Positions 1-64,000 of a stretch of DNA of 64,000 nucleotides are shown here, piece after piece. The stretch's first letter is position 1; each line of letters begins with the position of its first letter. The notes below the pieces were generated by a model. It searched no databases. It saw only the letters and a list, made by a program, of their open reading frames with translations, and was not told the DNA's origin. The stretch covers positions 1 to 64,000 of the forward strand of contig JAUTCQ010000017.1 in assembly GCA_030673845.1 (NCBI GenBank). Reading direction: 5' to 3'. The translations under genes and the position numbers were made by a program. Source of the DNA: Verrucomicrobiota bacterium JB022. GTDB taxonomy: Bacteria > Verrucomicrobiota > Verrucomicrobiia > Opitutales > Oceanipulchritudinaceae.

Positions 1-92
1 GCCCGAATGCTCGTTGGGCCTACGTCACGAAGTATGACCAGTGGATGAAGCTGAGCGCGCTGAATGCGTTTGAGGCTCCGGCGGCGGAGTAA
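1..92 (+). CDS. C-terminal end of a Trp-rich secreted protein (partial)
   Basis: Only the last 29 codons and the stop are inside the window; the reading frame begins at base 3. The peptide ends in AYVTKYDQWMKLSALNAFEA and is almost identical to the end of the complete gene at 273-1145. The similarity continues past the stop into the downstream hairpin. This is therefore the upstream member of a recent tandem duplication, and its product is probably the same kind of exported Trp/Tyr-rich protein. Nothing about its N-terminus can be seen here. Confidence 0.8.
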   Translation, partial: PNARWAYVTKYDQWMKLSALNAFEAPAAE

Positions 93-134
93 GCTTGTTC
101 TTTGGCGAGGCGCTGACCTCGCCGCCACGAGAAT

Positions 135-164
135 GGCGCGGGTGTTGGTCCCCGCGCCTTTTTT
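135..164 (+). terminator. Rho-independent terminator of the first tandem copy
   Basis: An 8-bp GC stem (GGCGCGGG / CCCGCGCC) with an 8-base loop is followed by six T. It lies about 40 bases after the stop of the partial gene. The same hairpin recurs after the second copy. Confidence 0.8.
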
Positions 165-272
165 CGGGAATGCCGTATTTTCCCCGGGTAAAGCTCCGGC
201 AGGTTTTTCTCGCTATGTCTATCCGGGTTGATTACGGCGTTATTCTTGCAGTCGAAATTTTTGAATCAATTT

Positions 273-1145
273 ATGAAACGCTCTTTGAGTATCTCTTCTT
301 CCGCTTTCCTTGCTTTGGTGGCGGCGTTTGCTGGCGTGGCGCCTCTGCAGGCCCTGACCGTCCCGTGCCAGACCAAAACCATTGGTGAGGCCTATGCGGA
401 TGCCGACGCCATCTTTCTTGGCCGCGTCGTCAAGACGGTTGAAATGGAGTCGGAGGTAACGGGGTTCATGCCCGCAAACCAGTATGTGACGCTCGAGCTG
501 TACGCGACGTGGAAGACCGAAGGTGAGACCTTTGAGAATCGACGCGTCGAGGTGCAGACGTTGGGACCTGACGTCTGCCTCCCGACCTACGTTATCGGAC
601 AGACATGGCTGGTTTACGCCCAGAATTCCGATTGCGAAGCGCTTGATCCGAGCCTTCCTTGCTCGCCTTACAGCAATGGCGACATGGATGGAGCCCAGAT
701 GGTGGCCTACCACTATTCGTTCAGCCCCGAGTCGCTGCCGTGGCTGGAATCGCTGGGCGAGCCGGACCAGGTCTTTGACGAGACGAATGCGATGGCGGGC
801 CTCTCTGCTGCTTTCCCGCTCTACCGTGGTGAAAGCGAGTACATGGCCCCGCCCTTCGGCAAGTTCCGGGTCAATCAGGCGCCTTGGTACAAGTGGGATG
901 GCAATGGCTGGGTCTATATTGCTGAGTTCACCAATGGTGGATTCTGGTGGTACGACCAGAGCGCGAACCGTTGGTTCTTTACCGACGAGAGCACCTACCC
1001 GTGGCTGTATACGGAGGGCTTTGACTGGATCGCCCTGGATACCGCTGCCACTAGCCCGAATGCTCGCTGGGCCTACGTCACGAAGTATGACCAGTGGATG
1101 AAGCTGAGCGCGCTGAATGCGTTTGAGGCTCCGGCGGTGGAGTAA
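273..1145 (+). CDS. Secreted protein with TIMP/NTR-like N-terminus and Trp-rich C-terminus
   Basis: The product is 290 residues from the ATG at 273; earlier TTG starts lack the clean signal peptide seen here (basic MKRS, a hydrophobic stretch, then PLQA). Residues about 28-125 contain spaced cysteines and an ADAIFLGRVV stretch that resemble the tissue-inhibitor-of-metalloproteinase/netrin-like fold of bacterial exported proteins; this is recognition by eye. Residues about 200-280 are rich in Trp and Tyr (WYKWDGNGWVYI, GFWWYDQ, PWLYTEGFDWI). Comparable stretches occur in the exported proteins at 21893-23044 and in the three cyclophilin-like proteins at 31705-36967. It has no PEP-CTERM tail. 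It is the second of two tandem copies. The true function is unknown; an envelope or extracellular location is inferred. Confidence 0.75.
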   Translation: MKRSLSISSSAFLALVAAFAGVAPLQALTVPCQTKTIGEAYADADAIFLGRVVKTVEMESEVTGFMPANQYVTLELYATWKTEGETFENRRVEVQTLGPDVCLPTYVIGQTWLVYAQNSDCEALDPSLPCSPYSNGDMDGAQMVAYHYSFSPESLPWLESLGEPDQVFDETNAMAGLSAAFPLYRGESEYMAPPFGKFRVNQAPWYKWDGNGWVYIAEFTNGGFWWYDQSANRWFFTDESTYPWLYTEGFDWIALDTAATSPNARWAYVTKYDQWMKLSALNAFEAPAVE

Positions 1146-1183
1146 GCTTGTTCTTTTGGCGAGGCGCTGACCTCGCAGACACG

Positions 1184-1215
1184 AAAAAGGCGCGGGTGTT
1201 GGTCCCCGCGCCTTT
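1184..1215. terminator. Bidirectional terminator hairpin
   Basis: The same 8-bp stem as after the first tandem copy lies between this gene and the convergent purD. Five A precede the stem, so on the minus strand it is a stem followed by five T, which suits purD. The T-tract on the plus side is only three bases, weaker than in the upstream copy. Confidence 0.7.
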
Positions 1216-1243
1216 GCTGTTTAAAGAATGTCCGCAGGCTGCC

Positions 1244-2539
1244 TCAGCCTTCGCGCTGGAGTTGGCGCCATGCGATGTCTTTGCGGTAGTAGTGGTGCTT
1301 CCAGCTGACTTCTGCGCTGACCTGGTAGGCGAGGTCGGCAGCGGCTTGCAGGGTAGGGCCTTGGGCCACGACGCCGAGCACGCGACCGCCGTTGGTCACA
1401 AGGTGGCCTTCGGCATTGGCGCGCACGCCGGCGTGGATGATGTGGGCCTGCGGGGGCAGGGCTTCAGGCGCGGGGAGGGAAATCTCGTCGCCCTTGGGGT
1501 AGCTGCCGGGGTAGCCGGCGGCGGCGTGCACCACGATCATGGCGTAGGCGTCCTTGATCTTGACCTGCTCGGGCTGGAGGGTGCCGTCCGCGCAGGCCAT
1601 CATCAGCTCCACCGGGTCGGTCTCGCAGAGGGGCAGCAACACCTGGCACTCGGGGTCGCCAAAGCGCACGTTGAATTCCAGCACCTTCGGGCCTTGCTCG
1701 GTCAGCATCAGGCCGATGTAGAGCGTGCCGCGGTAGTCGATGCCTTCGTTGACGAGGCCGGCGAGGGTGGGGCGGATGATCGTCTCTTCGATCTGCTTCT
1801 GCAGTTCAGGCGTCACAACGGCCGCCGGAGCGTAGGCGCCCATGCCTCCGGTGTTGGGGCCGGTGTCGCCTTCGCCCGCGCGTTTATGGTCCTGGCTTAC
1901 GGGCAGGCAGACGAATTTTTCGCCGCTGACCATCACCATCATCGAGGCTTCCTCGCCGCGCAAAAATTCTTCGATCACCACCTCGCGGCCACTGTCGCCA
2001 AAGATTGCCTCGACCATCATGTCCTGGATTGCGGCTTCGGCCTGGCTGCGCTCTTCGCAGATCACCACGCCCTTGCCGGCGGCGAGCCCGCTGGCCTTGA
2101 CCACGAGCGGGAAGCTGGCGGTGGCGAGGTAGTCGCGCGCGGCTTCGGGATCGGTAAACTGGGCGTAGGCAGCCGTCGGGATCTCGTAGCGGGCGAGGAT
2201 CTCCTTGCAGTAGACTTTGCTGGCTTCGAGCGTCGCGCCGTCCTTGTCGGGGCCGTAGACGTTGAAGCCGGCGGCGCGCAGGGCATCGCCGACGCCCACC
2301 GCGAGCGGGGCTTCGGGCCCGACGATCACGAGGTCGGCCTTCATCTGGGCGGCGAGGGCGAGGACGGAGGCGGCGTCTTCGGCGTCGACGGGGCGGCATT
2401 CGGCCTCCAGCGCCATGCCGGCATTACCGGGGGCGGCGACGACGTTCGCCACGCGCGGGCTGGCGAGGCAGGCTTTGACGAGCGCGTGCTCCCGACCGCC
2501 GCTGCCGATTACGAGGACATTCCACTGCGATGCTTCCAT
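1244..2539 (-). CDS. purD: Phosphoribosylamine-glycine ligase (GARS)
   Basis: The protein joins glycine to 5-phosphoribosylamine using ATP, the second step of de novo purine synthesis, in the cytoplasm. The 431 residues match the usual length of about 425. Visible family signatures are the N-terminal GSGGREHAL, GPEAPLAVG, the ATP-grasp segment VKASGLAAGKGVVI, NTGGMGAYAP, and the metal-site segment EFNVRFGDPECQ. The start ATG at 2539 places GSGGREHAL near residue 12, as expected. It stands alone on the minus strand, with a likely terminator at 1184-1215. The long frames on the opposite strand here are shadows of this GC-rich gene. Confidence 0.97.
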   Translation of the reverse strand: MEASQWNVLVIGSGGREHALVKACLASPRVANVVAAPGNAGMALEAECRPVDAEDAASVLALAAQMKADLVIVGPEAPLAVGVGDALRAAGFNVYGPDKDGATLEASKVYCKEILARYEIPTAAYAQFTDPEAARDYLATASFPLVVKASGLAAGKGVVICEERSQAEAAIQDMMVEAIFGDSGREVVIEEFLRGEEASMMVMVSGEKFVCLPVSQDHKRAGEGDTGPNTGGMGAYAPAAVVTPELQKQIEETIIRPTLAGLVNEGIDYRGTLYIGLMLTEQGPKVLEFNVRFGDPECQVLLPLCETDPVELMMACADGTLQPEQVKIKDAYAMIVVHAAAGYPGSYPKGDEISLPAPEALPPQAHIIHAGVRANAEGHLVTNGGRVLGVVAQGPTLQAAADLAYQVSAEVSWKHHYYRKDIAWRQLQREG

Positions 2540-2606
2540 CCCCTAGGGAATGGGAAATTGTGCGCAGAAGGGAAGGGAAAAGGTGCGATGAATGGAAGAA
2601 GGTTTA

Positions 2607-2690
2607 GGCCACCGATAATTTACGGACTGGCACGGATAGCAGATGTGAAGAAATTCGATCCGTGCAAATCTGTGTGCATCTGTGGCTGAT
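2607..2690. repeat. Interspersed inverted repeat, 'CATCTGTGGC' family
   Basis: The right part reads as the motif GATCCGTGCAAATCTGTGTG followed by CATCTGTGGC. The left part (GGCCACCG...GGCACGGATAGC) is an imperfect reverse complement. A related fragment, ATCCGCGTCCATCTGCGGC, lies near 57129-57147. From memory, similar sequences are scattered through the intergenic DNA of many environmental bacteria; their function is unknown. Confidence 0.55.
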
Positions 2691-2828
2691 GAATTTTCAC
2701 CCTTCGCAGGAGGGCTCGCGGCGAAAGTGCAAGCTGAAAAACGGATTTAAAAGAAACTTTTGGTTGCTTCTGGGCAGGGGAGCTGTTTTTCTCTTCGATT
2801 TTCTTCCAACGCCCATCCCTTTCTGTCC

Positions 2829-3446
2829 ATGAAACAAGTAACCTTCGAGGCCCAACGACGCACCGATACTGGCCGCACCGCTGCCAAGCGCCTGCGCGAA
2901 GCCGGCAAAATCCCGGCGGTGATCTACGGCGAATCGGGCACGGAGCACCTGGTGCTTGACGAGCACACTTTTGCCATGGCCTACCGCAAGCTGGTGGGCA
3001 CGTCCTTCCTCATCACCCTCAAGATCGAGGGCCATGAGAATGAGATGTTCGCGGTGATCCAGGAAATGCAGCGCAACGCGCTCGACGACTCCTTTGTGCA
3101 CATCGACTTCCGCGAAATCCAACGTGGCAAGCCGATGGAAGCCGAAGTGCCCGTCCACTCCAAGGGCGTGCCGGCTGGTGTGAAGAACCAGGGCGGTATC
3201 CTCGATATCACGCTCGACCGCATCGAAATCCGCTGCCGCCCCCGCGACCTGCCGGAATTCATCGAAGTCGACGTCTCGGCCCTGATGATTGGCGACTCGA
3301 TGCACGTGCGCGACCTGTCGGCCCCGGAAGGCGTGACCTTCCTGACCGATGAAGACGCCGTCGTGGCTGCCGTGGTCGGTACCAATGCGACCGCTGCTGC
3401 GGCCCGTGCTGAAGAAGCGGAAGCCACCGCCACCGCGGAAGCTTAA
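2829..3446 (+). CDS. rplY: 50S ribosomal protein L25 (Ctc/TL5 type)
   Basis: This 5S rRNA-binding ribosomal protein is 205 residues, the long two-domain Ctc/TL5 form rather than the 94-residue E. coli form. The N-terminal L25 domain has the typical RRTDTGRTAAKRLREAGKIP and PAVIYGE; the C-terminal beta domain runs from about residue 95 (VPVHSKGVPAGVKNQGGILD). The tail is Ala/Glu-rich and low in complexity. The start is the ATG at 2829. It opens a plus-strand block with pth, rpsF, ssb, rplI and dnaB; the L25-pth adjacency is common in bacteria. Confidence 0.95.
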   Translation: MKQVTFEAQRRTDTGRTAAKRLREAGKIPAVIYGESGTEHLVLDEHTFAMAYRKLVGTSFLITLKIEGHENEMFAVIQEMQRNALDDSFVHIDFREIQRGKPMEAEVPVHSKGVPAGVKNQGGILDITLDRIEIRCRPRDLPEFIEVDVSALMIGDSMHVRDLSAPEGVTFLTDEDAVVAAVVGTNATAAAARAEEAEATATAEA

Positions 3447-3461
3447 ACCCTTTGTCTTTAC

Positions 3462-3488
3462 GACAGGCCGGCCCCGTGTCGGCCTGTC
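3462..3488 (+). terminator. Hairpin between L25 and pth
   Basis: A 9-bp perfect stem (GACAGGCCG / CGGCCTGTC) has a 9-base loop. It is followed only by a broken T-rich stretch, so it may be a weak terminator or attenuator rather than a full stop. Confidence 0.4.
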
Positions 3489-3506
3489 TCGTTCTTTCCA
3501 GTCATT

Positions 3507-4220
3507 ATGCCGGTGCGTGTCATTGCAGGTTTGGGTAACCCCGGGCCGCGCTACGACGGGACACGCCACAATATCGGTTTTCGCGCCGTCGACGAGCTGG
3601 CCAAGCGGCTAGGGGCGTCGTGGAGCGAGAACAAGAAGTTTTGTGCCCACACCGCATCCGTCGAAATTGCCGGGCAGCCCGTGGTGCTCATGAAGCCTGA
3701 TACCTTCATGAACCTCAGCGGGAAGTCGCTCGGCGAAATCTGCCGCTTCTATAAATGGAAGCCGGCGGAATGCGTCGTCGTTTACGACGAGTATACGCTG
3801 CCGGTCGGCAGGCTGAAGCTCAGCCTCCGTGGCAGCCCAGGTGGGCACAATGGCGTGGCGGACATCATCAACCGCCTTGGGGATGCGTTTATCCGTTTTC
3901 GCATCGGCATCATGCCAGCGCAAAAGCCGCTGGCTCCGTTAAAAGATTTCGTGCTCGGCCGGTTCACGCCCGACGAGCAGGCCGCAATCGACCGTGCTTT
4001 GCCGGAGTGGTTGGAGGGGTTGGAATACCTCGTCCGCCATGGCCCGGAGCGGGCGATGAACCAACTCAATCAGAAAAAGCCATCTCCACCACCTACCGAT
4101 GAGCATCTCCCTCAATCGCCAGTACCTCGCGACGGTGATCCTGGACACCCGGGATTACAAGGAACCGGTCGAAACGCTGACCACCAAGCTCAAGGACATC
4201 CTCAAGAGCCTGGGCGCTGA
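3507..4220 (+). CDS. pth: Peptidyl-tRNA hydrolase (possibly frameshifted 3' end)
   Basis: The enzyme releases peptides from peptidyl-tRNA dropped by stalled ribosomes. Signatures: VIAGLGNPGPRYDGTRHNIG with the catalytic His in RHNIG, KPDTFMNLSG, an Asp in VYDEYTLP, and RGSPGGHNGV. As read, it has 237 residues against a usual 185-200, and its last 122 bases overlap rpsF in another frame. The extra tail (PSPPPTDEHLPQSP...) is not Pth-like. One additional A in the A5 run at 4074-4078 would end the protein as QKKAISTTYR with a TGA at 4100-4102 overlapping the rpsF ATG. I suspect a one-base indel (biological or sequencing) in that run. The core identity is firm. Confidence 0.93.
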   Translation: MPVRVIAGLGNPGPRYDGTRHNIGFRAVDELAKRLGASWSENKKFCAHTASVEIAGQPVVLMKPDTFMNLSGKSLGEICRFYKWKPAECVVVYDEYTLPVGRLKLSLRGSPGGHNGVADIINRLGDAFIRFRIGIMPAQKPLAPLKDFVLGRFTPDEQAAIDRALPEWLEGLEYLVRHGPERAMNQLNQKKPSPPPTDEHLPQSPVPRDGDPGHPGLQGTGRNADHQAQGHPQEPGR

Positions 4221-4398
4221 CGTCACCAAGGCCGAAAACCTCGGTCGCCACGACTTTATCCGCGTCACCGATCGCCGCCACGTCGGCGATCTCTACGTGC
4301 AAATCGAATTTGCCGGCCCGGCCAACGTGCCTGCCGATCTGCAAGAGCGCGTCCGCCTCGACAAGACGGTCAAGCGCGTCATGGTCCAGTCGCTGTAA
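4099..4398 (+). CDS. rpsF: 30S ribosomal protein S6
   Basis: This 99-residue small-subunit protein has the family pattern of an N-terminal strand (YLATVILDTR) and a late VGDLYVQIEFAGPANVPADL segment, and ends near the conserved length. It overlaps the 3' end of pth as annotated; with the repaired pth the two would share an ATGA junction. It is followed by ssb 49 bases later. In many bacteria the order is rpsF-ssb-rpsR-rplI; here rpsR is absent from the cluster. Confidence 0.94.
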   Translation: MSISLNRQYLATVILDTRDYKEPVETLTTKLKDILKSLGADVTKAENLGRHDFIRVTDRRHVGDLYVQIEFAGPANVPADLQERVRLDKTVKRVMVQSL

Positions 4399-4447
4399 GC
4401 GAATTCGGACTCGCCCTCTCGCCTCCCCTCCTGCAGCCTTCCACGTC

Positions 4448-4927
4448 ATGGCCAACCTGAACAAAGTCCTTCTGATGGGTAACCTGACGCGCGACCCTGA
4501 AAAGCGCGTTACGCCGAACGGGCTGACGATCGTCAAGCTCGGCATGGCCGTCAACCGCACCTTCAAGTCGCAGGATGGTCAGAACCGCGAGGAGACCACC
4601 TTTGTAGACATCGATGCCTTCGGCCGCCAGGCCGAGGTGATTGCCCAGTATTGCTCCAAGGGCCGGGGCCTCTTCGTCGAAGGGCGCCTCAAGCTCGACC
4701 AGTGGCAAGACCAACAGGGCAACAACCGCAGCAAGCTCTCCGTCGTGCTGGAAAACTTCCAGTTTGTCGGTGGCCGCGGTGACGAAGCCGGCGGCTCGTC
4801 CGGCGGCGGCAGCTACGATGATTCCTACAGCCAGCAGCCGGCCCCCAGCCGCAGCTCGGCCCCCCGTCGCAGCCCGTCTGCGTCGTCGACTCCGGTGGAC
4901 GAGTTTGAGGACGACGTCCCCTTCTGA
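4448..4927 (+). CDS. ssb: Single-stranded DNA-binding protein
   Basis: The protein binds ssDNA during replication and repair. The 159-residue product starts at the ATG at 4448 with MANLNKVLLMGNLTRDPE, contains the OB-fold (about residues 1-105) with KGRGLFVEGRLKLDQW, then a Gly/Ser/Pro/Gln linker, and ends in the acidic tip EFEDDVPF that recruits partner proteins. It lies between rpsF and rplI, as in many bacteria. Confidence 0.97.
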   Translation: MANLNKVLLMGNLTRDPEKRVTPNGLTIVKLGMAVNRTFKSQDGQNREETTFVDIDAFGRQAEVIAQYCSKGRGLFVEGRLKLDQWQDQQGNNRSKLSVVLENFQFVGGRGDEAGGSSGGGSYDDSYSQQPAPSRSSAPRRSPSASSTPVDEFEDDVPF

Positions 4928-4972
4928 GATCCGCAACCAACCGCATTCCTTTACTGCAAACGTTAGCAAGCC

Positions 4973-5461
4973 ATGGCCCAAGCCAATCTCCTTTTGCTCC
5001 AGCCGATCACCAACCTTGGCAACGAAGGCGACGAAGTCGCCGTCAAGGCCGGCTACGCCCGTAACTTCCTGCTGCCGCGCGGCATGGCCATCCCGGTCAC
5101 CCGCGCCAACCGCAAGCAGGTGGAAGTGCTGCGTCAGCGCGCCGCCGAGCGCGAACAGCGCGAACTCGAAGCCGCCCAGGCCGTCCAGGCCAAGATCGAG
5201 GCTACGTCCCTCGTCTTTGCCGTGAAGACCGGCCCCGGTGGCAAGATGTTTGGCGCGATCACCGCGCAGAACATCCTCGACCGCCTCGCCGAAGAAGGCA
5301 TCGAGCTGGAGAAGAAGCAGCTCAGCCTGCCTGCCCCGGTGCACACCCTCGGCCAGCACGAAGCCCGCGTGCGCGTGCATGCCAAGGTGCACTTCGACAA
5401 GTCCTTCGAAGTCGTCTCCGAGAATCCGATCGAAGACGCCGAGGAAGGCGCCCAGGCCTAA
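4973..5461 (+). CDS. rplI: 50S ribosomal protein L9
   Basis: The protein binds 23S rRNA at the base of the L1 stalk. The 162 residues carry the typical opening NLGNEGDEVAVKAGYARNFLLPRG (positions about 13-36), a connecting helix rich in Arg, Glu and Ala, and the C-terminal domain (KMFGAITAQNILDRL). It follows ssb after 45 bases and precedes dnaB by 57 bases, a classic rplI-dnaB arrangement. Confidence 0.96.
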   Translation: MAQANLLLLQPITNLGNEGDEVAVKAGYARNFLLPRGMAIPVTRANRKQVEVLRQRAAEREQRELEAAQAVQAKIEATSLVFAVKTGPGGKMFGAITAQNILDRLAEEGIELEKKQLSLPAPVHTLGQHEARVRVHAKVHFDKSFEVVSENPIEDAEEGAQA

Positions 5462-5518
5462 GCGCGCGCTTTTCGGCGTGCCTTGGGTACTAACGACGGT
5501 CTGCCCTGACGGCAGCTC

Positions 5519-6997
5519 ATGTCTTCCGAACCCCCACAAAACGGTCGGACGGCTACGCAGCAATCATCGCAGGCCGTTGCGACCGACCGCCACCCTCCGC
5601 ACAACCTGGATGCGGAGGAGGGCCTTCTCGCAGCCTGCTTGCTCGATGGCGGGCAGGATGTCCTGACTCTGTGCATGGAGGCGCGCCTGCGCCACGATGC
5701 TTTTTACAAGCCGGCCCACCAAGTCCTCTTCCACGTGATGATGGACTTGTATGCGAAGAATGTGATGGCCGACGAAGTGGTGGTGATCGACCACCTCGCG
5801 AGCCATAACATCGGCTCGGTCCGCTGGCTGAAGGAAAAGCAGCGGCTGACCCCGGCGACGACGACCTTGCTCGACCTGATCGGCGGGCCGTCGACGATCC
5901 TCGAGATCACCAACCGTGTGGAAACGACCACCCACGCGCGTTACTGGCTGCAGATCGTGCGCGACAAGTGGATCCTGCGCCGCCTGATCGACACGAGCCG
6001 CAACATCGTCGAGCAAGCCTACTCGAGCCAGGGCGAGCTCAACCACTTTATCGACACGGTCGAGCAGCAGATCCTTGCGATCAACGAAGACCGGATCCAG
6101 GACAGCGCGCAAAAGTTCGAGGTGGCCGTCGACCAGGCGGCCAACCTGATCAACATGATGCTGCAGGGCCGCAACGAGAGCGGCGTGCTCACGCAGTATC
6201 GCGACCTCGACGACCGCACCTTCGGCCTGCACCCGGGCCAGATGATCGTACTCGCGGCCCGCCCCTCGATGGGCAAGACGTCGTTTGCCCTCAACATTGC
6301 CGAGAATGTGGCGCTGCCCCCCGGGGGCAAGGATGGCCACGGCGTGCTGGTGTTTTCGCTCGAAATGCCGAGCGAGCAGCTGGCGATGCGGATGCTGTGC
6401 GGCCGCGCCAAGGTGAACCTGAAGAAGGTGCGCGACCGCATGATCAGCAAGGACCAGGTGCGCGAGCTGACGCGGGTGGGCGGCGAGCTGAAGCGCGCCC
6501 CCATCTGGGTCGACGACTCCAGCGGCCTCAATATTCTCGAACTGCGGGCCAAGGCGCGCCGCATGTCTCAGCAGCACCCGATCCGCCTGATCGTGATCGA
6601 CTACCTGCAGCTCATTTCGGGCATCGACTCGCGCGTGCCGCGCGAGCAGCAGATCTCCGAAATCAGCCGTGGGGTAAAAGCGCTGGCAAAAGAATTGAAC
6701 GTCCCGGTATTGGTACTGAGTCAGTTGAATCGAGCCTCGGAAAAGGAGAACCGCATGCCGCGGATTTCCGATTTGCGAGAGTCCGGATCCATCGAACAGG
6801 ACGCCGACATGGTTTTCCTGCTTGATAGTCCTCGCTCGAACGATAAAAACCCTGCCAGTCCCGTGATACCGCAAGCGGCCCATGAGCGCCTGCTCATCAT
6901 CGCCAAACAGCGTAACGGCCCCACCGGCGACTTCAAGCTGACCTTCATTCCCGACTTTACCCGATTTGAAAACTACACGAGCCAATCTTCGGAATAA
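5519..6997 (+). CDS. dnaB: Replicative DNA helicase
   Basis: This is the hexameric 5'-3' helicase of the replisome. In 492 residues, the N-terminal DnaB domain begins at PHNLDAEEGLLAACLLDGG (about residue 27). The RecA-like domain has Walker A ARPSMGKTSFALNIA, LVFSLEMPSEQLAMRML, Walker B LIVIDYLQLISG, the motif SQLNRASEKE, and LRESGSIEQDADMV. No intein is seen. The end overlaps the proposed TTG start of bamA by 32 bases, which suggests translational coupling. Confidence 0.97.
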   Translation: MSSEPPQNGRTATQQSSQAVATDRHPPHNLDAEEGLLAACLLDGGQDVLTLCMEARLRHDAFYKPAHQVLFHVMMDLYAKNVMADEVVVIDHLASHNIGSVRWLKEKQRLTPATTTLLDLIGGPSTILEITNRVETTTHARYWLQIVRDKWILRRLIDTSRNIVEQAYSSQGELNHFIDTVEQQILAINEDRIQDSAQKFEVAVDQAANLINMMLQGRNESGVLTQYRDLDDRTFGLHPGQMIVLAARPSMGKTSFALNIAENVALPPGGKDGHGVLVFSLEMPSEQLAMRMLCGRAKVNLKKVRDRMISKDQVRELTRVGGELKRAPIWVDDSSGLNILELRAKARRMSQQHPIRLIVIDYLQLISGIDSRVPREQQISEISRGVKALAKELNVPVLVLSQLNRASEKENRMPRISDLRESGSIEQDADMVFLLDSPRSNDKNPASPVIPQAAHERLLIIAKQRNGPTGDFKLTFIPDFTRFENYTSQSSE

Positions 6998-9401
6998 AGG
7001 CGGCCTCCGGCTCGCTAGTACCCTCTTTATTCTCAGCTGCGGCGGCTTCGCCTATGCCCAGACCGACACTGCGGGGGGCGAGAGCCAGCCGGCGGGAGAG
7101 GTCGCGCAGGCACCGACCCAGATTGTGGGCGACATCCAGATCGAGTTTGTCGACACCGCCCGCAACCTCAGCGAGGAGGCCGTGTTTGCCCGCGTGCAGA
7201 TCCGCGAAGGGCAGATCTACGACCAGTCGTTGATCGACCGCTCGATCCGCCTGCTCTACAACACCCGCCTGTTCGACTACATCGAGGCGGTGACCGAGCA
7301 GATGCCCGACAACCAGATCCGCGTGATCTTCCGCGTCCAGGGCCGCTATCGCATCAACGATATCGACTTTGTCGGCAACGACAAGATCAGCGACCGCCGC
7401 CTGCGCGACAAGGTGAAGAGCGGCATCGGCTTTATCCTCGACGAGCGCAGCATCAATGAAGATGCCGTCGCCATCCGCGATTATTACCGCGAGAAGGGTT
7501 ACACCGAAGTCGAAGTCAATTACGACATCGAGCGTGACGATGTAACGGGGCAGGGCAGTGTGACCTTCCAGATCGACGAAGGCCGCAAGCTCAAGATCGA
7601 AACGATCGACTTTGTCGGCAACGACACGCTGGACGACGACGAGCTTTCCGACGAGATGGAGACGTCCGAGCGCCGTTGGTGGTCGTTCCTCACCGGCAGC
7701 GGTCGCTTCAACGAAAAGACGTTCCAGGAAGACCTGGAGAAGGTGCGCGCCTACTATATCGAGCGCGGCTTCCTCGACGTGAGCATCCCGGAGTCCAACG
7801 TCTCGCTCGAATACCCCAAGGATGGCGAAATCTCGCTGACGATCCGGGTCGACGAAGGCAAGCAGTACCGCGTCGGCAGCATCGACTTCCAGGGCGAAGA
7901 CATTTATCCCCAGCCGCTGCTCTACAGCATCATCCGCCTGCGCCCCGGTGAGGTCTTCTCGCCCAAGGTGTTGAGCGAAGACGTGGAGGCGCTGGAAAAC
8001 GTCTACGGTGTGCGCGGCTATCTGGATGTGGACATCCGCCCCGAGCGCGTGCCCAACATCGAGACGGGCAATATCGACTTGGTCTTCCGTATTAACGAGG
8101 GCACGCCTTCGGACGTGGAGTCGATCATCGTCGAGGGCAATACCAAGACGAAGAGCACGGTGATCGTGCGCGAACTGGCGTTGCAGCCGGGCCGCACGTT
8201 CAACCTGATCTACATGAAGAACAGCGAGGCGCGCCTGAAGAACACTCGTTACTTCGAGGACGTGCAGCTCAACCACGTGGCTACCAACGTGCCGGGGCGC
8301 CGCAACCTGAACATCCGCGTCTCCGAGGCGCGCACGGGTAACTTCCAGATCGGTGCCGGCTTCAGCACGCTGGAAAACATGGTGCTGTTCTTCGAAGTCA
8401 GCCAGTCCAACTTCGACATCTTCAAATGGCGCTCGCCGGTGCTGCAGGGCGACGGCCAGAAGTTCCGCTTCCGGGGCTCGATCGGTAGCCGCTCCAACGA
8501 GCTGGTGCTGTCGTGGGAAGAGCCGTGGCTCTTCGAGCAGCGCCTGGCCTTCGGCTTCACGCTCTTCCGCTCCGAGTCGGAGTACAATTCGTCTTACTAC
8601 GACGAAATGCGCACCGGTATCGAGCTCTACCTCCGCAAGCGCCTCTTCGGCCTCGTGGACGGCAACCTGGCCTACCGCTACGAAATCGTCGACCTCGACA
8701 ACGTGAGCGGCTTTGCGCCGCAGGTGATTCGGGATGAAGCCGCCTTCAGCCCGCGCTCGATCTCGAAGGTCAACTTTACGATGGTGCGCGACACGCGTAA
8801 CGACCTGGTGCTGACCACGCGCGGCAGCCGTTTCTCCCTCCACACCGGTTTCGCCGGCCTCGGGGGCGATACGGAATATGCCGAGCTGGAAACACGCAAC
8901 GCCGTCTTCATCCCGCTCTTCAAGACGGGCGACCAAGTCCTTTCGGTCCTTTTCCGTGCGGGCAGCCTGTACGAGTATTCGGACAAGCCGACGCCGTTCT
9001 TCGACCGCTACTACCTGGGCGGGCCGGACACGCTGCGCGGCTTCGAATATCGCGAAGTGAGCCCGCGCGATGACGATGGCCTCGAAAACATCGGGGGTAA
9101 TTCGTATGCCTTCAGCAGCTTCGAGTACACCGTAAAGGTTGCCGGCCCGCTGCGCGTGGCCGCGTTTTACGACTGGGGCTTCGTGAACCAGGGCGACTTC
9201 GAGTTCGACCCTGGCTCCTACAACGACAACTTTGGCTTCGGCATCCGCCTGATGGTGTTGGGCAACCCGCTGCGCCTCGACTACGGTATCCCGCTCACCA
9301 CGACGACGGAGTATGGAACGAACGACGCCGGCCAGCGGAAGCTCCTTTACACCAACGATAGCGGAAACGTCTTCAACTTTTCCTTCGGGACGCGGTTTTA
9401 A
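6966..9401 (+). CDS. bamA: Outer membrane protein assembly factor BamA
   Basis: BamA inserts beta-barrel proteins into the outer membrane. The 811 residues comprise a signal peptide (LRLASTLFILSCGGFAYAQ), several POTRA repeats (for example YRINDIDFVGNDKISDRRLR, KIETIDFVGNDTLDDDEL, YRVGSIDFQGEDIYPQPLL, and VESIIVEGNTKTKSTVIVRE), and a C-terminal Omp85 barrel with DTLRGFEYREVSPRD and a terminal Phe (FNFSFGTRF). No in-frame ATG precedes the signal peptide, so the TTG at 6966 inside the end of dnaB is the most likely start. Skp and LpxD genes follow, the order seen in many Gram-negatives. Confidence 0.95.
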   Translation: MKTTRANLRNKGGLRLASTLFILSCGGFAYAQTDTAGGESQPAGEVAQAPTQIVGDIQIEFVDTARNLSEEAVFARVQIREGQIYDQSLIDRSIRLLYNTRLFDYIEAVTEQMPDNQIRVIFRVQGRYRINDIDFVGNDKISDRRLRDKVKSGIGFILDERSINEDAVAIRDYYREKGYTEVEVNYDIERDDVTGQGSVTFQIDEGRKLKIETIDFVGNDTLDDDELSDEMETSERRWWSFLTGSGRFNEKTFQEDLEKVRAYYIERGFLDVSIPESNVSLEYPKDGEISLTIRVDEGKQYRVGSIDFQGEDIYPQPLLYSIIRLRPGEVFSPKVLSEDVEALENVYGVRGYLDVDIRPERVPNIETGNIDLVFRINEGTPSDVESIIVEGNTKTKSTVIVRELALQPGRTFNLIYMKNSEARLKNTRYFEDVQLNHVATNVPGRRNLNIRVSEARTGNFQIGAGFSTLENMVLFFEVSQSNFDIFKWRSPVLQGDGQKFRFRGSIGSRSNELVLSWEEPWLFEQRLAFGFTLFRSESEYNSSYYDEMRTGIELYLRKRLFGLVDGNLAYRYEIVDLDNVSGFAPQVIRDEAAFSPRSISKVNFTMVRDTRNDLVLTTRGSRFSLHTGFAGLGGDTEYAELETRNAVFIPLFKTGDQVLSVLFRAGSLYEYSDKPTPFFDRYYLGGPDTLRGFEYREVSPRDDDGLENIGGNSYAFSSFEYTVKVAGPLRVAAFYDWGFVNQGDFEFDPGSYNDNFGFGIRLMVLGNPLRLDYGIPLTTTTEYGTNDAGQRKLLYTNDSGNVFNFSFGTRF

Positions 9402-9486
9402 CCTTACGTAGGAATCAGAATTTTGCTGACAGACAGGGCATTCGCCCCTTCGCTAGTCGCAAACCATCTCTCCATCAGACCCCATT

Positions 9487-10077
9487 ATGAAGAAATTTAT
9501 CCTGTTTATCTGTGCAACGGTTCTCGCTACCGCCCTCGCTTCGGCTCAGGCCCAGAAGATCGTGACGGTCAGCATGGCAGAGCTGTTCGACGGCTACTAC
9601 AAGACGACCAAGTTCCGTGAGCAAACGCAGGGTGTGCAGCAGCAGGTGCAGGGCGAACTCCGCGCCAAGCAGGAAGAGCTGCAAACCATGGCCACCCAGG
9701 CCGAGACGCTGCAGGAAGAGCTGCAGAACCCGGTGCTCTCCGACTCTGCCAAGGCGGAAAAGCAGACCCAGCTGCAACAGCTGGCCATGCAATTCCAGCA
9801 AAAGCAGCAGGAAGTGGAGCAATGGCGCCAGGAAACCCTGCGCAACCTGCAGAACCAGAACATGGCCAAGCGTAATCAATTCCTCGGTGAAATCCGCGAC
9901 GTGGTGATCTCCGTGGCGAAGGACGAAGGCGCGAGCATGGTGCTCGACACCTCCGATATCGCCAACACGGGTGTGCCCGCCGTGATCTACTCCGACACGC
10001 AGCTCGACATCACCGCCAAGGTGGAGCGCTTGCTGAACAAGGACCAAGGCGCCGCTGCCGGCCCTGCCGCCAAGTAG
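9487..10077 (+). CDS. OmpH/Skp-family periplasmic chaperone
   Basis: The protein probably keeps unfolded outer-membrane proteins soluble on the way to BamA. It has 196 residues with a clear signal peptide (MKKFILFICATVLATALASA). The next segment, KIVTVSMAELFDGYYKTTKF, corresponds to the start of mature Skp. A long Gln/Glu-rich coiled coil (about residues 50-130) forms the tentacles, and a final segment DVVISVAKDEGASMVLD packs back on the body. Its place between bamA and lpxD supports the identity. The tail is Ala/Gly-rich. Confidence 0.9.
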   Translation: MKKFILFICATVLATALASAQAQKIVTVSMAELFDGYYKTTKFREQTQGVQQQVQGELRAKQEELQTMATQAETLQEELQNPVLSDSAKAEKQTQLQQLAMQFQQKQQEVEQWRQETLRNLQNQNMAKRNQFLGEIRDVVISVAKDEGASMVLDTSDIANTGVPAVIYSDTQLDITAKVERLLNKDQGAAAGPAAK

Positions 10078-10101
10078 CTTTCGCACGTCGATTGTTTTTT
10101 C

Positions 10102-10146
10102 GAAACGCCGCCCGGTTGCAACGACCGTGCGGCGTTTCTGCTTTTG
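10102..10146 (+). terminator. Terminator-like hairpin after skp
   Basis: A perfect 10-bp stem (GAAACGCCGC / GCGGCGTTTC) with a 17-base loop ends at 10138, followed by TGCTTTT. It may reduce read-through into lpxD. Confidence 0.6.
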
Positions 10147-10185
10147 GCGTTGGCGCTGGCGGGCCGATTTGTTGAAGTGGCTCGC

Positions 10186-11229
10186 ATGATTCAGTTTGAG
10201 CTGTCTTTGGCGGAGTTGCAGGCCTTGTTGCCCGAGAGCCAGCCGCAGGGTGTGGAGCAGGTAAAGGTGACGGGGCTGGCTTCCTTGCAGGACGCCGGCG
10301 TGGCCGACCTCTCCTTCCTCGGCAATCGCCGCTATGCGCGTCAGGTGCCCGAGTGCCAGGCGGGCATCGTGCTCGTACCGGCAGACTACGAGGGGGCGCC
10401 GCGCGAGGGGCAGGCCTTCTTGCGGGTGCCGCACCCTTCGCTGGCCTTGGCGACGATTTGCGACCATATCGAGCGACTGGCGCGTCCCCGGCCCCCGGCA
10501 GGCATCCACCCTTCGGCGGTGGTGGCCGAAGACGCTGAAGTCGACCCCACGGCCTTTATCGGCCCGCTTTGTGTGGTGGAGCCGCAGGCGGTGATCGGCG
10601 CAGGCGTGATCCTGCGTGCACAGGTATTTATCGGCGCTCGAGCCAAAGTAGGGGCCGATTCGGAGTTGAAGGCCCATGTCTCGATCTACCACGACTGCGA
10701 GGTGGGGCGCCGTAACCTGCTTCACTCTGGCGCAGTGATTGGGGCCGACGGCTTTGGCTTCGAGGCCTCGCCCAAGGGCCCGGTCAAGATCCCGCAGATC
10801 GGCCGCGTGGTGTTGGGCGATGATGTGGAGGTGGGGGCGAATTCGACGATCGACCGCGCGCGCTTCGGCGCCACCCGGGTCGGCCGCGGCACCAAGATCG
10901 ACAACCTCGTGCAGGTGGGCCACAACTGCGAGATCGGCGACTACTGCTTCCTCTGCGCCGGCGTGGGGGTGAGCGGCAGCACCAAGATCGGCAACATGGT
11001 GACGCTCGCCGGCCAGGTGGGCGTGGCGGGGCACCTCGAGATTGGCGACAATGTGCAGGTGGGCGGCCAGGCGGGTGTTTCCAAGAGCCTGCCCGGCAGC
11101 AAGGTCTACACCGGCACGCCCGCGCGCGACCTGAAGGAGCAGCGCCGTCTCGACGCCTTGACGGGGCGCCTGCCCGAGCTCTTTGCCCGCGTGCGCACGC
11201 TGGAGGGCAACGGCGGGGCGGAGGAGTAG
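10186..11229 (+). CDS. lpxD: UDP-3-O-acylglucosamine N-acyltransferase
   Basis: The enzyme adds the second acyl chain in lipid A synthesis. From the ATG at 10186 the protein is 347 residues, the normal length. The N-terminal uridine-binding domain is followed by left-handed hexapeptide repeats from about residue 100. Family segments seen are IHPSAVVAEDAEVDPTAFIG, HSGAVIGADGFGFE, ANSTIDRARFGATRVG, and DNLVQVGHNCEIGD with the catalytic His. An upstream in-frame start at 10144 would add unneeded residues inside the hairpin region. It implies a lipopolysaccharide-bearing outer membrane. Confidence 0.96.
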   Translation: MIQFELSLAELQALLPESQPQGVEQVKVTGLASLQDAGVADLSFLGNRRYARQVPECQAGIVLVPADYEGAPREGQAFLRVPHPSLALATICDHIERLARPRPPAGIHPSAVVAEDAEVDPTAFIGPLCVVEPQAVIGAGVILRAQVFIGARAKVGADSELKAHVSIYHDCEVGRRNLLHSGAVIGADGFGFEASPKGPVKIPQIGRVVLGDDVEVGANSTIDRARFGATRVGRGTKIDNLVQVGHNCEIGDYCFLCAGVGVSGSTKIGNMVTLAGQVGVAGHLEIGDNVQVGGQAGVSKSLPGSKVYTGTPARDLKEQRRLDALTGRLPELFARVRTLEGNGGAEE

Positions 11230-11309
11230 CCCGGTTTATTTCGTTGCAGGCCCCCTGCGGCTGTTGCACTGTTGTCACTTCCGTTTTTCCGCGTCTTCCC
11301 CCATCCGTT

Positions 11310-12257
11310 ATGCAGATTGGCGAAATGAAGGTATTGATCGGCACGGCCCACCGACAGTTGGGCGAGTCGATCTGCGATTTTATTGGCGTCCCCCCGTGTC
11401 GTATCCGTATCGAGCGCTTCCCCGACCAGGAAGTGTTTGTGAAGATCGACGACAACATCCGGGGCCGGGACGTCTTCATTGTACAGCCGACCTGTCCGCC
11501 GGCTAACGATAACTTGATGGAGCTGCTGATCATGATCGACGCAGCCCGCCGTGCCTCGGCCAACCGGATTACCGCCGTGCTGCCGTTTTACGGTTATGCC
11601 CGTCAAGACCGCAAGGACCAGCCGCGCGTGCCCATCACGGCCAAACTGGTGGCCAACCTGCTGACGACCGCCGGCGCCAACCGCGTGTTGACGATGGATT
11701 TGCACGCGCCGCAGATCCAGGGCTTCTTCGACATCCCGGTCGATCACCTCTACGCCTCCTCGGTGCTCTTCGACTACTTCAAGACGTTGAAGAACGAAGA
11801 CATCATGGTGATTTCGCCCGACGTGGGCGGTATCAAGATGGCCAACCAGTATGCGACCCACCTCGGGGCCGATTTCGGCTTTGTGGCCAAGCGCCGCACC
11901 GACCACTCCAACGTGGAGGCAATCAGCATCGTGGGCGACGTGAAGGGCCGTTCGGTGCTGTTGGTCGACGACTTGACGGAATCGGCCGGCACGCTCCAGG
12001 CCGCCGCCGAGCTGCTGCGCGCGCAGGGTGCCACCAAGGTGCGGGCGGCCGTCAGCCACGGCGTGCTCAACGAAAAGGGCTACGAGCGCATCCGTAGTGG
12101 CTTCCTCGACGAGCTGATCACGACCAACTCCGTGCCGGTGGACTGCAAGGGCCTCCCGATCACGGTGCTGAGTGTCGCCCCGTTGCTCGCCGAAGCCATT
12201 CTGCGCATCAACAACCACCAGAGCGTCACCAGCCTCTTCAAGCAGAAGGGGATCTAG
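11310..12257 (+). CDS. prs: Ribose-phosphate pyrophosphokinase (PRPP synthase)
   Basis: The enzyme makes PRPP from ribose 5-phosphate and ATP, feeding purine (purD), pyrimidine (pyrE), His and Trp synthesis. The product is 315 residues from the ATG at 11310, or 310 from the ATG at 11325 (MKVLIGTAHRQL); the choice is open. Motifs: ERFPDQEVFVKI, PFYGYARQDRKDQPR, DLHAPQIQGFFDIPVDH, and the PRPP loop VLLVDDLTESAGTL. The loop carries LTES where most relatives have MIDT, a small variation at the phosphate-binding site. A strong terminator follows. Confidence 0.95.
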   Translation: MQIGEMKVLIGTAHRQLGESICDFIGVPPCRIRIERFPDQEVFVKIDDNIRGRDVFIVQPTCPPANDNLMELLIMIDAARRASANRITAVLPFYGYARQDRKDQPRVPITAKLVANLLTTAGANRVLTMDLHAPQIQGFFDIPVDHLYASSVLFDYFKTLKNEDIMVISPDVGGIKMANQYATHLGADFGFVAKRRTDHSNVEAISIVGDVKGRSVLLVDDLTESAGTLQAAAELLRAQGATKVRAAVSHGVLNEKGYERIRSGFLDELITTNSVPVDCKGLPITVLSVAPLLAEAILRINNHQSVTSLFKQKGI

Positions 12258-12292
12258 GGAAAGGTGTAGAGGGCGTAACCTCGACGCTGGTG

Positions 12293-12314
12293 GCACCCCG
12301 GCTGGGGTGCTTTT
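12293..12314 (+). terminator. Terminator after prs
   Basis: A 7-bp GC stem (GCACCCC / GGGGTGC) with a 4-base loop is followed by four T, 36 bases after the prs stop. Confidence 0.7.
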
Positions 12315-12682
12315 CTTCTGATTCGGCATCTTCCGGTGGTGTCGGACTGCGTCCTCAACCACCGCCTAAGTGATGGCATCCCGCTGGGATGCTGGATCGA
12401 GTCGCAAGCTGGAGGTTTGCCAGCCCTTAGCGCGAAGGGTGAGTTTCACACCTTGCTGCCCCGGCTGTCCAGCGGGTTGTGGAGTGCGGCGCTCCGCGCC
12501 GATCTGGTTCTTCGCTGACCCAAGGTGAAACTCCAAGTGAGGTTGGTTGGCGGAGAGGCCTAGAATCATCCAGATCTGGGCATAGCCCAGCACTCCCAGA
12601 GCGCGCGGGGCTAGTCCGGGAGATTCAGGTGAAGAATCTTCTCGTTCGGCAACGAGGGGTAAGCGAAAGCCTCGCGATACCC
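12315..12682. other. Intergenic region without a credible gene
   Basis: The gap between prs and the minus-strand gene holds the paired-hairpin repeat and a GC palindrome near 12486-12501 (GCGGCGCTCCGCGCCG). The rest, to 12682, has no reading frame with a plausible start and composition, and no recognisable RNA. The short open frames here look like chance. Confidence 0.5.
12335..12392. repeat. Paired-hairpin intergenic repeat
   Basis: Two hairpins lie side by side: GGTGGT / ACCACC (12335-12340 with 12358-12363) and GCATCCC / GGGATGC with a 3-base loop (12376-12392). From memory, this GGTGGT...CCACC plus GGCATCCC...GGGATGC arrangement recurs in intergenic DNA of planctomycetes and verrucomicrobia; its role is unknown. 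Confidence 0.45.
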
Positions 12683-13387
12683 TCAGCGCGCGTCTTCTTT
12701 TTCGGAGATCTTGACGTCTTCGACGCGGCCATTGTCCCAGCGGATGTGCAGGTAGCGCTCGGGCTGGGTGGCGGTGGCCGGGAGGCGGTAGGTCCAGCGG
12801 TGCTTGTCTTCGTACAGGGGCGGAGTGGGGGCCAGCTTGCGCACGTTGTCGCGGCTGAGGCGGCTGAGGATGTAATGGGCTTCCTGCTGTTGTACCAACC
12901 CTCGTTCCCAGCGGCTGATGAAGAGTGCGTTGACTCGCTCGAGGGTATCGCTGCCATCCTTGATTTTGAGCACCATCTGGCGTTGCAGGCCCATCAGGCC
13001 GGCCACTTCGGGCGATTCGGGGTAGGCGAGTACGAAGAGTTCGGCCAACTGGAGGCACTCGGCAAAGCGTTGCTGCAGCAGCCGGCGTTGGATCAAGTCG
13101 AGCCAGGCTTTCTCGCTTTGGGCGGCGTCATGGGCCTGGTCGAGGGCCTGGAGAAAGCGTTCGGCTTCGCTCTGCAGGATGAGTGCGGTAGCCTGGGTCT
13201 TGGCCTCGTCGGGCGGCAGGGTGGGGTTGGTCTCCGCGCCGGGGAGGGCCTGCTCCGTTAGCTCCAGTAGGCGTTGGGTGGCTTCGCGGGCGGCGGCAGC
13301 CTGTTCTTCCAGCGCGTTGGGGGCCGCAGAAAGGAGGGGTGCGAGGAGCAGCCCGGAGAGTAGAAAAGCGTTGCGTAGCATGATCAT
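12683..13387 (-). CDS. Exported alpha-helical protein of unknown function
   Basis: From the ATG at 13387 the product is 234 residues; an ATG at 13381 is equally possible. It begins with a signal peptide (MLRNAFLLSGLLLAPLLSAA), then a mostly helical, Ala/Glu/Gln/Leu-rich body resembling tetratricopeptide-type helix pairs (LLQQRFAECLQLAELFVLAYP). A C-terminal strand-rich part contains RWTYRLPATATQPERYLHIRW. I do not recognise the family. It is transcribed away from the htrA-like gene, sharing a 115-base divergent promoter region with it. A periplasmic location is inferred. Confidence 0.7.
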   Translation of the reverse strand: MIMLRNAFLLSGLLLAPLLSAAPNALEEQAAAAREATQRLLELTEQALPGAETNPTLPPDEAKTQATALILQSEAERFLQALDQAHDAAQSEKAWLDLIQRRLLQQRFAECLQLAELFVLAYPESPEVAGLMGLQRQMVLKIKDGSDTLERVNALFISRWERGLVQQQEAHYILSRLSRDNVRKLAPTPPLYEDKHRWTYRLPATATQPERYLHIRWDNGRVEDVKISEKEDAR

Positions 13388-13502
13388 CTGAAGGTGACGG
13401 TGCAACTTTGGGAGGGTTTGCGGTTTTTATGCGAGTGGCAGGCGGGGATTCCCGTTCCACCGCTTGCGTTGTGCGCTTTGAGACGCAACCTTATCATTAC
13501 CT

Positions 13503-15044
13503 ATGGAGTCAATGCTGCGTAAGCTATCTCGGTTTCCGCTGGTTTTTGCGTTCCTGCTCGTCGCGCCGCTGGGTTGCGGTGCCGCCGAAAAGCAGGATGT
13601 CAATGCGGATCAACGGTTTCCTCTAGAAGAACAACGCCTGGATGCCTCGGCCAATGCCGTGGTCGTGAGTTATGCGGATGTGCTCGAAAAAGCACGCCCG
13701 GCGGTGGTTTCGGTCACCACATCCCGCATCGTCAGCTCGATGCGCGGGGGTGGGGGTGCGAGCCCGCTTGAGGACTTCCTGCGTCGCTTTTACGGTCTGC
13801 CCCAGCCGGGGCCCGGCAACCCGCAGGGGCCGCAGGGCGGTGCACCGGGGCAGGGCCAAGGGCCGGAAGGCGGCGCCGAGCGCCTGATCCCCAACGGGCT
13901 TGGTTCGGGCGTCATCATCTCCTCCGACGGCTACATCCTCACCAACAATCACGTGGTGACGGACCCGAGTGGCGAACCGGCGGACGAGATCATGGTGCAG
14001 TTGAATTCGCGCGAGGAGTTCAAGGCAGAGCTGGTCGGCCGCGATGAGCGGACCGATATCGCGCTGCTGAAGATCGACCGCACGGGCCTGCCCTTCCTGC
14101 CGATGGCCGACAGCGAGAAGCTGCGCGTGGGCGATATCGTCTTCGCGATCGGCAACCCGCTCGGCGTCGGCCAGACCACCACGATGGGCATCGTCTCGGC
14201 CACGCGCCGCACGATCGGCATCCTGGGGCAGGGCGGCTACGAAGACTTTATCCAGACGGATGCCGCGATCAATCAGGGCAATTCCGGCGGCGCGTTGATC
14301 GATGCCGGCGGCCGCCTGGTGGGCGTCAACTCCGCGATCATCTCGCGCACGGGTGGCAGCATCGGGATCGGCTTTGCCATCCCCACGCGCCTGGCCCGGA
14401 GCATCGTGGTCGACCTGATCGAGACGGGCGAAGTCCGCCGCGGCTTCCTCGGGGTGTCGATCAGCGATCTCGACCGCGACATGGCGGAGGCCTTCAACCT
14501 CGACCACGCACGCGGTGCGCTGGTGGAGTCGATCCAGCCCGATTCGCCCGCTGCCGATGCGGGGATCGAGCGGGGCGACGTGATCCTCTCGATCAATGGC
14601 CGCGAGGTCGACAACTCGTCCGACCTGCGCCTGCGTGTGGCCAGCATGAGCCCCGACACCGAGGTGACGCTGGGCATTGTGCGCGGCGGCAAGCAGCAGG
14701 ACGTAAAGGTGACGCTGGGCAATCTGGACGATCAGGACGGCAGCGGCTCTGGCACCACCGGTGGCAATAACCGGGTGCTGGAAGGCGTGCGCCTGCAGAC
14801 TTTGAGTGCCGAGCAGGCCGAGAGCTGGAACGTCGAGAGCCAGGAAGGGGTGATCGTGCTCGAAGTCGAGGCGCGCTCCCCCTACGCCGGCGACCTGCGC
14901 CCGGGTATGGTGATCATCGAGGTCAACGACCAGAAGGTGGCTTCGATCGACGACCTGCGCCAGAAGCTGCGTCAGGGGGCCGTGAACAAGCTTTGGGTAG
15001 AGTTCCAGGGCCGTCGCGGCTTCCTTGCCCTGCGCGTGCGCTAG
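13503..15044 (+). CDS. HtrA/DegP-type serine protease, probable lipoprotein
   Basis: The protein is a periplasmic quality-control protease of 513 residues. The N-terminus ends its hydrophobic stretch in APLGCG, a likely lipobox, so membrane anchoring is probable. The trypsin-like domain has the triad His in TNNHVV, Asp in RTDIALLK, and Ser in QGNSGGAL. Two PDZ domains follow (RRGFLGVSISDL, about residue 315, and LEGVRLQTLSAEQA, about residue 423). A Gly/Pro/Gln-rich insert near residues 98-125 sits in the loop region before the His motif. A strong terminator follows. Confidence 0.93.
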   Translation: MESMLRKLSRFPLVFAFLLVAPLGCGAAEKQDVNADQRFPLEEQRLDASANAVVVSYADVLEKARPAVVSVTTSRIVSSMRGGGGASPLEDFLRRFYGLPQPGPGNPQGPQGGAPGQGQGPEGGAERLIPNGLGSGVIISSDGYILTNNHVVTDPSGEPADEIMVQLNSREEFKAELVGRDERTDIALLKIDRTGLPFLPMADSEKLRVGDIVFAIGNPLGVGQTTTMGIVSATRRTIGILGQGGYEDFIQTDAAINQGNSGGALIDAGGRLVGVNSAIISRTGGSIGIGFAIPTRLARSIVVDLIETGEVRRGFLGVSISDLDRDMAEAFNLDHARGALVESIQPDSPAADAGIERGDVILSINGREVDNSSDLRLRVASMSPDTEVTLGIVRGGKQQDVKVTLGNLDDQDGSGSGTTGGNNRVLEGVRLQTLSAEQAESWNVESQEGVIVLEVEARSPYAGDLRPGMVIIEVNDQKVASIDDLRQKLRQGAVNKLWVEFQGRRGFLALRVR

Positions 15045-15074
15045 AGGGCCCTCAGAAGGCTTTGTATACAGCAA

Positions 15075-15109
15075 GGGCGACCGTCTTCGATCGACGGTCG
15101 CCCTTTTTT
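15075..15109 (+). terminator. Strong terminator after the htrA-like gene
   Basis: An 11-bp perfect stem (GGGCGACCGTC / GACGGTCGCCC) with a 7-base loop is followed by six T. Confidence 0.9.
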
Positions 15110-15136
15110 GTGCGCGGAAAGCTGAAATGGGCCGGG

Positions 15137-15709
15137 TTACGAGCCGGGCTTGATCGCCGGGATATTGCGCAGGTGCGGCGGCAGTTGGTTGGGCTCGTAG
15201 GTGGGGAAGTCGAGCTCCAGCAGGCTCACGAGCGGGATGGGGAACTTGGCCTGGCCGGCGCTGCGGTCGACAAGCACCGTCACGGCGACGGTTTCACCGC
15301 CCCGGCTGTCGATGATGTCGAGCGTCTCCTGCACGCGACCGCCGCGGGTGATCACGTCTTCCACCACCAGCACGCGCTCGCCGTTGGCGATCTTGAAGTT
15401 GCGGCGCAGGGCGAGGGCTCCTTCGTCCTTTTCCACAAAGATGAAGCGCTTGCCGAGCTGGCGGGCGACTTCCTGGCCCAGCACGAGGCCGCCCATGGCG
15501 GGGGCCACGACGGTCTCGAAGTCCTGCGTGGGCAGCTTGGGGATGAGCAGCTCGATCAGGCGCGTCACGTAATCCAGGTGCTCGCACACGCGGGCACATT
15601 GGAAAAAGTGGGCGCTGCGCAGCCCGGAACGCAGGATGAAGTGCCCCTCCAGCAAGGCACCTGTCTCCTTGAAAATCTTCAAAACCTCTGCTTGCACGGC
15701 CGAATCCAT
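15137..15709 (-). CDS. pyrE: Orotate phosphoribosyltransferase
   Basis: The enzyme converts orotate and PRPP to OMP in pyrimidine synthesis. The 190-residue protein contains ALLEGHFILRSGLRSAHFFQ, the segment FIFVEKDEGALALRR, and the PRPP-binding loop VLVVEDVITRGG followed by R. The start is the ATG at 15709. It faces the htrA-like gene convergently, and no obvious minus-strand terminator lies between them. Confidence 0.93.
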   Translation of the reverse strand: MDSAVQAEVLKIFKETGALLEGHFILRSGLRSAHFFQCARVCEHLDYVTRLIELLIPKLPTQDFETVVAPAMGGLVLGQEVARQLGKRFIFVEKDEGALALRRNFKIANGERVLVVEDVITRGGRVQETLDIIDSRGGETVAVTVLVDRSAGQAKFPIPLVSLLELDFPTYEPNQLPPHLRNIPAIKPGS

Positions 15710-15906
15710 GAGCAGCGTTTTAAGCCGAACGGGGGGATGAAGGTAAAGCGAAAAGAGGAAGCATTTGGTGTAAGTGACGGAATTGCGACATTTGTGACAT
15801 AGGTGACGGTGGCGCGTCAGCCCAGTGAAATAGCGGCAACAGCCCGAGTTTACTGTTGCCGCAGGGGTAGGGCCGGTAATGAGTCGGGGCTCTTTTTGAG
15901 CTGACT

Positions 15907-18900
15907 ATGAACTATCGATTCGCTCGTCCGACCCTCCTTTCGAGCCTTCTCATCCCATTTGCGGTCTGCGCACAGGCGCAAACGGGCCGCGTGGCAGGCA
16001 AAATCTTCGAACAGTCTTCGGGGCAGCCGATTTCTGCGGCTTCGCTGGTGCTGCTGAACTCTTCGGCCTACACCCAAAGCGACGCCCAGGGCGCCTACAT
16101 CTTCGACGATGTGCCGGTGGGCGAGTACACGCTGCGCGTCTACAAGGCGGGCTTTGACCCCTACGACGTCACGGGCATCGAGGTGACGCAGGGCCAGACG
16201 GCTTCGCTGGACGTTGCCCTGCCGCGCAACTCCGCCTCCACGACTTCTTCGTCGCCCACGAGCACGGCTTCCTCTGGCGACGAAATGCCGACGGAGATCT
16301 TTGAGCTGGAGGCAATCGCGGTGACGGCCGAGGCCATCCGCGAGCAAAATGTGGAAGTGGTGGCCATCCGCCAGCAGTCGCTGGGTGCCATCGACGCCTT
16401 GAGCGCCGACAACATGAGCCGCTTTGCCGTGAGCGATGTGGCCGAAGCCGTGACCAAGCTGCCCGGCCTCAACGTGAGCGATGGCAAGTACGCCGTCGTG
16501 CGCGGCCTCAACGACCGCTACAGCACGACGATGCTCAACGGCGTCGTCATGCCCAGCCCAGACCCGGACCGCCAGGCGGTGCAGCTCGACATCTTTCCCT
16601 CTTCGATGATCGACCAGATCATCGCCAGCAAGACTTACACGCCCGACCTGCCGGGCGAGTCCAGCGGCGGCAACATCAATATCAAGACCAAGGGCCTGCC
16701 GGAAGAGCGCATCCTCTCCTTCAGCCTCGGCACCGCCTACCGCGACAATACGTCATTCAACGACAATTTCCTCACCACCAACGAGGGCAACGACGACTGG
16801 CTGGCCCAGGGCTACGACGACCGCGTCTTCCCGCAGACCGACGCCAGCCAGGGGCCGATGGCGGCCAACAAGCGGGGCAAGCCGGGTCTCGACACCAGCG
16901 GCTCCCTCTCCTACGGCGACCGCTTCAAGATCTTCGGTGAGCAGGAGCTGGGCTTCATCGGCTCGGTGAGCTGGAAGCGCGACTACTTTTACCGCGATAC
17001 GGCCCGCCTGGAGCGCGAGGGCGTCTTCGACCTGCGCAACAACCTCGTCACGCTCTCCAGCGTCGACAACGAGGGCAATTCGGCTGCCGGCCAGCCTTGG
17101 GGCATCTGGAATTACGGTGCGGAAGAAGTGAGCCTCTCCGGCCTCGCCTCCTTCTCCTACCGCCCGCTGAAGAATCAGGAATTCCGCTACACCTACTTCT
17201 TCACCCGCATGGGCACCGACGAGGCCGAAGAGCTGCCTCCGCTCGACTGGGATGAAGACGGCGTCGGGCAGCAACTCTTCTACTTCAGCACCCTCGGCTA
17301 CACCGAGCGCGAGATGCAGCTGCACCAGGTGGAGGGCCACCACTACCTGCCGGAGTTGATGAACTCCTCGCTCGACTGGTCTTACGCGTATTCGACCAAC
17401 ACGCAGGACGAGCTGGTGCGCAACCTCCGCTTCATCATCTACGATGCCAACCGGGGCGACTATACGCTGGACAGCAGCGGCGACCACCGCGTGAGCCAGT
17501 TTGCGCGTGAGACGGACCAGGAGAACCAGATCGCGAAGATCGACTTTACGCTGCCGCTCGACTTCTTCGGCCTCGACAGCACGCCGCGCTTCAAGATGGG
17601 CGGGCAGTATGAGGACGTGAGCCGCGAGTTCGTGCAATACCAGTCGAGCTACTCTCCCCTCGGGCGCCCCCGCTTCGAATCGCCCTCGCAAATCGTGGGC
17701 TCGGCCAATGTGGTGCAAAACGCGGGCGGCCAGTGGGTCAACTACCCGCTGACGGCAGAAGGGCCGGCCACCGGCACGCGCACGATCAAGTCTGGCTATG
17801 CGATGGCCGAAGTGCCGTTCAGCCTGCTTTCGATGACGCACAAGTTTGTTGCCGGCGCGCGCTTTGAGCAGGCCGAGATCGAATTCCTTGGGGTCGGCAC
17901 CATTCAGGGCGTCAACTTCCGCCCGCGCTACGGTGAAACCCGCCCGATCGACGAAGGCACCTGGCTGCCCTCCGTCACCTTGAACACGGATGTGACGGAG
18001 AAGTTCAAGATCCGCACCGCCTATTCCCGCACGGTCGCGCGCCCCTCGTTCCGCGAGCTGGCCCCGTTTGCGACTTATTCGTTGGCCGACGACAGCGTGG
18101 AGTTTGGCAACCCGGGCGAAGTCTTTGCCGTGCCCTCCAGCTCGACGCCGACGGTGGACGGCCTGGAGCAGTCGCGCGTGGACAACTACGACGTGCGCTT
18201 CGAATACTTCTTTGGCGATGCCGACCTCGTGTCGCTCAACTTCTTCTACAAGGTCGTCTCCAACCCCATCGAGCGCTACGAAGTGCGCCCCAACCGCTTC
18301 TCGTTCGAAAACAACGAGAACGATGGCAAGCTGAAGGGCCTTGAGATCGAGTTGAGCAAGAACCTGGGCTTCATCGGCGATTTCTTCCAGGTGTTCAACG
18401 TCGGGGGCAACATCACCTACGTCGACGCCAAGATCGAGCGTTCGACCCGCGAGCTGGGCCCTCAGGGCTGGAACACGCGCGGCGCTTCGCTCCTGCCGCG
18501 CGAGCGCCAGTTCTACGACCAGCCGGAGTATATCATGAACGGCTTCATCAACTTCCGCCAGGAAGAGTGGGGCACCGATGTGACGCTCTCCGCGAACTGG
18601 ACCAGCCACCGCCTCTCTTCGGTAGGCTACCTGGCGGAGAACGCCCTCTCGATCTACGACGAGGAGGTGACGACGCTCAACCTCGTGGTGTCGCAAAAGC
18701 TGACGGACAACCTGTCGCTCAAGTTCTCGATCAAGAACCTGCTCGATCCGTGGATCAACCAGGTTTACGACCCGGAGGTGGTCGATCTTGGAGCGGTCAG
18801 TTCGCAGAACGATCCGACGAGTGCCATTTACCGTGGGCTGGAGAATCCGTATGCGCGCAGTAGCTACAAGCGTGGTCGCGAGTTCGGTATTTCGCTCTCC

Positions 18901-18915
18901 TACGACTTTTTCTAG
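15907..18915 (+). CDS. TonB-dependent outer-membrane receptor with N-terminal CarboxypepD-regulatory-like domain
   Basis: This 1002-residue gated barrel takes up an unknown substrate using TonB energy. A signal peptide (cleavage near CAQAQ) is followed by a beta-sandwich domain (GRVAGKIFEQSSGQPISAAS to about residue 95), an Ser/Thr linker, and a TonB-box-like EAIAVTAEA. The plug (about residues 145-265) includes AVTKLPGLNVSDG, RGLNDRYSTTMLNGV and SSGGNINIKTKG. The barrel ends in FGISLSYDFF with terminal Phe. The secreted protein gene at 19015 follows 99 bases later and is probably a functional partner. The substrate cannot be read from the sequence. Confidence 0.93.
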   Translation: MNYRFARPTLLSSLLIPFAVCAQAQTGRVAGKIFEQSSGQPISAASLVLLNSSAYTQSDAQGAYIFDDVPVGEYTLRVYKAGFDPYDVTGIEVTQGQTASLDVALPRNSASTTSSSPTSTASSGDEMPTEIFELEAIAVTAEAIREQNVEVVAIRQQSLGAIDALSADNMSRFAVSDVAEAVTKLPGLNVSDGKYAVVRGLNDRYSTTMLNGVVMPSPDPDRQAVQLDIFPSSMIDQIIASKTYTPDLPGESSGGNINIKTKGLPEERILSFSLGTAYRDNTSFNDNFLTTNEGNDDWLAQGYDDRVFPQTDASQGPMAANKRGKPGLDTSGSLSYGDRFKIFGEQELGFIGSVSWKRDYFYRDTARLEREGVFDLRNNLVTLSSVDNEGNSAAGQPWGIWNYGAEEVSLSGLASFSYRPLKNQEFRYTYFFTRMGTDEAEELPPLDWDEDGVGQQLFYFSTLGYTEREMQLHQVEGHHYLPELMNSSLDWSYAYSTNTQDELVRNLRFIIYDANRGDYTLDSSGDHRVSQFARETDQENQIAKIDFTLPLDFFGLDSTPRFKMGGQYEDVSREFVQYQSSYSPLGRPRFESPSQIVGSANVVQNAGGQWVNYPLTAEGPATGTRTIKSGYAMAEVPFSLLSMTHKFVAGARFEQAEIEFLGVGTIQGVNFRPRYGETRPIDEGTWLPSVTLNTDVTEKFKIRTAYSRTVARPSFRELAPFATYSLADDSVEFGNPGEVFAVPSSSTPTVDGLEQSRVDNYDVRFEYFFGDADLVSLNFFYKVVSNPIERYEVRPNRFSFENNENDGKLKGLEIELSKNLGFIGDFFQVFNVGGNITYVDAKIERSTRELGPQGWNTRGASLLPRERQFYDQPEYIMNGFINFRQEEWGTDVTLSANWTSHRLSSVGYLAENALSIYDEEVTTLNLVVSQKLTDNLSLKFSIKNLLDPWINQVYDPEVVDLGAVSSQNDPTSAIYRGLENPYARSSYKRGREFGISLSYDFF

Positions 18916-18920
18916 TCGCT

Positions 18921-18936
18921 GTTACACACGCGTAAC
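18921..18936. promoter_or_regulatory. Candidate operator GTTAC-N6-GTAAC
   Basis: A perfect 5-bp dyad with 6-base spacing lies just after the receptor stop and upstream of the 19015 gene. The same half-sites and spacing occur at 29786-29801, upstream of the TonB-C gene. This could be a shared regulator site; it is a post-hoc observation. Confidence 0.3.
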
Positions 18937-19014
18937 TGAATGAGCCAAGCTTTGTCACTTTCAACGCGTAGAATGCACCAGAATTTCAACCAGAGAACCT
19001 CAAATCGAACAAAG

Positions 19015-20670
19015 ATGCAAAACTTGAAACTGCTCGGTACTGCTGCTGTTGTCGCGGCTTTTTCCCTTAGCGCTTTTGGCGAAAAGGTCGTCAGCTCCAA
19101 CATCACGACCAGTGAGACTTGGACTTTGGCGGACAGCCCCATCATCCTCGAAGGACCCATCTATGTGATGGATGGTGCGGTGCTCACGATCGAGCCGGGC
19201 GTGATCGTGCGCGGCCAGCCCGCCAGCGCGGTAGTCACCGACGCCGGCAGCCTCATCGTTTCTCGCGGTTCCCAGATTATTGCCTCCGGCACGGCTCAGC
19301 AGCCGATCATCTTCACGACCGCTGCGGTGGACGTGAACGACGATGGCGCTTATGACGCCGACGGCGGTTTCGCTACCCGTTGGAACGCCGGGATGGGCCT
19401 GGATGTCTTCCACGACGCCGACCCGCTGAACAACCCGCTGCCCCCCTACGCGGGCTGGACGCAAGACGCCTCCAATGGCGCGGTGGGCGCTGCCCCCTAC
19501 AACCGTGGTCTCTGGGGCGGTCTGATCCTGCTCGGTAGCGCGCCGACCAACGTGGGCTCGATCGCCGACGGCGTCGCGGTGGGCACCCAAAGCGAGCTGA
19601 CCGACAACTATTTCGAAAACACGATCGAAGGCTTGATCGACAGCGAGGAATCCGTCTATGGCGGTTCCAACCCCAACGACTCTTCGGGCGTGGTGCGCTA
19701 CGTGTCGATCCGCCACGGCGGTACCGAAATCGGCGAAGGCAATGAAATCAACGGCCTCACCATGGGCGGCGTTGGCTTCGGCACGCTGATCGAATACGTC
19801 GAAGTCTACCTGAACAACGACGACGGCTATGAGTGGTTTGGCGGCACCGTCAACACCAGCCACCTCGTCGCCCTCTTCAACCAGGACGATTCGTTTGACA
19901 TCGACGAAGGCTTCACCGGCCTCGGCCAATTCTGGTTCTCCCTGCAGCTCGACGACACCGCCACCGGCAACCATGCCGGCGAGCATGACGGCGTGATCAA
20001 CTCCATCTTCGTGGATTCGATCAACGGCGTGCCGCTCGGCGTGACGAACACCGGCGCGGAAGCTCGCGGCGGCCTCCCCCTCGCTTACCCGACCGTTTAC
20101 AACGCGACCTACATCGGTGGCGGCGCCGGTCACAATGCGAGCTACGACAGCGGCCGCAACGACGCGTTCCGTATCCGCGACTCCTTCGGCGGCACCTACC
20201 GCAACTCGATCTTCTCCGACTTCGGTGGCTCGGGCATCCGCCTCGACGCCGACGGCGTGGACCGCTGGCTCGCCGGCGACGTGAGCTTCCAGAGCAACTA
20301 CTGGTACAACTTCGCCAATGCGGGCGACTCCTTTGTGGCGATGAGCGACGCCGTGTTTGTCGGCGCCGGCAACATCCGCGCGGCCGAAGTGCTCAACGGT
20401 GCCAGTGGCGACTATGCTGAAAAGCGTGCTGGCAAGTTCAGCAACAACTACACCGACGTCGACCCGTTTGTGGTGCGTCGCGACATGTCGATGTTCAGCC
20501 GCCGCACCGGTCTCGACCCGCGCCCGGCTGGCCTGAATGGCGACCTCGCCCCGGTGACGGCCACGTTCTTCCAAAGCGCCGCCTACTTCGGTGCTTTCAA
20601 CCCGTCCGAGAGCCTCTGGACCGACGGTTGGACGGCTGCTTCCGGTCTCGGTGTGCTCCGCTCGGAGTAG
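19015..20670 (+). CDS. Secreted repeat-rich (probable right-handed beta-helix) protein
   Basis: The product is 551 residues from the ATG at 19015, which directly precedes a signal peptide (NLKLLGTAAVVAAFSLSAFG). The body is Gly/Asp/Asn-rich with strand-turn repeats (YVMDGAVLTIEPGVIVRG, GSLIVSRGSQIIASG, GLWGGLILLGSAP, VRYVSIRHGG, TLIEYVEVYLNNDDGYEWFG), the look of parallel beta-helix proteins. Its position after a large TonB receptor suggests a surface or secreted protein acting with it, but no catalytic motif was recognised. Two terminators follow in tandem. Confidence 0.8.
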   Translation: MQNLKLLGTAAVVAAFSLSAFGEKVVSSNITTSETWTLADSPIILEGPIYVMDGAVLTIEPGVIVRGQPASAVVTDAGSLIVSRGSQIIASGTAQQPIIFTTAAVDVNDDGAYDADGGFATRWNAGMGLDVFHDADPLNNPLPPYAGWTQDASNGAVGAAPYNRGLWGGLILLGSAPTNVGSIADGVAVGTQSELTDNYFENTIEGLIDSEESVYGGSNPNDSSGVVRYVSIRHGGTEIGEGNEINGLTMGGVGFGTLIEYVEVYLNNDDGYEWFGGTVNTSHLVALFNQDDSFDIDEGFTGLGQFWFSLQLDDTATGNHAGEHDGVINSIFVDSINGVPLGVTNTGAEARGGLPLAYPTVYNATYIGGGAGHNASYDSGRNDAFRIRDSFGGTYRNSIFSDFGGSGIRLDADGVDRWLAGDVSFQSNYWYNFANAGDSFVAMSDAVFVGAGNIRAAEVLNGASGDYAEKRAGKFSNNYTDVDPFVVRRDMSMFSRRTGLDPRPAGLNGDLAPVTATFFQSAAYFGAFNPSESLWTDGWTAASGLGVLRSE

Positions 20671-20684
20671 TCCGCTTCATCTTG

Positions 20685-20715
20685 GGTGCCTGAATTCGTT
20701 CAGGCACCTCCTTTT
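20685..20715 (+). terminator. First of two tandem terminators
   Basis: A 10-bp stem (GGTGCCTGAA / TTCAGGCACC) with a TTCG tetraloop is followed by a T-rich tail, 15 bases after the stop at 20670. Confidence 0.8.
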
Positions 20716-20727
20716 GGGGAAACGCTG

Positions 20728-20756
20728 CCTTCGACCTGCTGGGTCGAAGGTTTTTT
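20728..20756 (+). terminator. Second tandem terminator
   Basis: A 9-bp stem (CCTTCGACC / GGTCGAAGG) with a 5-base loop is followed by six T, 13 bases beyond the first terminator. Confidence 0.85.
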
Positions 20757-20763
20757 GTGTCCC

Positions 20764-20791
20764 AAAAAAAGACTGCCCGGCGGGAGCAGTC
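20764..20791 (-). terminator. Minus-strand terminator of the 20823-21650 gene
   Basis: On the minus strand a 6-bp stem (GACTGC / GCAGTC) is followed by seven T (A at 20764-20770 on the plus strand). It lies about 30 bases beyond the stop of the convergent gene. Confidence 0.7.
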
Positions 20792-20822
20792 CTTGGCGGT
20801 CTGGATGAAATCTGAGGTATCG

Positions 20823-21650
20823 CTACTGCTGCAGGTAAGGCGCGCGCACTGGATCGGCGGCCAGTTGGGCCTGGTCGCGCTCGATGAGGTCGTGGATCCA
20901 ACCGGCCCAGTCGGCCACTTCCGGAAAATCGGCGGTGCCTTCGGTCGGGTAGAGGATGCGGTTGTTGGCATCGGTCACGACGACGGCGGGGCGCTGGTCG
21001 AGCGGATGGGCCAGGGCGTAGATGTAGCCTTTGGACATGTGCCACACCATCACAGGGAATTCCGGCGCATCCTGATCGAAGAAGGGTTGCACTTCGCGGT
21101 TGGCCGAGAGCAGGACGACTTCGGCCTCCGGGCTTTGCCGGACGATTTCGTCATAGGCTTGTGACAATTTGGCCACTGCTTTGACGGACGTAGCTTCCTG
21201 TGGTTCGGCATAAAGAAATACGAAATAGTCCTTATGTTCAAAATAGTGGCCGCCCAGGCGCTGCATGTTTTCGCCATTCCAGCGCCAGAACTTGTCCCCG
21301 ATCTGGGTCTGGAGGAGGGGGGTGGGTTTCAGCTTCGGGTCGGCCTGGATGGCTTCGGCGCGGGTGAGGATGTCGGTCGCCTCGAGGGGGAAGAGGTGGC
21401 GCCCGCTGGAGCCGAAGTCGGCCAGCACTCCTTGCTCGCTTACCCGCACCACCACACCGTTGATCAGCGGGAGGATCGTGCGCTCGCGCCCCTCGACTTC
21501 CACCGTGGTCTGCTCCTTCAGCTTCAGGTGCGAGGGCCAGAATTCGGGCAGGTGGGGCAGGGCTTCGGCGGTGATTTCGGCGGCGCCGAGGTGGCTGCAG
21601 AGGCTCAACAGGCCGAGGGTGGCGAGGGTGCGGAAGGGCATTTTTCTCAT
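20823..21650 (-). CDS. Exported protein with thioredoxin-like C-terminal part
   Basis: From the ATG at 21650 the product is 275 residues, with a signal peptide (FRTLATLGLLSLCSHLGAA). Residues about 35-90 form a small strand-rich domain (INGVVVRVSEQGVLADFGSS). From about residue 135, KDYFVFLYAEP followed by a helix and AEVVLLSANRE, then PAVVVTDANNRILYPTEG, gives the order of a thioredoxin fold. The expected CxxC is absent, so it is unlikely to be an oxidoreductase of the usual kind. The family is not recognised; periplasmic location is inferred. Confidence 0.65.
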   Translation of the reverse strand: MRKMPFRTLATLGLLSLCSHLGAAEITAEALPHLPEFWPSHLKLKEQTTVEVEGRERTILPLINGVVVRVSEQGVLADFGSSGRHLFPLEATDILTRAEAIQADPKLKPTPLLQTQIGDKFWRWNGENMQRLGGHYFEHKDYFVFLYAEPQEATSVKAVAKLSQAYDEIVRQSPEAEVVLLSANREVQPFFDQDAPEFPVMVWHMSKGYIYALAHPLDQRPAVVVTDANNRILYPTEGTADFPEVADWAGWIHDLIERDQAQLAADPVRAPYLQQ

Positions 21651-21892
21651 CGGTGCAAACAGGGTGCAGTAGGGACGCACAGTCTTGGCCGTTGCCCTCG
21701 ATTGTCAACGTCTCTTCGGTGCTGGCATGGGCTGTGAAACGGTTGTGTGTCATTTGTGTTAATTTTATCCGTTCATTGTGTCTTTTGCCTTACATTAAAG
21801 GCTTAGCACTAGAAACAACTTGACCGGTTGGGGTGGTGTTTCAGACTCGGGTCAAATTCAATTTCCTCTCTCAAAACACTATTCGATATCGC

Positions 21893-23044
21893 ATGAAAAA
21901 GCCGTTTTACACCCTTTGTCTTGCAACCGCCCTGGCTGGTGCGGCGCATGCCCAACGGACCGACTTGACCCCGATCGCAGCGTGGGATTTTGAGACCAAG
22001 ATCGAACAAGCCTACAATGGTTTGACGAATGAGCAGGCGATCGCTCGTGGCATCATCGTGTCCAGCAGCCTGCAGAAGCAACTGATCGCCAAGGAGGGTG
22101 AGCAGTCTGGTAGCAGCCTGACGGCTTTGACGCCGGCCGTGCTCGACCTTTCGAGCCTGGTCTACCCGACGGACATGATCGACGTGAATGGCAACAGCCG
22201 CCAGGCCGGTGCCTACGACCGTAACGAGATCGCGTTCAACGGCACCGACGGCAGCACGCTCAATTCTGTCTACAACGCCAACTGGGGCATCGAGAACCAG
22301 GCTGCCGGCAACAACGCTTCGCTGCTCCTGCGCGGTGAGATCGGCACCAAGGCGATCACCGTTACGGCCAGCACCGCCGGCTACTACAACGTCCAGTTTG
22401 CGCTCGACGCGATGGCCCTCAGCGGCCCGTTCCAGAGCACCCCGACCGTCAGCGTGATGGTCGACGGCACCTCCTATCCGGTGGAGTCCACCGCGATGAT
22501 CGGCACCAGCTACAGCCAGCTCGTTTATGAGCTGCCGGCCCAGGCCGACAACGCTGACAGCGTGACGCTGACGATCAATCTGAACTCCAGCTACACCGCC
22601 ACGAGCAGCGGCCACACCGGCGGCCTGCGCGTCGACAACGTGCAGCTGCGCGGCTACAAGCTGGTGCTGACCGAAGGCGCTTCCGAGAGCCTGCACGCCA
22701 ATTTCCTCTTCGGGGCCCAGGCTGTCGGCAACGGCTTCATCTCGACCGGCAACGGGGTGTTCTACGCCTCCAGCTACCCCTACCTCTGGCATCCGCAGAT
22801 GGGCTACCTGTGGGTGAACGACACGCAGGTGCAGGGTGCGGGCAGCGCCGACACCAACCAGGGCTGGCTCTATTCCTACGCCAGCGTCGAGGGTAACAAC
22901 CTCGGCTGGACCTGGGTCGACTTCGACACGTCGCACTTCCCCTGGATCTACTCCAGCAGCTACAACAGCTGGATCTACATCTTCAGCGACAGCATGTCGT
23001 TCTACGTGAACAGCACCGGCAACGTGGTGACCTACACCAAGTAA
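21893..23044 (+). CDS. Secreted protein with Trp-rich C-terminal domain
   Basis: From the ATG at 21893 the product is 383 residues with signal peptide MKKPFYTLCLATALAGAAHA. Residues about 22-260 look like a PEP-CTERM-style carbohydrate-binding beta sandwich (IAAWDFE, YYNVQFALDAMAL, GGLRVDNVQLRGYKL), a comparison made by eye. The C-terminal 110 residues carry the Trp/Tyr motifs YLWHPQMGYLWVN, QGWLYSYASVEG, GWTWVDFDTSHFPWIY and YNSWIYIFS, resembling the C-termini of the proteins at 273 and 31705-36967. There is no sorting tail. The function is unknown. An upstream AT-rich stretch of 240 bases probably holds its promoter. Confidence 0.75.
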   Translation: MKKPFYTLCLATALAGAAHAQRTDLTPIAAWDFETKIEQAYNGLTNEQAIARGIIVSSSLQKQLIAKEGEQSGSSLTALTPAVLDLSSLVYPTDMIDVNGNSRQAGAYDRNEIAFNGTDGSTLNSVYNANWGIENQAAGNNASLLLRGEIGTKAITVTASTAGYYNVQFALDAMALSGPFQSTPTVSVMVDGTSYPVESTAMIGTSYSQLVYELPAQADNADSVTLTINLNSSYTATSSGHTGGLRVDNVQLRGYKLVLTEGASESLHANFLFGAQAVGNGFISTGNGVFYASSYPYLWHPQMGYLWVNDTQVQGAGSADTNQGWLYSYASVEGNNLGWTWVDFDTSHFPWIYSSSYNSWIYIFSDSMSFYVNSTGNVVTYTK

Positions 23045-23085
23045 CCCGGCCCCGTTTCTTCCTCACTCTGTGCTTTCCATACTGG

Positions 23086-23117
23086 CGGGCCCATCCAACG
23101 CGATGGGCCCGTTTTTT
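23086..23117 (+). terminator. Strong terminator
   Basis: A 10-bp stem (CGGGCCCATC / GATGGGCCCG) with a 6-base loop is followed by six T, 42 bases after the stop at 23044. Confidence 0.9.
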
Positions 23118-23179
23118 GTGCCCGCAGCCGGTGTATCTCCCCGCTTGCGCAAAGCGGAAACTGAGGGCAGGCTGGCAGG

Positions 23180-23740
23180 ATGGCACTACCGCTGGAGAGC
23201 AAGAACATCGTCCTGGGCGTCACGGGCTCGATTGCGGCCTACAAGGCGGCCGACATCACCAGCCAGCTGGTAAAGCTGGGGGCCGAGGTGCATGTAGTGA
23301 TGACCGAGGCCGCCACCCGTCTGATTGCGCCGCTGACGCTCCAGACCTTGAGCCGCCGCCCGGTGTGCGTGAGCCTCTGGGACGAGGCGGAGGGCTGGCA
23401 GCCGGGCCATATCGAGATCGCGGACAATGCCGACTTGCTGCTGGTGGCCCCGGCCACGGCCAATACGCTGGCCCAGTTTGCCCATGGGCTTGCCCCAGAC
23501 TTGTTGGGCAACGTCTACCTCGCTACGCCTGCGCCGGTGATGCTCGCGCCGGCCATGAACGGCAAGATGCTGGCGCACCCGGCCACGCAGGCCAATTTGC
23601 GCACGTTGGCCGAGCGTGGGCACCAGATCATCGAGCCGGCGGAGGGCATGCTGGCCTGCGGCTACGAGGGCAAGGGCAAGCTGGCGGCGGTCGATACGAT
23701 CGTGCAGGCAGTGGTCGACTTCTTCGAGGCGCGCCCGTAA
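23180..23740 (+). CDS. coaC: Phosphopantothenoylcysteine decarboxylase (single-domain CoaC)
   Basis: The flavoprotein decarboxylates 4'-phosphopantothenoylcysteine in coenzyme A synthesis. The 186 residues show the FMN-binding start IVLGVTGSIAAYKAADI, the active-site His in GHIEIADNADLLLVAPATAN, the substrate-recognition PAMNGKM, and the flexible flap LACGYEGKGKL with the conserved Cys. Most bacteria carry a CoaBC fusion; here no CoaB synthetase domain follows, so CoaB must be encoded elsewhere. Other HFCD flavoproteins are possible but the flap motif favours CoaC. Confidence 0.88.
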   Translation: MALPLESKNIVLGVTGSIAAYKAADITSQLVKLGAEVHVVMTEAATRLIAPLTLQTLSRRPVCVSLWDEAEGWQPGHIEIADNADLLLVAPATANTLAQFAHGLAPDLLGNVYLATPAPVMLAPAMNGKMLAHPATQANLRTLAERGHQIIEPAEGMLACGYEGKGKLAAVDTIVQAVVDFFEARP

Positions 23741-23797
23741 GCCGTTTGCGGAATGGGCGTGCATTTCCCGCTTTTTTCACTTCAGTAGGGCGCAGGC

Positions 23798-24613
23798 ATG
23801 TTGGCGCATCAGCAATTCTGGAAACCTCGTCGTATGCCGGCCGACCGCGTATGCCTCTGGCGGTTGGGTCGGCTGCGCCTCTGGCTGGCCCGCGCCGAAA
23901 AGGAGTGGGCCTACGCCAACGAAAACGCGAACGACCCGGAGGTGCTCGACGCGAGCTTTGTGCCGCACGATGTCGTGCCCGAGGGGCTGGAGTGGCATCA
24001 CCACGCCTTCGAGCACGCGCCCGAGCAGTTTGAGCTGTGGCCCGCAGTGCCGCCGCGCCCGGTCGTGGTGCGCGCGGATCGCCCGGTGACGATCCCGGCG
24101 CACGAGTCGGCCCAGTTTTTTGCCTGCATCCCCGTGTGGGTGGAGCTGTGGGTAGGCGGGCCGGAGCGCGACGAACAGCTAAAGCTGGCGACCGTGACCA
24201 CCCGGGCGCTCTCCAATACCTGGTTTGGCAACCACGCCAACGGGGAGCTGTGCTACTCGCTGCGTTTTGCCGCCAGCCGGCAGCTCGACGAGCTGAACCG
24301 GCACCCGCACCACATCATTTGCCCCATCGTGCTGGAAAACCATAGCGAGGAGGCGCTGGAGTTCCACAAGCTGTGCCTGCGCACCAAGCACCTCGCCGTC
24401 TACTCCGGGCACGAGCACTTCTGGAGCAATGTCGTGCGCATCCGCTACGCCGGCAAATCCCGTGAGGCACGGGTGACTTACGAGAGCGGTGTTCCGAGCC
24501 ACGAGCCCAACCTGCGCCTCGTTTCCAAGGCTTACGAGCCGGCCGAGCGCGTTTTTGTGGGCCTCACCTTCAAACACGCGGCCGCTTCCGACTTCCAGGC
24601 CATGGGGACTTAG
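23798..24613 (+). CDS. Unknown soluble protein coupled to mscS
   Basis: The product has 271 residues, no signal peptide and no membrane segment. It contains a strand-rich region (RPVTIPAHESAQFFACIPVW, VELWVGGPE) and a segment HIICPIVLENHSEEALEFHK. The size, location and IPVWVEL-type strand recall DUF432, which I remember as often neighbouring MscS genes; I cannot confirm it. The stop is 3 bases before the mscS start, so the two are almost certainly one operon and probably act together in osmotic response. The upstream base of the reading frame overlaps no other gene. Confidence 0.7.
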   Translation: MLAHQQFWKPRRMPADRVCLWRLGRLRLWLARAEKEWAYANENANDPEVLDASFVPHDVVPEGLEWHHHAFEHAPEQFELWPAVPPRPVVVRADRPVTIPAHESAQFFACIPVWVELWVGGPERDEQLKLATVTTRALSNTWFGNHANGELCYSLRFAASRQLDELNRHPHHIICPIVLENHSEEALEFHKLCLRTKHLAVYSGHEHFWSNVVRIRYAGKSREARVTYESGVPSHEPNLRLVSKAYEPAERVFVGLTFKHAAASDFQAMGT

Positions 24614-24616
24614 ACG

Positions 24617-25426
24617 ATGGCTTCCCTCGATTATTTCTCGATCGCACGGGCGGCCGCCATGGTGCTGCTCGGCTTCCCCTTACTGATGTTACTGGGCCGT
24701 TTGGGCGGGCAAATGCTCGTTCGCCACGGTTCGGAGCACAGCAGCATCATCCTGCGGCGCTTCATCCTCTGGGGTGGCAGCATCATCCTGATCCTGCTGG
24801 TGCTGACGGAGCTGGGCTACGACATCACGGGCCTGGTGGCTACCGCCGGTATCGCCACCATTGCCATCGGCTTCGCGGCACAGACGACGCTCTCCAACTT
24901 CATCTCGGGCTTGTTCCTGATCGGCGAAAAGCCTTTTCGCATCGGCGACTTGATCCGGATCGGCGAGCGCCTGGGAGTGGTGGCGTCCATCGACATGCTG
25001 TCGGTCAAGCTGCGCACGCTCGACAACCTTTTCGTGCGCATCCCCAACGAGGATATGATCAAGCGGGAGGTGGTGAACATCACCCGCTACCCGATCCGCC
25101 GGATGGACATTGAGGTGCGCGTCGCCTACCGCTCCGACCTGAGCAAGGTGAAAGAGATCCTGGCCGAGCTGGCGAAGGAAAACCTGTGGGCGCTCGACGA
25201 CCCGGAGCCGCTCATCCTGATCAAGGACTTCCGACCCGACGAGATCCTCTTCCTCTGGGGCGTGTGGTTTGAAAAGAGCGACTACCTCAACCTGCGCAAC
25301 TCGCTGCTGCAGGAGATGAAGGAGCGCTTTGAGCGCGAGGGCATCGAGATCCCGTACCCGCACCTCAAGGTCTACGCACCGGCCGAGGGCTGGCCCGACT
25401 CGCGGGCACCGCTGCCGCCGAAATAG
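24617..25426 (+). CDS. MscS-family small mechanosensitive channel
   Basis: This inner-membrane channel, which releases solutes on hypo-osmotic shock, has 269 residues. About three hydrophobic segments occupy residues 8-105, the last with the Gly/Ala-rich pore helix (GLVATAGIATIAIGFAAQTTL). The MscS beta domain follows (FRIGDLIRIGERLGVVASID, LFVRIPNEDMI), then the C-terminal alpha-beta domain ending with EIPYPHLKVY. It is shorter in the N-terminal part than the large MscK types, and resembles E. coli MscS in size. Linked to the preceding gene by a 3-base gap. Confidence 0.92.
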   Translation: MASLDYFSIARAAAMVLLGFPLLMLLGRLGGQMLVRHGSEHSSIILRRFILWGGSIILILLVLTELGYDITGLVATAGIATIAIGFAAQTTLSNFISGLFLIGEKPFRIGDLIRIGERLGVVASIDMLSVKLRTLDNLFVRIPNEDMIKREVVNITRYPIRRMDIEVRVAYRSDLSKVKEILAELAKENLWALDDPEPLILIKDFRPDEILFLWGVWFEKSDYLNLRNSLLQEMKERFEREGIEIPYPHLKVYAPAEGWPDSRAPLPPK

Positions 25427-25574
25427 GGCGCGCGCCGGCACGATTTTGAGCCGCCCGTTGGTAAAAGCCCGTGGAGAGGCGCGGCAGCGCTGGCAGCGCA
25501 GTGATGCCCCCGGCTGGCAAGGGCTTAAAAAGCGTTGCCAAAAGGTGGATGCTGCGGTGGAGTAGGCACACGCT

Positions 25575-28500
25575 ATGGCTGGGATGTCTCACTTGCCGTA
25601 TGGGTCGGTTATCACCCAGGAACTGCTGCAAAAGGGGGACCGGTTGGGTCCATACCTGGTGATGGAGCGGCTGGCCGTTCACTTGTTCGGCGCGCTTTAC
25701 CGGGTGGACAAAGAGCAGTATGGGCAAGTGCTCATCCACGTGCTGCCCAAGTCGTTGAGCAGCGACCCCGTCTTTCACAAGGCGTACCTGGGCCGCTGCG
25801 CCAAGCTCAACAGCCTGAAGGATACCGGCCTGCTGGAAATCCGCGATGGCGACCGCTTTGAGGAGCGCCTGGTGATCGAGTATGTCGACGAGGCGGGCCT
25901 GCAGACCTTGGGCGATTATTTTTACGACCAGCGGCCCGACCCGGGGCTGAGCGTCAGCCAGCTCAAGACCTTGATGGGGAAGGTGACGGATGCCTTCAAG
26001 GCCGCCCGCAGCCGCATGATCGGCCACTTTGCGTTGACGCCCGACATGGTGATGGTCAGCCCCAAGGGCGACGTTTTCGTCTACGGGTTTGGGCTCTATG
26101 AATCCCTGCAGCGCCGCAAATTCGAGGTGTTCCTGAGCGGGGCGATCATCCCGATCCTCGAAGACGACGAGCGCGTGCACCTCACCGCGATGGACACCTT
26201 CAGCCCGGAGGTGCGCAACGATGAGGAGTTCGACCAGCGGGCCGACATCTTTTCGCTCGGCATCCTCACGTATTTCCTCCTCACCGGCCAAAAGCCGACC
26301 CGCGAGTGGGTGCTGCCCACCGAGGCGCGCCCGGAGCTGACGGAGGGCTGGGACTTGTTCATCAGCCGCTGTCTGGAGCCCGACGCCTACGACCGCTTTG
26401 CCAACCTCAACGCGTTTGGCGAAGACCTCAATCGCGCGGAAAAGCTGCACCACGTGGCGCGTTCGCAGGAGCAGAAGGGGCAGGTGTTGCAGAACCTGGA
26501 GGGCTTGCCGCTGCCGAAGAAGCTGCAGCAGCGCTATTCGCGCTCGGCCCAGAACTACATCCGCCTCGGTTTTCTGGTTGCGGCGGGTGTGGCTGTGCTG
26601 GGGTTGGCCTGGATGGGCCTGCAGTTCTTTACCGCCCAGAATGCGGCGCCGGAGCCTACCGAGCGGGTGATCACGCGGCTGGAGCCCGGCGCTCGCGGTG
26701 TGGACTTGCTGGTGCGGACGTTCCCGGCCCGTGCGTCGCTGCGCTTCCCGGAGCAGAGCCAGCAGTTTGTGGTGTCGGAGGGGCAACTGGCGCTCGATCT
26801 GCCGCGTGGCACCTACACCGTGGAGGTGTCGGCCCCGCGCTTCAACACCGTGCGGCGCCGCCTGGAAGTGGCGGGCGAGCCGGTGACGCTCGATTTGCAG
26901 CTGCAACCGGAAGTGGCCGAGCTGCAACTGACTTCCCGCCCGGGGGCTACTGTCGACGTGTTGCTGCCGGAGGGAGTGGCGCTTTACCTCGACCGGGTGC
27001 CCGATACCGGCACGCTGACTTTGCCCGACCGTCTGCTGGTGGGGCGCTACCAGTTGCGCGTCTCTTCGCCCGGCTACACCCCCGCGCTCCTCGATGTGGA
27101 TTTGCGCAACGGCGAGCCAGCCCGCGTGACGGCCCCTCTGGAGCCGTTGCCGAGCCCTTTGCAGGTGCTTTCGCAGCCCGAGGGCCTGGCCGTGATGGTC
27201 AACGGCCAACGCCGGGGCAAGACGCCGCTCACCTTGAACAACCTGCCGCTGGGCGAGGCCCTGCAGGTGACGGTGGGCGAGGGCGGCTACAAGACGGCCA
27301 ATCGCGAGGTGACGCTCCGCGCGGGTGAGCCTCAGGTATTGGATTTTGGTGCCCTCGAAGAGCGCCGGGGCGAGCTGGAGCTGAAAGTGTCGATGGCAGG
27401 CAGGACGCCGACCCCGGACCAGCTCGCTGCCCTGCAGGTGGCGGTGGGCGATGAGTCTTACTCCGGTCAACCGGCGGTGGTGGCCGATGTGCGCGCAGGC
27501 AGCGAGCAGATCCGCGTCGAGCACCCAGACTTTGTGGCGGTAGCGCGCGAGGTAAACGTGCTGGAAGACGACCGCACGCGCGTGACGATCGACTTGGCGC
27601 CGAAACCTGCCGCCGTGCGTGTGCAGTTGCCGGAAGGCCTGCCCCACGCCCTGCTGGTCAATCGCGAGCGCCAGACGCCCCGGGCCGACGGCCTCTACGA
27701 GGTGGCCGCGCTTGAGCCTTTGCAGCTGCAGCTGTTTGTGCAGCATTACCAGCCGGCCGCGACGCAGGTGACGATCCCGCCCAACAAGGCCTACCTCTGG
27801 CAGCCGGAGCTGAAGCCGCTCGCCGGCCCGCAAACCGGCGAAGCCTGGGAAGTGCCCTACCTGGCGATGGAGCTGCTCTGGATCCCCGCCGGTCGGGACG
27901 AGCTGGGCAGCCCGGTGGAAGAGCCGGACCGCCGCCCGGCGGACGGCCCGATCACGCCCGTGGCGCTCGAACGGGGCTACTGGATCGCCAAGCACGAGGT
28001 GACGCAGCGGCTTTACACCGCCCTCATGGGGCGCAACCCGAGCGAGAACCGGGGCGGTGAAGACTTGCCGGTCGACAGCGTGAGCTGGCGCGACGCCATG
28101 CAGTTTTGTGCCCGCCTGACCGAGCAGGAGCGGCGCTACGGTCGCGTACCCGCCGGGTACGAGTATCGCCTGCCCACCGAGATGGAGTGGGAATACGCCG
28201 CCCGAGCCGGTTCCGACGCGCCCTTCAGCTTTGGCGCGCAGGCCGTGGGCGGTGAGCAGGGCAACTTCCGCGGCGAGTATCCGCGCAATTTCCGCCAGTT
28301 CCAGGGCCGCACGACCACCACGACCGAGCGCCCGAACGGTCCTCAGCCCGTTGGCAGCTACCTGCCCAACGCCTGGGGCCTCTACGACGTGCACGGCAAC
28401 GTGGCCGAGTGGACCCTCGACGGCTATCTCGACCGCCTGCCGGGTGAAGCCGTGGGCAACTACACCCGCGAGGTCGGCACGATGGGCCGGGCGGTGCGTG

Positions 28501-28637
28501 GCGGCAGTTGGCAGGAAGCGGCGGAATTTGCCCGCAGCGCCTCGCGCTCGCGCCTCAGCGAAACGACCTCCCGCGCCTCACTGGGCTTCCGCGTCGTGCT
28601 TGCGCCAGTGATGGAAAGCCTGCCGGTGCGGAAGTAA
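25575..28637 (+). CDS. Pseudokinase-PEGA-FGE-sulfatase-domain membrane protein
   Basis: The product has 1020 residues. Residues about 20-285 have the Ser/Thr kinase layout (GPYLVMERLAVHLFGALYRV, DIFSLGILTYFLLTGQKPT), but key residues are missing: the ATP-lysine region reads VLIHVLPKSL, the catalytic loop IGHFALTPDMVMVSP lacks HRD, and DFG is replaced by YGFG. A membrane segment follows near 320-345 (LGFLVAAGVAVLGLAWMGLQ). Three or four PEGA-like sandwich repeats run about 375-755 (for example GLAVMVNGQRRGKTPLTLNN). The C-terminus (about 760-1010) is an FGE-sulfatase domain: GYWIAKHEVTQRLYTALMG, YRLPTEMEWEYAARAG, NAWGLYDVHGNVAEWTLDGY, and AVRGGSWQ. Probably a signalling or scaffold protein with the FGE domain outside. 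The domain calls are by eye but strong. Confidence 0.88.
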   Translation: MAGMSHLPYGSVITQELLQKGDRLGPYLVMERLAVHLFGALYRVDKEQYGQVLIHVLPKSLSSDPVFHKAYLGRCAKLNSLKDTGLLEIRDGDRFEERLVIEYVDEAGLQTLGDYFYDQRPDPGLSVSQLKTLMGKVTDAFKAARSRMIGHFALTPDMVMVSPKGDVFVYGFGLYESLQRRKFEVFLSGAIIPILEDDERVHLTAMDTFSPEVRNDEEFDQRADIFSLGILTYFLLTGQKPTREWVLPTEARPELTEGWDLFISRCLEPDAYDRFANLNAFGEDLNRAEKLHHVARSQEQKGQVLQNLEGLPLPKKLQQRYSRSAQNYIRLGFLVAAGVAVLGLAWMGLQFFTAQNAAPEPTERVITRLEPGARGVDLLVRTFPARASLRFPEQSQQFVVSEGQLALDLPRGTYTVEVSAPRFNTVRRRLEVAGEPVTLDLQLQPEVAELQLTSRPGATVDVLLPEGVALYLDRVPDTGTLTLPDRLLVGRYQLRVSSPGYTPALLDVDLRNGEPARVTAPLEPLPSPLQVLSQPEGLAVMVNGQRRGKTPLTLNNLPLGEALQVTVGEGGYKTANREVTLRAGEPQVLDFGALEERRGELELKVSMAGRTPTPDQLAALQVAVGDESYSGQPAVVADVRAGSEQIRVEHPDFVAVAREVNVLEDDRTRVTIDLAPKPAAVRVQLPEGLPHALLVNRERQTPRADGLYEVAALEPLQLQLFVQHYQPAATQVTIPPNKAYLWQPELKPLAGPQTGEAWEVPYLAMELLWIPAGRDELGSPVEEPDRRPADGPITPVALERGYWIAKHEVTQRLYTALMGRNPSENRGGEDLPVDSVSWRDAMQFCARLTEQERRYGRVPAGYEYRLPTEMEWEYAARAGSDAPFSFGAQAVGGEQGNFRGEYPRNFRQFQGRTTTTTERPNGPQPVGSYLPNAWGLYDVHGNVAEWTLDGYLDRLPGEAVGNYTREVGTMGRAVRGGSWQEAAEFARSASRSRLSETTSRASLGFRVVLAPVMESLPVRK

Positions 28638-28658
28638 AGGGGTGGAGGGAGAGAAGGG

Positions 28659-28722
28659 GGTTCTCTCACCAAGGTCACTAAGGCACCAAGTCCCCTTTAT
28701 CCTTCTTGGCGTCTCGGTGGAA
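28659..28722. repeat. Interspersed inverted repeat, family A
   Basis: The left arm GTTCTCTCACCAAGGTCACT continues AAGGCACCAAG; the right arm CTTGGCGTCTCGGTGG is its imperfect reverse complement. Better preserved copies lie at 46133-46221 and 49850-49970. The element sits 22 bases after the stop at 28637. Confidence 0.6.
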
Positions 28723-28808
28723 GGAGCATGCAATTATTCTCCAAGTGCCTTGTAGTCATAGAGGTTCTTTTCTCCTAGGCTAACAGGTATGCTGAGCTTC
28801 GGCTCCTT

Positions 28809-29135
28809 TTAGCCGTAGGAAAAGCCGAGATCCACCACGCCCCTTTCGTGATTGAATTCGAATGACGTGACGGTGGCAAAGTCAGCCGGGAAATCGCGCC
28901 CATAGAAGACGGTAGCCTGTGCGACTAGATTCTCATCTCTCCAGACTCTAGCGATGACGTCCCAACCGCTCGGAAACAGGCTGTCGATATTCCGTCTGGA
29001 TACGAGTTCAGCCCGATAGGGACCACTCTCTGCTGTATGGTGAATCACCTCGTCCCTGCTTAGATAGCTGTAGATTAACGCGGTCGCCAGCAAGGCGATG
29101 CCAATGCAGAGGATGGCTGGTAGCATCTTTTTCAT
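28809..29135 (-). CDS. Small membrane-anchored hypothetical protein
   Basis: From the ATG at 29135 the product is 108 residues. One hydrophobic N-terminal segment (MLPAILCIGIALLATALIYS) would anchor it in the membrane. The rest is soluble, strand-rich, with YRAELVSRRNID and VIARVWRDENLVAQATVFYG. I do not recognise the family. It lies between two genes of other orientation or operon, and its product could be a periplasm-facing small protein. Confidence 0.5.
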   Translation of the reverse strand: MKKMLPAILCIGIALLATALIYSYLSRDEVIHHTAESGPYRAELVSRRNIDSLFPSGWDVIARVWRDENLVAQATVFYGRDFPADFATVTSFEFNHERGVVDLGFSYG

Positions 29136-29228
29136 TTGGTGGCTACTAGTGGAGAGGAGGCCTTTAATATCAGTAAAATATCTGCAATCCAGATTTTTCG
29201 CACTCGTTTTTGTTCGGCACGCGTACAT

Positions 29229-29264
29229 AAAAAGACCGGCGGTCCTTCTGCAGGGCCACCGGTC
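29229..29264 (-). terminator. Terminator of the TonB-C gene
   Basis: On the minus strand, a stem made by GACCGGTGGCCC and GGACCGCCGGTC is followed by five T (A at 29229-29233). It is 38 bases beyond the stop of the gene at 29302-29700. Confidence 0.75.
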
Positions 29265-29301
29265 GGGGAGTGGGATGCCTCACACTATCTCTGCGGCGCG
29301 G

Positions 29302-29700
29302 CTACTTGGCGGCCAGCAGGGAATCGGTGGGCGTGACTGTATGGTCAGGGGCGGTCAGCGAAAAGACGACCGGGATGCGGACCACCGCATAGGTTGCAGA
29401 GCCGTCGCGGGTCGCGGGCTCGAATTGCCAGTTGCGGATCGTCTTCAGGGCTTCCGCCGCGAGAAGGGGATGTGCGTCGTTGACGACGCCCGGGCCAAAG
29501 GGCTTGCCTTGCTCGTCCACGAGGAACTCGACCATCACCGTGCCCTCGATCCCTTGCAAGCGGGCTTCGATCGGGTAGGCTGGTTGTTCGCCGACGATCT
29601 TCCGCGGGCTTTCTACCTTGCTCGCGGTTTCAGCGGCTTGGGTCGAGGCGGCGGTGGCGAGGAGGGCCAGCAGGCCGAGGGAAATGATGTTACGAGTCAT
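29302..29700 (-). CDS. TonB C-terminal-domain protein (energy-transducer-like)
   Basis: The product has 132 residues. A signal peptide or N-terminal anchor (IISLGLLALLATAASTQAA) precedes a TonB C-terminal domain: PAYPIEARLQGIEGTVMVEF, LVDEQGKPFGPGVV, LLAAEALKTIRNWQFEPA, and the closing VVRIPVVFSL. No proline-rich spanning region is present, so it is not a classical TonB that crosses the periplasm. It may be a cleaved periplasmic module. The upstream region holds the dyad at 29784-29803. Confidence 0.85.
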   Translation of the reverse strand: MTRNIISLGLLALLATAASTQAAETASKVESPRKIVGEQPAYPIEARLQGIEGTVMVEFLVDEQGKPFGPGVVNDAHPLLAAEALKTIRNWQFEPATRDGSATYAVVRIPVVFSLTAPDHTVTPTDSLLAAK

Positions 29701-29783
29701 GGGGACGGTCCTTTTCTCCTTAAAGTTGATGTGGGGCAGAAGGAGGCGGATTGTGACGGAATTGTGTCTCTTCTGTTACATAC

Positions 29784-29803
29784 ATGTTACGGCACTGTAA
29801 CAT
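29784..29803. promoter_or_regulatory. Candidate operator ATGTTAC-N6-GTAACAT
   Basis: A perfect 7-bp inverted repeat with 6-base spacing, ATGTTAC GGCACT GTAACAT, lies 84 bases upstream of the minus-strand TonB-C gene and 111 bases before the SRP RNA start. A half-site TGTTACA occurs a few bases to the left. The core GTTAC-N6-GTAAC also occurs at 18921-18936. Confidence 0.4.
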
Positions 29804-29913
29804 TCGGCTCAAGCACCGTCAGCGAAAAACCTCGCTGTATTAGCTTATCTTATGGATGAGCGGACAAAATTCACCCCGTCGTAAACTTGCCGCGGAAAAG
29901 GGTTGAAATCTTC

Positions 29914-30036
29914 GCCAGTTTGCCGGACCTTCGTCCTTGGCTGGGCCCTATGCAACGGCGGGCCGGTGAACTCCGCCAGGGCCGGAAGGCAGCAACGGTA
30001 ACCAGGACCCCCGTGTGCCGTAGGTCGCCTGGCCAC
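29914..30036 (+). ncRNA. ffs: Signal recognition particle RNA (small bacterial type)
   Basis: The conserved SRP apical region is at about 29964-30003: GGTGAACTCCGCCAGGGCC, then GGAAGGCAGCAACGGTAACC, which is the helix-8 domain bound by Ffh. Outer pairing is GCCAG (29914) with CTGGC (30029), followed by a T-rich stretch from 30037 that ends transcription. About 120 nt suggests the small form without an Alu domain. Exact ends are estimates. It sits 48 bases before dnaX, the same order I recall for scr-dnaX in Bacillus subtilis. Confidence 0.92.
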
Positions 30037-30084
30037 TTTTTTACTTTTTTCAGTCGCGCTGCGGCTGTGCCCTTATTGCTCGGA

Positions 30085-31199
<1,115 letters not shown>

Positions 31200-31218
<19 letters not shown>

Positions 31219-31697
31219 CCGGTCGCACGCCTACGCCCTTGCGCGTTCGGCCTCTCCTGACCGACGAAATCGAGCCCGAAGCGGTCGTTTTGCCGCCGTT
31301 GACGGAGGTGGAAGCACCGGCGTCGCAAGCCGTGCACCAACCCGAGAGCCGGGCGAAAGTCGATCTGGCCGGGAGTGGTGATGAGCCGCCGCTGGATTAT
31401 TACGACGGCGGCGAGGGGGCCGATAACGCGCCCGACGGGCCGTTTATCGACCTGCGCTATGCGCGCGACGATCTGCCGGATGAACCGACGGCGGCAAAGG
31501 TAGAGGTCTCCGAACTGCCCAGCTTGGACGAGGCCCGGCAACACATTGCGCCGGCGGTCCAGTTGGCGTTGAAGGAGTACCTGAAGGGCGAATTCCGGGA
31601 GGTAAAAAAATACCGCCCGACGCCAGGCGTCGAACGGTATGTCCGCGATACGGATGACGCGGTGGAGGAGCTGGAAGATGCCTCCACCGAGGATTGA
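31200..31697 (+). CDS. dnaX: dnaX -1 frame extension (tau-like C-terminus)
   Basis: This frame is open without interruption from the A-run and adds 165 residues to give a product of about 537. The extension is acidic and Pro-rich at first ([32 protein letters not shown]), then has a helical segment [20 protein letters not shown] and ends in a basic-acidic tail. Acidic linkers followed by a helical domain are what a tau extension would look like, though no family was recognised. If the run were A10 in the genome, it would simply be one long gene. An independent start (TTG 31239) is possible but less attractive. Confidence 0.65.
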
Positions 31698-31704
31698 ACT
31701 GCCT

Positions 31705-33417
31705 TTACTGGGCGGTGGTGGTCTCTGTCGTGTATACCGGCGGATGGTCCAGCCAGTAGCGCAGGGTGTGAGCCGAGAACGGTTCCACTGGCGGCGTCTC
31801 GTTGCCATCGGCGTTCACCCATACGCCGGTATCGCCGGTCGCCAAAGGATAGATGTAGATCCAGCGGAGGCGCGGGGTTGCGGCGTCGTTATCATGGTCC
31901 TCAAGCCGGGTGTAGACCCAGCCTGAGTTGTCTGCGCCGTCGCCAGAGACATAGAGCTGGCTGGAGTGGGTGTTCTTGGTCCACATCCAGCGCGAGATGC
32001 GGAAGTCGTAAGCCCAGAATCCGTTGACGTCGTTGGAGCCTTCCGCCACGTCGATCCACAGCGGGCCGTAGAGGGGGATGAAGACGTTCGGGAAGCCGTA
32101 GTCGAAGACGCGGCCAAAGCCGGTGTTATAGTAGGCGTTCCAGGTCTCCTCGTCTTTGGTCGGCAGGACGACAGATGTTGCAGTGGTGAAGAAATCGGTC
32201 AGGGCCTTGTTAGCGGAGAAGAGCGTCATCGATAACTTCTCTTCATCTTCACCCTTTTTGGCGGTCAGTTGGATTTGCATCATCCCCGGCTTCAGGGTCG
32301 TCACGCTCAGATTGCCACCCTGCAGGCTGATCTCAAAGGAGTCCTTATCGTAGAGGTAGCCGCCGTCGTTGTCTGTCTTGTCGCCGTCGTTGTCTTCGTC
32401 CTCCAGCTCTTCGAGCGGGATCCAGGAGAAGGTGACGGCAGGGTCGCTGGAGGCGGCTGCGCCGAGGCCTTCGTCGTCGAGGCGGACGCTGGTGAAGCGC
32501 AGGAAGGAGTCACCCCAGATGTAGCCCTCGTGGCTATTGATGACCCCGTTGGCGGTCTGCTCGCCGTTGACCATGAGGGGGACGTTCATGAAAATGCCCA
32601 GATCGTTATTGAATCCCCACAGCCCGGTCATATCAAAGGCTGGGACTTGGGCCATCAGGTCGAGGGCGTTCTTGGCTGCCTGGGCTTCAACTTTACCGAA
32701 GACGGGGAAGTTGGACCCGAGGCCTTCCGTATTATCATTCAGGTTAAAATACCACTCGCTTCGGAAGATGTTGTTAGCAGTGGCTCCGGCCAGCGTGTAT
32801 TGGGCATTCGGCTGCCCTTTTTCTGCAATGACAGCGGAGTTGGCCGTGATTCTGCCAAATTCCCAGTCTTCGAGGCTACTGATTTCTTCAGTAATCGAGG
32901 AGACCGTATACCCGCCGGCTTGGGCAATCTTGAAGTCAGGAGGGCCATAAAAACCGGCGCCAGGGTTGCGCTGGACGATGGTGTTATCATACGCTTGGTC
33001 CGCCGCGTAGGTCATGAAATTGGCGACCGCGTTGGGGACCTCATCTGGCAGTAGCCGTACCTGGATCGCGGTGGGCGTCAACTGGATCCGCCGGATGGTA
33101 CCTCCCTCATAAGGCACTTCTTCGGTCACGAAGCCCGGTTCGTTACGGGTGAAATCTCTTCCCGCAAGGTTACCATAACGCGTAATCCCCTCAATCGTGG
33201 TGCCCGATAGGGTGGGCAGGAGGACGGTGAAGGTGGCGGTGGGATCGCTTTCGTAGATCCGGAAAAAGTCATCCAGGTTGATCGTCCCAGTGGTCTGGAT
33301 ATCGAACTCGCGTTGCGATTCGAGCTTGGCGAGGATGAGCTTTTGAGCGCTGGCCTGAGAGCCGAGGGCACCCAGGAGCAGGAGGGTCGTAAGGGGGCGG
33401 AGGCGCTGATGCGTCAT
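31705..33417 (-). CDS. Secreted cyclophilin-like protein with Trp-rich C-terminus, copy 1
   Basis: The product has 570 residues, with a signal peptide (PLTTLLLLGALGSQASA). Residues about 110-255 match a peptidyl-prolyl isomerase of the cyclophilin type: VRLLPDEVPNAVANFMTYAA, NTIVQRNPGAG (the usual FHR reads VQR), IAQAGGY, and SEWYFNLNDN ... FPVFGKV. An acidic Asp/Asn-Gly loop (EDNDGDKTDNDGG) follows near residue 350. The C-terminus has the Trp/Tyr-rich region (FWAYDFRISRWMWTKN, GWVYTRLEDH, RLRWIYIYP). It is one of three tandem paralogues, with gaps of about 107 bases. Isomerase activity is uncertain given the altered HR motif. Confidence 0.85.
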   Translation of the reverse strand: MTHQRLRPLTTLLLLGALGSQASAQKLILAKLESQREFDIQTTGTINLDDFFRIYESDPTATFTVLLPTLSGTTIEGITRYGNLAGRDFTRNEPGFVTEEVPYEGGTIRRIQLTPTAIQVRLLPDEVPNAVANFMTYAADQAYDNTIVQRNPGAGFYGPPDFKIAQAGGYTVSSITEEISSLEDWEFGRITANSAVIAEKGQPNAQYTLAGATANNIFRSEWYFNLNDNTEGLGSNFPVFGKVEAQAAKNALDLMAQVPAFDMTGLWGFNNDLGIFMNVPLMVNGEQTANGVINSHEGYIWGDSFLRFTSVRLDDEGLGAAASSDPAVTFSWIPLEELEDEDNDGDKTDNDGGYLYDKDSFEISLQGGNLSVTTLKPGMMQIQLTAKKGEDEEKLSMTLFSANKALTDFFTTATSVVLPTKDEETWNAYYNTGFGRVFDYGFPNVFIPLYGPLWIDVAEGSNDVNGFWAYDFRISRWMWTKNTHSSQLYVSGDGADNSGWVYTRLEDHDNDAATPRLRWIYIYPLATGDTGVWVNADGNETPPVEPFSAHTLRYWLDHPPVYTTETTTAQ

Positions 33418-33523
33418 GCTGCGGATACAACAGCGCGTGAGCCCGGGAGTAAAGGCCGAAAACGCCCGTTGGAAAACAGGCGATTCTCTTTGCTGCGCCG
33501 CTGGTGGGGCCGCCTCAGGGGCT

Positions 33524-35209
33524 TTACCAGGAGTAGTAGGGCTGGTTGTTCAGCCAATACTCGAGCGTTTGAGTCGGGAAGTCCTCGGCTTTTACCCACG
33601 TGCCAATGCCGTCCATATCGTACTCGGGCGGGTAGATGTAGATCCAGCGGATCCGTGGGGTAGAGGGGTCGTTGTCGTGGTCTTCGAGTCTTGTATGGAC
33701 CCAGCCAGAGCTGTCGCTGTCGGAGCCGGCCACGTAGAGTTGGGTCGAATGAGCGTTCTTGGTCCACATCCAGCGTTGGAGGGTAAAGTCGTAGGCCCAG
33801 AAGCCGTTGACGTCGTTCGCCTCTTCGACCGCGTCGATCCAGAGCGCACCGTATAGGGGGATCCAGACGGTGGGGAAGCCGTAGTCGAAGACGCGGCCAA
33901 AGCCCGTATTGTAATAGGCTTTCCAGGTTTCTTCCAAATCATCTGGCTTGGGCACGACGCTCGTGGCCGTGGTGAAGAAATCGAGCAGGTCCTGATTCGC
34001 GGCCAACAGGGTCAGGTAGAGCTTTTCTTCGTCGTCGCCTTTCTTCGCCGAAAGCTGGATGTCCAGCATGCCGGGGCGGAGGGGGTGCACGGTGAGCTTG
34101 CTGCCCTCCTGCGTGATCTGGAAAGCGGATTTGTCGTAGTTGTAGCCGCCGTCGTTGTCGGTCGTGTTACCGTCCTGATCTTCGTCTTCCAGCTCTTCGA
34201 GCGGGATCCAGGAGAAGTCGACCCCGGGGTGGGCGGAGGCGGGGGTGCCGAGAAATTCGTCGTCGAGGCGGACCTTGGGGAAGCGGATAAAGGCGTCGCT
34301 CCAAAAGCCTGCGTGGCTGTCGAGGGCACCGTCGGCAGTCGCTTCGCTGTTACGCATCAGGGGCAGATCCTGAAACTGAACTGAGTCAGGGTAAGGGAAC
34401 CAGTAGTCCTCCAAATCATAAGCGGGGATTTGCGCCAGGCGGTCGAGCACTGCTTGTCCTTCCTCGGTTTCGACGACGCCGAAGACGGGGTAGTTGTTGC
34501 TCAGCCATGGGTGGTCGACGAGGTTAAAATACCATTGGCTGGTGAAGATACCATAACCGGTGAGTGCGCCCGCCAGCGTGTAGGGAGTGTTCAGGCGGCC
34601 TTTTTCACCCAAAACGCTGGTCAGTGCGGGTACGTGCTCAATTCCCACTTCGCCATAGCCACCCGCTTCGTCGCCGATAGGGGAAATCGTGTAGCCGCCG
34701 GCTTGGGCAATGCTGAGGGGCGGGGAGTCGGGACGTTGGTAGAGCCCTGAGCCTGGGTTGCGGTGGACGATGGTGTCGTCGTAGGCCTGGGCGGCCACGT
34801 AGGTCATGAAGTTGGCGACCGCATTAGGCACCTCGTCGGGCAGGAGGCGCACCGGGATGTCGAACGGGGTGAGCTTGATGACTTGGGCCGTGCCGCCGTT
34901 GTAGGGCACCGTTTCGGTCACAAAGCCCGGCTCGCCGCGGATGATAATCTCCCTCCCATAATCTCGCTCGCGTGTCACGTCCTCGATCGTGGTGCCGGAG
35001 AGCGTGGGCAGCATCACGGTGAAGGTGACGGTGGGGTCGCTTTCGTAGAGACGGAAATAGTCGTCGAAGTCGATCGTCTGCGTGGTGCCGACGTCGAGTT
35101 CGCGCAGCCTTTCCAGCTTCGCGAGGACGAGTTTTTGAGCGGTGGCCTGGGAGCCGAAGGTGCCCAGGAGCAGCAGGGTGCTGAGCGTAAGGAGGCGCGG
35201 GGGCGTCAT
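33524..35209 (-). CDS. Secreted cyclophilin-like protein with Trp-rich C-terminus, copy 2
   Basis: The product has 561 residues, parallel in plan to its neighbours: signal peptide ending TFGSQATAQ, an N-terminal strand-rich domain (YFRLYESDPTVTFTVMLPTL), the cyclophilin domain (VRLLPDEVPNAVANFMTYVA, DTIVHRNPGSG, IAQAGGY, SQWYFNLVDHPW, YPVFGVVET), an acidic loop (EDEDQDGNTTDNDGGYNYD), and the Trp/Tyr-rich end (FWAYDFTLQRWMWTKN, GWVHTRLEDHDNDP). Here the HR of the active site is kept. Divergence from the other copies is marked in loops but small in the signal peptide and the cyclophilin core, so the duplication is not recent. Confidence 0.87.
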   Translation of the reverse strand: MTPPRLLTLSTLLLLGTFGSQATAQKLVLAKLERLRELDVGTTQTIDFDDYFRLYESDPTVTFTVMLPTLSGTTIEDVTRERDYGREIIIRGEPGFVTETVPYNGGTAQVIKLTPFDIPVRLLPDEVPNAVANFMTYVAAQAYDDTIVHRNPGSGLYQRPDSPPLSIAQAGGYTISPIGDEAGGYGEVGIEHVPALTSVLGEKGRLNTPYTLAGALTGYGIFTSQWYFNLVDHPWLSNNYPVFGVVETEEGQAVLDRLAQIPAYDLEDYWFPYPDSVQFQDLPLMRNSEATADGALDSHAGFWSDAFIRFPKVRLDDEFLGTPASAHPGVDFSWIPLEELEDEDQDGNTTDNDGGYNYDKSAFQITQEGSKLTVHPLRPGMLDIQLSAKKGDDEEKLYLTLLAANQDLLDFFTTATSVVPKPDDLEETWKAYYNTGFGRVFDYGFPTVWIPLYGALWIDAVEEANDVNGFWAYDFTLQRWMWTKNAHSTQLYVAGSDSDSSGWVHTRLEDHDNDPSTPRIRWIYIYPPEYDMDGIGTWVKAEDFPTQTLEYWLNNQPYYSW

Positions 35210-35317
35210 GACGCTCCCAGCAATAGGGTCTGAGCCTTAAGTGTAAAGGCTCGATTATGTTTGTTTTCGAGTACCTGGCCGCGGCGGGGATCTGCCTCCA
35301 CCGCCGGAGGCGGGCGC

Positions 35318-36967
35318 CTATTGCGCGCTTTCGAGCAGGTCGCGCAGGTTGTTGTCCTTGAGGCGGGGGGCCTTGATCCAGGCTGCGGGCTGGCCGTCGA
35401 TGGAGTAGACCCAGAGCCAGCGCACGTCGCGGGTGGCGCCGGGGTTGGCTTCGTCGGGCACTTGGGTGAGGTTGGTGTAGACCCAGCCGGTGTTGCCTTC
35501 GCCTTCGCCCGTCACGTAAAGCTGGCGAGGGTGGGCGGCCTGGGTCCAGATCCAGCGGCCAATGGCGTAATCGTAAGCCCAGAAGCCGTTGACGTCGTTG
35601 GAGTTTTCGCCGGCGTCGATCCAGAGGGTGCCGTATTGGCGGATGTAGACGTAGGGGAAGCCAAAGTCGTAGACGGCTCCAAAGGGAGTCTGGGTGTAGT
35701 AGGCATTCCACTCGACGTCCTCGTCCGTGCGAGCCACGACGCGGGTGTAGTTGGTAAAGCAGGCGGTGAGGGCTCGGTTGACGGAGGCCAGGCTGATGAA
35801 GAGGTCTTTCCAATCCCCGTCCTGCTTGGCCCGCAGCAGGATGTCGAGCATACCGGGTTTGAGCGCGTTTACCACGAGGTTGCCACCGTCGACGCTGAGC
35901 TGGAAGGCTTCCTTGTCGTAGTTGTAGCGATTGTCGTTGGTGTTGTTGCCGTCGTTGTTCTCGTCTTCGAGCTCTTCGACTGCGACCCAGGAGAAGGTGA
36001 CAGTGGAGTCGCTGGAGGCCGGGCTGCCGCGATTTTCGTCGTCGAGGCGGACGTCGGAGAAGCGGAGAAAGGCGTCGATCCAGATTTCGTCGTGGCTGTC
36101 GAGGGCGCCATCGGCTGTTGTTTCGCTGTTGACCATCAGCGGCACGTCGATGAAGAGCGAGGAGCCGGGGGACCACAGGCCCGTCATGTCGTAGGCGGGG
36201 ATCTGCTTCATGAGGTCGAGCGCAGCTTTGCCCGCGTTGGACTCGACGACCCCGAAGACCGGGTAATTGTTACCGAAGGCGCCTGCGTTGTCGCTGAGGT
36301 TGAAGTACCACTGATTGCTGAAGACGCCGTTGCTGGTGGTGGCACCCGCAAGGGTGTATTGACCGCTGGTGCGGCCGCGCTCGGCCCAGACGGCGGTCAG
36401 ATCGGGCACGGTGTCTTGCTGGAATTCACCGATGTCTCCTTCGTTGGCGGGGTGGGCCTTGAAGCCGCCGCCCTGGGCGATGTGGAACGAGGCGGGGTTG
36501 AGACCGGCGCCGGGGTTGCGGTGGACGAAGGTGTTTTCGTAGGCGCCGGCGGCGGCGTAGGTCATGAAATTGGCGACCGCGTTGGGCACTTCGTCGGGCA
36601 GCAGGCGCACCTGGATGTCGGTGGGCGTGAGGGTGACGATGCGGGCGGTGCCGTCGCCGTGGGGGACGACTTCGGTCACAAAGCCCGGCTCGTTGCGAGT
36701 GATCTGGCCGGTGTAGTAGGTGCGCGGCCGGGCGACGTTCTGGATCGTGGTGCCCGAGAGGGTGGGCAGCAGCACGGTAAAGGTGGCGGTGGGGTCGCTT
36801 TGGTAAACGCGGAAATAGTCGTCGAAACTGATGTTCTGGCTTTGGCCGGCGTCAACTTCGCGGTAGTTCTCGAGCTTGGCCAGGACGAGTTTTTGGGCTA
36901 CGGCCTGGGAGCCGAGGGCGCTGAGGAGCAGGAGGGTCGTAAGGGGGCGGAGGCGCGGGTGCGTCAT
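35318..36967 (-). CDS. Secreted cyclophilin-like protein with Trp-rich C-terminus, copy 3
   Basis: The product has 549 residues. This copy keeps the most complete cyclophilin core: VRLLPDEVPNAVANFMTYAA, NTFVHRNPGAG and IAQGGGF, then SNQWYFNLSDNAG and YPVFGVVESN. The acidic loop is ENNDGNNTNDNRYNYD. The C-terminal Trp/Tyr-rich part reads FWAYDYAIGRWIWTQ, GWVYTNLTQ, DVRWLWVYSIDG. The signal-peptide coding bases are nearly identical to those of copy 1, more so than the rest of the gene. It is the first gene of the likely minus-strand series; the next upstream gene (37043-39358) is a glycosyltransferase. Confidence 0.88.
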   Translation of the reverse strand: MTHPRLRPLTTLLLLSALGSQAVAQKLVLAKLENYREVDAGQSQNISFDDYFRVYQSDPTATFTVLLPTLSGTTIQNVARPRTYYTGQITRNEPGFVTEVVPHGDGTARIVTLTPTDIQVRLLPDEVPNAVANFMTYAAAGAYENTFVHRNPGAGLNPASFHIAQGGGFKAHPANEGDIGEFQQDTVPDLTAVWAERGRTSGQYTLAGATTSNGVFSNQWYFNLSDNAGAFGNNYPVFGVVESNAGKAALDLMKQIPAYDMTGLWSPGSSLFIDVPLMVNSETTADGALDSHDEIWIDAFLRFSDVRLDDENRGSPASSDSTVTFSWVAVEELEDENNDGNNTNDNRYNYDKEAFQLSVDGGNLVVNALKPGMLDILLRAKQDGDWKDLFISLASVNRALTACFTNYTRVVARTDEDVEWNAYYTQTPFGAVYDFGFPYVYIRQYGTLWIDAGENSNDVNGFWAYDYAIGRWIWTQAAHPRQLYVTGEGEGNTGWVYTNLTQVPDEANPGATRDVRWLWVYSIDGQPAAWIKAPRLKDNNLRDLLESAQ

Positions 36968-37042
36968 GTTACGGCCAGCACAGCGCGCACAGCCCGGGAT
37001 GTAAAGGTCGAAAGCGTTGGCCGGCCCTTTTGCCCGCCTTGC

Positions 37043-39358
37043 TCAAGATGGTTGGGAGGCCTCGCGCTGGGCGGCGGCAAGTTTGCGCTCGAGGTCGGCA
37101 ATGCGGTCTTCGTGGTGCTTTTTGACTTCGTGCAGCCACGTGCACTCTTCGAACTTCTTCTCGTACCAGCCTTTGAAGTGGTGGTGCTGGTGGTAGTTCC
37201 AATCGAGGTCGCGTTGCAGCTTGGTCAATTGGTCCTGGGTGATGACGGTCTTTTCCCCTTCCCACCAGCGCAGGGCTTCGTTGAGCACGGCCACTTCGGC
37301 GGCGTAGCGGCGGAAGAGGGCGGCGTGGCGGGTGGTGATGTGGCGGCGCCCGTGCTCGCGGGTGGCGCTGACGTAGCGGCGCGAGATCGAGCCGTCGCGC
37401 ATGCGGTAAAAGATGAGTGGCTCGGGGATGACGAGCTGAGCAAAGCCGGTGCCGTTGAGGCCGATCCAGAAGTCCCAGTCTTCAAAGGCATACTTCTGTG
37501 CCGCCTGGAAGCCGCCGGCGGCTTCGTAGGCCTCGCGTCGGATTACGGCGGGGGGTGTGCTCTGGCACTCGACGAGGAGGAAGGGGAACTGGTTGTGGAA
37601 GGGGGCCCAGTAGGTGTGCATCAGGCCCACGGTGTGGGTCCAGGCGGTGACGGCCCCTACCTCGGGGTGGCGGTCGAGCACGGCGAGGCCACGGGAGAAG
37701 TAAGAAGGGTCGAGGTAGTCGTCGCCGTCGATAAAGACGAGGGCTTGCGCGCCTTCTTCGATGGCGAGGCGTGCCCCGCGTTCACGAGCTACGGGGAGGC
37801 CGCCGTTGACGTAGCGGCGCAGGACGACGTGCTGCGGGTGGGCTGCGGCGAGGCGGGCGTAGACTTCGCGTGAGGCGGCGTCGGTCGAGCCGTCGTCGAT
37901 CAGGTAGATGCGCTCGGGCGGGCGAGTCTGCCCCAGCAGGCTTTGCACGCACTCGTCGAGGAATTCGCCCACGTTGTAGCAGGGGATGACGACGGCGAGG
38001 TGCTGGACGGGCTGGTGCTTGTAGGCGGGCGCCGAGTGCGGGTCGCGCAGGGGGCGATCGGTAAAGGGGTAGCGGCTGGGCACGCGCACGCGCCCGTGCA
38101 GGCGGCGTTGCTCGGCGTGGTGCTCGATCGCGCGCTCCAGCAGCGAGACGGTGTGGCGGACGATGCGCCCGTTGTCGCAATAGGTGAGGATGCGCTCGCG
38201 ACCGCGTGCGCCCACGGCCTGGCGGTCGGCCTCGGGCAGGTCCAGCGCGTGGCGCAGGGCGTCGGCGAGGGCTGGGGGGTCTTCGGAGGCGCAGAGCCAG
38301 CCACTGTTGCCGTGCTGGATCATCTCGGCCATGCCGCCGGCGGTGGTGGCGACGACGGGCAGGCCGCTGGCCATCATCTCCTGGCAGACGAAGGAAAAGG
38401 GTTCCCAGCGGCTGGGGACGACGCCGAGCGTGGCCTGGCGGTATTCGCGCCATAGCTCGTCGCGCGGTACGGCCCCTCGGAAGACGACGCGTGCGCGGTG
38501 TTCCTCGGGGATGAAGCGCTGCAGCCACTCTTGCATGCTGCGGTTGAGCGCCGGGTGCTGGGTATCGCGACCCAGCAGGTGCAGCGTGAGGTTGGGGCGC
38601 TCGTCGAGCAGCCGGGCGACGGCGCGGATGAGCGTTTCGACGCCTTTGCGCGGCTCGATGCGGCCGGCGTAGACGAGGCGCTCTTCACCCGCGGGCAGGG
38701 GCTCGGCCTCGGCGCTGGGGATCTCGCCCAGGGGGAGAGGCACGACGGCGTCGGGCCGGTCGTCGCAGCCTAGCTGGTCCACCAGCTCGCGCCGCATGTA
38801 GTGGCTGGCGTAGATGAGGCCGCTGGCGAGGCAGATGGCGTGCTCCTCATACATCACCCGGTGGTATTCGAAGCGATTGTAGAGGGCGTCGTCGTTGTTG
38901 AGTTGGATGGAGCGGTGCGGGCTGTGGATGAACAGCACGAAGGGCAGGTCGCCCAGCTCGTCGAAGAGCATCTGGCGGTCTTGCGCGTGGAAGGTGGGGC
39001 CTTCCAGTTCCTGGCTCAGCACGACATCGAAGTGGTAGCGGGCGTGCAGGCCGGGCAGCGCGCGGGCGACCTCGCGGGCAAAGCCGCCGACGAAGCTGCG
39101 GAGGTGGTACATCTCCGCGTAAAACAGCGTGGTGTCGCCGTTAAAGTCGATATCGCCGTATTGATCCCACAGGGTGTGGAGGCGATAGACGGGCAGGCCG
39201 TGCCAGGTGTCTTCAACCGGGGCGTTTTCCGCCTGTTTGGTCACGATGACGACCTCGTGCCCGGCCGCCTTGAGCAGCAGGGGCATGATGATCGAATAGG
39301 TACCGACCCCGCCCATGCGAGTGGGCGGGAATTCCGTGGTGATGAAGCAGATGCGCAT
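37043..39358 (-). CDS. Fused GT4-GT2 glycosyltransferase
   Basis: The product has 771 residues. Residues 1-400 are a GT-B fold GT4 enzyme: ICFITTEFPPTRMGGVGTYS at the start, LVYAGRIEPRKGVETLIRAV, and SRWEPFSFVCQEMMASGLPV ... TTAGGMAEMI at the nucleotide-sugar site. Residues about 440-690 are a GT2 GT-A enzyme: LAVVIPCYNVGEFLDECVQS, IYLIDDGSTDAASREV, and VFIDGDDYLDPSYF (the DxD equivalent), then FEDWDFWIGL. The last 80 residues form a charged coiled coil. No membrane segments. Two-step synthesis of a surface glycan is likely; the sugars cannot be read. It is oriented like the aspartate aminotransferase upstream, 36 bases apart. Confidence 0.92.
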   Translation of the reverse strand: MRICFITTEFPPTRMGGVGTYSIIMPLLLKAAGHEVVIVTKQAENAPVEDTWHGLPVYRLHTLWDQYGDIDFNGDTTLFYAEMYHLRSFVGGFAREVARALPGLHARYHFDVVLSQELEGPTFHAQDRQMLFDELGDLPFVLFIHSPHRSIQLNNDDALYNRFEYHRVMYEEHAICLASGLIYASHYMRRELVDQLGCDDRPDAVVPLPLGEIPSAEAEPLPAGEERLVYAGRIEPRKGVETLIRAVARLLDERPNLTLHLLGRDTQHPALNRSMQEWLQRFIPEEHRARVVFRGAVPRDELWREYRQATLGVVPSRWEPFSFVCQEMMASGLPVVATTAGGMAEMIQHGNSGWLCASEDPPALADALRHALDLPEADRQAVGARGRERILTYCDNGRIVRHTVSLLERAIEHHAEQRRLHGRVRVPSRYPFTDRPLRDPHSAPAYKHQPVQHLAVVIPCYNVGEFLDECVQSLLGQTRPPERIYLIDDGSTDAASREVYARLAAAHPQHVVLRRYVNGGLPVARERGARLAIEEGAQALVFIDGDDYLDPSYFSRGLAVLDRHPEVGAVTAWTHTVGLMHTYWAPFHNQFPFLLVECQSTPPAVIRREAYEAAGGFQAAQKYAFEDWDFWIGLNGTGFAQLVIPEPLIFYRMRDGSISRRYVSATREHGRRHITTRHAALFRRYAAEVAVLNEALRWWEGEKTVITQDQLTKLQRDLDWNYHQHHHFKGWYEKKFEECTWLHEVKKHHEDRIADLERKLAAAQREASQPS

Positions 39359-39394
39359 GGTCTCTGCCCGCCGGGGGCGGTGGCGGCGCGCCGT

Positions 39395-40585
39395 TTAGGC
39401 GAGCACGCGGGCGATCGACTTGGCGGCGATCGGGAGGTTCTCGGGCGTCAGGCCGGCGACGTTGATGCGGCCGTTGCCCACCATGTAGAGGCCGTCTTCG
39501 CGGCGCAGGCGGTCGACTTGCTCCAGGCTGAGGCCGGTGAGCGAGAACATGCCGCGCTGGCGGGTGAGGAAGGAGAAGTCGCGCGAGAGGCCCGACTTCA
39601 TCATCGCGTCCACAAACTGGGTGCGGATGCCGTTGATGCGGGCGCGCATCTCGGTCAGCTCCTCTTCCCACTGCTTGCGCAGGGAGACGTCTTCCAGGAT
39701 GGTGCGCACGACGAGGGCACCGTGGGCGGGCGGGTTGCTGTAGTTGGTGCGCACGATCACCTTCAGCTGGCTGAGGGCGCGCTGGGCGGAGTCGGACTCG
39801 GCGGAGAAGAGGTGGAGGGCCCCGACGCGCTCGTTGTAGAGCCCGAAGTTCTTGGAAAACGACTGGCAGACGATCAGCTCGAGCCCGGCGCCGAGGAGGG
39901 TGCGCACGGCGAGGGCGTCTTCCTGCAGGCCGTCGCCAAAGCCTTGGTAGGCGAGGTCGATGATGGCGAGGATGTCGCGCGCCTTGAGCACCTTGGCGAT
40001 TTCGAGCCACTGCTCCTGCGTCGGGTCGATCCCGGTGGGGTTGTGGCAGCAGCCGTGCAGCAGCACCACGTCGCCTTGCGGGATGTTTTGCAAGTCGGCG
40101 ATGAAGCCTTCGAAATCAAGGTCGTTGCTCTCGCCGTCGAGGTAGCGGTAGGTCTTGGTGGCGAGGCCGGCCGCGCCGAAGATCTTCGGGTGGTTGGGCC
40201 AGGTGGGGCCGGAGATCCAGACCGTGGGGCGCTCGAGGTTGTGGGCGAGGAAGTCGGCCACGACGCGGAGGGCACCCGTCCCGCCGGGGGTTTGCAGGCT
40301 GGCCTGGCCGGCAGGCACCGTGCCGCCGGCCGTCAGCAGCTGGCGGGTCAGCTCGCAATAACGGGCATCGCCGGTGATGGGCAGGTAGTTCTTGCTCGGC
40401 TCCGCTTCCCACAGGCGTTGTTCGGCAGCCTTGACGACGCGCAGGGTAGTGTTGCGGCCTTGTTCGTCCAGATAGACGCCGACCCCGAAATTGATCTTGT
40501 TCGGGTTCGGGTCAGCCTTGAAGGCCTCCGTCAGGCCCAGGATCGGGTCCGGCGGAGCGACGGGAATGGCGGCAAAATGAGGCAT
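39395..40585 (-). CDS. Aspartate/aromatic aminotransferase (class I, AspC type)
   Basis: The PLP enzyme transfers the amino group between aspartate (or aromatic amino acids) and 2-oxoglutarate. The 396 residues match E. coli AspC/TyrB: PPDPILGLTEAFKADPNPNK near the start, NYLPITGD, SGPTWPNHPKIFGAAG, LLHGCCHNPTGIDPT, IIDLAYQGFGDG, and the PLP-lysine segment CQSFSKNFGLYNERVGAL. Substrate preference within the AspC/TyrB subgroup cannot be decided from this. The start is the ATG at 40585. Confidence 0.94.
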   Translation of the reverse strand: MPHFAAIPVAPPDPILGLTEAFKADPNPNKINFGVGVYLDEQGRNTTLRVVKAAEQRLWEAEPSKNYLPITGDARYCELTRQLLTAGGTVPAGQASLQTPGGTGALRVVADFLAHNLERPTVWISGPTWPNHPKIFGAAGLATKTYRYLDGESNDLDFEGFIADLQNIPQGDVVLLHGCCHNPTGIDPTQEQWLEIAKVLKARDILAIIDLAYQGFGDGLQEDALAVRTLLGAGLELIVCQSFSKNFGLYNERVGALHLFSAESDSAQRALSQLKVIVRTNYSNPPAHGALVVRTILEDVSLRKQWEEELTEMRARINGIRTQFVDAMMKSGLSRDFSFLTRQRGMFSLTGLSLEQVDRLRREDGLYMVGNGRINVAGLTPENLPIAAKSIARVLA

Positions 40586-40820
40586 CGTGGTGGGTTGGGA
40601 GGTATGCGGATTTTGGGCGCGGAAAAGTGCCGCGCGTCACGTGGTGCAAACAAAACCAGTCATCATGATCGAGCGGCGCGCGCTGTCAATCTTGGGGCGG
40701 GGTAGGGTGGCGTATTGGAGGCGTGACACGGTGAGAGGATCGAACGCTGAGCAACGCACTGGTAAGATTTCTGGAATAACGCTTTTCTTCCCGTGGGGTA
40801 TAGCCTAGGCTTTAAATCTC

Positions 40821-41396
40821 ATGTCTTTACATAATCGTCTCTTTGCCTGCCTCGGCGCTCTTCTGGCCTGTGGAGGTTCTTCTTTTGCGGCAGTGAACAT
40901 CGATATCACGGGGGGCAATGGCAGCCCGTTGGTCATTTATCTGCCTGCTATTTCCTACGAGATTACTGAAGCCAGGTCGTCCAACATCTTCCTTGCCTTC
41001 ACAGGGACAAATCTGACGCCATTTGGCGCAAGGACGCCTATCGGCGATGTTACGCTCTCGATCAATGGCGGTGAAGGCATCTCCTTCGTCTACGGCATCA
41101 GCAACTATAACGGGGTGGACATCGATCCGGGCGATCTTTATTTCTACACGGATCCGATGCCTCTTTCCGTAGGAGACATTGTCACGGTGTCGGCGGGCAC
41201 CTTGACCTTTTCCTCCAGTTACGCCGATCCGGCGCCAGGCAGTCTGTCTGTCGAATCCTTCATTGCCACCAGTAGCGTAAGACGGATCAGTAACGACGGC
41301 GTTCAAGCTCCTGTCGTGCCCGAGCCCTCGACCTATGCGGCCATCGCAGGCGCGCTGGGCCTGGCGTTCGTGGCGCTGCGCAGGCGCAAGGCGTAG
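40821..41396 (+). CDS. PEP-CTERM sorted exported protein
   Basis: The product has 191 residues. A signal peptide (FACLGALLACGGSSFA) is followed by a short strand-rich body, and ends in the PEP-CTERM tail: VPEPSTYAAIAGALGLAFVA and a basic LRRRKA. Such tails are recognised by exosortase, which cleaves and transfers the protein to the envelope or extracellular matrix. The body carries no motif I know. The last 20 codons, the stop and the terminator are nearly identical to those of the next gene at 41536, while the bodies differ. Confidence 0.9.
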   Translation: MSLHNRLFACLGALLACGGSSFAAVNIDITGGNGSPLVIYLPAISYEITEARSSNIFLAFTGTNLTPFGARTPIGDVTLSINGGEGISFVYGISNYNGVDIDPGDLYFYTDPMPLSVGDIVTVSAGTLTFSSSYADPAPGSLSVESFIATSSVRRISNDGVQAPVVPEPSTYAAIAGALGLAFVALRRRKA

Positions 41397-41419
41397 AGGG
41401 GCGCGACCCAACTTTCCCG

Positions 41420-41452
41420 AGCGGCGGTGGCGAAAGCTTCCGCCGCTTTTTT
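41420..41452 (+). terminator. Terminator of the first PEP-CTERM gene of the pair
   Basis: An 8-bp stem (AGCGGCGG / CCGCCGCT) is followed by six T. The same hairpin, with two changes in the loop, terminates the next gene. Confidence 0.85.
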
Positions 41453-41535
41453 GTGAAAATGGTCGTTTGTAAAAGAATCGCGGGCATTGCTTTACCACTC
41501 GCCAAGCGGGGGTCATTCCCTTAATCAGGCGCTCT

Positions 41536-42126
41536 ATGCTCTTCAAGTCAGCATCTCTGTTATTGGTTCTGGCGGCTTTGGCCGCTTCTGCGCAGGCTTC
41601 GATCAACCTGCTGTTTTCCGGTGGCGAGGGCTCGCCGCTGACGGTGACGCTCGCGACTGACGCGACGTTTGTGATCACTGAGACCCCCACGGATGTGGGC
41701 CCTGTTTTTATTCTCGATGGTTTTGCGGGCCTTCTGGCGGCTGGACTGCCGGACGGCATTACCGGCGGTTTCTCGGGGGGACTGTATTTTTCCGTCAATG
41801 AAAGCCTCCCGGTGATGATTAGTGATGTGGGTGCGGGGGGTCCCCCTGGTCAGTCTGTGGTGACAGACGACGATCTGTTCCTCGTGGGCGGTTTCGGTCC
41901 GCTCCAGTTGGGCGACGTGGTGACTCTCTTTGCGGGTTCCCTCACTACGAACAGCAACTTCGAGACGACTATTCCGGCGGATGGCACCTACAGCATGTTC
42001 CTCATCGACATTAACAGCAAGCCGATTGCGGGAGACCTGCCTGCCGTGCCCGAGCCCGCAACCTACGCCGCTATCGCTGGCGCGCTGGGCCTGGCCTTCG
42101 TGGCGCTGCGCCGGCGCAAGGCGTAG
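41536..42126 (+). CDS. PEP-CTERM sorted exported protein
   Basis: The product has 196 residues. Signal peptide (LLLVLAALAASAQA), then a Gly/Leu-rich beta body starting INLLFSGGEGSPLTVTLATD, which is similar to the N-terminal part of the preceding protein (ITGGNGSPLVIYL), so the two are paralogues throughout, with faster change in the middle. The tail is VPEPATYAAIAGALGLAFVA followed by LRRRKA. The family is unknown apart from the sorting tail. A terminator and then a bidirectional hairpin follow. Confidence 0.9.
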   Translation: MLFKSASLLLVLAALAASAQASINLLFSGGEGSPLTVTLATDATFVITETPTDVGPVFILDGFAGLLAAGLPDGITGGFSGGLYFSVNESLPVMISDVGAGGPPGQSVVTDDDLFLVGGFGPLQLGDVVTLFAGSLTTNSNFETTIPADGTYSMFLIDINSKPIAGDLPAVPEPATYAAIAGALGLAFVALRRRKA

Positions 42127-42150
42127 AGGGACGCGACCCGACTTTTTCCG

Positions 42151-42183
42151 AGCGGCGGTGGCGAGAGCTTCCGCCGCTTCTTT
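42151..42183 (+). terminator. Terminator of the second PEP-CTERM gene of the pair
   Basis: The stem AGCGGCGG / CCGCCGCT is the same as at 41420-41452; the T-tract is interrupted (TCTTTG). Confidence 0.75.
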
Positions 42184-42198
42184 GTGTCTGCAAATAGG

Positions 42199-42229
42199 AA
42201 AGCCGCCCCGGCTGTCCGGAGCGGCTTTT
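42199..42229. terminator. Bidirectional terminator hairpin
   Basis: An 8-bp stem (AAAGCCGC / GCGGCTTT) with a 14-base loop has T on its right side (TTTT) and A on its left. It backs up the preceding terminator. Confidence 0.65.
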
Positions 42230-42569
42230 AATTGCCTAATTGAGCTTTAGAGCGTGTCTGTATTCTGAGCGATTTAGAGCGACTAACTAAAGTTTGAAAT
42301 CTCTGTCCGTTGAAACTGCTTTTAGATGTGATCTGCGGTGTTTTCAACTTATTAAGCGTTTTTGGGGTGTTTTTTGGCGTTTAGCGGTCAAAAACACATC
42401 CCAAACGGCAAATTGAAAGCCGATTATCACGGTTGGTTGATGCTAACTGGCTTGGGCTCAAAGGGTTGATGGCCGAAAAACGGCGATTGCCGATTGCGCG
42501 GAGCGTAAAGGTAGATACTGTATGTGTAGGCTCCTTTACCCCATAGTAGCACAGCCAATCCCCTAAAGC
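42230..42569. other. AT-richer intergenic region with probable promoter
   Basis: This 340-base gap is visibly richer in A and T than its surroundings. It holds a small hairpin near 42473-42484 (GCCG AAAAA CGGC) and a repeated phrase GAGCGATTTAGAGCGAC. No frame with a credible start was found. It must include the promoter of the gene at 42570, though no clear -35/-10 pair could be picked. Confidence 0.4.
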
Positions 42570-42989
42570 GTGACTACTCTTCTGACAGTCTTCGATGAGA
42601 GCGCCCTGCTTGAGTTGGTCGAGCTGGAGAAGCTTTATTTGGAACTCTACCCGCGCTTCATCATCACCACGCCCAAGCCGATGGTAGACATCGGGTGGCC
42701 TGACTTTGCCGACATCCGGCAAGCGGCGCTGCTCGATTATGATCTACCGTTCGGCATGGTTTGCAATCGCGTGCACCAGCCCTCCGTCCAGCCCACGATC
42801 TACCTGAAGCTGAAGCAGATGGTGCCGCAGCTTTCGATCCTCACGGTGGTGGTGTACTCCAGCCTGGGCTGGACGATCGTGCCCTACGAAAAACGGATCG
42901 CCCGTGGCTTCGTCTACGAGGGCCACCATAGCCTGGAGGGCGCCGTCTTCTCCATCCGCGAGCACCTGCAGGGCGTCGAGGTGTGTTAA
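42570..42989 (+). CDS. Conserved-looking hypothetical protein
   Basis: The product has 139 residues. A TAA lies in frame two codons before the GTG at 42570, so the protein cannot start earlier. It begins LLTVFDESALLELVELEKL, with a central DYDLPFGMVCNRVHQPSVQP and a strand ILTVVVYSSLGWTIVPYEKR. There is no signal peptide or membrane segment, so a cytoplasmic protein is likely. I do not recognise the family. Confidence 0.6.
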   Translation: MTTLLTVFDESALLELVELEKLYLELYPRFIITTPKPMVDIGWPDFADIRQAALLDYDLPFGMVCNRVHQPSVQPTIYLKLKQMVPQLSILTVVVYSSLGWTIVPYEKRIARGFVYEGHHSLEGAVFSIREHLQGVEVC

Positions 42990-43023
42990 GGCGGTAAGGA
43001 GCGCGCGTGGCGTGATCACTCCT

Positions 43024-44013
43024 TTAGCTCGCGTAGCCGTTGGGGTGGCTTTGGTGCCACTGCCAGGCGGTGGCGATGATGGGTTCGATCTCCATGAACT
43101 TCGGAGTCCAGCCCAGCTCGTTCTTCGCCTTGGAGGAATCGGCGTAGAGGGCGGGGGGATCGCCTGCGCGGCGGTCGCCCGTCACATAGGGTACCTTGAG
43201 CCCGCTGACCTTCTCCACCGCGTTGATGATTTCGAGCACGGAGGTCGGGTTGCCGGTGCCGAGGTTGTAAAAGAGGCCGGTGCCGGGGGTGCCCAGCTTG
43301 TCGAAGGCGGCGATGTGGGCGCGGCTGAGGTCGTCGACATGCACGTAGTCGCGCAGGCAGGTGCCGTCGGGCGTCGGGTAATCGGTGCCGAAAACGGTGA
43401 GTTTGTCGCGCTTGCCCTGGGCGGCGTAGATCGCGAGGGGGATGAGGTGCGATTCGGGCGTGTGGTCTTCACCGATCTTGGCGTCTTCGGAGGCTCCCGC
43501 GGCGTTGAAGTAGCGGAAGGCGGCGAAGCTGAGGCCGTAGGCGTGCGCGCAGGCCTTGAGGGTGTTCTCGAAGTCGAGCTTGGTCTGGCCGTAGGGGTTG
43601 ATCGGGCGCTGCGGCAGATCTTCGGTGATGGGCATCTTTTCCGGGATGCCGAAGGTGGCGCAGGTGGAGCTGAAGACGAACTTGTTGACGCCCGCGTTGC
43701 GCATCGCCTGGAGGAGGCGGATGGGGGCGGCGAGGTTGTTTTCGTAATATTTCAGCGGCTCGTGGACGGATTCGCCGACGTAGGCGAAGGCCGCGAAGTG
43801 CATCACGATCTCGATCTGCTCGTCGCGCAGGATGCGCTCGACCAGCGGGATATCGCCGAGGTTGCCATCGTAGAAGGCCACGTCTTCGGAGACTGCCTGA
43901 CGGTGCCCGTAGACGAGGTTGTCGAGCACCACGGGGCGATGCCCGGCAGCCTGGAGTTGACGCACACAATGGCTACCAATGTAGCCCGCACCACCGATCA
44001 CGAGAACGTTCAT
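43024..44013 (-). CDS. galE: UDP-glucose 4-epimerase
   Basis: The NAD-dependent short-chain epimerase interconverts UDP-glucose and UDP-galactose for surface glycans. The 329 residues have the Rossmann start VLVIGGAGYIGSHCVRQL, DNLVYGHRQAVSEDV, the catalytic Ser-Thr in FSSTCATFG, the YxxxK motif in NPYGQTKLDFE, and FRYFNAAGAS. The C-terminal part has GTCLRDYVHVDDLSRAHIAA, typical of GalE. Related UDP-GlcNAc epimerases cannot be excluded. Confidence 0.94.
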   Translation of the reverse strand: MNVLVIGGAGYIGSHCVRQLQAAGHRPVVLDNLVYGHRQAVSEDVAFYDGNLGDIPLVERILRDEQIEIVMHFAAFAYVGESVHEPLKYYENNLAAPIRLLQAMRNAGVNKFVFSSTCATFGIPEKMPITEDLPQRPINPYGQTKLDFENTLKACAHAYGLSFAAFRYFNAAGASEDAKIGEDHTPESHLIPLAIYAAQGKRDKLTVFGTDYPTPDGTCLRDYVHVDDLSRAHIAAFDKLGTPGTGLFYNLGTGNPTSVLEIINAVEKVSGLKVPYVTGDRRAGDPPALYADSSKAKNELGWTPKFMEIEPIIATAWQWHQSHPNGYAS

Positions 44014-44154
44014 CGCCGTCGGTCATTAGGTGCTTCGACTTGAAGAGTCAAGGCGCGGCCCGGGTTGACGGTTGAATTGGGCCGGATTTTCCCACTTGAG
44101 CATTTTTTTACAGGTAAAAACGCGATCTGTTGCTGCATCATTTTCATATTCAAG

Positions 44155-44310
44155 GCGCTGCAGCGTTTGTACCCGCCGAGCACGCGCAGCCCGCCGAAGA
44201 ATGGAAACGTAGCGGCGGAAGTGGCTAAAGTGAGGTCACCAACCGGGACGAAAGCGCAGGAATACTTATTCCAATGCCGCTCAAGCCTCCTGCGGGCAAC
44301 TGGTTGGCTA
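44155..44310 (+). ncRNA. Candidate structured RNA or leader upstream of the head module
   Basis: Nested and adjacent stems are visible: CCGCCG (44191) with CGGCGG (44213); GTGA-GG-TCAC near 44230; CCAACC (44239) with GGTTGG (44302); CGCAGG (44255) with CCTGCG (44289); and an inner GGAAT-ACTT-ATTCC hairpin (44259-44272). The phrase GGGACGAAAGC recalls riboswitch or tetraloop-type cores. No family was identified. It ends just before the start of the 44335 gene. The opposite strand has a 108-codon open frame with no known features. Confidence 0.4.
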
Positions 44311-44334
44311 ATTTTCCTTTCACTCAATTTGCTC

Positions 44335-44652
44335 ATGTCTACTACGTTGCACAGTATCGACCATATCCGCGAGCAGGCCGAGGCGATTCTCGACCGCTAT
44401 GGCGCCCGCGATGTTTTGCCCGAAGCGGCCCTCGTGCTCGCCTGGCAGATCGTGTTCGAGCGCCTCCAGCGCGGCGACGATCAGGATTTCGACAAGCTCA
44501 TCGTCTCGCTGCAGCGCCTCTGCGCCACCACCACCCAGCGCCGCACCCTCCAGCTCAAGGAAGCCCAAAGCGGCCCCGCCGACGACGAGCCGTCCACGGA
44601 AGGACTCACGCCCGATGTGCTGCGGCAAATCGAGGCGGCGCTGGGAGCCTAA
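44335..44652 (+). CDS. Small protein at the head of the phage module
   Basis: The product has 105 residues from the ATG at 44335; an upstream start at 44065 would cover the structured region and is rejected. It is helical: IDHIREQAEAILDRYGARDV, then LVLAWQIVFERLQRGDDQDF and LIVSLQRLCATTTQRRTLQL. The position before terminase matches the small terminase/gp27-type gene of Mu-like phages, but sequence identity could not be recognised. It may be a DNA-recognition or packaging accessory protein. A family B repeat separates it from the terminase gene. Confidence 0.6.
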   Translation: MSTTLHSIDHIREQAEAILDRYGARDVLPEAALVLAWQIVFERLQRGDDQDFDKLIVSLQRLCATTTQRRTLQLKEAQSGPADDEPSTEGLTPDVLRQIEAALGA

Positions 44653-44657
44653 AAATA

Positions 44658-44760
44658 TGAACAGGAGTTTGGGGAGTTAGAGCGTTAAAACGGTGAGTTT
44701 ATCTCCTTTCTCTTCTGCTTCTGAACTCCTGAAACTCCTCCAACTCCTGTTCCAATTCAT
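44658..44760. repeat. Interspersed inverted repeat, family B
   Basis: The left arm is GAACAGGAGTTTGGGGAGTT and the right arm GAAACTCCTCCAACTCCTGT then TCC. They pair imperfectly. The element fills the gap between stop and start. A second copy occurs at 47438-47564. Confidence 0.6.
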
Positions 44761-44768
44761 TCCTTTTC

Positions 44769-46124
44769 ATGTTCTTACCGTATCAACGCCGCTGGATCGA
44801 AGACCCGGCCCCGCTGAAGCTGATGGAGAAATCCCGGCAGGTGGGGATGTCGTGGGCCACTGCTTACCGGCTGGTGTCGCGGCTCAGCCAACCCGGAACG
44901 CGTTACGATGCGTGGGTGAGCAGCCGCGATGCCGTGCAGGCCCGCTTGTTTCTGGAAGACTGCCTCGGCTTTGGGCGGGGGCTCGATGCGGCGGCCCGTT
45001 CGTTGGGCGGGCGGGTGCTCGGCAAGCGCAGCTCGCGGCAGACGTTGCAGCTGGCCAACGGGTGCCGCATCCACTGCCTCAGCTCCAACCCCGATGCGCA
45101 GGCCGGCAAGCGCGGCACGCGGGTGCTCGACGAGTTCGCCCTGCACCCCGATCCGGAGCGGCTCTACCGGATCGCTTACCCGGGGGTGACCTGGGGCGGC
45201 GGTCTGGAGCTGATCTCGACCCACCGGGGCAGCGCCAACTTCTTCCACCAACTGGTGAAGGAGGCGCGCGAGGGCGGCAACCCCAAGGGCTTTTCGCTGC
45301 ACCGCGTGACTTTGCAGGACGCCGTCGATCAGGGCCTGCTCGACCGCCTGCAACCACGCCTGCCCGACGACGACCCGCGCAAGCACCTCGCGCCCGACGA
45401 CTACCTCGACTACGTCCGCGCCCGCTGCCCGGACGAGGAGAGCTGGCTGCAGGAGTATTGCTGCGTGCCGGCGGAGGACGCGGCGGCCTTCCTCTCGTTC
45501 AGCGATCTCGTGGCCTGCGAGGTGCCGGGGCTCTTGCAGCCCTCGCTCAAGGACCCGGCGACGAGCGCCTTTGCCGAGCCGCCGCGCTCCCTGTATGTGG
45601 GCGTCGATGTGGGCCGGGTGCACGACCGCACCGTCATCTGGGCGCTGGAGCCAATCGGCGACTTGTGGGTGACGCGCCATGTCGAGGTGTTGGCGGGCGA
45701 GACGTTTTCGCGCCAGGAGCAGGTGCTCGACGCGCTGTTGCGCCGCCCGGAATTCCGCCGGTGCTGCATCGACGCGACGGGCCTCGGGCGGCAATTCGCC
45801 GAGCGTGCGTCCGAACGCTACGGGCGCTACCGGGTCGAGGGCCTGCAGCTGAGCCTGCCCGTGCAGGAAACGCTGGCCTACCCGCTGCGGAGCGCCCTAG
45901 AAGAGCGCCGCCTGCGTATCCCCGAAGACGACGCCACCCGCGCCGACCTCCGAGCCGTGCGCCAGGAGCAGACCAGCACCGGCCACCCCCGCTTTGTCGC
46001 CCGTCGCGATTCCAGCGGCCACAGCGACCGCTTCTGGGCCCTCGCCCTGGCCCTGCACGCAGCCACCGGCGGCGAACGCCACTCGCCGGAGGTGCATGTC
46101 ATCCGTCCCAAGGGGCGGAAGTGA
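44769..46124 (+). CDS. Phage terminase large subunit (Mu gp28-like)
   Basis: The packaging motor has 451 residues. The N-terminal ATPase has Walker A LMEKSRQVGMSWATAY (about residue 18-33) and Walker B RGTRVLDEFALHPDP. The C-terminal RNase-H-like nuclease has YVGVDVGRVHDRT with its first acidic residues, CCIDATGLGRQFAE, and the final acidic DRFWALALAL. Mu gp28 has a similar size and both domains. All expected catalytic parts are present, so the enzyme is probably functional. The start is the ATG at 44769. Confidence 0.9.
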   Translation: MFLPYQRRWIEDPAPLKLMEKSRQVGMSWATAYRLVSRLSQPGTRYDAWVSSRDAVQARLFLEDCLGFGRGLDAAARSLGGRVLGKRSSRQTLQLANGCRIHCLSSNPDAQAGKRGTRVLDEFALHPDPERLYRIAYPGVTWGGGLELISTHRGSANFFHQLVKEAREGGNPKGFSLHRVTLQDAVDQGLLDRLQPRLPDDDPRKHLAPDDYLDYVRARCPDEESWLQEYCCVPAEDAAAFLSFSDLVACEVPGLLQPSLKDPATSAFAEPPRSLYVGVDVGRVHDRTVIWALEPIGDLWVTRHVEVLAGETFSRQEQVLDALLRRPEFRRCCIDATGLGRQFAERASERYGRYRVEGLQLSLPVQETLAYPLRSALEERRLRIPEDDATRADLRAVRQEQTSTGHPRFVARRDSSGHSDRFWALALALHAATGGERHSPEVHVIRPKGRK

Positions 46125-46132
46125 GGCTAAAC

Positions 46133-46221
46133 GGGTTCTCTCACTAAGGTCACAAAGGCACAAAGGAGCGATTAGGTTTTTTTTAAGCATCTTGGTGTCT
46201 TTGTGTCCTTCGTGAGAGCCC
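46133..46221. repeat. Interspersed inverted repeat, family A
   Basis: The left arm GGGTTCTCTCACTAAGGTCA continues CAAAGGCACAAAG and is matched by the right arm CTTGGTGTCTTTGTGTCCTT then CGTGAGAGCC. The hairpin would be about 30 bp with mismatches. It fills the terminase-portal gap. Confidence 0.75.
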
Positions 46222-46245
46222 TCTTTCCCCATCCATTTCCTTTTT

Positions 46246-47439
46246 ATGAAAACAACCACTCTTTCTTCGACGCGCTGGCGGGAGGCCCAGCAGCGGACGC
46301 GTTTCAACCCCGTGCGGCAGCTCTCGCCGGAGAGCCTGGGCCGGCAACTGGATGCCTTCCACGCCGGGGACCTTCGGGCGGCGGCGCTGACCTGGGAGGC
46401 GATCGAGCGCCGCGACGACGTGGTGCAATCGGTGGCGGCCAAGCGCAAGGCTGCGGCAGCCCGCCACGGTTGGGAAATCCTCACAACCGAGGACTCGCCG
46501 ACCGCGCGACGCCACCAGGAGGCGTTGACCGCGTTTTATCGTCACGTGACCGCGATGAACGCCCTCGATGAGAACGAACGCGGCGGGTTTTCCCTGCTCG
46601 TGCGTCAGATGCTTGACTCGATTGGCAAACGTTACGCGGTGCACGAAATCGTCTGGCGGCCCTTGAGCGACGGCACCCTCACGGCGGAGTTCCGCTTTGT
46701 GCCGCTCTGGTTTTTCGAGAACCGCACGGGCCGCTTGCGCTTCCTGGAGCAGGAATTCGCGCAAGAGGGACGGGCGCTGGAGGACGACGGCTGGATGGTC
46801 ACCGTCGGGCCGGGTGTGATGGAGGCCTGCAGCATCGCCTACCTCTACAAGACGCTGCCCCTGCGCGACTGGCTGGTCTACTGCGAGCGCAACGGCATGC
46901 CGGGCATCAAGGGCACGACCGATGCGCCTCCCGGTTCGCCGGAGTGGGAGGCGGCGCGCGAGGCGGTCGAGAGCTTTGGCGCGGAGTTCCACGCCTTGAT
47001 GGGGCGCGGCACCGAGCTGGAGGCGATCCACCTGGAGGCGAGCGGGCAACTGCCTTACCCGCAGTTGGTCGAGCGCATGGACCGGGCGATGGTCGTGCTC
47101 TGGCGCGGCGCCGACCTGGGCACGATCAGCCGGGGCGCCGGGGTGGGGGCCAGCCTGCAGCAGGAGGAGTCCGACTTGCTGGCCGAGAGCGACGCCCAAC
47201 TGGTTTCCGAAGCCCTGCAAACGCAGGTCAACCGGCCCTTGCTGCGCCACCTCTTCGGCGAAGAGCCGCGCGCGGTGATCGAAGTTCGTGCTGGCCGCAC
47301 AACCCAGCCCGAGCGCGACCTGCAGGTCTACCGCCTCGCCTGGGAAATGGGCATCCCGCTCAGCGAACACGACTTCCGCGAACGCTTCCACCTCGCCGAG
47401 CCGACGGAGGAATCGGCGATGATCGGAGGGAATGGCTGA
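46246..47439 (+). CDS. Phage portal protein, DUF935/Mu gp29-like
   Basis: The product has 397 residues. It is a portal by family resemblance: RRDDVVQSVAAKRKAAAARH, the central LRDWLVYCERNGMPGIKG, and the repeat-rich VLWRGADLGTISRGAGVGAS with LLAESDAQLVSEALQTQVNR, typical of DUF935. The length is shorter than the roughly 500 residues of Mu gp29. The start is the ATG at 46246. The ring would sit at the capsid vertex where terminase docks. Confidence 0.88.
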   Translation: MKTTTLSSTRWREAQQRTRFNPVRQLSPESLGRQLDAFHAGDLRAAALTWEAIERRDDVVQSVAAKRKAAAARHGWEILTTEDSPTARRHQEALTAFYRHVTAMNALDENERGGFSLLVRQMLDSIGKRYAVHEIVWRPLSDGTLTAEFRFVPLWFFENRTGRLRFLEQEFAQEGRALEDDGWMVTVGPGVMEACSIAYLYKTLPLRDWLVYCERNGMPGIKGTTDAPPGSPEWEAAREAVESFGAEFHALMGRGTELEAIHLEASGQLPYPQLVERMDRAMVVLWRGADLGTISRGAGVGASLQQEESDLLAESDAQLVSEALQTQVNRPLLRHLFGEEPRAVIEVRAGRTTQPERDLQVYRLAWEMGIPLSEHDFRERFHLAEPTEESAMIGGNG

Positions 47440-47564
47440 ACAGGAGTTTGGGGAGTCAGGAGAGGAAGATTTTTTACAGAAGAGCACAAAGGACACGAAG
47501 AAGAGGATCCTAAATTTCTCTTTGGATCTGGGACTCCTTCAACTCACCTAACTCCTGTTCCAAT
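47438..47564. repeat. Family B inverted repeat with a nested half-copy of family A
   Basis: The left arm GAACAGGAGTTTGGGGAGTC starts at the portal stop; the right arm AACTCACCTAACTCCTGTTC ends at 47560. Between them, GAGCACAAAGGACACGAAG resembles one arm of family A, as though one repeat had inserted in another. Confidence 0.6.
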
Positions 47565-47583
47565 CATCTTTATTATTTTTCCT

Positions 47584-48357
47584 ATGAACAGTGAACATCA
47601 GAATACCTTTGAGCGCTATAAGCTGGTGAGCTTTGGCGAGCATGGACACCGCAAAGGGGTCCAGCGGATCGACCGTGGGGCCGGGGAGGCTTTGGTGGCG
47701 GCGTTCTATTCGCTCAAGGGGCGGATGGCGCGGCGATTCGGGGGCCTGCCGGTCTATGTCGGCCACCCCGACGATGCCGAATTTTCCGGGCGGGCCGGTC
47801 ACGACGATACCCGCGCGCACGGCTGGGTCCAGGGCCTCGAAGTGGCCGACGACGGGCTTTTCGTGCGCATCAAGTGGGCCCGCAGCGGTCGCGAGCTGCT
47901 GGCGGAGGCGCATTACAAATACCTTTCGCCCCGCTGGCTGATGGAGCCGGTCGAGAGCGGCGTTTTTCGCCCCGTGCGGCTGCTCTCGGTGGGGCTGACG
48001 AATGCGCCCAACATCCCCGGCGAACCCATCGCGAACGCCGCACCGCAAGACGAGGGCAGCGTGGCCGGGGTGGGGGAGACGCAGGCCCTGCCGCCGGCGT
48101 CGCCCGATTGGCAATGCGAAGCCGAAGAGGCGCAGCAGCGCATCGCCGAACTTGAGGCCCGCCTCGCCCGCTTTGAAGTCCCCGCGGCCAACACCGAGCG
48201 CCGCCCGCTCAAGACTGCTGCGCTGACCGCCCAGCTCGGGCAGCGCAAGCCCGCGCAAAGCGAGTCCCGCCAGCTCCTTGAAGCCGTCAACAGCCGCATG
48301 GCCGAGACGGGCGAGGATTTCCCGACCGCCTGGAGCGCACTGCGCCACCGCGGCTAA
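47584..48357 (+). CDS. Head maturation protease/scaffold, Mu gpI-like
   Basis: The product has 257 residues. It resembles Mu protease I: GLPVYVGHPDDAEF near residue 55, the helix KWARSGRELLAEAHYKYLSP, and LLSVGLTNAPNIPGEP, with Ala/Glu-rich C-terminus (residues 170-255) suited to a scaffold. The catalytic residues cannot be assigned with certainty. It lies between portal and capsid genes, the place of head proteases. Confidence 0.82.
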   Translation: MNSEHQNTFERYKLVSFGEHGHRKGVQRIDRGAGEALVAAFYSLKGRMARRFGGLPVYVGHPDDAEFSGRAGHDDTRAHGWVQGLEVADDGLFVRIKWARSGRELLAEAHYKYLSPRWLMEPVESGVFRPVRLLSVGLTNAPNIPGEPIANAAPQDEGSVAGVGETQALPPASPDWQCEAEEAQQRIAELEARLARFEVPAANTERRPLKTAALTAQLGQRKPAQSESRQLLEAVNSRMAETGEDFPTAWSALRHRG

Positions 48358-48401
48358 CGCACCTTTCCAACCCACACCTTACATCCAAATCCAACATACA
48401 C

Positions 48402-48827
48402 ATGTCTCAGTCTTCCAACCTGGTTTTTGCCAATACGGTCGGCGAATTTGCCGCCGGTGAGATCACTCGCTTTTCGACGGGCGCGCTTAGTGCGCGCAAC
48501 CGTCTCGTGAAGCCCGGCGCCCAGCCCCGCACGGTGGCGCTCTGCGAGGCCAACGACCTCCCGCTCGGTGTTTCGCAAGACGATGCCGACCTTGCGGGCG
48601 ACGCCGTCAACGTGACGCTGCTCGGCTCGGCTGGCCGCACCCTGCGCGCCGTCGCCTCGGGTAACGTGGCCGAGGGCGCGCTGCTCGTCCCGGCGGCCGG
48701 TGGCGCCGTGCGCACCCTGCCCGGCACGTCCGGCACCTACCACATCGTCGGCCGCGCGCTGCAAGCGGCTTCGGCGGGCCAACTGGTCTGCTTCGACCCC
48801 TGCTTCCCGCAGACCCGCACCGTCTAA
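48402..48827 (+). CDS. Capsid decoration-like protein (DUF2190-type)
   Basis: The product has 141 residues, with an all-beta pattern. GVSQDDADLAGDAVNVTLLG, a GNVAEGALLVPAAGG segment and the closing LQAASAGQLVCFDP are the kind seen in DUF2190 and other capsid cement proteins. It lies directly before the major capsid gene, separated by 36 bases. Identification is by pattern. Confidence 0.72.
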   Translation: MSQSSNLVFANTVGEFAAGEITRFSTGALSARNRLVKPGAQPRTVALCEANDLPLGVSQDDADLAGDAVNVTLLGSAGRTLRAVASGNVAEGALLVPAAGGAVRTLPGTSGTYHIVGRALQAASAGQLVCFDPCFPQTRTV

Positions 48828-48863
48828 ACCTAACACCTACCCACCACTTTTCCACTTACACAC

Positions 48864-49799
48864 ATGACTGCGATTGAATCCCTGCCCGTGAAGGGCACCA
48901 TTACCGCCGCCAACGAGAGCCGCTTCCAGCACGCCCACCTCAGCGAGCCGCTGACCGCCTATTCCATGGGCTGGAAAGACCCGCACAACCTGCAGGCGCT
49001 GCTCGATTTCCTGGCTCCGGCCGTGCCGGTGGCCCGCCGCTTCGAGTTCCGCAAATCCACCGCCGCCGACTTCTACTACTCGGAAGATGACGACGTGCGC
49101 GCGATCGGCGCCAACTTCAAGCGCGTCGGCTACTCGGGCGAGACGGTCCAGAGCAAGACGCTCAACAAGGGCCTGACGATCCGTGTCGACCACGACGAGG
49201 AAGTCGGCCCCGACTGGCGCGAACGCTACGTGGGGCTGCTCGTACAGCGCCTCTTGCGCAATGAGCTGCGCCGCGCGCTGAAGGCGATGGACAACGCCAC
49301 GATCGCGAGCCCGCAGGCTTGGGGCGCGAATGCCAACCCCGATGGCGACCTCCGGGCCGAGTTGTTCCAAGGCACGCTGGGCACCGGCCTGCGCCCCAAC
49401 CGCATCCTCTACGGCCCCGTGGCCTGGGACTTGCGCCAAAACGTCTACGATCAGCAAGACAACGCGGCGGCCGCGCGAGCCGGCGGCCTCTCGCCCGAAG
49501 AGCTGGCGCGCAAGGTCTTCGTCGACGAGCTGCGTCTCATGTCGCCGTATTTCCACGACGGCCAGGAGCTGCAGGCGATGGTGGAGCACTCCATCTACCT
49601 GTTCTACGGGCAGAACGGCATCCACCGCGACGAGCCGAGCACGCTCAAGCGCTTCTACACGCCCACCGACGACGGTAACGCCTTCCGCGTCTACGTGGAG
49701 GAGCACGCCAAATACACCGACATCAGCGTCGAGCACTATTCGCAAGTGGTGCTGACCAACCCGGATGGCCTCTGCCGCATGACGGTAAGCGGTGCGTAA
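48864..49799 (+). CDS. Major capsid protein (HK97-fold, Mu gpT-like)
   Basis: The product has 311 residues, near the size of Mu gpT (about 305). Signs are the FEFRKSTAADFYYSEDDDVR segment, LKAMDNATIASPQAWG, and RILYGPVAWDLRQNVYDQQD, which resemble coat proteins of this class. No cleavage site was assigned. It has the strongest codon bias of the module to the eye, in keeping with abundant expression. Confidence 0.85.
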   Translation: MTAIESLPVKGTITAANESRFQHAHLSEPLTAYSMGWKDPHNLQALLDFLAPAVPVARRFEFRKSTAADFYYSEDDDVRAIGANFKRVGYSGETVQSKTLNKGLTIRVDHDEEVGPDWRERYVGLLVQRLLRNELRRALKAMDNATIASPQAWGANANPDGDLRAELFQGTLGTGLRPNRILYGPVAWDLRQNVYDQQDNAAAARAGGLSPEELARKVFVDELRLMSPYFHDGQELQAMVEHSIYLFYGQNGIHRDEPSTLKRFYTPTDDGNAFRVYVEEHAKYTDISVEHYSQVVLTNPDGLCRMTVSGA

Positions 49800-49849
49800 A
49801 CCCAACCCTCCCGGCGCGGCCGTGAAATACGACCGCGTTTTGGGGATAC

Positions 49850-49970
49850 GGGTTCTCTCACTAGATCACAAAGGCACAAAGGGTTAAATCCCTAGCTCTA
49901 AGAGGGTTGCGTGGGATGGAGAGAGCTCGGCCCTCACCCTTTGTGTCTTTGTGCCCTCCGTGAGAGCCCT
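49850..49970. repeat. Interspersed inverted repeat, family A (long-loop copy)
   Basis: The left arm GGTTCTCTCACTAGATCACA continues AAGGCACAAAGGG; the right arm CCCTTTGTGTCTTTGTGCCC continues TCCGTGAGAGCCC. Between them is a nested hairpin-like stretch. It ends 34 bases before the next gene. Confidence 0.75.
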
Positions 49971-50004
49971 TCTTCCTCTCTTTCTTTCACCTTACGCTTT
50001 TCCC

Positions 50005-50454
50005 ATGTCCTGGAATCCTTTGACCTTAACCATTTTGCAGCGCTACCTGGCGGCCCCGCAGTTGCGAGCTTTGCAGACGGCGGCTCTAGCCGATGCGCAG
50101 GGCGATCCGTTGCCCGAACTCATCGCAGATGTCACCGCGCGCGTCCGGGCCGAGCTGCGGGCGGGCGGCAACAGGCTCAGCGCCGACCCGCAAGCCTTGC
50201 CGGCGGAGCTGCACGGCCCAGCGGCGGCCCTCGTGCTCGCCACCGCCCAAACGCGCTTGCCCACGCTGGAGCTGCGCCCCGACCAGGTGCGCGCTTACCA
50301 GGATGCGCGGGCCCTGCTGGAGCGTTTCGCCACCGGCAGGCTGCGACCGGAGGCGCCGGACGACCCGGAAACCGCTCCGGCGCCCACCTCCGGGCAGACG
50401 GTCGTCGTCTCCGCCCGTTCCGACCGGCTGACCGCGCGCCGCCTCCGCTTTTAG
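50005..50454 (+). CDS. Mu gp36-like (DUF1320-type) head-tail connector
   Basis: The product has 149 residues from the ATG at 50005. It has a helical N-terminus (LTILQRYLAAPQLRALQTAA) and a Leu/Ala/Arg pattern with TARVRAELRAGGNRLSADPQ, as in DUF1320 proteins that close the head for tail joining. The C-terminus is Pro/Thr-rich. The identity rests mainly on pattern and position. Confidence 0.7.
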   Translation: MSWNPLTLTILQRYLAAPQLRALQTAALADAQGDPLPELIADVTARVRAELRAGGNRLSADPQALPAELHGPAAALVLATAQTRLPTLELRPDQVRAYQDARALLERFATGRLRPEAPDDPETAPAPTSGQTVVVSARSDRLTARRLRF

Positions 50455-50475
50455 CCACCCCGAGCAACTACGACC

Positions 50476-50916
50476 ATGTCCGAATTTCCCGATCACCGCC
50501 TGGGCGAGTTTGCCTTGGCCTACTTGCGCACGCTGCCCGAGCTGCGGGGCGTGCACCTCTGGCTGGTCGACCCGGCCGACTTGGAGGGTGAGCTGCAGAC
50601 GCAGGCCGCCGAGGCGACGACGCTGGCGGTGCGCCTCGAAGGCCCCACTTACCTTACGGTCGATTTCTCCGGCGAGCGTCTGCTGGAGCTGACGGTGCGC
50701 TTGCGCGAAAGCCTCTGGCACGCCACGCCGCGCAACGCCCGAGGCCAGCTCGCCTCGCTGCTGGCCCAGCGCCTGCGCGTCTTTCAACCGCCCGGCGCGC
50801 CGGAGCCGATGCGGCCCCATCCCTTTACGCCGCGTGCCGTGCCGGAGCCCAAGGGCCCCTGGCGCGAAGAGGTGCTGCGCTACGTCGTGAGCCTCGGCTA
50901 CGCGGCCCACGAATAA
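50476..50916 (+). CDS. Small structural protein of the phage module
   Basis: The product has 146 residues, with ELRGVHLWLVDPADLEG, a strand-rich VRLEGPTYLTVDFSGERLLE, and a Pro-rich stretch before the end. It begins 21 bases after the gp36-like gene. The order suggests a gp37-type head or tail-completion protein, but no match was recognised. A joint role with the preceding gene is inferred. Confidence 0.6.
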   Translation: MSEFPDHRLGEFALAYLRTLPELRGVHLWLVDPADLEGELQTQAAEATTLAVRLEGPTYLTVDFSGERLLELTVRLRESLWHATPRNARGQLASLLAQRLRVFQPPGAPEPMRPHPFTPRAVPEPKGPWREEVLRYVVSLGYAAHE

Positions 50917-50936
50917 GCCTCAAACCATTTACCACC

Positions 50937-53021
50937 ATGCCTTTTTCCCGCCACCTCATCCGCCTGGCGCTCGACGCCAATTCGTTCGAGCCGCCCCTCG
51001 ATGCGCGCCGCAACGCCGTGCCCGCCTTCTGGAGCGGGCGCGACGTCAGCATCCAGTTCGGCCTTTTCGATCAAGGTCAGCTCATCGACTCCGGAGACCT
51101 CGCGAGCTTTACCTTTACGCTCAAGCGCCTCCCGCCCGACCGCTCGGTGCCGCATTGGGACGACCCGGTCTACCTCACGCGCACGGCGCTCGTCACCAGC
51201 AACGAAGTCACGCCCACCGAATGGACCAACGGCACCGACCAGCACCTCGTGCTCCACTTCACGGGCGACGAGACGCAACTTGAGCCCGGCACCTACTGGC
51301 TCAGCGCCACCTGCACGAGCAAAGACAATCCTTCGCGGCAAATCACGTTCGGGGCCGGTCCGCTGGAGGTGTTTAGCGATGGCTACGCGAGCGGCGGGGT
51401 CGCCCCCGTGTTGACCGGCATGGCCTACAGCAAAGCGGAAGCCGACGCGCGCTTCCTCACCCAGCTGCAGGCCGCTGTCGATTACATGCCCGCCGATCAG
51501 GACCTCTTGCCGTTGATCGACCCGACCGCGGCGCGCGCGGCCTTTGCCGTCCCTTCGCGGGAGGAGTGCCTGCAGCGGACCTCCGCCCAGCGGGGAGGTG
51601 CGCGCCTGGAGGCGGGCCAATACGTCGAAGGCCTGTCCAACGGCTTCAACTGGGGGGTGGGCAGCGGGACGGTTCGCCTTTGCCTCGCGCTCGATAACTG
51701 GCGCCCGGGGGCGGACAACGTGCTGTGGACCTCCCACCGGAGCGGCAACAACCGCTGGCGTTGGGAGATCGCGGCGACTGGCGACTGGCGCTTTGTGTGG
51801 ACGCTGGCCGACGGTAGCGAGCAGGTGGCGACCTTGCCCGACCCGGGCCTGATCGACGGCTCCATCTACGATCTGGTGCTGGTGGTGGAGCCTTCCGCAA
51901 GTATGGTCGTATACGTCGATGGAGCCGCGCGATTTACGGTCAGCCTGGCGGCCGTCGCCCCGGCCAATCTGGGCCATGGCAACAACGAGCCCAGCCAGGT
52001 GCTGCCGGGTGAAGGGCTGTCGGGTGAGCTCTACGACCAGCTACTGGTGCTCAACCATGCCTTGGGCGCGGCAGAGATCGCACGGCTGGCGCTGCGACCG
52101 GCGGGTTGGCACCTGCTGCGGACGGTGTCGGGGGCCAATCTGCTCAACAATGCCGACTTCACGGCGGGCGGTGCGGGGTGGGCCACTGTCGTTTCTTCGC
52201 CCGCCCAGCTCAGTTACCCGGCGGAAGGATTTTTGGGCTCCCCCAGCCTCAAGATCAACCGTTCCGCCGGTGGCGGCACGAATGCGCTGATCTACCAGAA
52301 CGTGAACCTCGCGATCTATGGCGGCAAAGCCCTGCGCTTTCACTTCCGCTATCGCACCGAGGGGACGGACGCCGTGGCGCTGTTGCTGCGGGAGGAGGGC
52401 GGCTCATTTACTCAGCTCGCTTCGGCCGACTTGCCGGTCAACGTGCCTTGGCGGCGGATGTCCTTGGATCTCACGGTGCCGACGTCCATCAGTTCGGCGT
52501 TGTTCGCATTTTACAGCACGGGCGTCTGGCGGCGTAACATCCTGTGGGCCGATGATATGCTGCTGACCGAGGTAGGCGTGACCATGCGGGTGGATCTCGC
52601 CTCGGGCGGCGCATCCCGGCTGCCCAGCAGCAACGGAAGCGATTGGGCCGTGCGGGGCGGTGAGCCGCAGCACCTGCAGCCCGCCTACCCCGGAGAGCGG
52701 CGCCGGGAGGCTACCTTTTGGAGAGCTGCAGACATCGGCACGGCGGCGGCCAGCAATTGGCTGACGACCTTGCGCCCCGGCTGGACGGTCGAAGAGGTGT
52801 GGCTGCAGGTGACGACTGCAGGCAGTGCCGGTGAGGCCGTGCAGCTCGGGACGGCGGCCAACCCGACCCGCTGGGGTGCTTATTCGCTGGCGGCGACGGG
52901 GTGGCAGCGCGCGGTGCCGACCGAGCCTTGGCCCGGGTTCCAAACCGAGGAGGCTTATCTGCGGCTCAACCAGGCGGGCACCTCGCAATTCCGCCTCTGG
53001 CTGCACCTGCGTGCCGGTTGA
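50937..53021 (+). CDS. Large fibre-like protein with LamG-type domain
   Basis: The product has 694 residues and no signal peptide. Residues 1-150 form an N-terminal strand-rich domain that starts RLALDANSFEPPLDARRNAV and contains VPAFWSGRDVSIQFGLFDQG. Near residue 163, YSKAEADARFLTQL resembles the trimerisation segment of tail fibres. Residues about 215-380 look like a concanavalin/LamG sandwich (SIYDLVLVVEPSASMVVYVD), followed by another carbohydrate-binding-like sandwich (GGKALRFHFRYRTEG). It is probably a receptor- or substrate-binding fibre on the particle. Confidence 0.75.
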   Translation: MPFSRHLIRLALDANSFEPPLDARRNAVPAFWSGRDVSIQFGLFDQGQLIDSGDLASFTFTLKRLPPDRSVPHWDDPVYLTRTALVTSNEVTPTEWTNGTDQHLVLHFTGDETQLEPGTYWLSATCTSKDNPSRQITFGAGPLEVFSDGYASGGVAPVLTGMAYSKAEADARFLTQLQAAVDYMPADQDLLPLIDPTAARAAFAVPSREECLQRTSAQRGGARLEAGQYVEGLSNGFNWGVGSGTVRLCLALDNWRPGADNVLWTSHRSGNNRWRWEIAATGDWRFVWTLADGSEQVATLPDPGLIDGSIYDLVLVVEPSASMVVYVDGAARFTVSLAAVAPANLGHGNNEPSQVLPGEGLSGELYDQLLVLNHALGAAEIARLALRPAGWHLLRTVSGANLLNNADFTAGGAGWATVVSSPAQLSYPAEGFLGSPSLKINRSAGGGTNALIYQNVNLAIYGGKALRFHFRYRTEGTDAVALLLREEGGSFTQLASADLPVNVPWRRMSLDLTVPTSISSALFAFYSTGVWRRNILWADDMLLTEVGVTMRVDLASGGASRLPSSNGSDWAVRGGEPQHLQPAYPGERRREATFWRAADIGTAAASNWLTTLRPGWTVEEVWLQVTTAGSAGEAVQLGTAANPTRWGAYSLAATGWQRAVPTEPWPGFQTEEAYLRLNQAGTSQFRLWLHLRAG

Positions 53022-53100
53022 GCGCCACGTTTGAGGCCCAACCTGCCGCAACCGGTGTATTTCGTTTGAAAACTGCCGGGATTGCGGCAGGCTGGTGCCT

Positions 53101-53877
53101 ATGTGGCAGCTCTTTTCCCGAACCTGGATCTGTGGCCTGTTGGCCCTGACGCTTCTGCCGCTGAACGCGGCGGCTCAACGCCTGTTGACCGACCTCGACG
53201 CCGTGCTGGCCAAGTACATCGAGGCCAACGGCGGGCAAAAGGAGATGGATGCCGTCCAGTCGCTCCGGGTGATCGGCAAGTATACGATGGAGGGTAAGAC
53301 CTTCGACCTCAACATCCTCAAGCGCCGCCCGGATCTGAAGGTCGTCTCGTATGCACAGGAAGGCGTCACGATTACGATCGGCTACGATGGGCAGCGCGTG
53401 TGGCGCCAGATCGACTCGCCCCAAGGCCGCCGGGTGGAGCCGATGGAAGGCCCCGAAGCCCAGGAATTCATTGGCGGGATCGACTTCGACGGGCCGCTGG
53501 TCGGCAAGCCCGGGGTGGGCGAGACCCGCAAGCTGCTGGAGCCCGAACGCATTGGCCGCGTCGACTATTACCGCATCGAGCTGACCAAGGCTGACGGCAA
53601 GCGCATCGTTTATTACATCGACTCGCGCACCATGCGGGAGGCCAAAAACCTCGAATACACCACTTCCGCCACGGGCGAGGAGACGGTGAAAGAGAATTTC
53701 CTCAGCGATTACGCACAATACGACGGCATCTGGCTGGCCCGAAAGATCGAGGCCGTGAGCGATGGCGAGCGCCAGTCGCTGCTCGAAGTGTCCAACGTGC
53801 AAATCAACCCGGGCATCATTCGCTCCTACTTCAGCATGCCGTCTCCCGCCGTGCGCAAGCCGGCTTCGGCCAAGTGA
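53101..53877 (+). CDS. LolA-like periplasmic outer-membrane lipoprotein-sorting family protein
   Basis: The product has 258 residues from the ATG at 53101. A signal peptide (TWICGLLALTLLPLNAAAQ) precedes a LolA/LppX-like half-barrel: YIEANGGQKEMDAVQSLRVI, LNILKRRPDLKVVSYAQEGV, GYDGQRVWRQID, and YYIDSRTMREAKNLEY. Such folds carry acyl chains of lipids or lipoproteins. It is 12 bases before the YdbH-like gene, so a shared operon and role in lipid transport are likely. The exact ligand is not known. Confidence 0.75.
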   Translation: MWQLFSRTWICGLLALTLLPLNAAAQRLLTDLDAVLAKYIEANGGQKEMDAVQSLRVIGKYTMEGKTFDLNILKRRPDLKVVSYAQEGVTITIGYDGQRVWRQIDSPQGRRVEPMEGPEAQEFIGGIDFDGPLVGKPGVGETRKLLEPERIGRVDYYRIELTKADGKRIVYYIDSRTMREAKNLEYTTSATGEETVKENFLSDYAQYDGIWLARKIEAVSDGERQSLLEVSNVQINPGIIRSYFSMPSPAVRKPASAK

Positions 53878-53889
53878 GGCTGCTGATCC

Positions 53890-56800
53890 ATGGCGTCGGC
53901 TCCTCGCTCCTCGGTTTGGCGATTTTGGGTGCCTCTGGCCGCAGGGACGCTCGTGGGCGGAGCCTTGGCCGTCAACGCCATCCGGCAAGGCCTGCCCGGG
54001 TGGGTTGAAAACTGGCTGGAAGGCTGGGTCGCGCAAGACGTGGGCGGCCAGCTCGACCTCGAAGTCGCCTCTGCCAGCCTGTCGCACCTCGACGCCCCGC
54101 AGCTCAACTGGACCGGCCCCGGCTGGGAACTGCAGGGCGAGGGCGCGCAGGCGGATTATTTTTGGCTGCCCGGCCAGCCCTTCGCGCTGCAATACCTCGG
54201 CTTCGATTCGCTCACGCTGACGCTCGACCCGAGCCAGACGATTGCCTGGCCCGAGCCGGCCCGCCCCGCTACGACTGCGGCCGCGCTGCCGCCTCCGCGG
54301 GAGGTGCCGCTGGCCCCCCCTTTGCCGCAGGATGGCCCGCCGCCCGCCCCTCCGGTTGTCGCGCCTGTGGCTGAGACCAGGCCTCCGCCTGCTCCCACTG
54401 TCGAACCCGACCCCGTCGAGCTGCCGACTGCTCCCGTCGCGACGGCACCCGAGCCTTGGCCCGTGCCCGCAGTTCCGCCCCAATGGCTCCCACGTTGGGA
54501 CGGTGACGCGCTGGAGACGGTGCTGCAGGGCTTGTGGGATTTCCAGATCGGCGCGGTAACGGTGCCTCAGGGCGAGCTGCGGATCTTGCGGGGCGAGGAA
54601 GCGCCGTTGACCTGGCCGTGGCAGCTGCATTGGCAGGACGATGGCCGCGAGCTGACCGGAGCTTTCGAAGGGCAAGGCGCTTCTTTGGATTTGCACCTTG
54701 CGGTCGACGGCGTGCGCCCGGAATGGACCGAGTTGAGCCTGTCGCTCGATATGGCCGGGCGTGAAGCCTGGACGCCTTGGCTCGAAAGCTTCGCGGTGGA
54801 GGCCCCTGCCGGGCTCGAATGGGGTGGGGCGCAGGCGGAGGCTCTTTTCCGCGCCCGCCCGGGCGAAGCCCCGCACACCGCATTGCTGATCGAGGGGCAG
54901 AATTGGCGCTACGACGACGGAGAGGGCCTGACCGCCGGGCTGGAGCGCATCGTGCTCGCCGCCGAGGGCCACGACTGGGACGATCTGGAGGTGAATGGCG
55001 CCCTGCGTTCGCACGCCCTGAGCTTTGGCGACTGGCAGGTGGACCCCTTCGACGTGATCGTCAAATACCCCGCGCCGCGCTACCTCAAGGTGGAGGTGCC
55101 AAACCTCGTGGCCCGGCAAGGTGATGCGATCCACGCCCGGGCGGCCTTCCGCGCTTTTGTGCAAGCCCCGTGGAAGCATCCCCAGCCGCAGGCCGAGTGG
55201 GAGCTGGCGCTGCAGGAGGCCCACCTTTTAAGCGAGTCGCAGCCGCACAGTCTGGAGCCGTTTTCGATCTTTGGCAAAGCCATCGCCGGCGGCTGGAGCG
55301 TGCAGGCTTCGCCCATCTCCGTCGCGGAGTTTCCGGACTGGTCGCTGGCGGATATCGAGGGGGCCGTGCATACCTTTCGACAGGCCGCCGAGGTGAGCGC
55401 CGAGCTGCGTTCGCGCAACGTGCCACTGCTGAATCTGGCAGCGCAGGTCGACGGTTTGAGCCCGCTGGACGCGGTCGCCTGGCAGATCCGCTCGCCGGGC
55501 GAAGCTCCCGCCACCGACTTGGAAGGCACGGTCGATCTTTCTGGGGAGGCTCCGGTGGTGGCGTGGCAGGGCAAGCTGGCGGCGGGTCTGCTGGAGGCCG
55601 TGCGGGCCTTTTTGCCGAGCGACTGGGCCGATTTGCAGGCGCAGGGTTCGCTCGCCTTCGGCTCGTCGGAGCTGACGCTGGGCGAGCAGCCGACCGGCGT
55701 GGTGGAGCTGCGTCCGCAGTTGACGCAGCTCGGTAGCGCCGCGCAGGGCTGGCAACTCCGCGACCTGAACGGCACCTTGCGCTTGGCCAACCCCTACGGC
55801 TTTTGGCTGCCCCAGGGGCCGGAAACTCATTTGACGCTCGCCCGCGCCAGCTCTCCCGGCACGCCGGAGTGGGACCTGCGGGGCCTTTCGCTGAAGATGC
55901 CGACTGAGGCTCCGCACGCGCAGCTCCACGCGGTGATGCACGACGGCCTCACCGGTGCCCGCGCGCTGGACGTGCAGGCAGAGGCGGACTGGACGCAGGG
56001 CTATACGCTGCAATCGACGCTGCAGAGCTTCCCGCCCGCCGGGCAAAAACCGCTGGTGCTCAAGCTCGACGCGCGCGCCACCTTGTTGCCATTGGTCGAT
56101 CGCGTGACCCTGCAGGGTGGGGGGGCGCTTGGTTCGCTGGGCCCGCTCAAGGCGCTGCTCGGCCCGGCCTGGGCAGGCGTGCGCTTCGGCGGGCAGTTGG
56201 AGGTGTCGGGCGAAGCCGGGCGCGCCAACCTGCTCGATTACACCGGCCACGCGCGCCTGCAGATCCGTGACGGTTCGCTGACCTGGGCCGAGGGCCGCAC
56301 CACCACTGGGCTCAACACGACGGTGCAGCTCGTCTACCAAGGCAACCAGCTCCGCAGCGACGGCCCCCAGACGCTGACCATTGCCGAAGTGAAGCAGGGC
56401 GAAGAGGTGCTGAAAAACGTGAGCGTACGCTTCAACCTGACCGCCTACCCGCAGCTCGCGGTCGAAGAAGTGGTGGCCGAGTGGCGCGGCGGGCAAGTCA
56501 CGCTGGAGCCCTTCGTCTACGACTTCGCCAACCCGGTTTTCGAGACAACAGTGCACCTCAAGGGGGTGGAGGCGCAGCCGATCGTTACCCAGTTGATGGG
56601 TTCGGCACTGGAGTTCATTGCCCGCTCTGGCCAAGTCAAAGGTGCCATCTTGCCTCTGAGCGGCTACCTTCCTGTCCGGTATGACCATGGACGTTTGAGT
56701 GCGGACAAGGGGGAGTTATCATTAACGACTCCAAATCAGCCCTTGGTGCGCCTGACCGACCGCGAGTTGGCTGAAAAATACCTTAACCTGGGAGAGCAGG

Positions 56801-57075
56801 TGCCGCCTACCCTACGCCCGGCAGTGGTGAACGCCGCATTGAACGGACTTCAGGTCGAGTATTTTCGCGCACGCATGTTCGATCCCAAGACGCCGCTGCA
56901 GCCGCTCGTCCTTGAGCTCGGAGTAGCGGCAAGAACCAAGGAGCTTGAACTGGAAGGCGTGCACATCCGGATGCCAATCAACCTCTTTGGTGATCGCGAG
57001 CAAGGCCAGCATACATCGTTCGAACAGGCGCTATGGGCCGTGCTACACATCGGACTGCCTGCCCCACGAAGATGA
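53890..57075 (+). CDS. YdbH-like intermembrane phospholipid transport protein
   Basis: The product has 1061 residues, near E. coli YdbH (about 880) plus a Pro-rich insert (residues about 135-200). An N-terminal anchor (FWVPLAAGTLVGGALAV) is followed by a long series of beta strands. The C-terminal region has VYDFANPVFETTVHLKGVEA, ARSGQVKGAILPLSGYLPVR, and LAEKYLNLGEQVPPTLR, as in the YdbH C-terminal domain. AsmA-like proteins of this group (with YhdP and TamB) form hydrophobic grooves between membranes. The YnbE-like and YdbL-like genes follow, giving the same order as in E. coli. Confidence 0.82.
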   Translation: MASAPRSSVWRFWVPLAAGTLVGGALAVNAIRQGLPGWVENWLEGWVAQDVGGQLDLEVASASLSHLDAPQLNWTGPGWELQGEGAQADYFWLPGQPFALQYLGFDSLTLTLDPSQTIAWPEPARPATTAAALPPPREVPLAPPLPQDGPPPAPPVVAPVAETRPPPAPTVEPDPVELPTAPVATAPEPWPVPAVPPQWLPRWDGDALETVLQGLWDFQIGAVTVPQGELRILRGEEAPLTWPWQLHWQDDGRELTGAFEGQGASLDLHLAVDGVRPEWTELSLSLDMAGREAWTPWLESFAVEAPAGLEWGGAQAEALFRARPGEAPHTALLIEGQNWRYDDGEGLTAGLERIVLAAEGHDWDDLEVNGALRSHALSFGDWQVDPFDVIVKYPAPRYLKVEVPNLVARQGDAIHARAAFRAFVQAPWKHPQPQAEWELALQEAHLLSESQPHSLEPFSIFGKAIAGGWSVQASPISVAEFPDWSLADIEGAVHTFRQAAEVSAELRSRNVPLLNLAAQVDGLSPLDAVAWQIRSPGEAPATDLEGTVDLSGEAPVVAWQGKLAAGLLEAVRAFLPSDWADLQAQGSLAFGSSELTLGEQPTGVVELRPQLTQLGSAAQGWQLRDLNGTLRLANPYGFWLPQGPETHLTLARASSPGTPEWDLRGLSLKMPTEAPHAQLHAVMHDGLTGARALDVQAEADWTQGYTLQSTLQSFPPAGQKPLVLKLDARATLLPLVDRVTLQGGGALGSLGPLKALLGPAWAGVRFGGQLEVSGEAGRANLLDYTGHARLQIRDGSLTWAEGRTTTGLNTTVQLVYQGNQLRSDGPQTLTIAEVKQGEEVLKNVSVRFNLTAYPQLAVEEVVAEWRGGQVTLEPFVYDFANPVFETTVHLKGVEAQPIVTQLMGSALEFIARSGQVKGAILPLSGYLPVRYDHGRLSADKGELSLTTPNQPLVRLTDRELAEKYLNLGEQVPPTLRPAVVNAALNGLQVEYFRARMFDPKTPLQPLVLELGVAARTKELELEGVHIRMPINLFGDREQGQHTSFEQALWAVLHIGLPAPRR

Positions 57076-57190
57076 CGCAGAAACCAAAGGCGGGCGTAAG
57101 AAGCCCTTGCACCTCCTCGCTTAAATTATCCGCGTCCATCTGCGGCTAAGAAATCACTAACGCCCGCCTTCCCGCATCTTCCGCGAATTG
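57076..57190. repeat. Gap with inverted repeat and a 'CATCTGCGGC' fragment
   Basis: GGCGGGCG near 57090 pairs with CGCCCGCC near 57161, enclosing ATCCGCGTCCATCTGCGGC, a relative of the repeat at 2607-2690. The gap interrupts an otherwise tight operon between the ydbH-like and ynbE-like genes. Confidence 0.5.
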
Positions 57191-57230
57191 GGTTGAAACC
57201 TTGCCTATTCTGCACAGGTTTGAAGAGAAC

Positions 57231-57458
57231 ATGTGGCGGCAAACTGGGCGACTCATCCCCGTGGCGCTGCTGGCTTTGAGTGCCGGTTGCATCCACGTCA
57301 AAACCGATCCGATCAAGATCGAGCCGATCTACGTCGAAGTGACGATCAACTACGAGATCCAGCGCGAGCTGGACGATATCTTCGGAGAGATCGACGCCGC
57401 TTCGACCACGACCGACTACGAACCCCTGGCGCCGGCCACTGAAACGGAGGAGCGATGA
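57231..57458 (+). CDS. YnbE-like small outer-membrane lipoprotein
   Basis: The product has 75 residues from the ATG at 57231. The signal peptide ends in a lipobox (LSAGC), and the mature part opens IHVKTDPIKIEPIYVEVTIN, followed by YEIQRELDDIF, the same plan as E. coli YnbE (short lipoprotein with an extended strand and a helix). In E. coli, YnbE pairs with the C-terminus of YdbH to complete the intermembrane bridge. Its stop overlaps the start of the YdbL-like gene by ATGA. Confidence 0.82.
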   Translation: MWRQTGRLIPVALLALSAGCIHVKTDPIKIEPIYVEVTINYEIQRELDDIFGEIDAASTTTDYEPLAPATETEER

Positions 57459-57835
57459 TGGAACGACGTAACTTTTTCCGCTGGCTGGGCTTCGTCTTGC
57501 TCGGCCTCTTTGCGCTGGGCACCACCGCTTTTGCCCAAGACGCCGCCGCGCGTGTGCGCGACCGCTTGCCCCAAGTCGATGCCCTCAAGGCCCAAGGCGC
57601 GGTCGGCGAGACCAACCGTGGCTACCTCGAAGCCCGCAGCAGCCTCAACGAACAGCAGACCCAACTCGTCGAGGCCGAAAACGCCGACCGCCGAGAGCTC
57701 TACTCGCTCGTGGCGCGCCGTACCGGCCAATCCGTAGCGGAGGTCGGCCAGCAACGCGCCATCCGCATTGCCGAGATCTCCCGCCCCGGCGTGTGGCTGC
57801 AAGACGCAGACGGCGACTGGTACCGCAAGAAGTAG
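57455..57835 (+). CDS. YdbL-like (DUF1318) periplasmic protein
   Basis: The product has 126 residues. After a signal peptide (LGFVLLGLFALGTTAFA), it reads DALKAQGAVGETNRGYLEAR, NADRRELYSLVARRTGQSVA, and ends in PGVWLQDADGDWYRKK, the pattern of DUF1318/YdbL. In E. coli, YdbL helps limit or control the YdbH-YnbE assembly. It is translationally coupled to the ynbE-like gene. A bidirectional terminator separates it from murE. Confidence 0.87.
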   Translation: MMERRNFFRWLGFVLLGLFALGTTAFAQDAAARVRDRLPQVDALKAQGAVGETNRGYLEARSSLNEQQTQLVEAENADRRELYSLVARRTGQSVAEVGQQRAIRIAEISRPGVWLQDADGDWYRKK

Positions 57836-57857
57836 CTGTCCCGCAATTTGTGAACGT

Positions 57858-57890
57858 AAAAGCCCGGTTCGTATGAGCCGGGCTTTTTTT
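57858..57890. terminator. Bidirectional terminator between ydbL-like and murE
   Basis: A stem AAAAGCCCGG / CCGGGCTTTT with a 10-base loop has T7 on the right and A4 on the left, so it can stop transcription from both convergent sides. Confidence 0.85.
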
Positions 57891-57899
57891 CGCCGAATC

Positions 57900-59366
57900 T
57901 TACCGCAGTGCTTTGACCACGGCGATGTCGCTGTAGGGGAGTTTGCGGGTGCCGATCTGCATGTAGTCTTCGTGGCCTTTGCCGGCGAGGACGAGCACGT
58001 CGCCGGGTTGGCTGGAGGCGTAGGCTTCGCGGATGGCGGCGGCGCGGTCGAGCTGCAGGGTTGTGGCCGGGTGCGGGCCGACACCGCGGCGAATGGCTTG
58101 CGCGATGGCTTCGGGCTCTTCGGTGCGCGGGTTGTCGTTGCTGATCCAGATGCGGTCGGCGTAGCGGGCCGCGATCTCGCCCATGAGGGGGCGTTTGCCC
58201 TTGTCGCGATCGCCCCCTGCCCCAAAAACGAGCAGCAACTGGCGAGGGTCGAACGCGCGCACGTTTTCCAGCAGGCGCTCGAGGCCGTCGGGATTGTGCG
58301 CGTAATCGACGATGGCGGTGGCGCCGTTGGGCAAAGGGAAGGCTTCCATGCGGCCCGGCAGCGGGCGGAAGCTGGCCAGGGCGCGCAGGAGGGCCTCCGG
58401 CTTGGCCCCGTAGGCCAGCAGGGTGGCGATGGCCGCGAGGGCGTTGGAGACCATGAAGCGGCCGAGCAGGCGCATGCGGGCGGGGTAACGCTGCCCTTGA
58501 TAGGCGAGCGTAAAGGTGGTTTCGCGCGCGCTGAGGTTGATAAAGATCGCCCGCACTTCGGCCCGTCGGTTCTTGATGCCGTAGCGGAGCACGGGCCCTT
58601 TGGCCGCATGGGCGAAGGTCTGCCACGCCGGATCGTCGGCATTGACAATGGCGGGGCAGCGGACCGGCAGTTGCTGGAAGAGCCGCAGCTTGGCCTCCAG
58701 GTAGGCTTCGGGGGTGCCGTGAAAGTCGAGGTGATCGCGCCCGAGGTTGAGGAAGACGGCGGCGCTGAACTTCATGCCCGCCACCCGCTCGAGCGCGAGG
58801 CCGTGGCTGGAGACTTCCATCGCGACGGCGTCGGCGTGGAGGTTGCGCAGGCGGGCGAGCAGGCGGTAGCCGTCTTCGGCCAGGGGGGTGGTGTAGACGC
58901 CCGCCTCGATGCGTTGGCCGTTGAGGTAGGTACCCAGCGTGCCGATACTGCCCGCGCGCCCCAACGTGTGCTGGTAGAGGTGGGCGATGAGCTGGGCAGT
59001 GGTCGATTTGCCGTTGGTGCCGGTGACGCCGATCAGCCGCAGCACTTGATCGGGCGCTCCCCAGAAGGCCCGGCAGAGTGTGCCGTACACGCGACGCGGC
59101 TCGGGCACCACGAGCTGGGAAAGCGCCAGATCTTCGGAAGCGCGGGGCGTAATGACCGCTCCGGCCCCACGCCGCACCGCCTCGCTGAGGTGGGCCAGGC
59201 CGTGCTGCCATTGCTGATACGCCAGAAATTCCTCCACCGCCGCGAAAACCATGCCGGGCTGCACACGCTCGACGCGACAGGTGACGCCTGAAATCGCTTG
59301 TTCCCGCTGGGAGTCAGGGCCTTGCAAAAGCTGGGCGAGCAGGCGCGCTTGCTGCGTGATCGGCAT
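57900..59366 (-). CDS. murE: UDP-MurNAc-L-Ala-D-Glu--meso-DAP ligase
   Basis: This Mur ligase adds the third residue of the peptidoglycan stem in the cytoplasm. From the ATG at 59366 the protein is 488 residues (a TTG at 59375 would add three). It has the ATP loop LIGVTGTNGKSTTAQLIAHL, TPLAEDGYRLLARLRNLHAD, MEVSSHGLALERVAG, NLGRDHLDFHGT, and the DNPRTEEP motif that marks meso-DAP rather than lysine specificity. No operon with other cell-wall genes is evident here. Confidence 0.95.
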   Translation of the reverse strand: MPITQQARLLAQLLQGPDSQREQAISGVTCRVERVQPGMVFAAVEEFLAYQQWQHGLAHLSEAVRRGAGAVITPRASEDLALSQLVVPEPRRVYGTLCRAFWGAPDQVLRLIGVTGTNGKSTTAQLIAHLYQHTLGRAGSIGTLGTYLNGQRIEAGVYTTPLAEDGYRLLARLRNLHADAVAMEVSSHGLALERVAGMKFSAAVFLNLGRDHLDFHGTPEAYLEAKLRLFQQLPVRCPAIVNADDPAWQTFAHAAKGPVLRYGIKNRRAEVRAIFINLSARETTFTLAYQGQRYPARMRLLGRFMVSNALAAIATLLAYGAKPEALLRALASFRPLPGRMEAFPLPNGATAIVDYAHNPDGLERLLENVRAFDPRQLLLVFGAGGDRDKGKRPLMGEIAARYADRIWISNDNPRTEEPEAIAQAIRRGVGPHPATTLQLDRAAAIREAYASSQPGDVLVLAGKGHEDYMQIGTRKLPYSDIAVVKALR

Positions 59367-59428
59367 ACTCCCCAATTAACCACCGCCCACCGCCAGTAGC
59401 AAGCCCACGCCTTGACAGTCCGCAGATC

Positions 59429-60658
59429 GTGGGGGAAGCTCCCCGCGTGTCGACTCCCCGGGCCGTTCTCGTCTGCAACCAAGGCTGGCATCTCGAAGCC
59501 CCCAGTGGCGCCAATCGCCTGGGTAGCGACGTGGCGCGTGCGCTGGCCGCCGAGGGTGCCGAGGTGCACTATCTCTGCGTGTCGCCCGCCGGCCCTTACG
59601 ACCAGCCGGTGGAGAGCGAGGGGGTGCAGGTGTGGAGGCACCCGCCGGCCCCGGCCAAGGCCAAGGGCTGGGCGCGCCTGCAACACCACCTGCGCGAGAG
59701 CGAGCGGCTGGCCCGCTGCATTTACGGGCAGACGCGGATCGACCTTGTCTACGGCCACACGCCCCTGCAGTACGCCGGTGCGCTACGCCCTTTGCGGGCG
59801 CGCAAACGCCCACGGCTGGCCTATGCGGTCCACAGCCCCTACGCGCTGGAGATGCGCTACAACGACGAGGCCCACGAGCCCCGTAGCTGGATGCGCGCCG
59901 TGCGGCAGGGCATGTTTCGCCTGATCGAGCGGCAGGTGCTGCAAAAGAGCGACTTTGTGCACGGCTTCTCGGCCTATACGGGCAAGTGCCTGCGCGAGCT
60001 GTATGGGCCTCGCCTGTGTGCCGGCTACGAGGCCTGGCCGGCCTGGGCCGATCTCGAACACTTCCAGCCCCGGCACGACTTCGACCTCGCCAACTTCCTC
60101 GGTGGGCCGCCGCTGGAGCCGGGCGAGCGCGTGTTCTTTACCCTGCGCCGCCTGCAACCGCGCATGGGGCTGGAAAACCTGATCGAAGCCGCCGCCCGAC
60201 TCGCCCAAGAGGGGCACAAGTTTCGCCTGTTGATCGGTGGCAGCGGGCCCCTGCGCTCCGCGCTCGAAGATCAGGCGGCCTTGCACGACCTGCGGGCCCG
60301 CGTGCGCTTCCTTGGCCGGCTCGACGACGCCGACATCCCGCGCCTCTACACGGCGGCCGACTGCTTTATCCTGCCCACCCGGGGGCTCGAGTGCTTTGGG
60401 CTGATCGTGCTCGAAGCCTGGGCCTGCGGCACCCCGGTGATCGCGACCCCGGTGGGGGCCATCCCGGAGCTGTTCGACGACCCGGAGTGGAGGGGCTGGC
60501 TGACCCGCGATGCCTCGGCCGAAGCCCTCACCGAGCGTATGCGGGCCTTCCTGCAAGAGCCCCCCGCCAGCTCGCCGGAGCCTTATCGGGAAAGGTCCCG
60601 CCTCTGGGATAAGAACAAACGCCTAGGTGAGCTGCTGGAACGCCTCAAAAGAGCTTAG
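59429..60658 (+). CDS. GT4-family glycosyltransferase
   Basis: The product has 409 residues from the GTG at 59429; the GTG at 59447 (giving VSTPRAVLVCNQG) is equally plausible. It has the GT-B pattern: EAPSGANRLGSDVARALAAE at the N-terminus, FFTLRRLQPRMGLENLIEAA, LIGGSGPLRSALED, and the donor-site GLECFGLIVLEAWACGTPVI with ATPVGAIPELFDD. Probable substrate is a nucleotide sugar; the product cannot be told. It is divergent from murE, sharing a 62-base gap. Confidence 0.9.
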   Translation: MGEAPRVSTPRAVLVCNQGWHLEAPSGANRLGSDVARALAAEGAEVHYLCVSPAGPYDQPVESEGVQVWRHPPAPAKAKGWARLQHHLRESERLARCIYGQTRIDLVYGHTPLQYAGALRPLRARKRPRLAYAVHSPYALEMRYNDEAHEPRSWMRAVRQGMFRLIERQVLQKSDFVHGFSAYTGKCLRELYGPRLCAGYEAWPAWADLEHFQPRHDFDLANFLGGPPLEPGERVFFTLRRLQPRMGLENLIEAAARLAQEGHKFRLLIGGSGPLRSALEDQAALHDLRARVRFLGRLDDADIPRLYTAADCFILPTRGLECFGLIVLEAWACGTPVIATPVGAIPELFDDPEWRGWLTRDASAEALTERMRAFLQEPPASSPEPYRERSRLWDKNKRLGELLERLKRA

Positions 60659-60729
60659 CCGCAAGGCTTTCACAAGTATTTGATACAGTTTGCTTTGAGA
60701 AATGATGGAGGAGCGGCTAAACTCGCCAT

Positions 60730-61368
60730 ATGAATTCTCGTCTCGTTGCGCTCCTGCCCATCCTCTGCACGGCAACCCTTTCTGCCTCGATTTCACTCGA
60801 GTTTTCCTTCACTGCCACCGCGTCCGGGGCCGATCCACTGGGCCTCGACGGGGCTACGTTTTCCTTTTTCGCCTCGTCCGACGATGAGGTCTATAGCGAC
60901 TTCGGCGGCTTTGCCTACCTGGAGTTCGACACCATCCAGCTCACGCTCTCCGGCAGCTCGATGTCGGACGGCACTTACTCGCTCACAGAGCTCAACAGCG
61001 GGCCGATCGGTGCCGTCCCCGATGCCGGCAGCGATACCTCCATTCTGTTGCTCGACAGCGGCGGCGGCCCCGTCGATTTCACCGTCGGCTCGTTCTTTGA
61101 GCTGCGCAACTTTTCGCCCTACAGCTCCGCTAGCGTCGGCGGCTTCGTCAACCCCGGCGACGCCGTCTTGCCAGAGCACTTCGACGGGCTGGTGGTCGAC
61201 GGCGCGGGCTTCCCCAGCTTCAACATCCGCACCCTGCCCGACCTCGGCTACTACAGCTACACCTACGCGCCCTTTACCGTCTCCGTCATCCCCGAGCCTG
61301 GGGTATATGGAGCCCTGGCCGGCCTGGGTGCCCTCGGCTTCGTAGCCTACCGCCGCAAGCGCGCCTAA
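60730..61368 (+). CDS. PEP-CTERM sorted exported protein, first of three
   Basis: The product has 212 residues. A short signal peptide (LVALLPILCTATLSA) opens it, and the body is strand-rich: ISLEFSFTATASGADPLGLD, ATFSFFASSDDEVYSDFGGF, IQLTLSGSSMSDGTYSL. The tail is VIPEPGVYGALAGLGALGFV then AYRRKRA, an exosortase substrate signature with PEPG. It is paralogous to the next two genes. Confidence 0.9.
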   Translation: MNSRLVALLPILCTATLSASISLEFSFTATASGADPLGLDGATFSFFASSDDEVYSDFGGFAYLEFDTIQLTLSGSSMSDGTYSLTELNSGPIGAVPDAGSDTSILLLDSGGGPVDFTVGSFFELRNFSPYSSASVGGFVNPGDAVLPEHFDGLVVDGAGFPSFNIRTLPDLGYYSYTYAPFTVSVIPEPGVYGALAGLGALGFVAYRRKRA

Positions 61369-61397
61369 CGCCAATTTCATTCCTTTGCAGCCCTTCC

Positions 61398-61433
61398 GAG
61401 CCCGACCGGGAAAATCTCCTGGCCGGGCTCTTT
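61398..61433 (+). terminator. Weak terminator after the first gene of the trio
   Basis: A 7-bp stem GAGCCCG / CGGGCTC, extendable inward with one bulge, is followed by three T only. Confidence 0.5.
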
Positions 61434-61512
61434 GCAATCTGTATCACGAAATTTAATAGGCGATATGATTTACATTGATTGCAGGCTGAATGCCCAGCAT
61501 AACGGCAGGCCT

Positions 61513-62148
61513 ATGAAGCGCCTCATCCTGTCTACTCTGTCTCTGCTGGCGGCTGCCTCGGCCTTTGCCAGCCTGTCGATCACGTTCCAGTTCAACCCGA
61601 CGGCGGTCGATACCGATACCTTCGGCCTCAACGGCTCGACTTTCACTTTTGTCGCCACCACCAGCCAGGAGACCTACCAACCGATGGACATCTTCGGCTT
61701 TCCTTCCCTCACTTGGGATGAGGTGTCTCTTTCCATCACTGGAAGCGCGTCGAACGACGGCAGTTACATCCTCTCTCCTACTGCGTCTGCCAATATTTAC
61801 GCCATACCCAGCTACTCCAACACGGCCCTTTTGTTCTTGGACGACGTTCTCAACTACGCATTCTTCGACGCCGAGCTTCAGTTTAGAATCCACGGTTTCA
61901 GCGGGGAAGCCGCTAGCGTCACCTCCGCTATCTCGGCGGGGGACGCCGTAATGCCGGAGCATTTTGAAGGACTTGCGTTCGCCCCTGCGGTTTTTGATGT
62001 GCGTACCCTGGGTGATAACGATTACAGGGAATACAACCACGACGCCTACACGGTGAATATCGTCGCCGTGCCCGAGCCCTCCACTTACGCTGCGATCGCC
62101 GGCCTGGGTGTGCTCGGCCTCGTCGCCTATCGCCGCAAGCGCGCCTAA
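61513..62148 (+). CDS. PEP-CTERM sorted exported protein, second of three
   Basis: The product has 211 residues from the ATG at 61513 (MKRLILSTLSLLAAASAFA); an upstream in-frame start at 61432 lies outside the signal peptide pattern. The body has FGLNGSTFTFVATTSQETYQ and VSLSITGSASNDGSYILSPT. The tail is VPEPSTYAAIAGLGVLGLVA then YRRKRA. It resembles the third copy along its whole length, and bases before the start (CATAACGGCAGGCCTATG) match those of the third copy. Confidence 0.9.
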   Translation: MKRLILSTLSLLAAASAFASLSITFQFNPTAVDTDTFGLNGSTFTFVATTSQETYQPMDIFGFPSLTWDEVSLSITGSASNDGSYILSPTASANIYAIPSYSNTALLFLDDVLNYAFFDAELQFRIHGFSGEAASVTSAISAGDAVMPEHFEGLAFAPAVFDVRTLGDNDYREYNHDAYTVNIVAVPEPSTYAAIAGLGVLGLVAYRRKRA

Positions 62149-62243
62149 CCATTCCTCATTTTTCAAGCGCTCATCAGGTGCATTAATCCTGGGCATAAAA
62201 AGCGTTGATTTTGGGGCCATTGCCCACGATAACGACAAGCCTC

Positions 62244-62879
62244 ATGAAACGCCTCGTCTTGTCCTCCGTCTCCTTGCTCGCGACCGTCTCTGCCTTTGCC
62301 GGCTTCTCGATCGCTTTTTCATTCGAGCCGACCGCTTTCGACAGCGATACCTACGGCCTCAACGGCTCCACCTTCTCCTTCGTCGCCACCACCAGCCAGG
62401 AAGTCTACTCCGAATTTCAGAGCATCGGGCTGGCCCAGTTGACCTGGGACACCGTTACGCTCTCGATTTCCGGCAGCGTTTCCAGCGACGGGTCTTACTC
62501 CTTGGTCGACGCCGATGGCGGTACCTTGATTGCGCTGCCCAATGCCGACGGGGCCAACATCCTGTTCACGGAAGACAGCAGTTTCCCCATCTTCGACCTC
62601 GGCACGGCCTTCCGCCTCGACGACGTGGTCTTCGCGAGCAACTTCACCAATGATTCGAGCCTCGCGCCGGGTAGCGCCGTGAGCCCCGCCCACTTCGACG
62701 GGCTCATCATCAACGAAGGCTTTGGGCTGATCGAGCTGCAACCGGTCGGCGGCGGCACGGCCACCTATTACGAAACCGGCAGCTTTATCGTCACCGTCGT
62801 GCCCGAGCCCTCTACCTACGCCGCGATCGCCGGCCTGGGCGTGCTCGGCTTCGTGGCCCTGCGCCGCAAGCGCGCGTAG
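62244..62879 (+). CDS. PEP-CTERM sorted exported protein, third of three
   Basis: The product has 211 residues from the ATG at 62244 (MKRLVLSSVSLLATVSAFA). The body has YGLNGSTFSFVATTSQEVYS and VTLSISGSVSSDGSYSLVDA. The tail is VPEPSTYAAIAGLGVLGFVA then LRRKRA. It is close to the second copy. Each protein of the trio may be a variable surface or matrix component. The end faces the terminator of the convergent thioredoxin-like gene. Confidence 0.9.
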   Translation: MKRLVLSSVSLLATVSAFAGFSIAFSFEPTAFDSDTYGLNGSTFSFVATTSQEVYSEFQSIGLAQLTWDTVTLSISGSVSSDGSYSLVDADGGTLIALPNADGANILFTEDSSFPIFDLGTAFRLDDVVFASNFTNDSSLAPGSAVSPAHFDGLIINEGFGLIELQPVGGGTATYYETGSFIVTVVPEPSTYAAIAGLGVLGFVALRRKRA

Positions 62880-62900
62880 TCTCACCCGCTTTCTGCGCAC

Positions 62901-62933
62901 AAAAAAGCCCGGCTCCTGCAGAGGACCGGGCTT
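62901..62933 (-). terminator. Minus-strand terminator of the thioredoxin-family gene
   Basis: On the minus strand, a stem AAGCCCGG / CCGGGCTT is followed by T (six A at 62901-62906 on the plus strand). It is 10 bases beyond the stop of the 62943 gene. Confidence 0.8.
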
Positions 62934-62942
62934 GCGTGTTTT

Positions 62943-63527
62943 TTAGCCGAAGTATTTGGGCGCGTTCCCCGCTTTCCATTTGATATTGCAGCCGGTGGCG
63001 GGCTTTTGCTCGTCTTCGGGGATCGTCTGCCCCGCGAGTAAGGCGTCGAGCGCACGGCGCAGGTCGGCCCCGGTCACGGGCTTGTTGTTGCCAGGGCGGG
63101 AGTCGTCGTACTGGCCGCGGTAGACGAGCTTCTGATCCTGGTCGAAGAGGTAGATATCGGGCGTGCAGGCAGCGCGAAAGTCCTTGGCCACCTCCTGCTT
63201 CTCGTCGAAGAGGTAGGGGAAGGGGTAGCCGAACTCCTCGGCGTCGGCCTTCATGCGCGGCGGCGCGTCGTCGGGGTAAGAAATCGTGTCGTTGCTGTTG
63301 ATCGCCACCGTGGCGATGCCCTGCTCCTGATACGCACGCGCCAGCTCCGCCAAGTGCTTTTTCAGCAGCTTTACGTAGGGGCAGTGGTTGCAGATAAACA
63401 GCACCAGCAGCCCCTTGGCCCCCTCGTAATCGGAGAGGGAGACCATCTGCTGGTCGACGACGTTGCGCAGGCTGAAGCGCGGGCAAGGCGTGCCCAGCGC
63501 TAACATGGTGGAAGGGGTGAGGGCCAT
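62943..63527 (-). CDS. Thioredoxin-family (AhpC/TSA-like) protein
   Basis: From the ATG at 63527 the product is 194 residues. It has the redoxin layout: FSLRNVVDQQMVSLSDYEGA, then LLVLFICNHCPYVKLLKKHL with a CxxC pair (CNHC) in the peroxiredoxin-like position, ATVAINSNDTISYPDDAPPR, and TPDIYLFDQDQKLVYRGQYD. No signal peptide is seen. It is close to the family of cytoplasmic thiol-disulfide or peroxiredoxin-like proteins, and might be a peroxiredoxin. The gene upstream on the same strand is the DUF2059-like gene. Confidence 0.85.
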   Translation of the reverse strand: MALTPSTMLALGTPCPRFSLRNVVDQQMVSLSDYEGAKGLLVLFICNHCPYVKLLKKHLAELARAYQEQGIATVAINSNDTISYPDDAPPRMKADAEEFGYPFPYLFDEKQEVAKDFRAACTPDIYLFDQDQKLVYRGQYDDSRPGNNKPVTGADLRRALDALLAGQTIPEDEQKPATGCNIKWKAGNAPKYFG

Positions 63528-63571
63528 GAGACCAGCATTGGGCCAAAGGCGCGAGGCGTCAAGGGAGCACC

Positions 63572-64000
63572 CTATTTGTCCTTCTTGGGCAAGAGCCCAC
63601 GCAGGCCGCCCGTGACCCCTGCCTTTTCGAGCGTCTTTTGCGCCTCGTCGACCTGTTTGAGCTGGCTGGCCTGCACCTGCGCCTGGGCCGTCTGGAGGCG
63701 GGCCTGCAGCTCGGGCATCAGTTGCTCCATGTATTGCTTGCCGATCTCCATCGAGCGGCGAGTCAGCTCTGGCTGCCTTTCGAGCAGCTTCTGGCCGATG
63801 TCGCTCTGATAAAAGGCGATCAGCTGCTTCAGCTCGTCGCCGGTGTAGGCCTGGGCGTAAGCTTCCTGGATCTTCGGGGCGAAGTTTTCCCACGCCATGG
63901 CCTCTTCGAACCAGTTGGCAAACTCGTTGGCCACGGCCTGCGAATCGGCCTGAGAGCTGGTGGCACCAAGGGCCGACTGCAGGAGCCCGTTCTTGAGCAC
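63572..64000 (-). CDS. DUF2059-like protein, truncated by the window edge
   Basis: Only the C-terminal 142 residues are visible, from the edge to the stop at 63572. They contain YTGDELKQLIAFYQSDIGQK and MEIGKQYMEQLMPELQARLQ, characteristic of DUF2059, a helical domain in exported proteins. The apparent GTG at 64000 is likely just chance, and a signal peptide would lie beyond the window. The C-terminus is basic (LLPKKDK). Confidence 0.75.
   Translation of the reverse strand: MLKNGLLQSALGATSSQADSQAVANEFANWFEEAMAWENFAPKIQEAYAQAYTGDELKQLIAFYQSDIGQKLLERQPELTRRSMEIGKQYMEQLMPELQARLQTAQAQVQASQLKQVDEAQKTLEKAGVTGGLRGLLPKKDK

Follow-up and report, generated by a model that had tools for sequence, protein, structure and literature searches.

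Gene content of the locus

The window, i.e., the whole 64-kb stretch of DNA analysed here, was subjected to an ORF check, which revealed nine intact genes with open frames at positions 44335-53021, all of them on the forward strand. The first one (44335-44652, +) is, judging from its sequence, a member of a conserved family (c11) that sits just before the gene of the terminase large subunit (TerL), and adds to the gene list of the preliminary description: it is recognised by a c11 HMM built without this protein (9e-12), occupies the same place in relatives and shows 73% identity in the sister genome 5H. Its position and a weak match to Mu gp27 (PF11985, E 0.022) suggest the name small-terminase-like. 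TerL (44769-46124, +) matches PF17289 (3e-14) and PHROG 5909 (1.2e-34), and the columns which we take to be its ATPase and nuclease motifs are invariant in an alignment of six sequences. The following genes encode a Mu-type (DUF935) portal (46246-47439, +; PF06074, 7.5e-60), which is the single Mu-portal match in the window's own genome, a Mu gpI-like head maturation protease/scaffold (47584-48357, +; PF10123, 7.6e-15), a decoration/scaffold-like head protein (48402-48827, +; PHROG 673, 4.8e-16) and the major capsid protein (48864-49799, +; PHROG 1005, 5.9e-8). Next comes a gp36-like head-tail adaptor (50005-50454, +), whose start was set using the sister genome as reference (the longest frame begins at 49951), with a weak match to PF07030 (E 0.029) and identities of 66% in 5H and 26-41% in six other loci. 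Beyond a putative tail terminator gene (50476-50916, +), the set ends with a fibre-like protein (50937-53021, +) whose N-terminal ~170 aa are common to other loci and whose LamG match is weak and below the cut-off. In the HMM search of the whole window, the TerL, decoration, capsid, gp36 and fibre HMMs contained the window's own protein and four further HMMs consisted of that protein alone; hence their matches in the 64 kb merely mark positions.

The order of terminase, portal, protease, decoration/scaffold-like protein, capsid, gp36 and terminator is that of the head genes of phage Mu, but the nine genes lack gpF, sheath, tube, baseplate, transposase and repressor. The Mu-like head module in Mu order proposed in the preliminary description is confirmed, by profiles for TerL, portal, protease, decoration-like protein and capsid, and weakly for gp36. 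Pfam and PHROG profiles recognised no integration, replication, mobility or regulator genes among the nine, and no tRNA was found in the 64-kb window. The module is flanked by a galE-like host gene (43024-44013, -; Epimerase, 6e-56) on one side, and on the other by a LolA-like host gene (53095-53877, +) and a 1061-aa ORF (53890-57075, +) that adjoins the module in the sister genome too. The previously noted intergenic repeats were confirmed. A palindromic type lies between genes 1 and 2 (44654-44757, unstranded; related copy at 47437-47564) and is also dispersed across the host genome, and another is a CACAAAGG-type intergenic repeat (46151-46228, unstranded; related copies at 49867-49976).

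Tail parts, lysis genes and related phages

The earlier statement that the 64 kb hold no tail genes agrees with our finding that gpF-, gpG-, tube- and hub-like HMMs from related phages have no match among the 740 stop-to-stop frames (at least 45 aa) of the whole window, but it is slightly too strong given the predicted tail terminator fold of the 50476-50916 product (g8), which the preliminary description had overlooked. The fold model of g8 matches the Mu terminator (Z 12.4) and RcGTA chain 6tba_4A (Z 12.2), and was built on an alignment at 10-22% identity that, along with gene position, joined g8 to the c5 family, the c5-family HMM itself leaving g8 unmatched. Similarly, the hub was placed through folds: searching the PDB with c5, c6, hub and tube sequence profiles produced no credible match, no Pfam match is common to more than one of the 19 hub members, and one of the 22 c6 members matches a PHROG "tail protein" (E 0.005).

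Related Verrucomicrobiota tailed phages and prophages (L092, L076, L085 and L101), with capsids 39-55% identical to that of the window, have the head genes and small c6 protein in common with the module, but carry in addition gpF/gpG-like genes as well as a ~310-380 aa tube-like protein (names assigned by eye). In such phages the gpF/gpG-like, tube and tape-measure genes are interspersed among the head genes shared with the module; the tape measure of L092 is recognised by PHROG 10093 (1.2e-10), and the hub family is complete in L093 and L074 and partly seen in L076. Among 50,697 phage records, the capsid had no match at E 1e-3, and the portal had a single 25% match, a Rhodovulum phage present in two records.

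A temperate Mu-like phage is expected to carry a tail tube, a tape measure and a baseplate hub. None of these was seen at the module, and, as regards the contrary outcome named in the preliminary description, tail genes in the adjacent genome, profiles of the hub and tail tube families of related phages find nothing anywhere in the window genome. The related hub was not found in 17 of 17 genome entries (14 distinct genomes) on the window's side, nor the related tube family in 34 of 39 genomes, nor, by the same tube family, in ten module carriers of 0.8-1.1 Mb; five genomes of family f17 possess it, away from the module. The tape-measure profile PF10145 gave no match above cut-off in 18 genome entries, which is weak evidence, since this profile likewise fails on the one tape measure seen in the window genome, which PHROG recognises in the genome's own prophage (L112, separate and on another contig). 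These searches bear on the view that the module belongs to a tailed phage lineage codiverging with its hosts and holding the missing genes elsewhere. Gene scattering does happen, as in f17 TerL lies on a separate contig (e.g., in G032 and G176) or some kb from the module; nevertheless, with the hub and tube not found as described, and the tube not beside the module in the five f17 genomes, we regard this view as highly improbable.

In individual lineages the tail parts are reduced further. Neck, fibre and hub are absent at the locus in several lineages, and in two Cerasicoccus species no phage-like gene follows the capsid there; hence, an injecting particle is doubtful in these species, unless the neck genes lie elsewhere. 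Upstream of the module, relatives carry a conserved gene (dN/dS 0.018-0.050 in four pairs) that we read by eye as a putative holin, a family that no profile library names; the corresponding pair of the sister genome is absent from the window. A pair of further holin-like genes outside the module was rejected as a relocated lysis gene, as the two are 72% identical to each other versus 29-35% to the module type.

Selection, distribution and descent

The sister genome 5H contains all nine genes, adjoining the same downstream genes, and comparison with the window gave dN/dS of 0.09-0.37 across the nine, while a second pair (G014 and G015) gave 0.075-0.24 for eight genes. In eight more, partly overlapping pairs, dN/dS was 0.025-0.167 for the capsid and 0.053-0.178 for the portal, with weaker constraint in some genes (the maximum being 0.73 for c11 and 0.60 for the decoration-like gene). 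In this set, some automatic start codons placed too early (e.g., TerL of L032/L035) inflate dN/dS. Lineages that retain fibre, terminator or hub show selection on these genes. Since dS against 5H is lower for TerL, portal and capsid (0.59-0.63) than for the flanks (1.02-1.05), some exchange between species is possible. Not one of the 98 capsid matches of the order contains an internal stop.

The 372 genomes of the order include 79 with a strong capsid match (at least 300 bits), always as a single copy, and 90 with any match, leaving a patchy distribution with 282 genomes devoid of a match. The strong form is present in five of the 17 genomes of the window's own family, and two families, selected for their richness in matches, are nearly full (18/19 and 9/10); the sole f17 genome without the module is a single contig, and thus a true loss. 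Assemblies of just 0.7-1.1 Mb account for 40 of the 90 positive genomes, and Cerasicoccus frondis, C. maritimus and C. arenae are among the named carriers. A TerL match was obtained in 34 of 37 carriers and none in the other three, though some of these matches may come from prophages. Hence, the earlier proposal that the intact frames are kept by selection holds, and the outcomes named as speaking against it, i.e., dN/dS near 1 in terminase and capsid, stop codons in relatives, or absence from all relatives, were not observed.

Across 27 genomes (3 of 30 dropped out), the capsid and portal tree has 19 of 24 splits in common with that of RpoB (five splits conflict), as compared with a mean of 0.24 and a maximum of 4 in 2000 label shuffles. 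Neighbouring genes are also conserved: in several families the module is followed by the LolA-like gene (the window, 5H, L089, L060, L029 and L113), and in eight loci by c17/c20 (purH and LysM genes in L036). A 2019 paper used the label degraded prophage for a locus that probably corresponds to that of the sister genome (PMC6920513). This opinion, the mostly missing tail and the lack of a recognised integration or replication gene among the nine would suit a decayed remnant without function, but dN/dS far below 1 in most genes, 98 of 98 stop-free capsid matches, codivergence with the hosts and near-universal presence in two families contradict it. By these comparisons the module is not a decaying remnant, and we give the remnant view hardly any credence.

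A putative GTA-like packaging head

By definition, gene transfer agents (GTAs) have Caudoviricete-derived proteins, an endogenised genome, often in several loci, and codiversify with the host, and their particles contain mostly random host DNA, do not fully package their own genome and deliver DNA to other cells; the agents classified to date derive from alphaproteobacteria and one spirochaete, and others have been reported in a deltaproteobacterium and in a methanogen (PMC9662315). The module shares the Caudoviricete-derived proteins (Pfam/PHROG profiles and folds), the endogenised genome (host-gene flanks, and a TerL located on a different contig in several genomes of f17) and vertical inheritance with codiversification (RpoB split test). 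No GTA of this bacterial group is described in the titles and abstracts among the matches listed. Like the Rhodobacter capsulatus GTA (RcGTA; Rhodogtaviriformidae; PMC9662315), the module consists of phage-derived head genes inherited vertically and codiverging with hosts, and its predicted terminator fold resembles the RcGTA chain. It differs in its Mu-type portal, in lacking tube and tape measure, in its host phylum and in that its DNA transfer is a prediction. The RcGTA head is of another type than that of Mu.

Capsid-forming PICIs encode their own head and packaging genes, have no tail, and are mobile, with integrase and regulators. The module likewise encodes head and packaging functions without a tail, and could be a satellite that borrows tails from resident prophages, which would suit the encoded adaptor and terminator, the missing tube and the presence of prophage L112, with its tape measure, in the window genome. 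However, no integrase or regulator was recognised among the nine genes, neighbours are shared between loci, the module tree agrees with that of the hosts, and the module occurs in the ten genomes of 0.8-1.1 Mb where the related tube gene was not found. The satellite option of the preliminary description is consequently less favoured, as the module is a single vertically inherited copy with no recognised mobility gene among the nine, and we consider it quite unlikely.

Domestication, also raised earlier, is by far the best reading because the module codiverges with its hosts, and the outcomes that would speak against it mostly failed to appear. Hence, we postulate that the module is probably an independently domesticated, GTA-like packaging head (viriform), whose particles would transfer DNA. 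The starting point may have been a prophage combining a Mu-type head with a tube-and-tape-measure tail, captured by an ancestor within Opitutales; its replication, mobility, gpF/gpG-like, tube and tape-measure genes would then have been lost, while terminase, portal, protease and capsid would have been retained as a vertically inherited host locus, together with adaptor, terminator, fibre, hub and holin-like genes according to lineage. In some cells, the capsid would assemble on the portal, TerL would pack host DNA into it, and the neck would be closed by the gp36-like adaptor and the terminator and decorated with the fibre; lysis would then release short-necked, DNA-filled heads that may deliver DNA to kin.

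Tentatively, we also consider that the released particle could be a tail-less DNA capsule, whose cargo is imported by the recipient's machinery or serves another purpose. Selection would then keep the packaging head and repeatedly drop the delivery machinery, starting with the tube and the tape measure and going on to hub, terminator and fibre in different lineages and, in two species of Cerasicoccus, to all neck genes of the locus. Rather unlikely is a head-only DNA compartment or decoy, whose capsids, portals or terminases would interfere with incoming phages or sequester DNA without any transfer between cells: the constant core of packaging and capsid genes and the lineages devoid of neck, fibre and hub at the locus would fit it, but the conserved gene read by eye as holin-like suggests release, and selection acts on fibre, terminator and hub where these are retained.

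Our collective results suggest that Opitutales and their relatives have kept a head and a DNA-packing motor as a single inherited copy and lost most of the tail, giving a new kind of GTA-like particle. If true, this would be an independent GTA-like domestication in Verrucomicrobiota, old enough to track host phylogeny across families and retained in assemblies of ~1 Mb in a form that has lost most of the tail. Cultured marine bacteria would allow a test of whether a phage-derived particle lacking an injection tube can be maintained for DNA transfer.

Gene content of the module and constraint on its genes

An open-frame survey of the window (from a genome of 4.35 Mb in 25 contigs) found nine intact genes at 44335-53021, tightly packed on one strand, and profile matching recognised the terminase, Mu-type portal, protease, PHROG 673 head protein and capsid, as well as, weakly, the gp36-like gene. 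The preliminary description of an intact head module in Mu order was thus borne out. The small-terminase-like gene at 44335 was matched at 9e-12 by a family HMM made from other loci. The accompanying claim that tail genes are lacking was slightly too broad: gpF-, gpG-, tube- and hub-like HMMs found no match among the 740 frames of the whole 64 kb, but the gene at 50476-50916, which received no assignment from sequence matching, gave an AlphaFold2 model (pLDDT 81) resembling the Mu tail terminator (Z 12.4; 3.4 A, 128 residues), a pyocin collar (Z 12.3) and the RcGTA terminator (Z 12.2), and so matches a tail terminator by predicted fold. Palindromic intergenic repeats occur at 44654-44757 and 47437-47564, inside the module only between genes; the host genome has 17 other short matches to them, some of which are two strands of one place. 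Elsewhere in the window, three tandem homologous genes (549-570 aa) lie at 31705-36967, and small secreted-looking proteins of one family are encoded at 40821-42126 and 60730-62879.

The sister genome, Puniceicoccaceae bacterium 5H, carries all nine genes in identical order, followed by LolA-like and 1061-aa genes as in the window. The upstream flank is unlike, as 5H has no galE there and has two extra genes, one holin-like by eye (family c13, named by no library) and one small membrane-protein-like (c15). A 2019 study of an Opitutales shale genome reported, on a 'scaffold_15', a defective prophage made up of just two Mu-like genes and a terminase, which it described as degraded (PMC6920513); this is probably the same locus, since the contig of L027 bears the title 'Puniceicoccaceae bacterium 5H scaffold_15'. 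Between the window and 5H, dN/dS was 0.26 for the small-terminase-like gene, 0.10 for TerL, 0.09 for the portal, 0.20 for the protease, 0.29 for the decoration-like gene, 0.26 for the capsid, 0.22 for gp36, 0.27 for the terminator and 0.37 for the fibre, with 0.29 and 0.41 for the flanking host genes. These values (0.09-0.37 across the module) are not near 1, and none of the 98 capsid matches in the order contains an internal stop, both as expected from the earlier suggestion of selection rather than decay. The dS values of module genes (0.59-1.12) and flanks (1.02-1.05) are of the same order of size; since those of TerL, portal and capsid (0.59-0.63) fall below the flanks, synonymous change may have been slower in these genes or some exchange may have come later. 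Two further genomes, G014 and G015, compared with each other gave dN/dS of 0.075-0.24 across eight genes. Between Cerasicoccus frondis and C. maritimus, whose modules end at the capsid, the holin-like gene (0.018), portal (0.053) and capsid (0.039) are under strong constraint, and the decoration-like (0.41) and small-terminase-like (0.47) genes under weaker constraint.

Distribution and vertical descent

A capsid profile search of one genome per species (84,980 species) returned 64 loci, three from named Cerasicoccus strains, all in records titled Verrucomicrobiota or its subgroups save one Kiritimatiellaeota MAG. Across the order, 90 of 372 genomes had a match and 282 had none, so that the module is not the single-genome remnant considered at the outset; 40 of the 90 have an assembly size of 0.7-1.1 Mb and a completeness of 68-95%. 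Matches of at least 300 bits occurred in 79 genomes, never as two copies, and in at least one of these (G045) the capsid sits within a phage-type gene set (L126). Some genomes hold extra weaker copies (about 200-280 bits), and the two inspected (L083, L085) both lie inside phage-type sets. Two host families, f17 and f21, were picked for a close look because they are match-rich. Of the 19 f17 genomes, 18 had a capsid match (a single full-length strong copy in 17, a contig-edge fragment in the other), and the sole genome without a match is a single-contig assembly; in f21, 9 of 10 genomes had a match, one copy each. In the family to which the window belongs, 5 of 17 genomes have the strong form. 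Three genomes appear under two handles (G390/G082, G384/G054, G391/G046; shared contigs or coordinates), hence handle counts can exceed genome counts.

Of 30 selected carriers searched for RpoB, 27 yielded a usable protein. For these 27 genomes, the capsid+portal and RpoB trees had 19 of 24 splits in common, against a mean of 0.24 and a maximum of 4 in 2000 label shuffles. Four of the five conflicting splits are deep or poorly supported in one tree; the fifth sets (G387,G388) against (G116,G387), G116 being a long branch. Host neighbours agree with vertical descent of the module: the window, 5H and loci L089 (the same genome as L125), L060, L029 and L113 each have a LolA-like gene no more than 10 kb downstream of the capsid, families c20 and c17 (LysM and purH in L036) follow the module in eight loci, and galK-galE-UDPGP-type genes precede it in several. 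A galE-like gene adjoins the module in the window (43024-44013) and, within another family, at several loci (such as L036:4611-5600), which could be either a common site or coincidence.

Relation to tailed phages and loss of tail genes

The capsids of 85 related loci comprised 26 phage-type rows and 59 without tube/gpF/gpG labels, although labels may also be absent from a row because its contig is short or its phage has diverged. These states required 6 changes on the capsid tree, vs 22.4 with shuffled labels, and a single origin of the module is likely, not proven. Phage-type L092 clusters with module rows L044, L088 and L089 (SH-aLRT 85-91, not starred), L093 is placed at an open fork, and interspersed among the phages are four rows without labels (L073, and L071, L080 and L081 with less than 2.5 kb after the capsid). 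Combined, the phage-type loci L092 and L076 give the order adaptor, gpF/gpG-like, terminator, tube, c6, fibre, tape measure, hub, where the names gpF, gpG and tube were given by eye and no profile backs them, and a profile backs the tape measure in L092 only. Modules retain the same order but have no gpF/gpG, tube or tape measure. One retained protein, of 575 aa, gave a model with the fold of a baseplate hub (Z 21.5 against the PVC hub 6j0m, 3.5 A over 311 residues; 18.0 against Mu gp44). Among 50,697 phage records, none matched the capsid at E 1e-3, and the portal's only match was to a Rhodovulum phage, at 25%.

In a Pedosphaera MAG, host-looking genes flank a compact module (L074:5316-19977) that includes a tube-like gene, with no tape measure, gpF or gpG recognised there; it may be an intermediate or have arisen by a parallel domestication. 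The window's genome also has a separate siphophage-like prophage (L112; G000:C1:231000-250999), whose tape measure of 1125 aa matches PHROG 21845 at 1.4e-17 and whose holin-like gene shares 72% identity with another close to the end of contig C6 (L111). The one-contig genome G105 shows four equal weak tape-measure matches at exact 35,720-base spacing (C1:4487448, the locus L164, 4523168, 4558888 and 4594608), possibly four tandem prophage copies or an assembly artefact.

Retention of tail genes differs by lineage. Where loci of f17 and of the small-genome clades have enough sequence, terminator, c6 and hub are typically present. Adaptor, terminator and fibre remain in the window, 5H, G014 and G015, adaptor and fibre in C. 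arenae (L087), L113, L029 and L060, and the adaptor alone in L114, where folate-type genes (by eye) come next. Neither adaptor nor fibre was found after the capsid in C. frondis (L032), C. maritimus (L035), L129, L088 or L089, and in the first three the genes there resemble host enzymes (by eye). On the window's side, none of the 17 handles (14 distinct genomes, three reached twice) gave a hub, which was found in G051, the control. Tube profile matches occurred in 5 of 39 genomes, all f17; in four of these the contig with the match also bears a weaker capsid of prophage type. TerL was matched in 34 of 37 genomes (none in G184, G028 and G021), where a match in a prophage-bearing genome may be the prophage's own. 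The packaging head is thus the constant core of the module.

A gene-transfer-agent-like reading

A gene transfer agent is defined by six features (PMC9662315); three were tested, and all three were found here. Genes for a maturable head and for pumping DNA into it are present and under constraint, and no replication, integration or long-tail genes of the module were found. The simplest reading of these sequences is that the module may encode a gene-transfer-agent-like particle with a short or absent neck, in which the head would mature and DNA would be pumped in. Release would presumably proceed via the holin-like gene; this gene is missing at the window locus, and the two other holin-like copies in that genome are nearer to each other than to the module type, so release there must use other genes. 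Attachment would then be by the fibre, probably followed by uptake.
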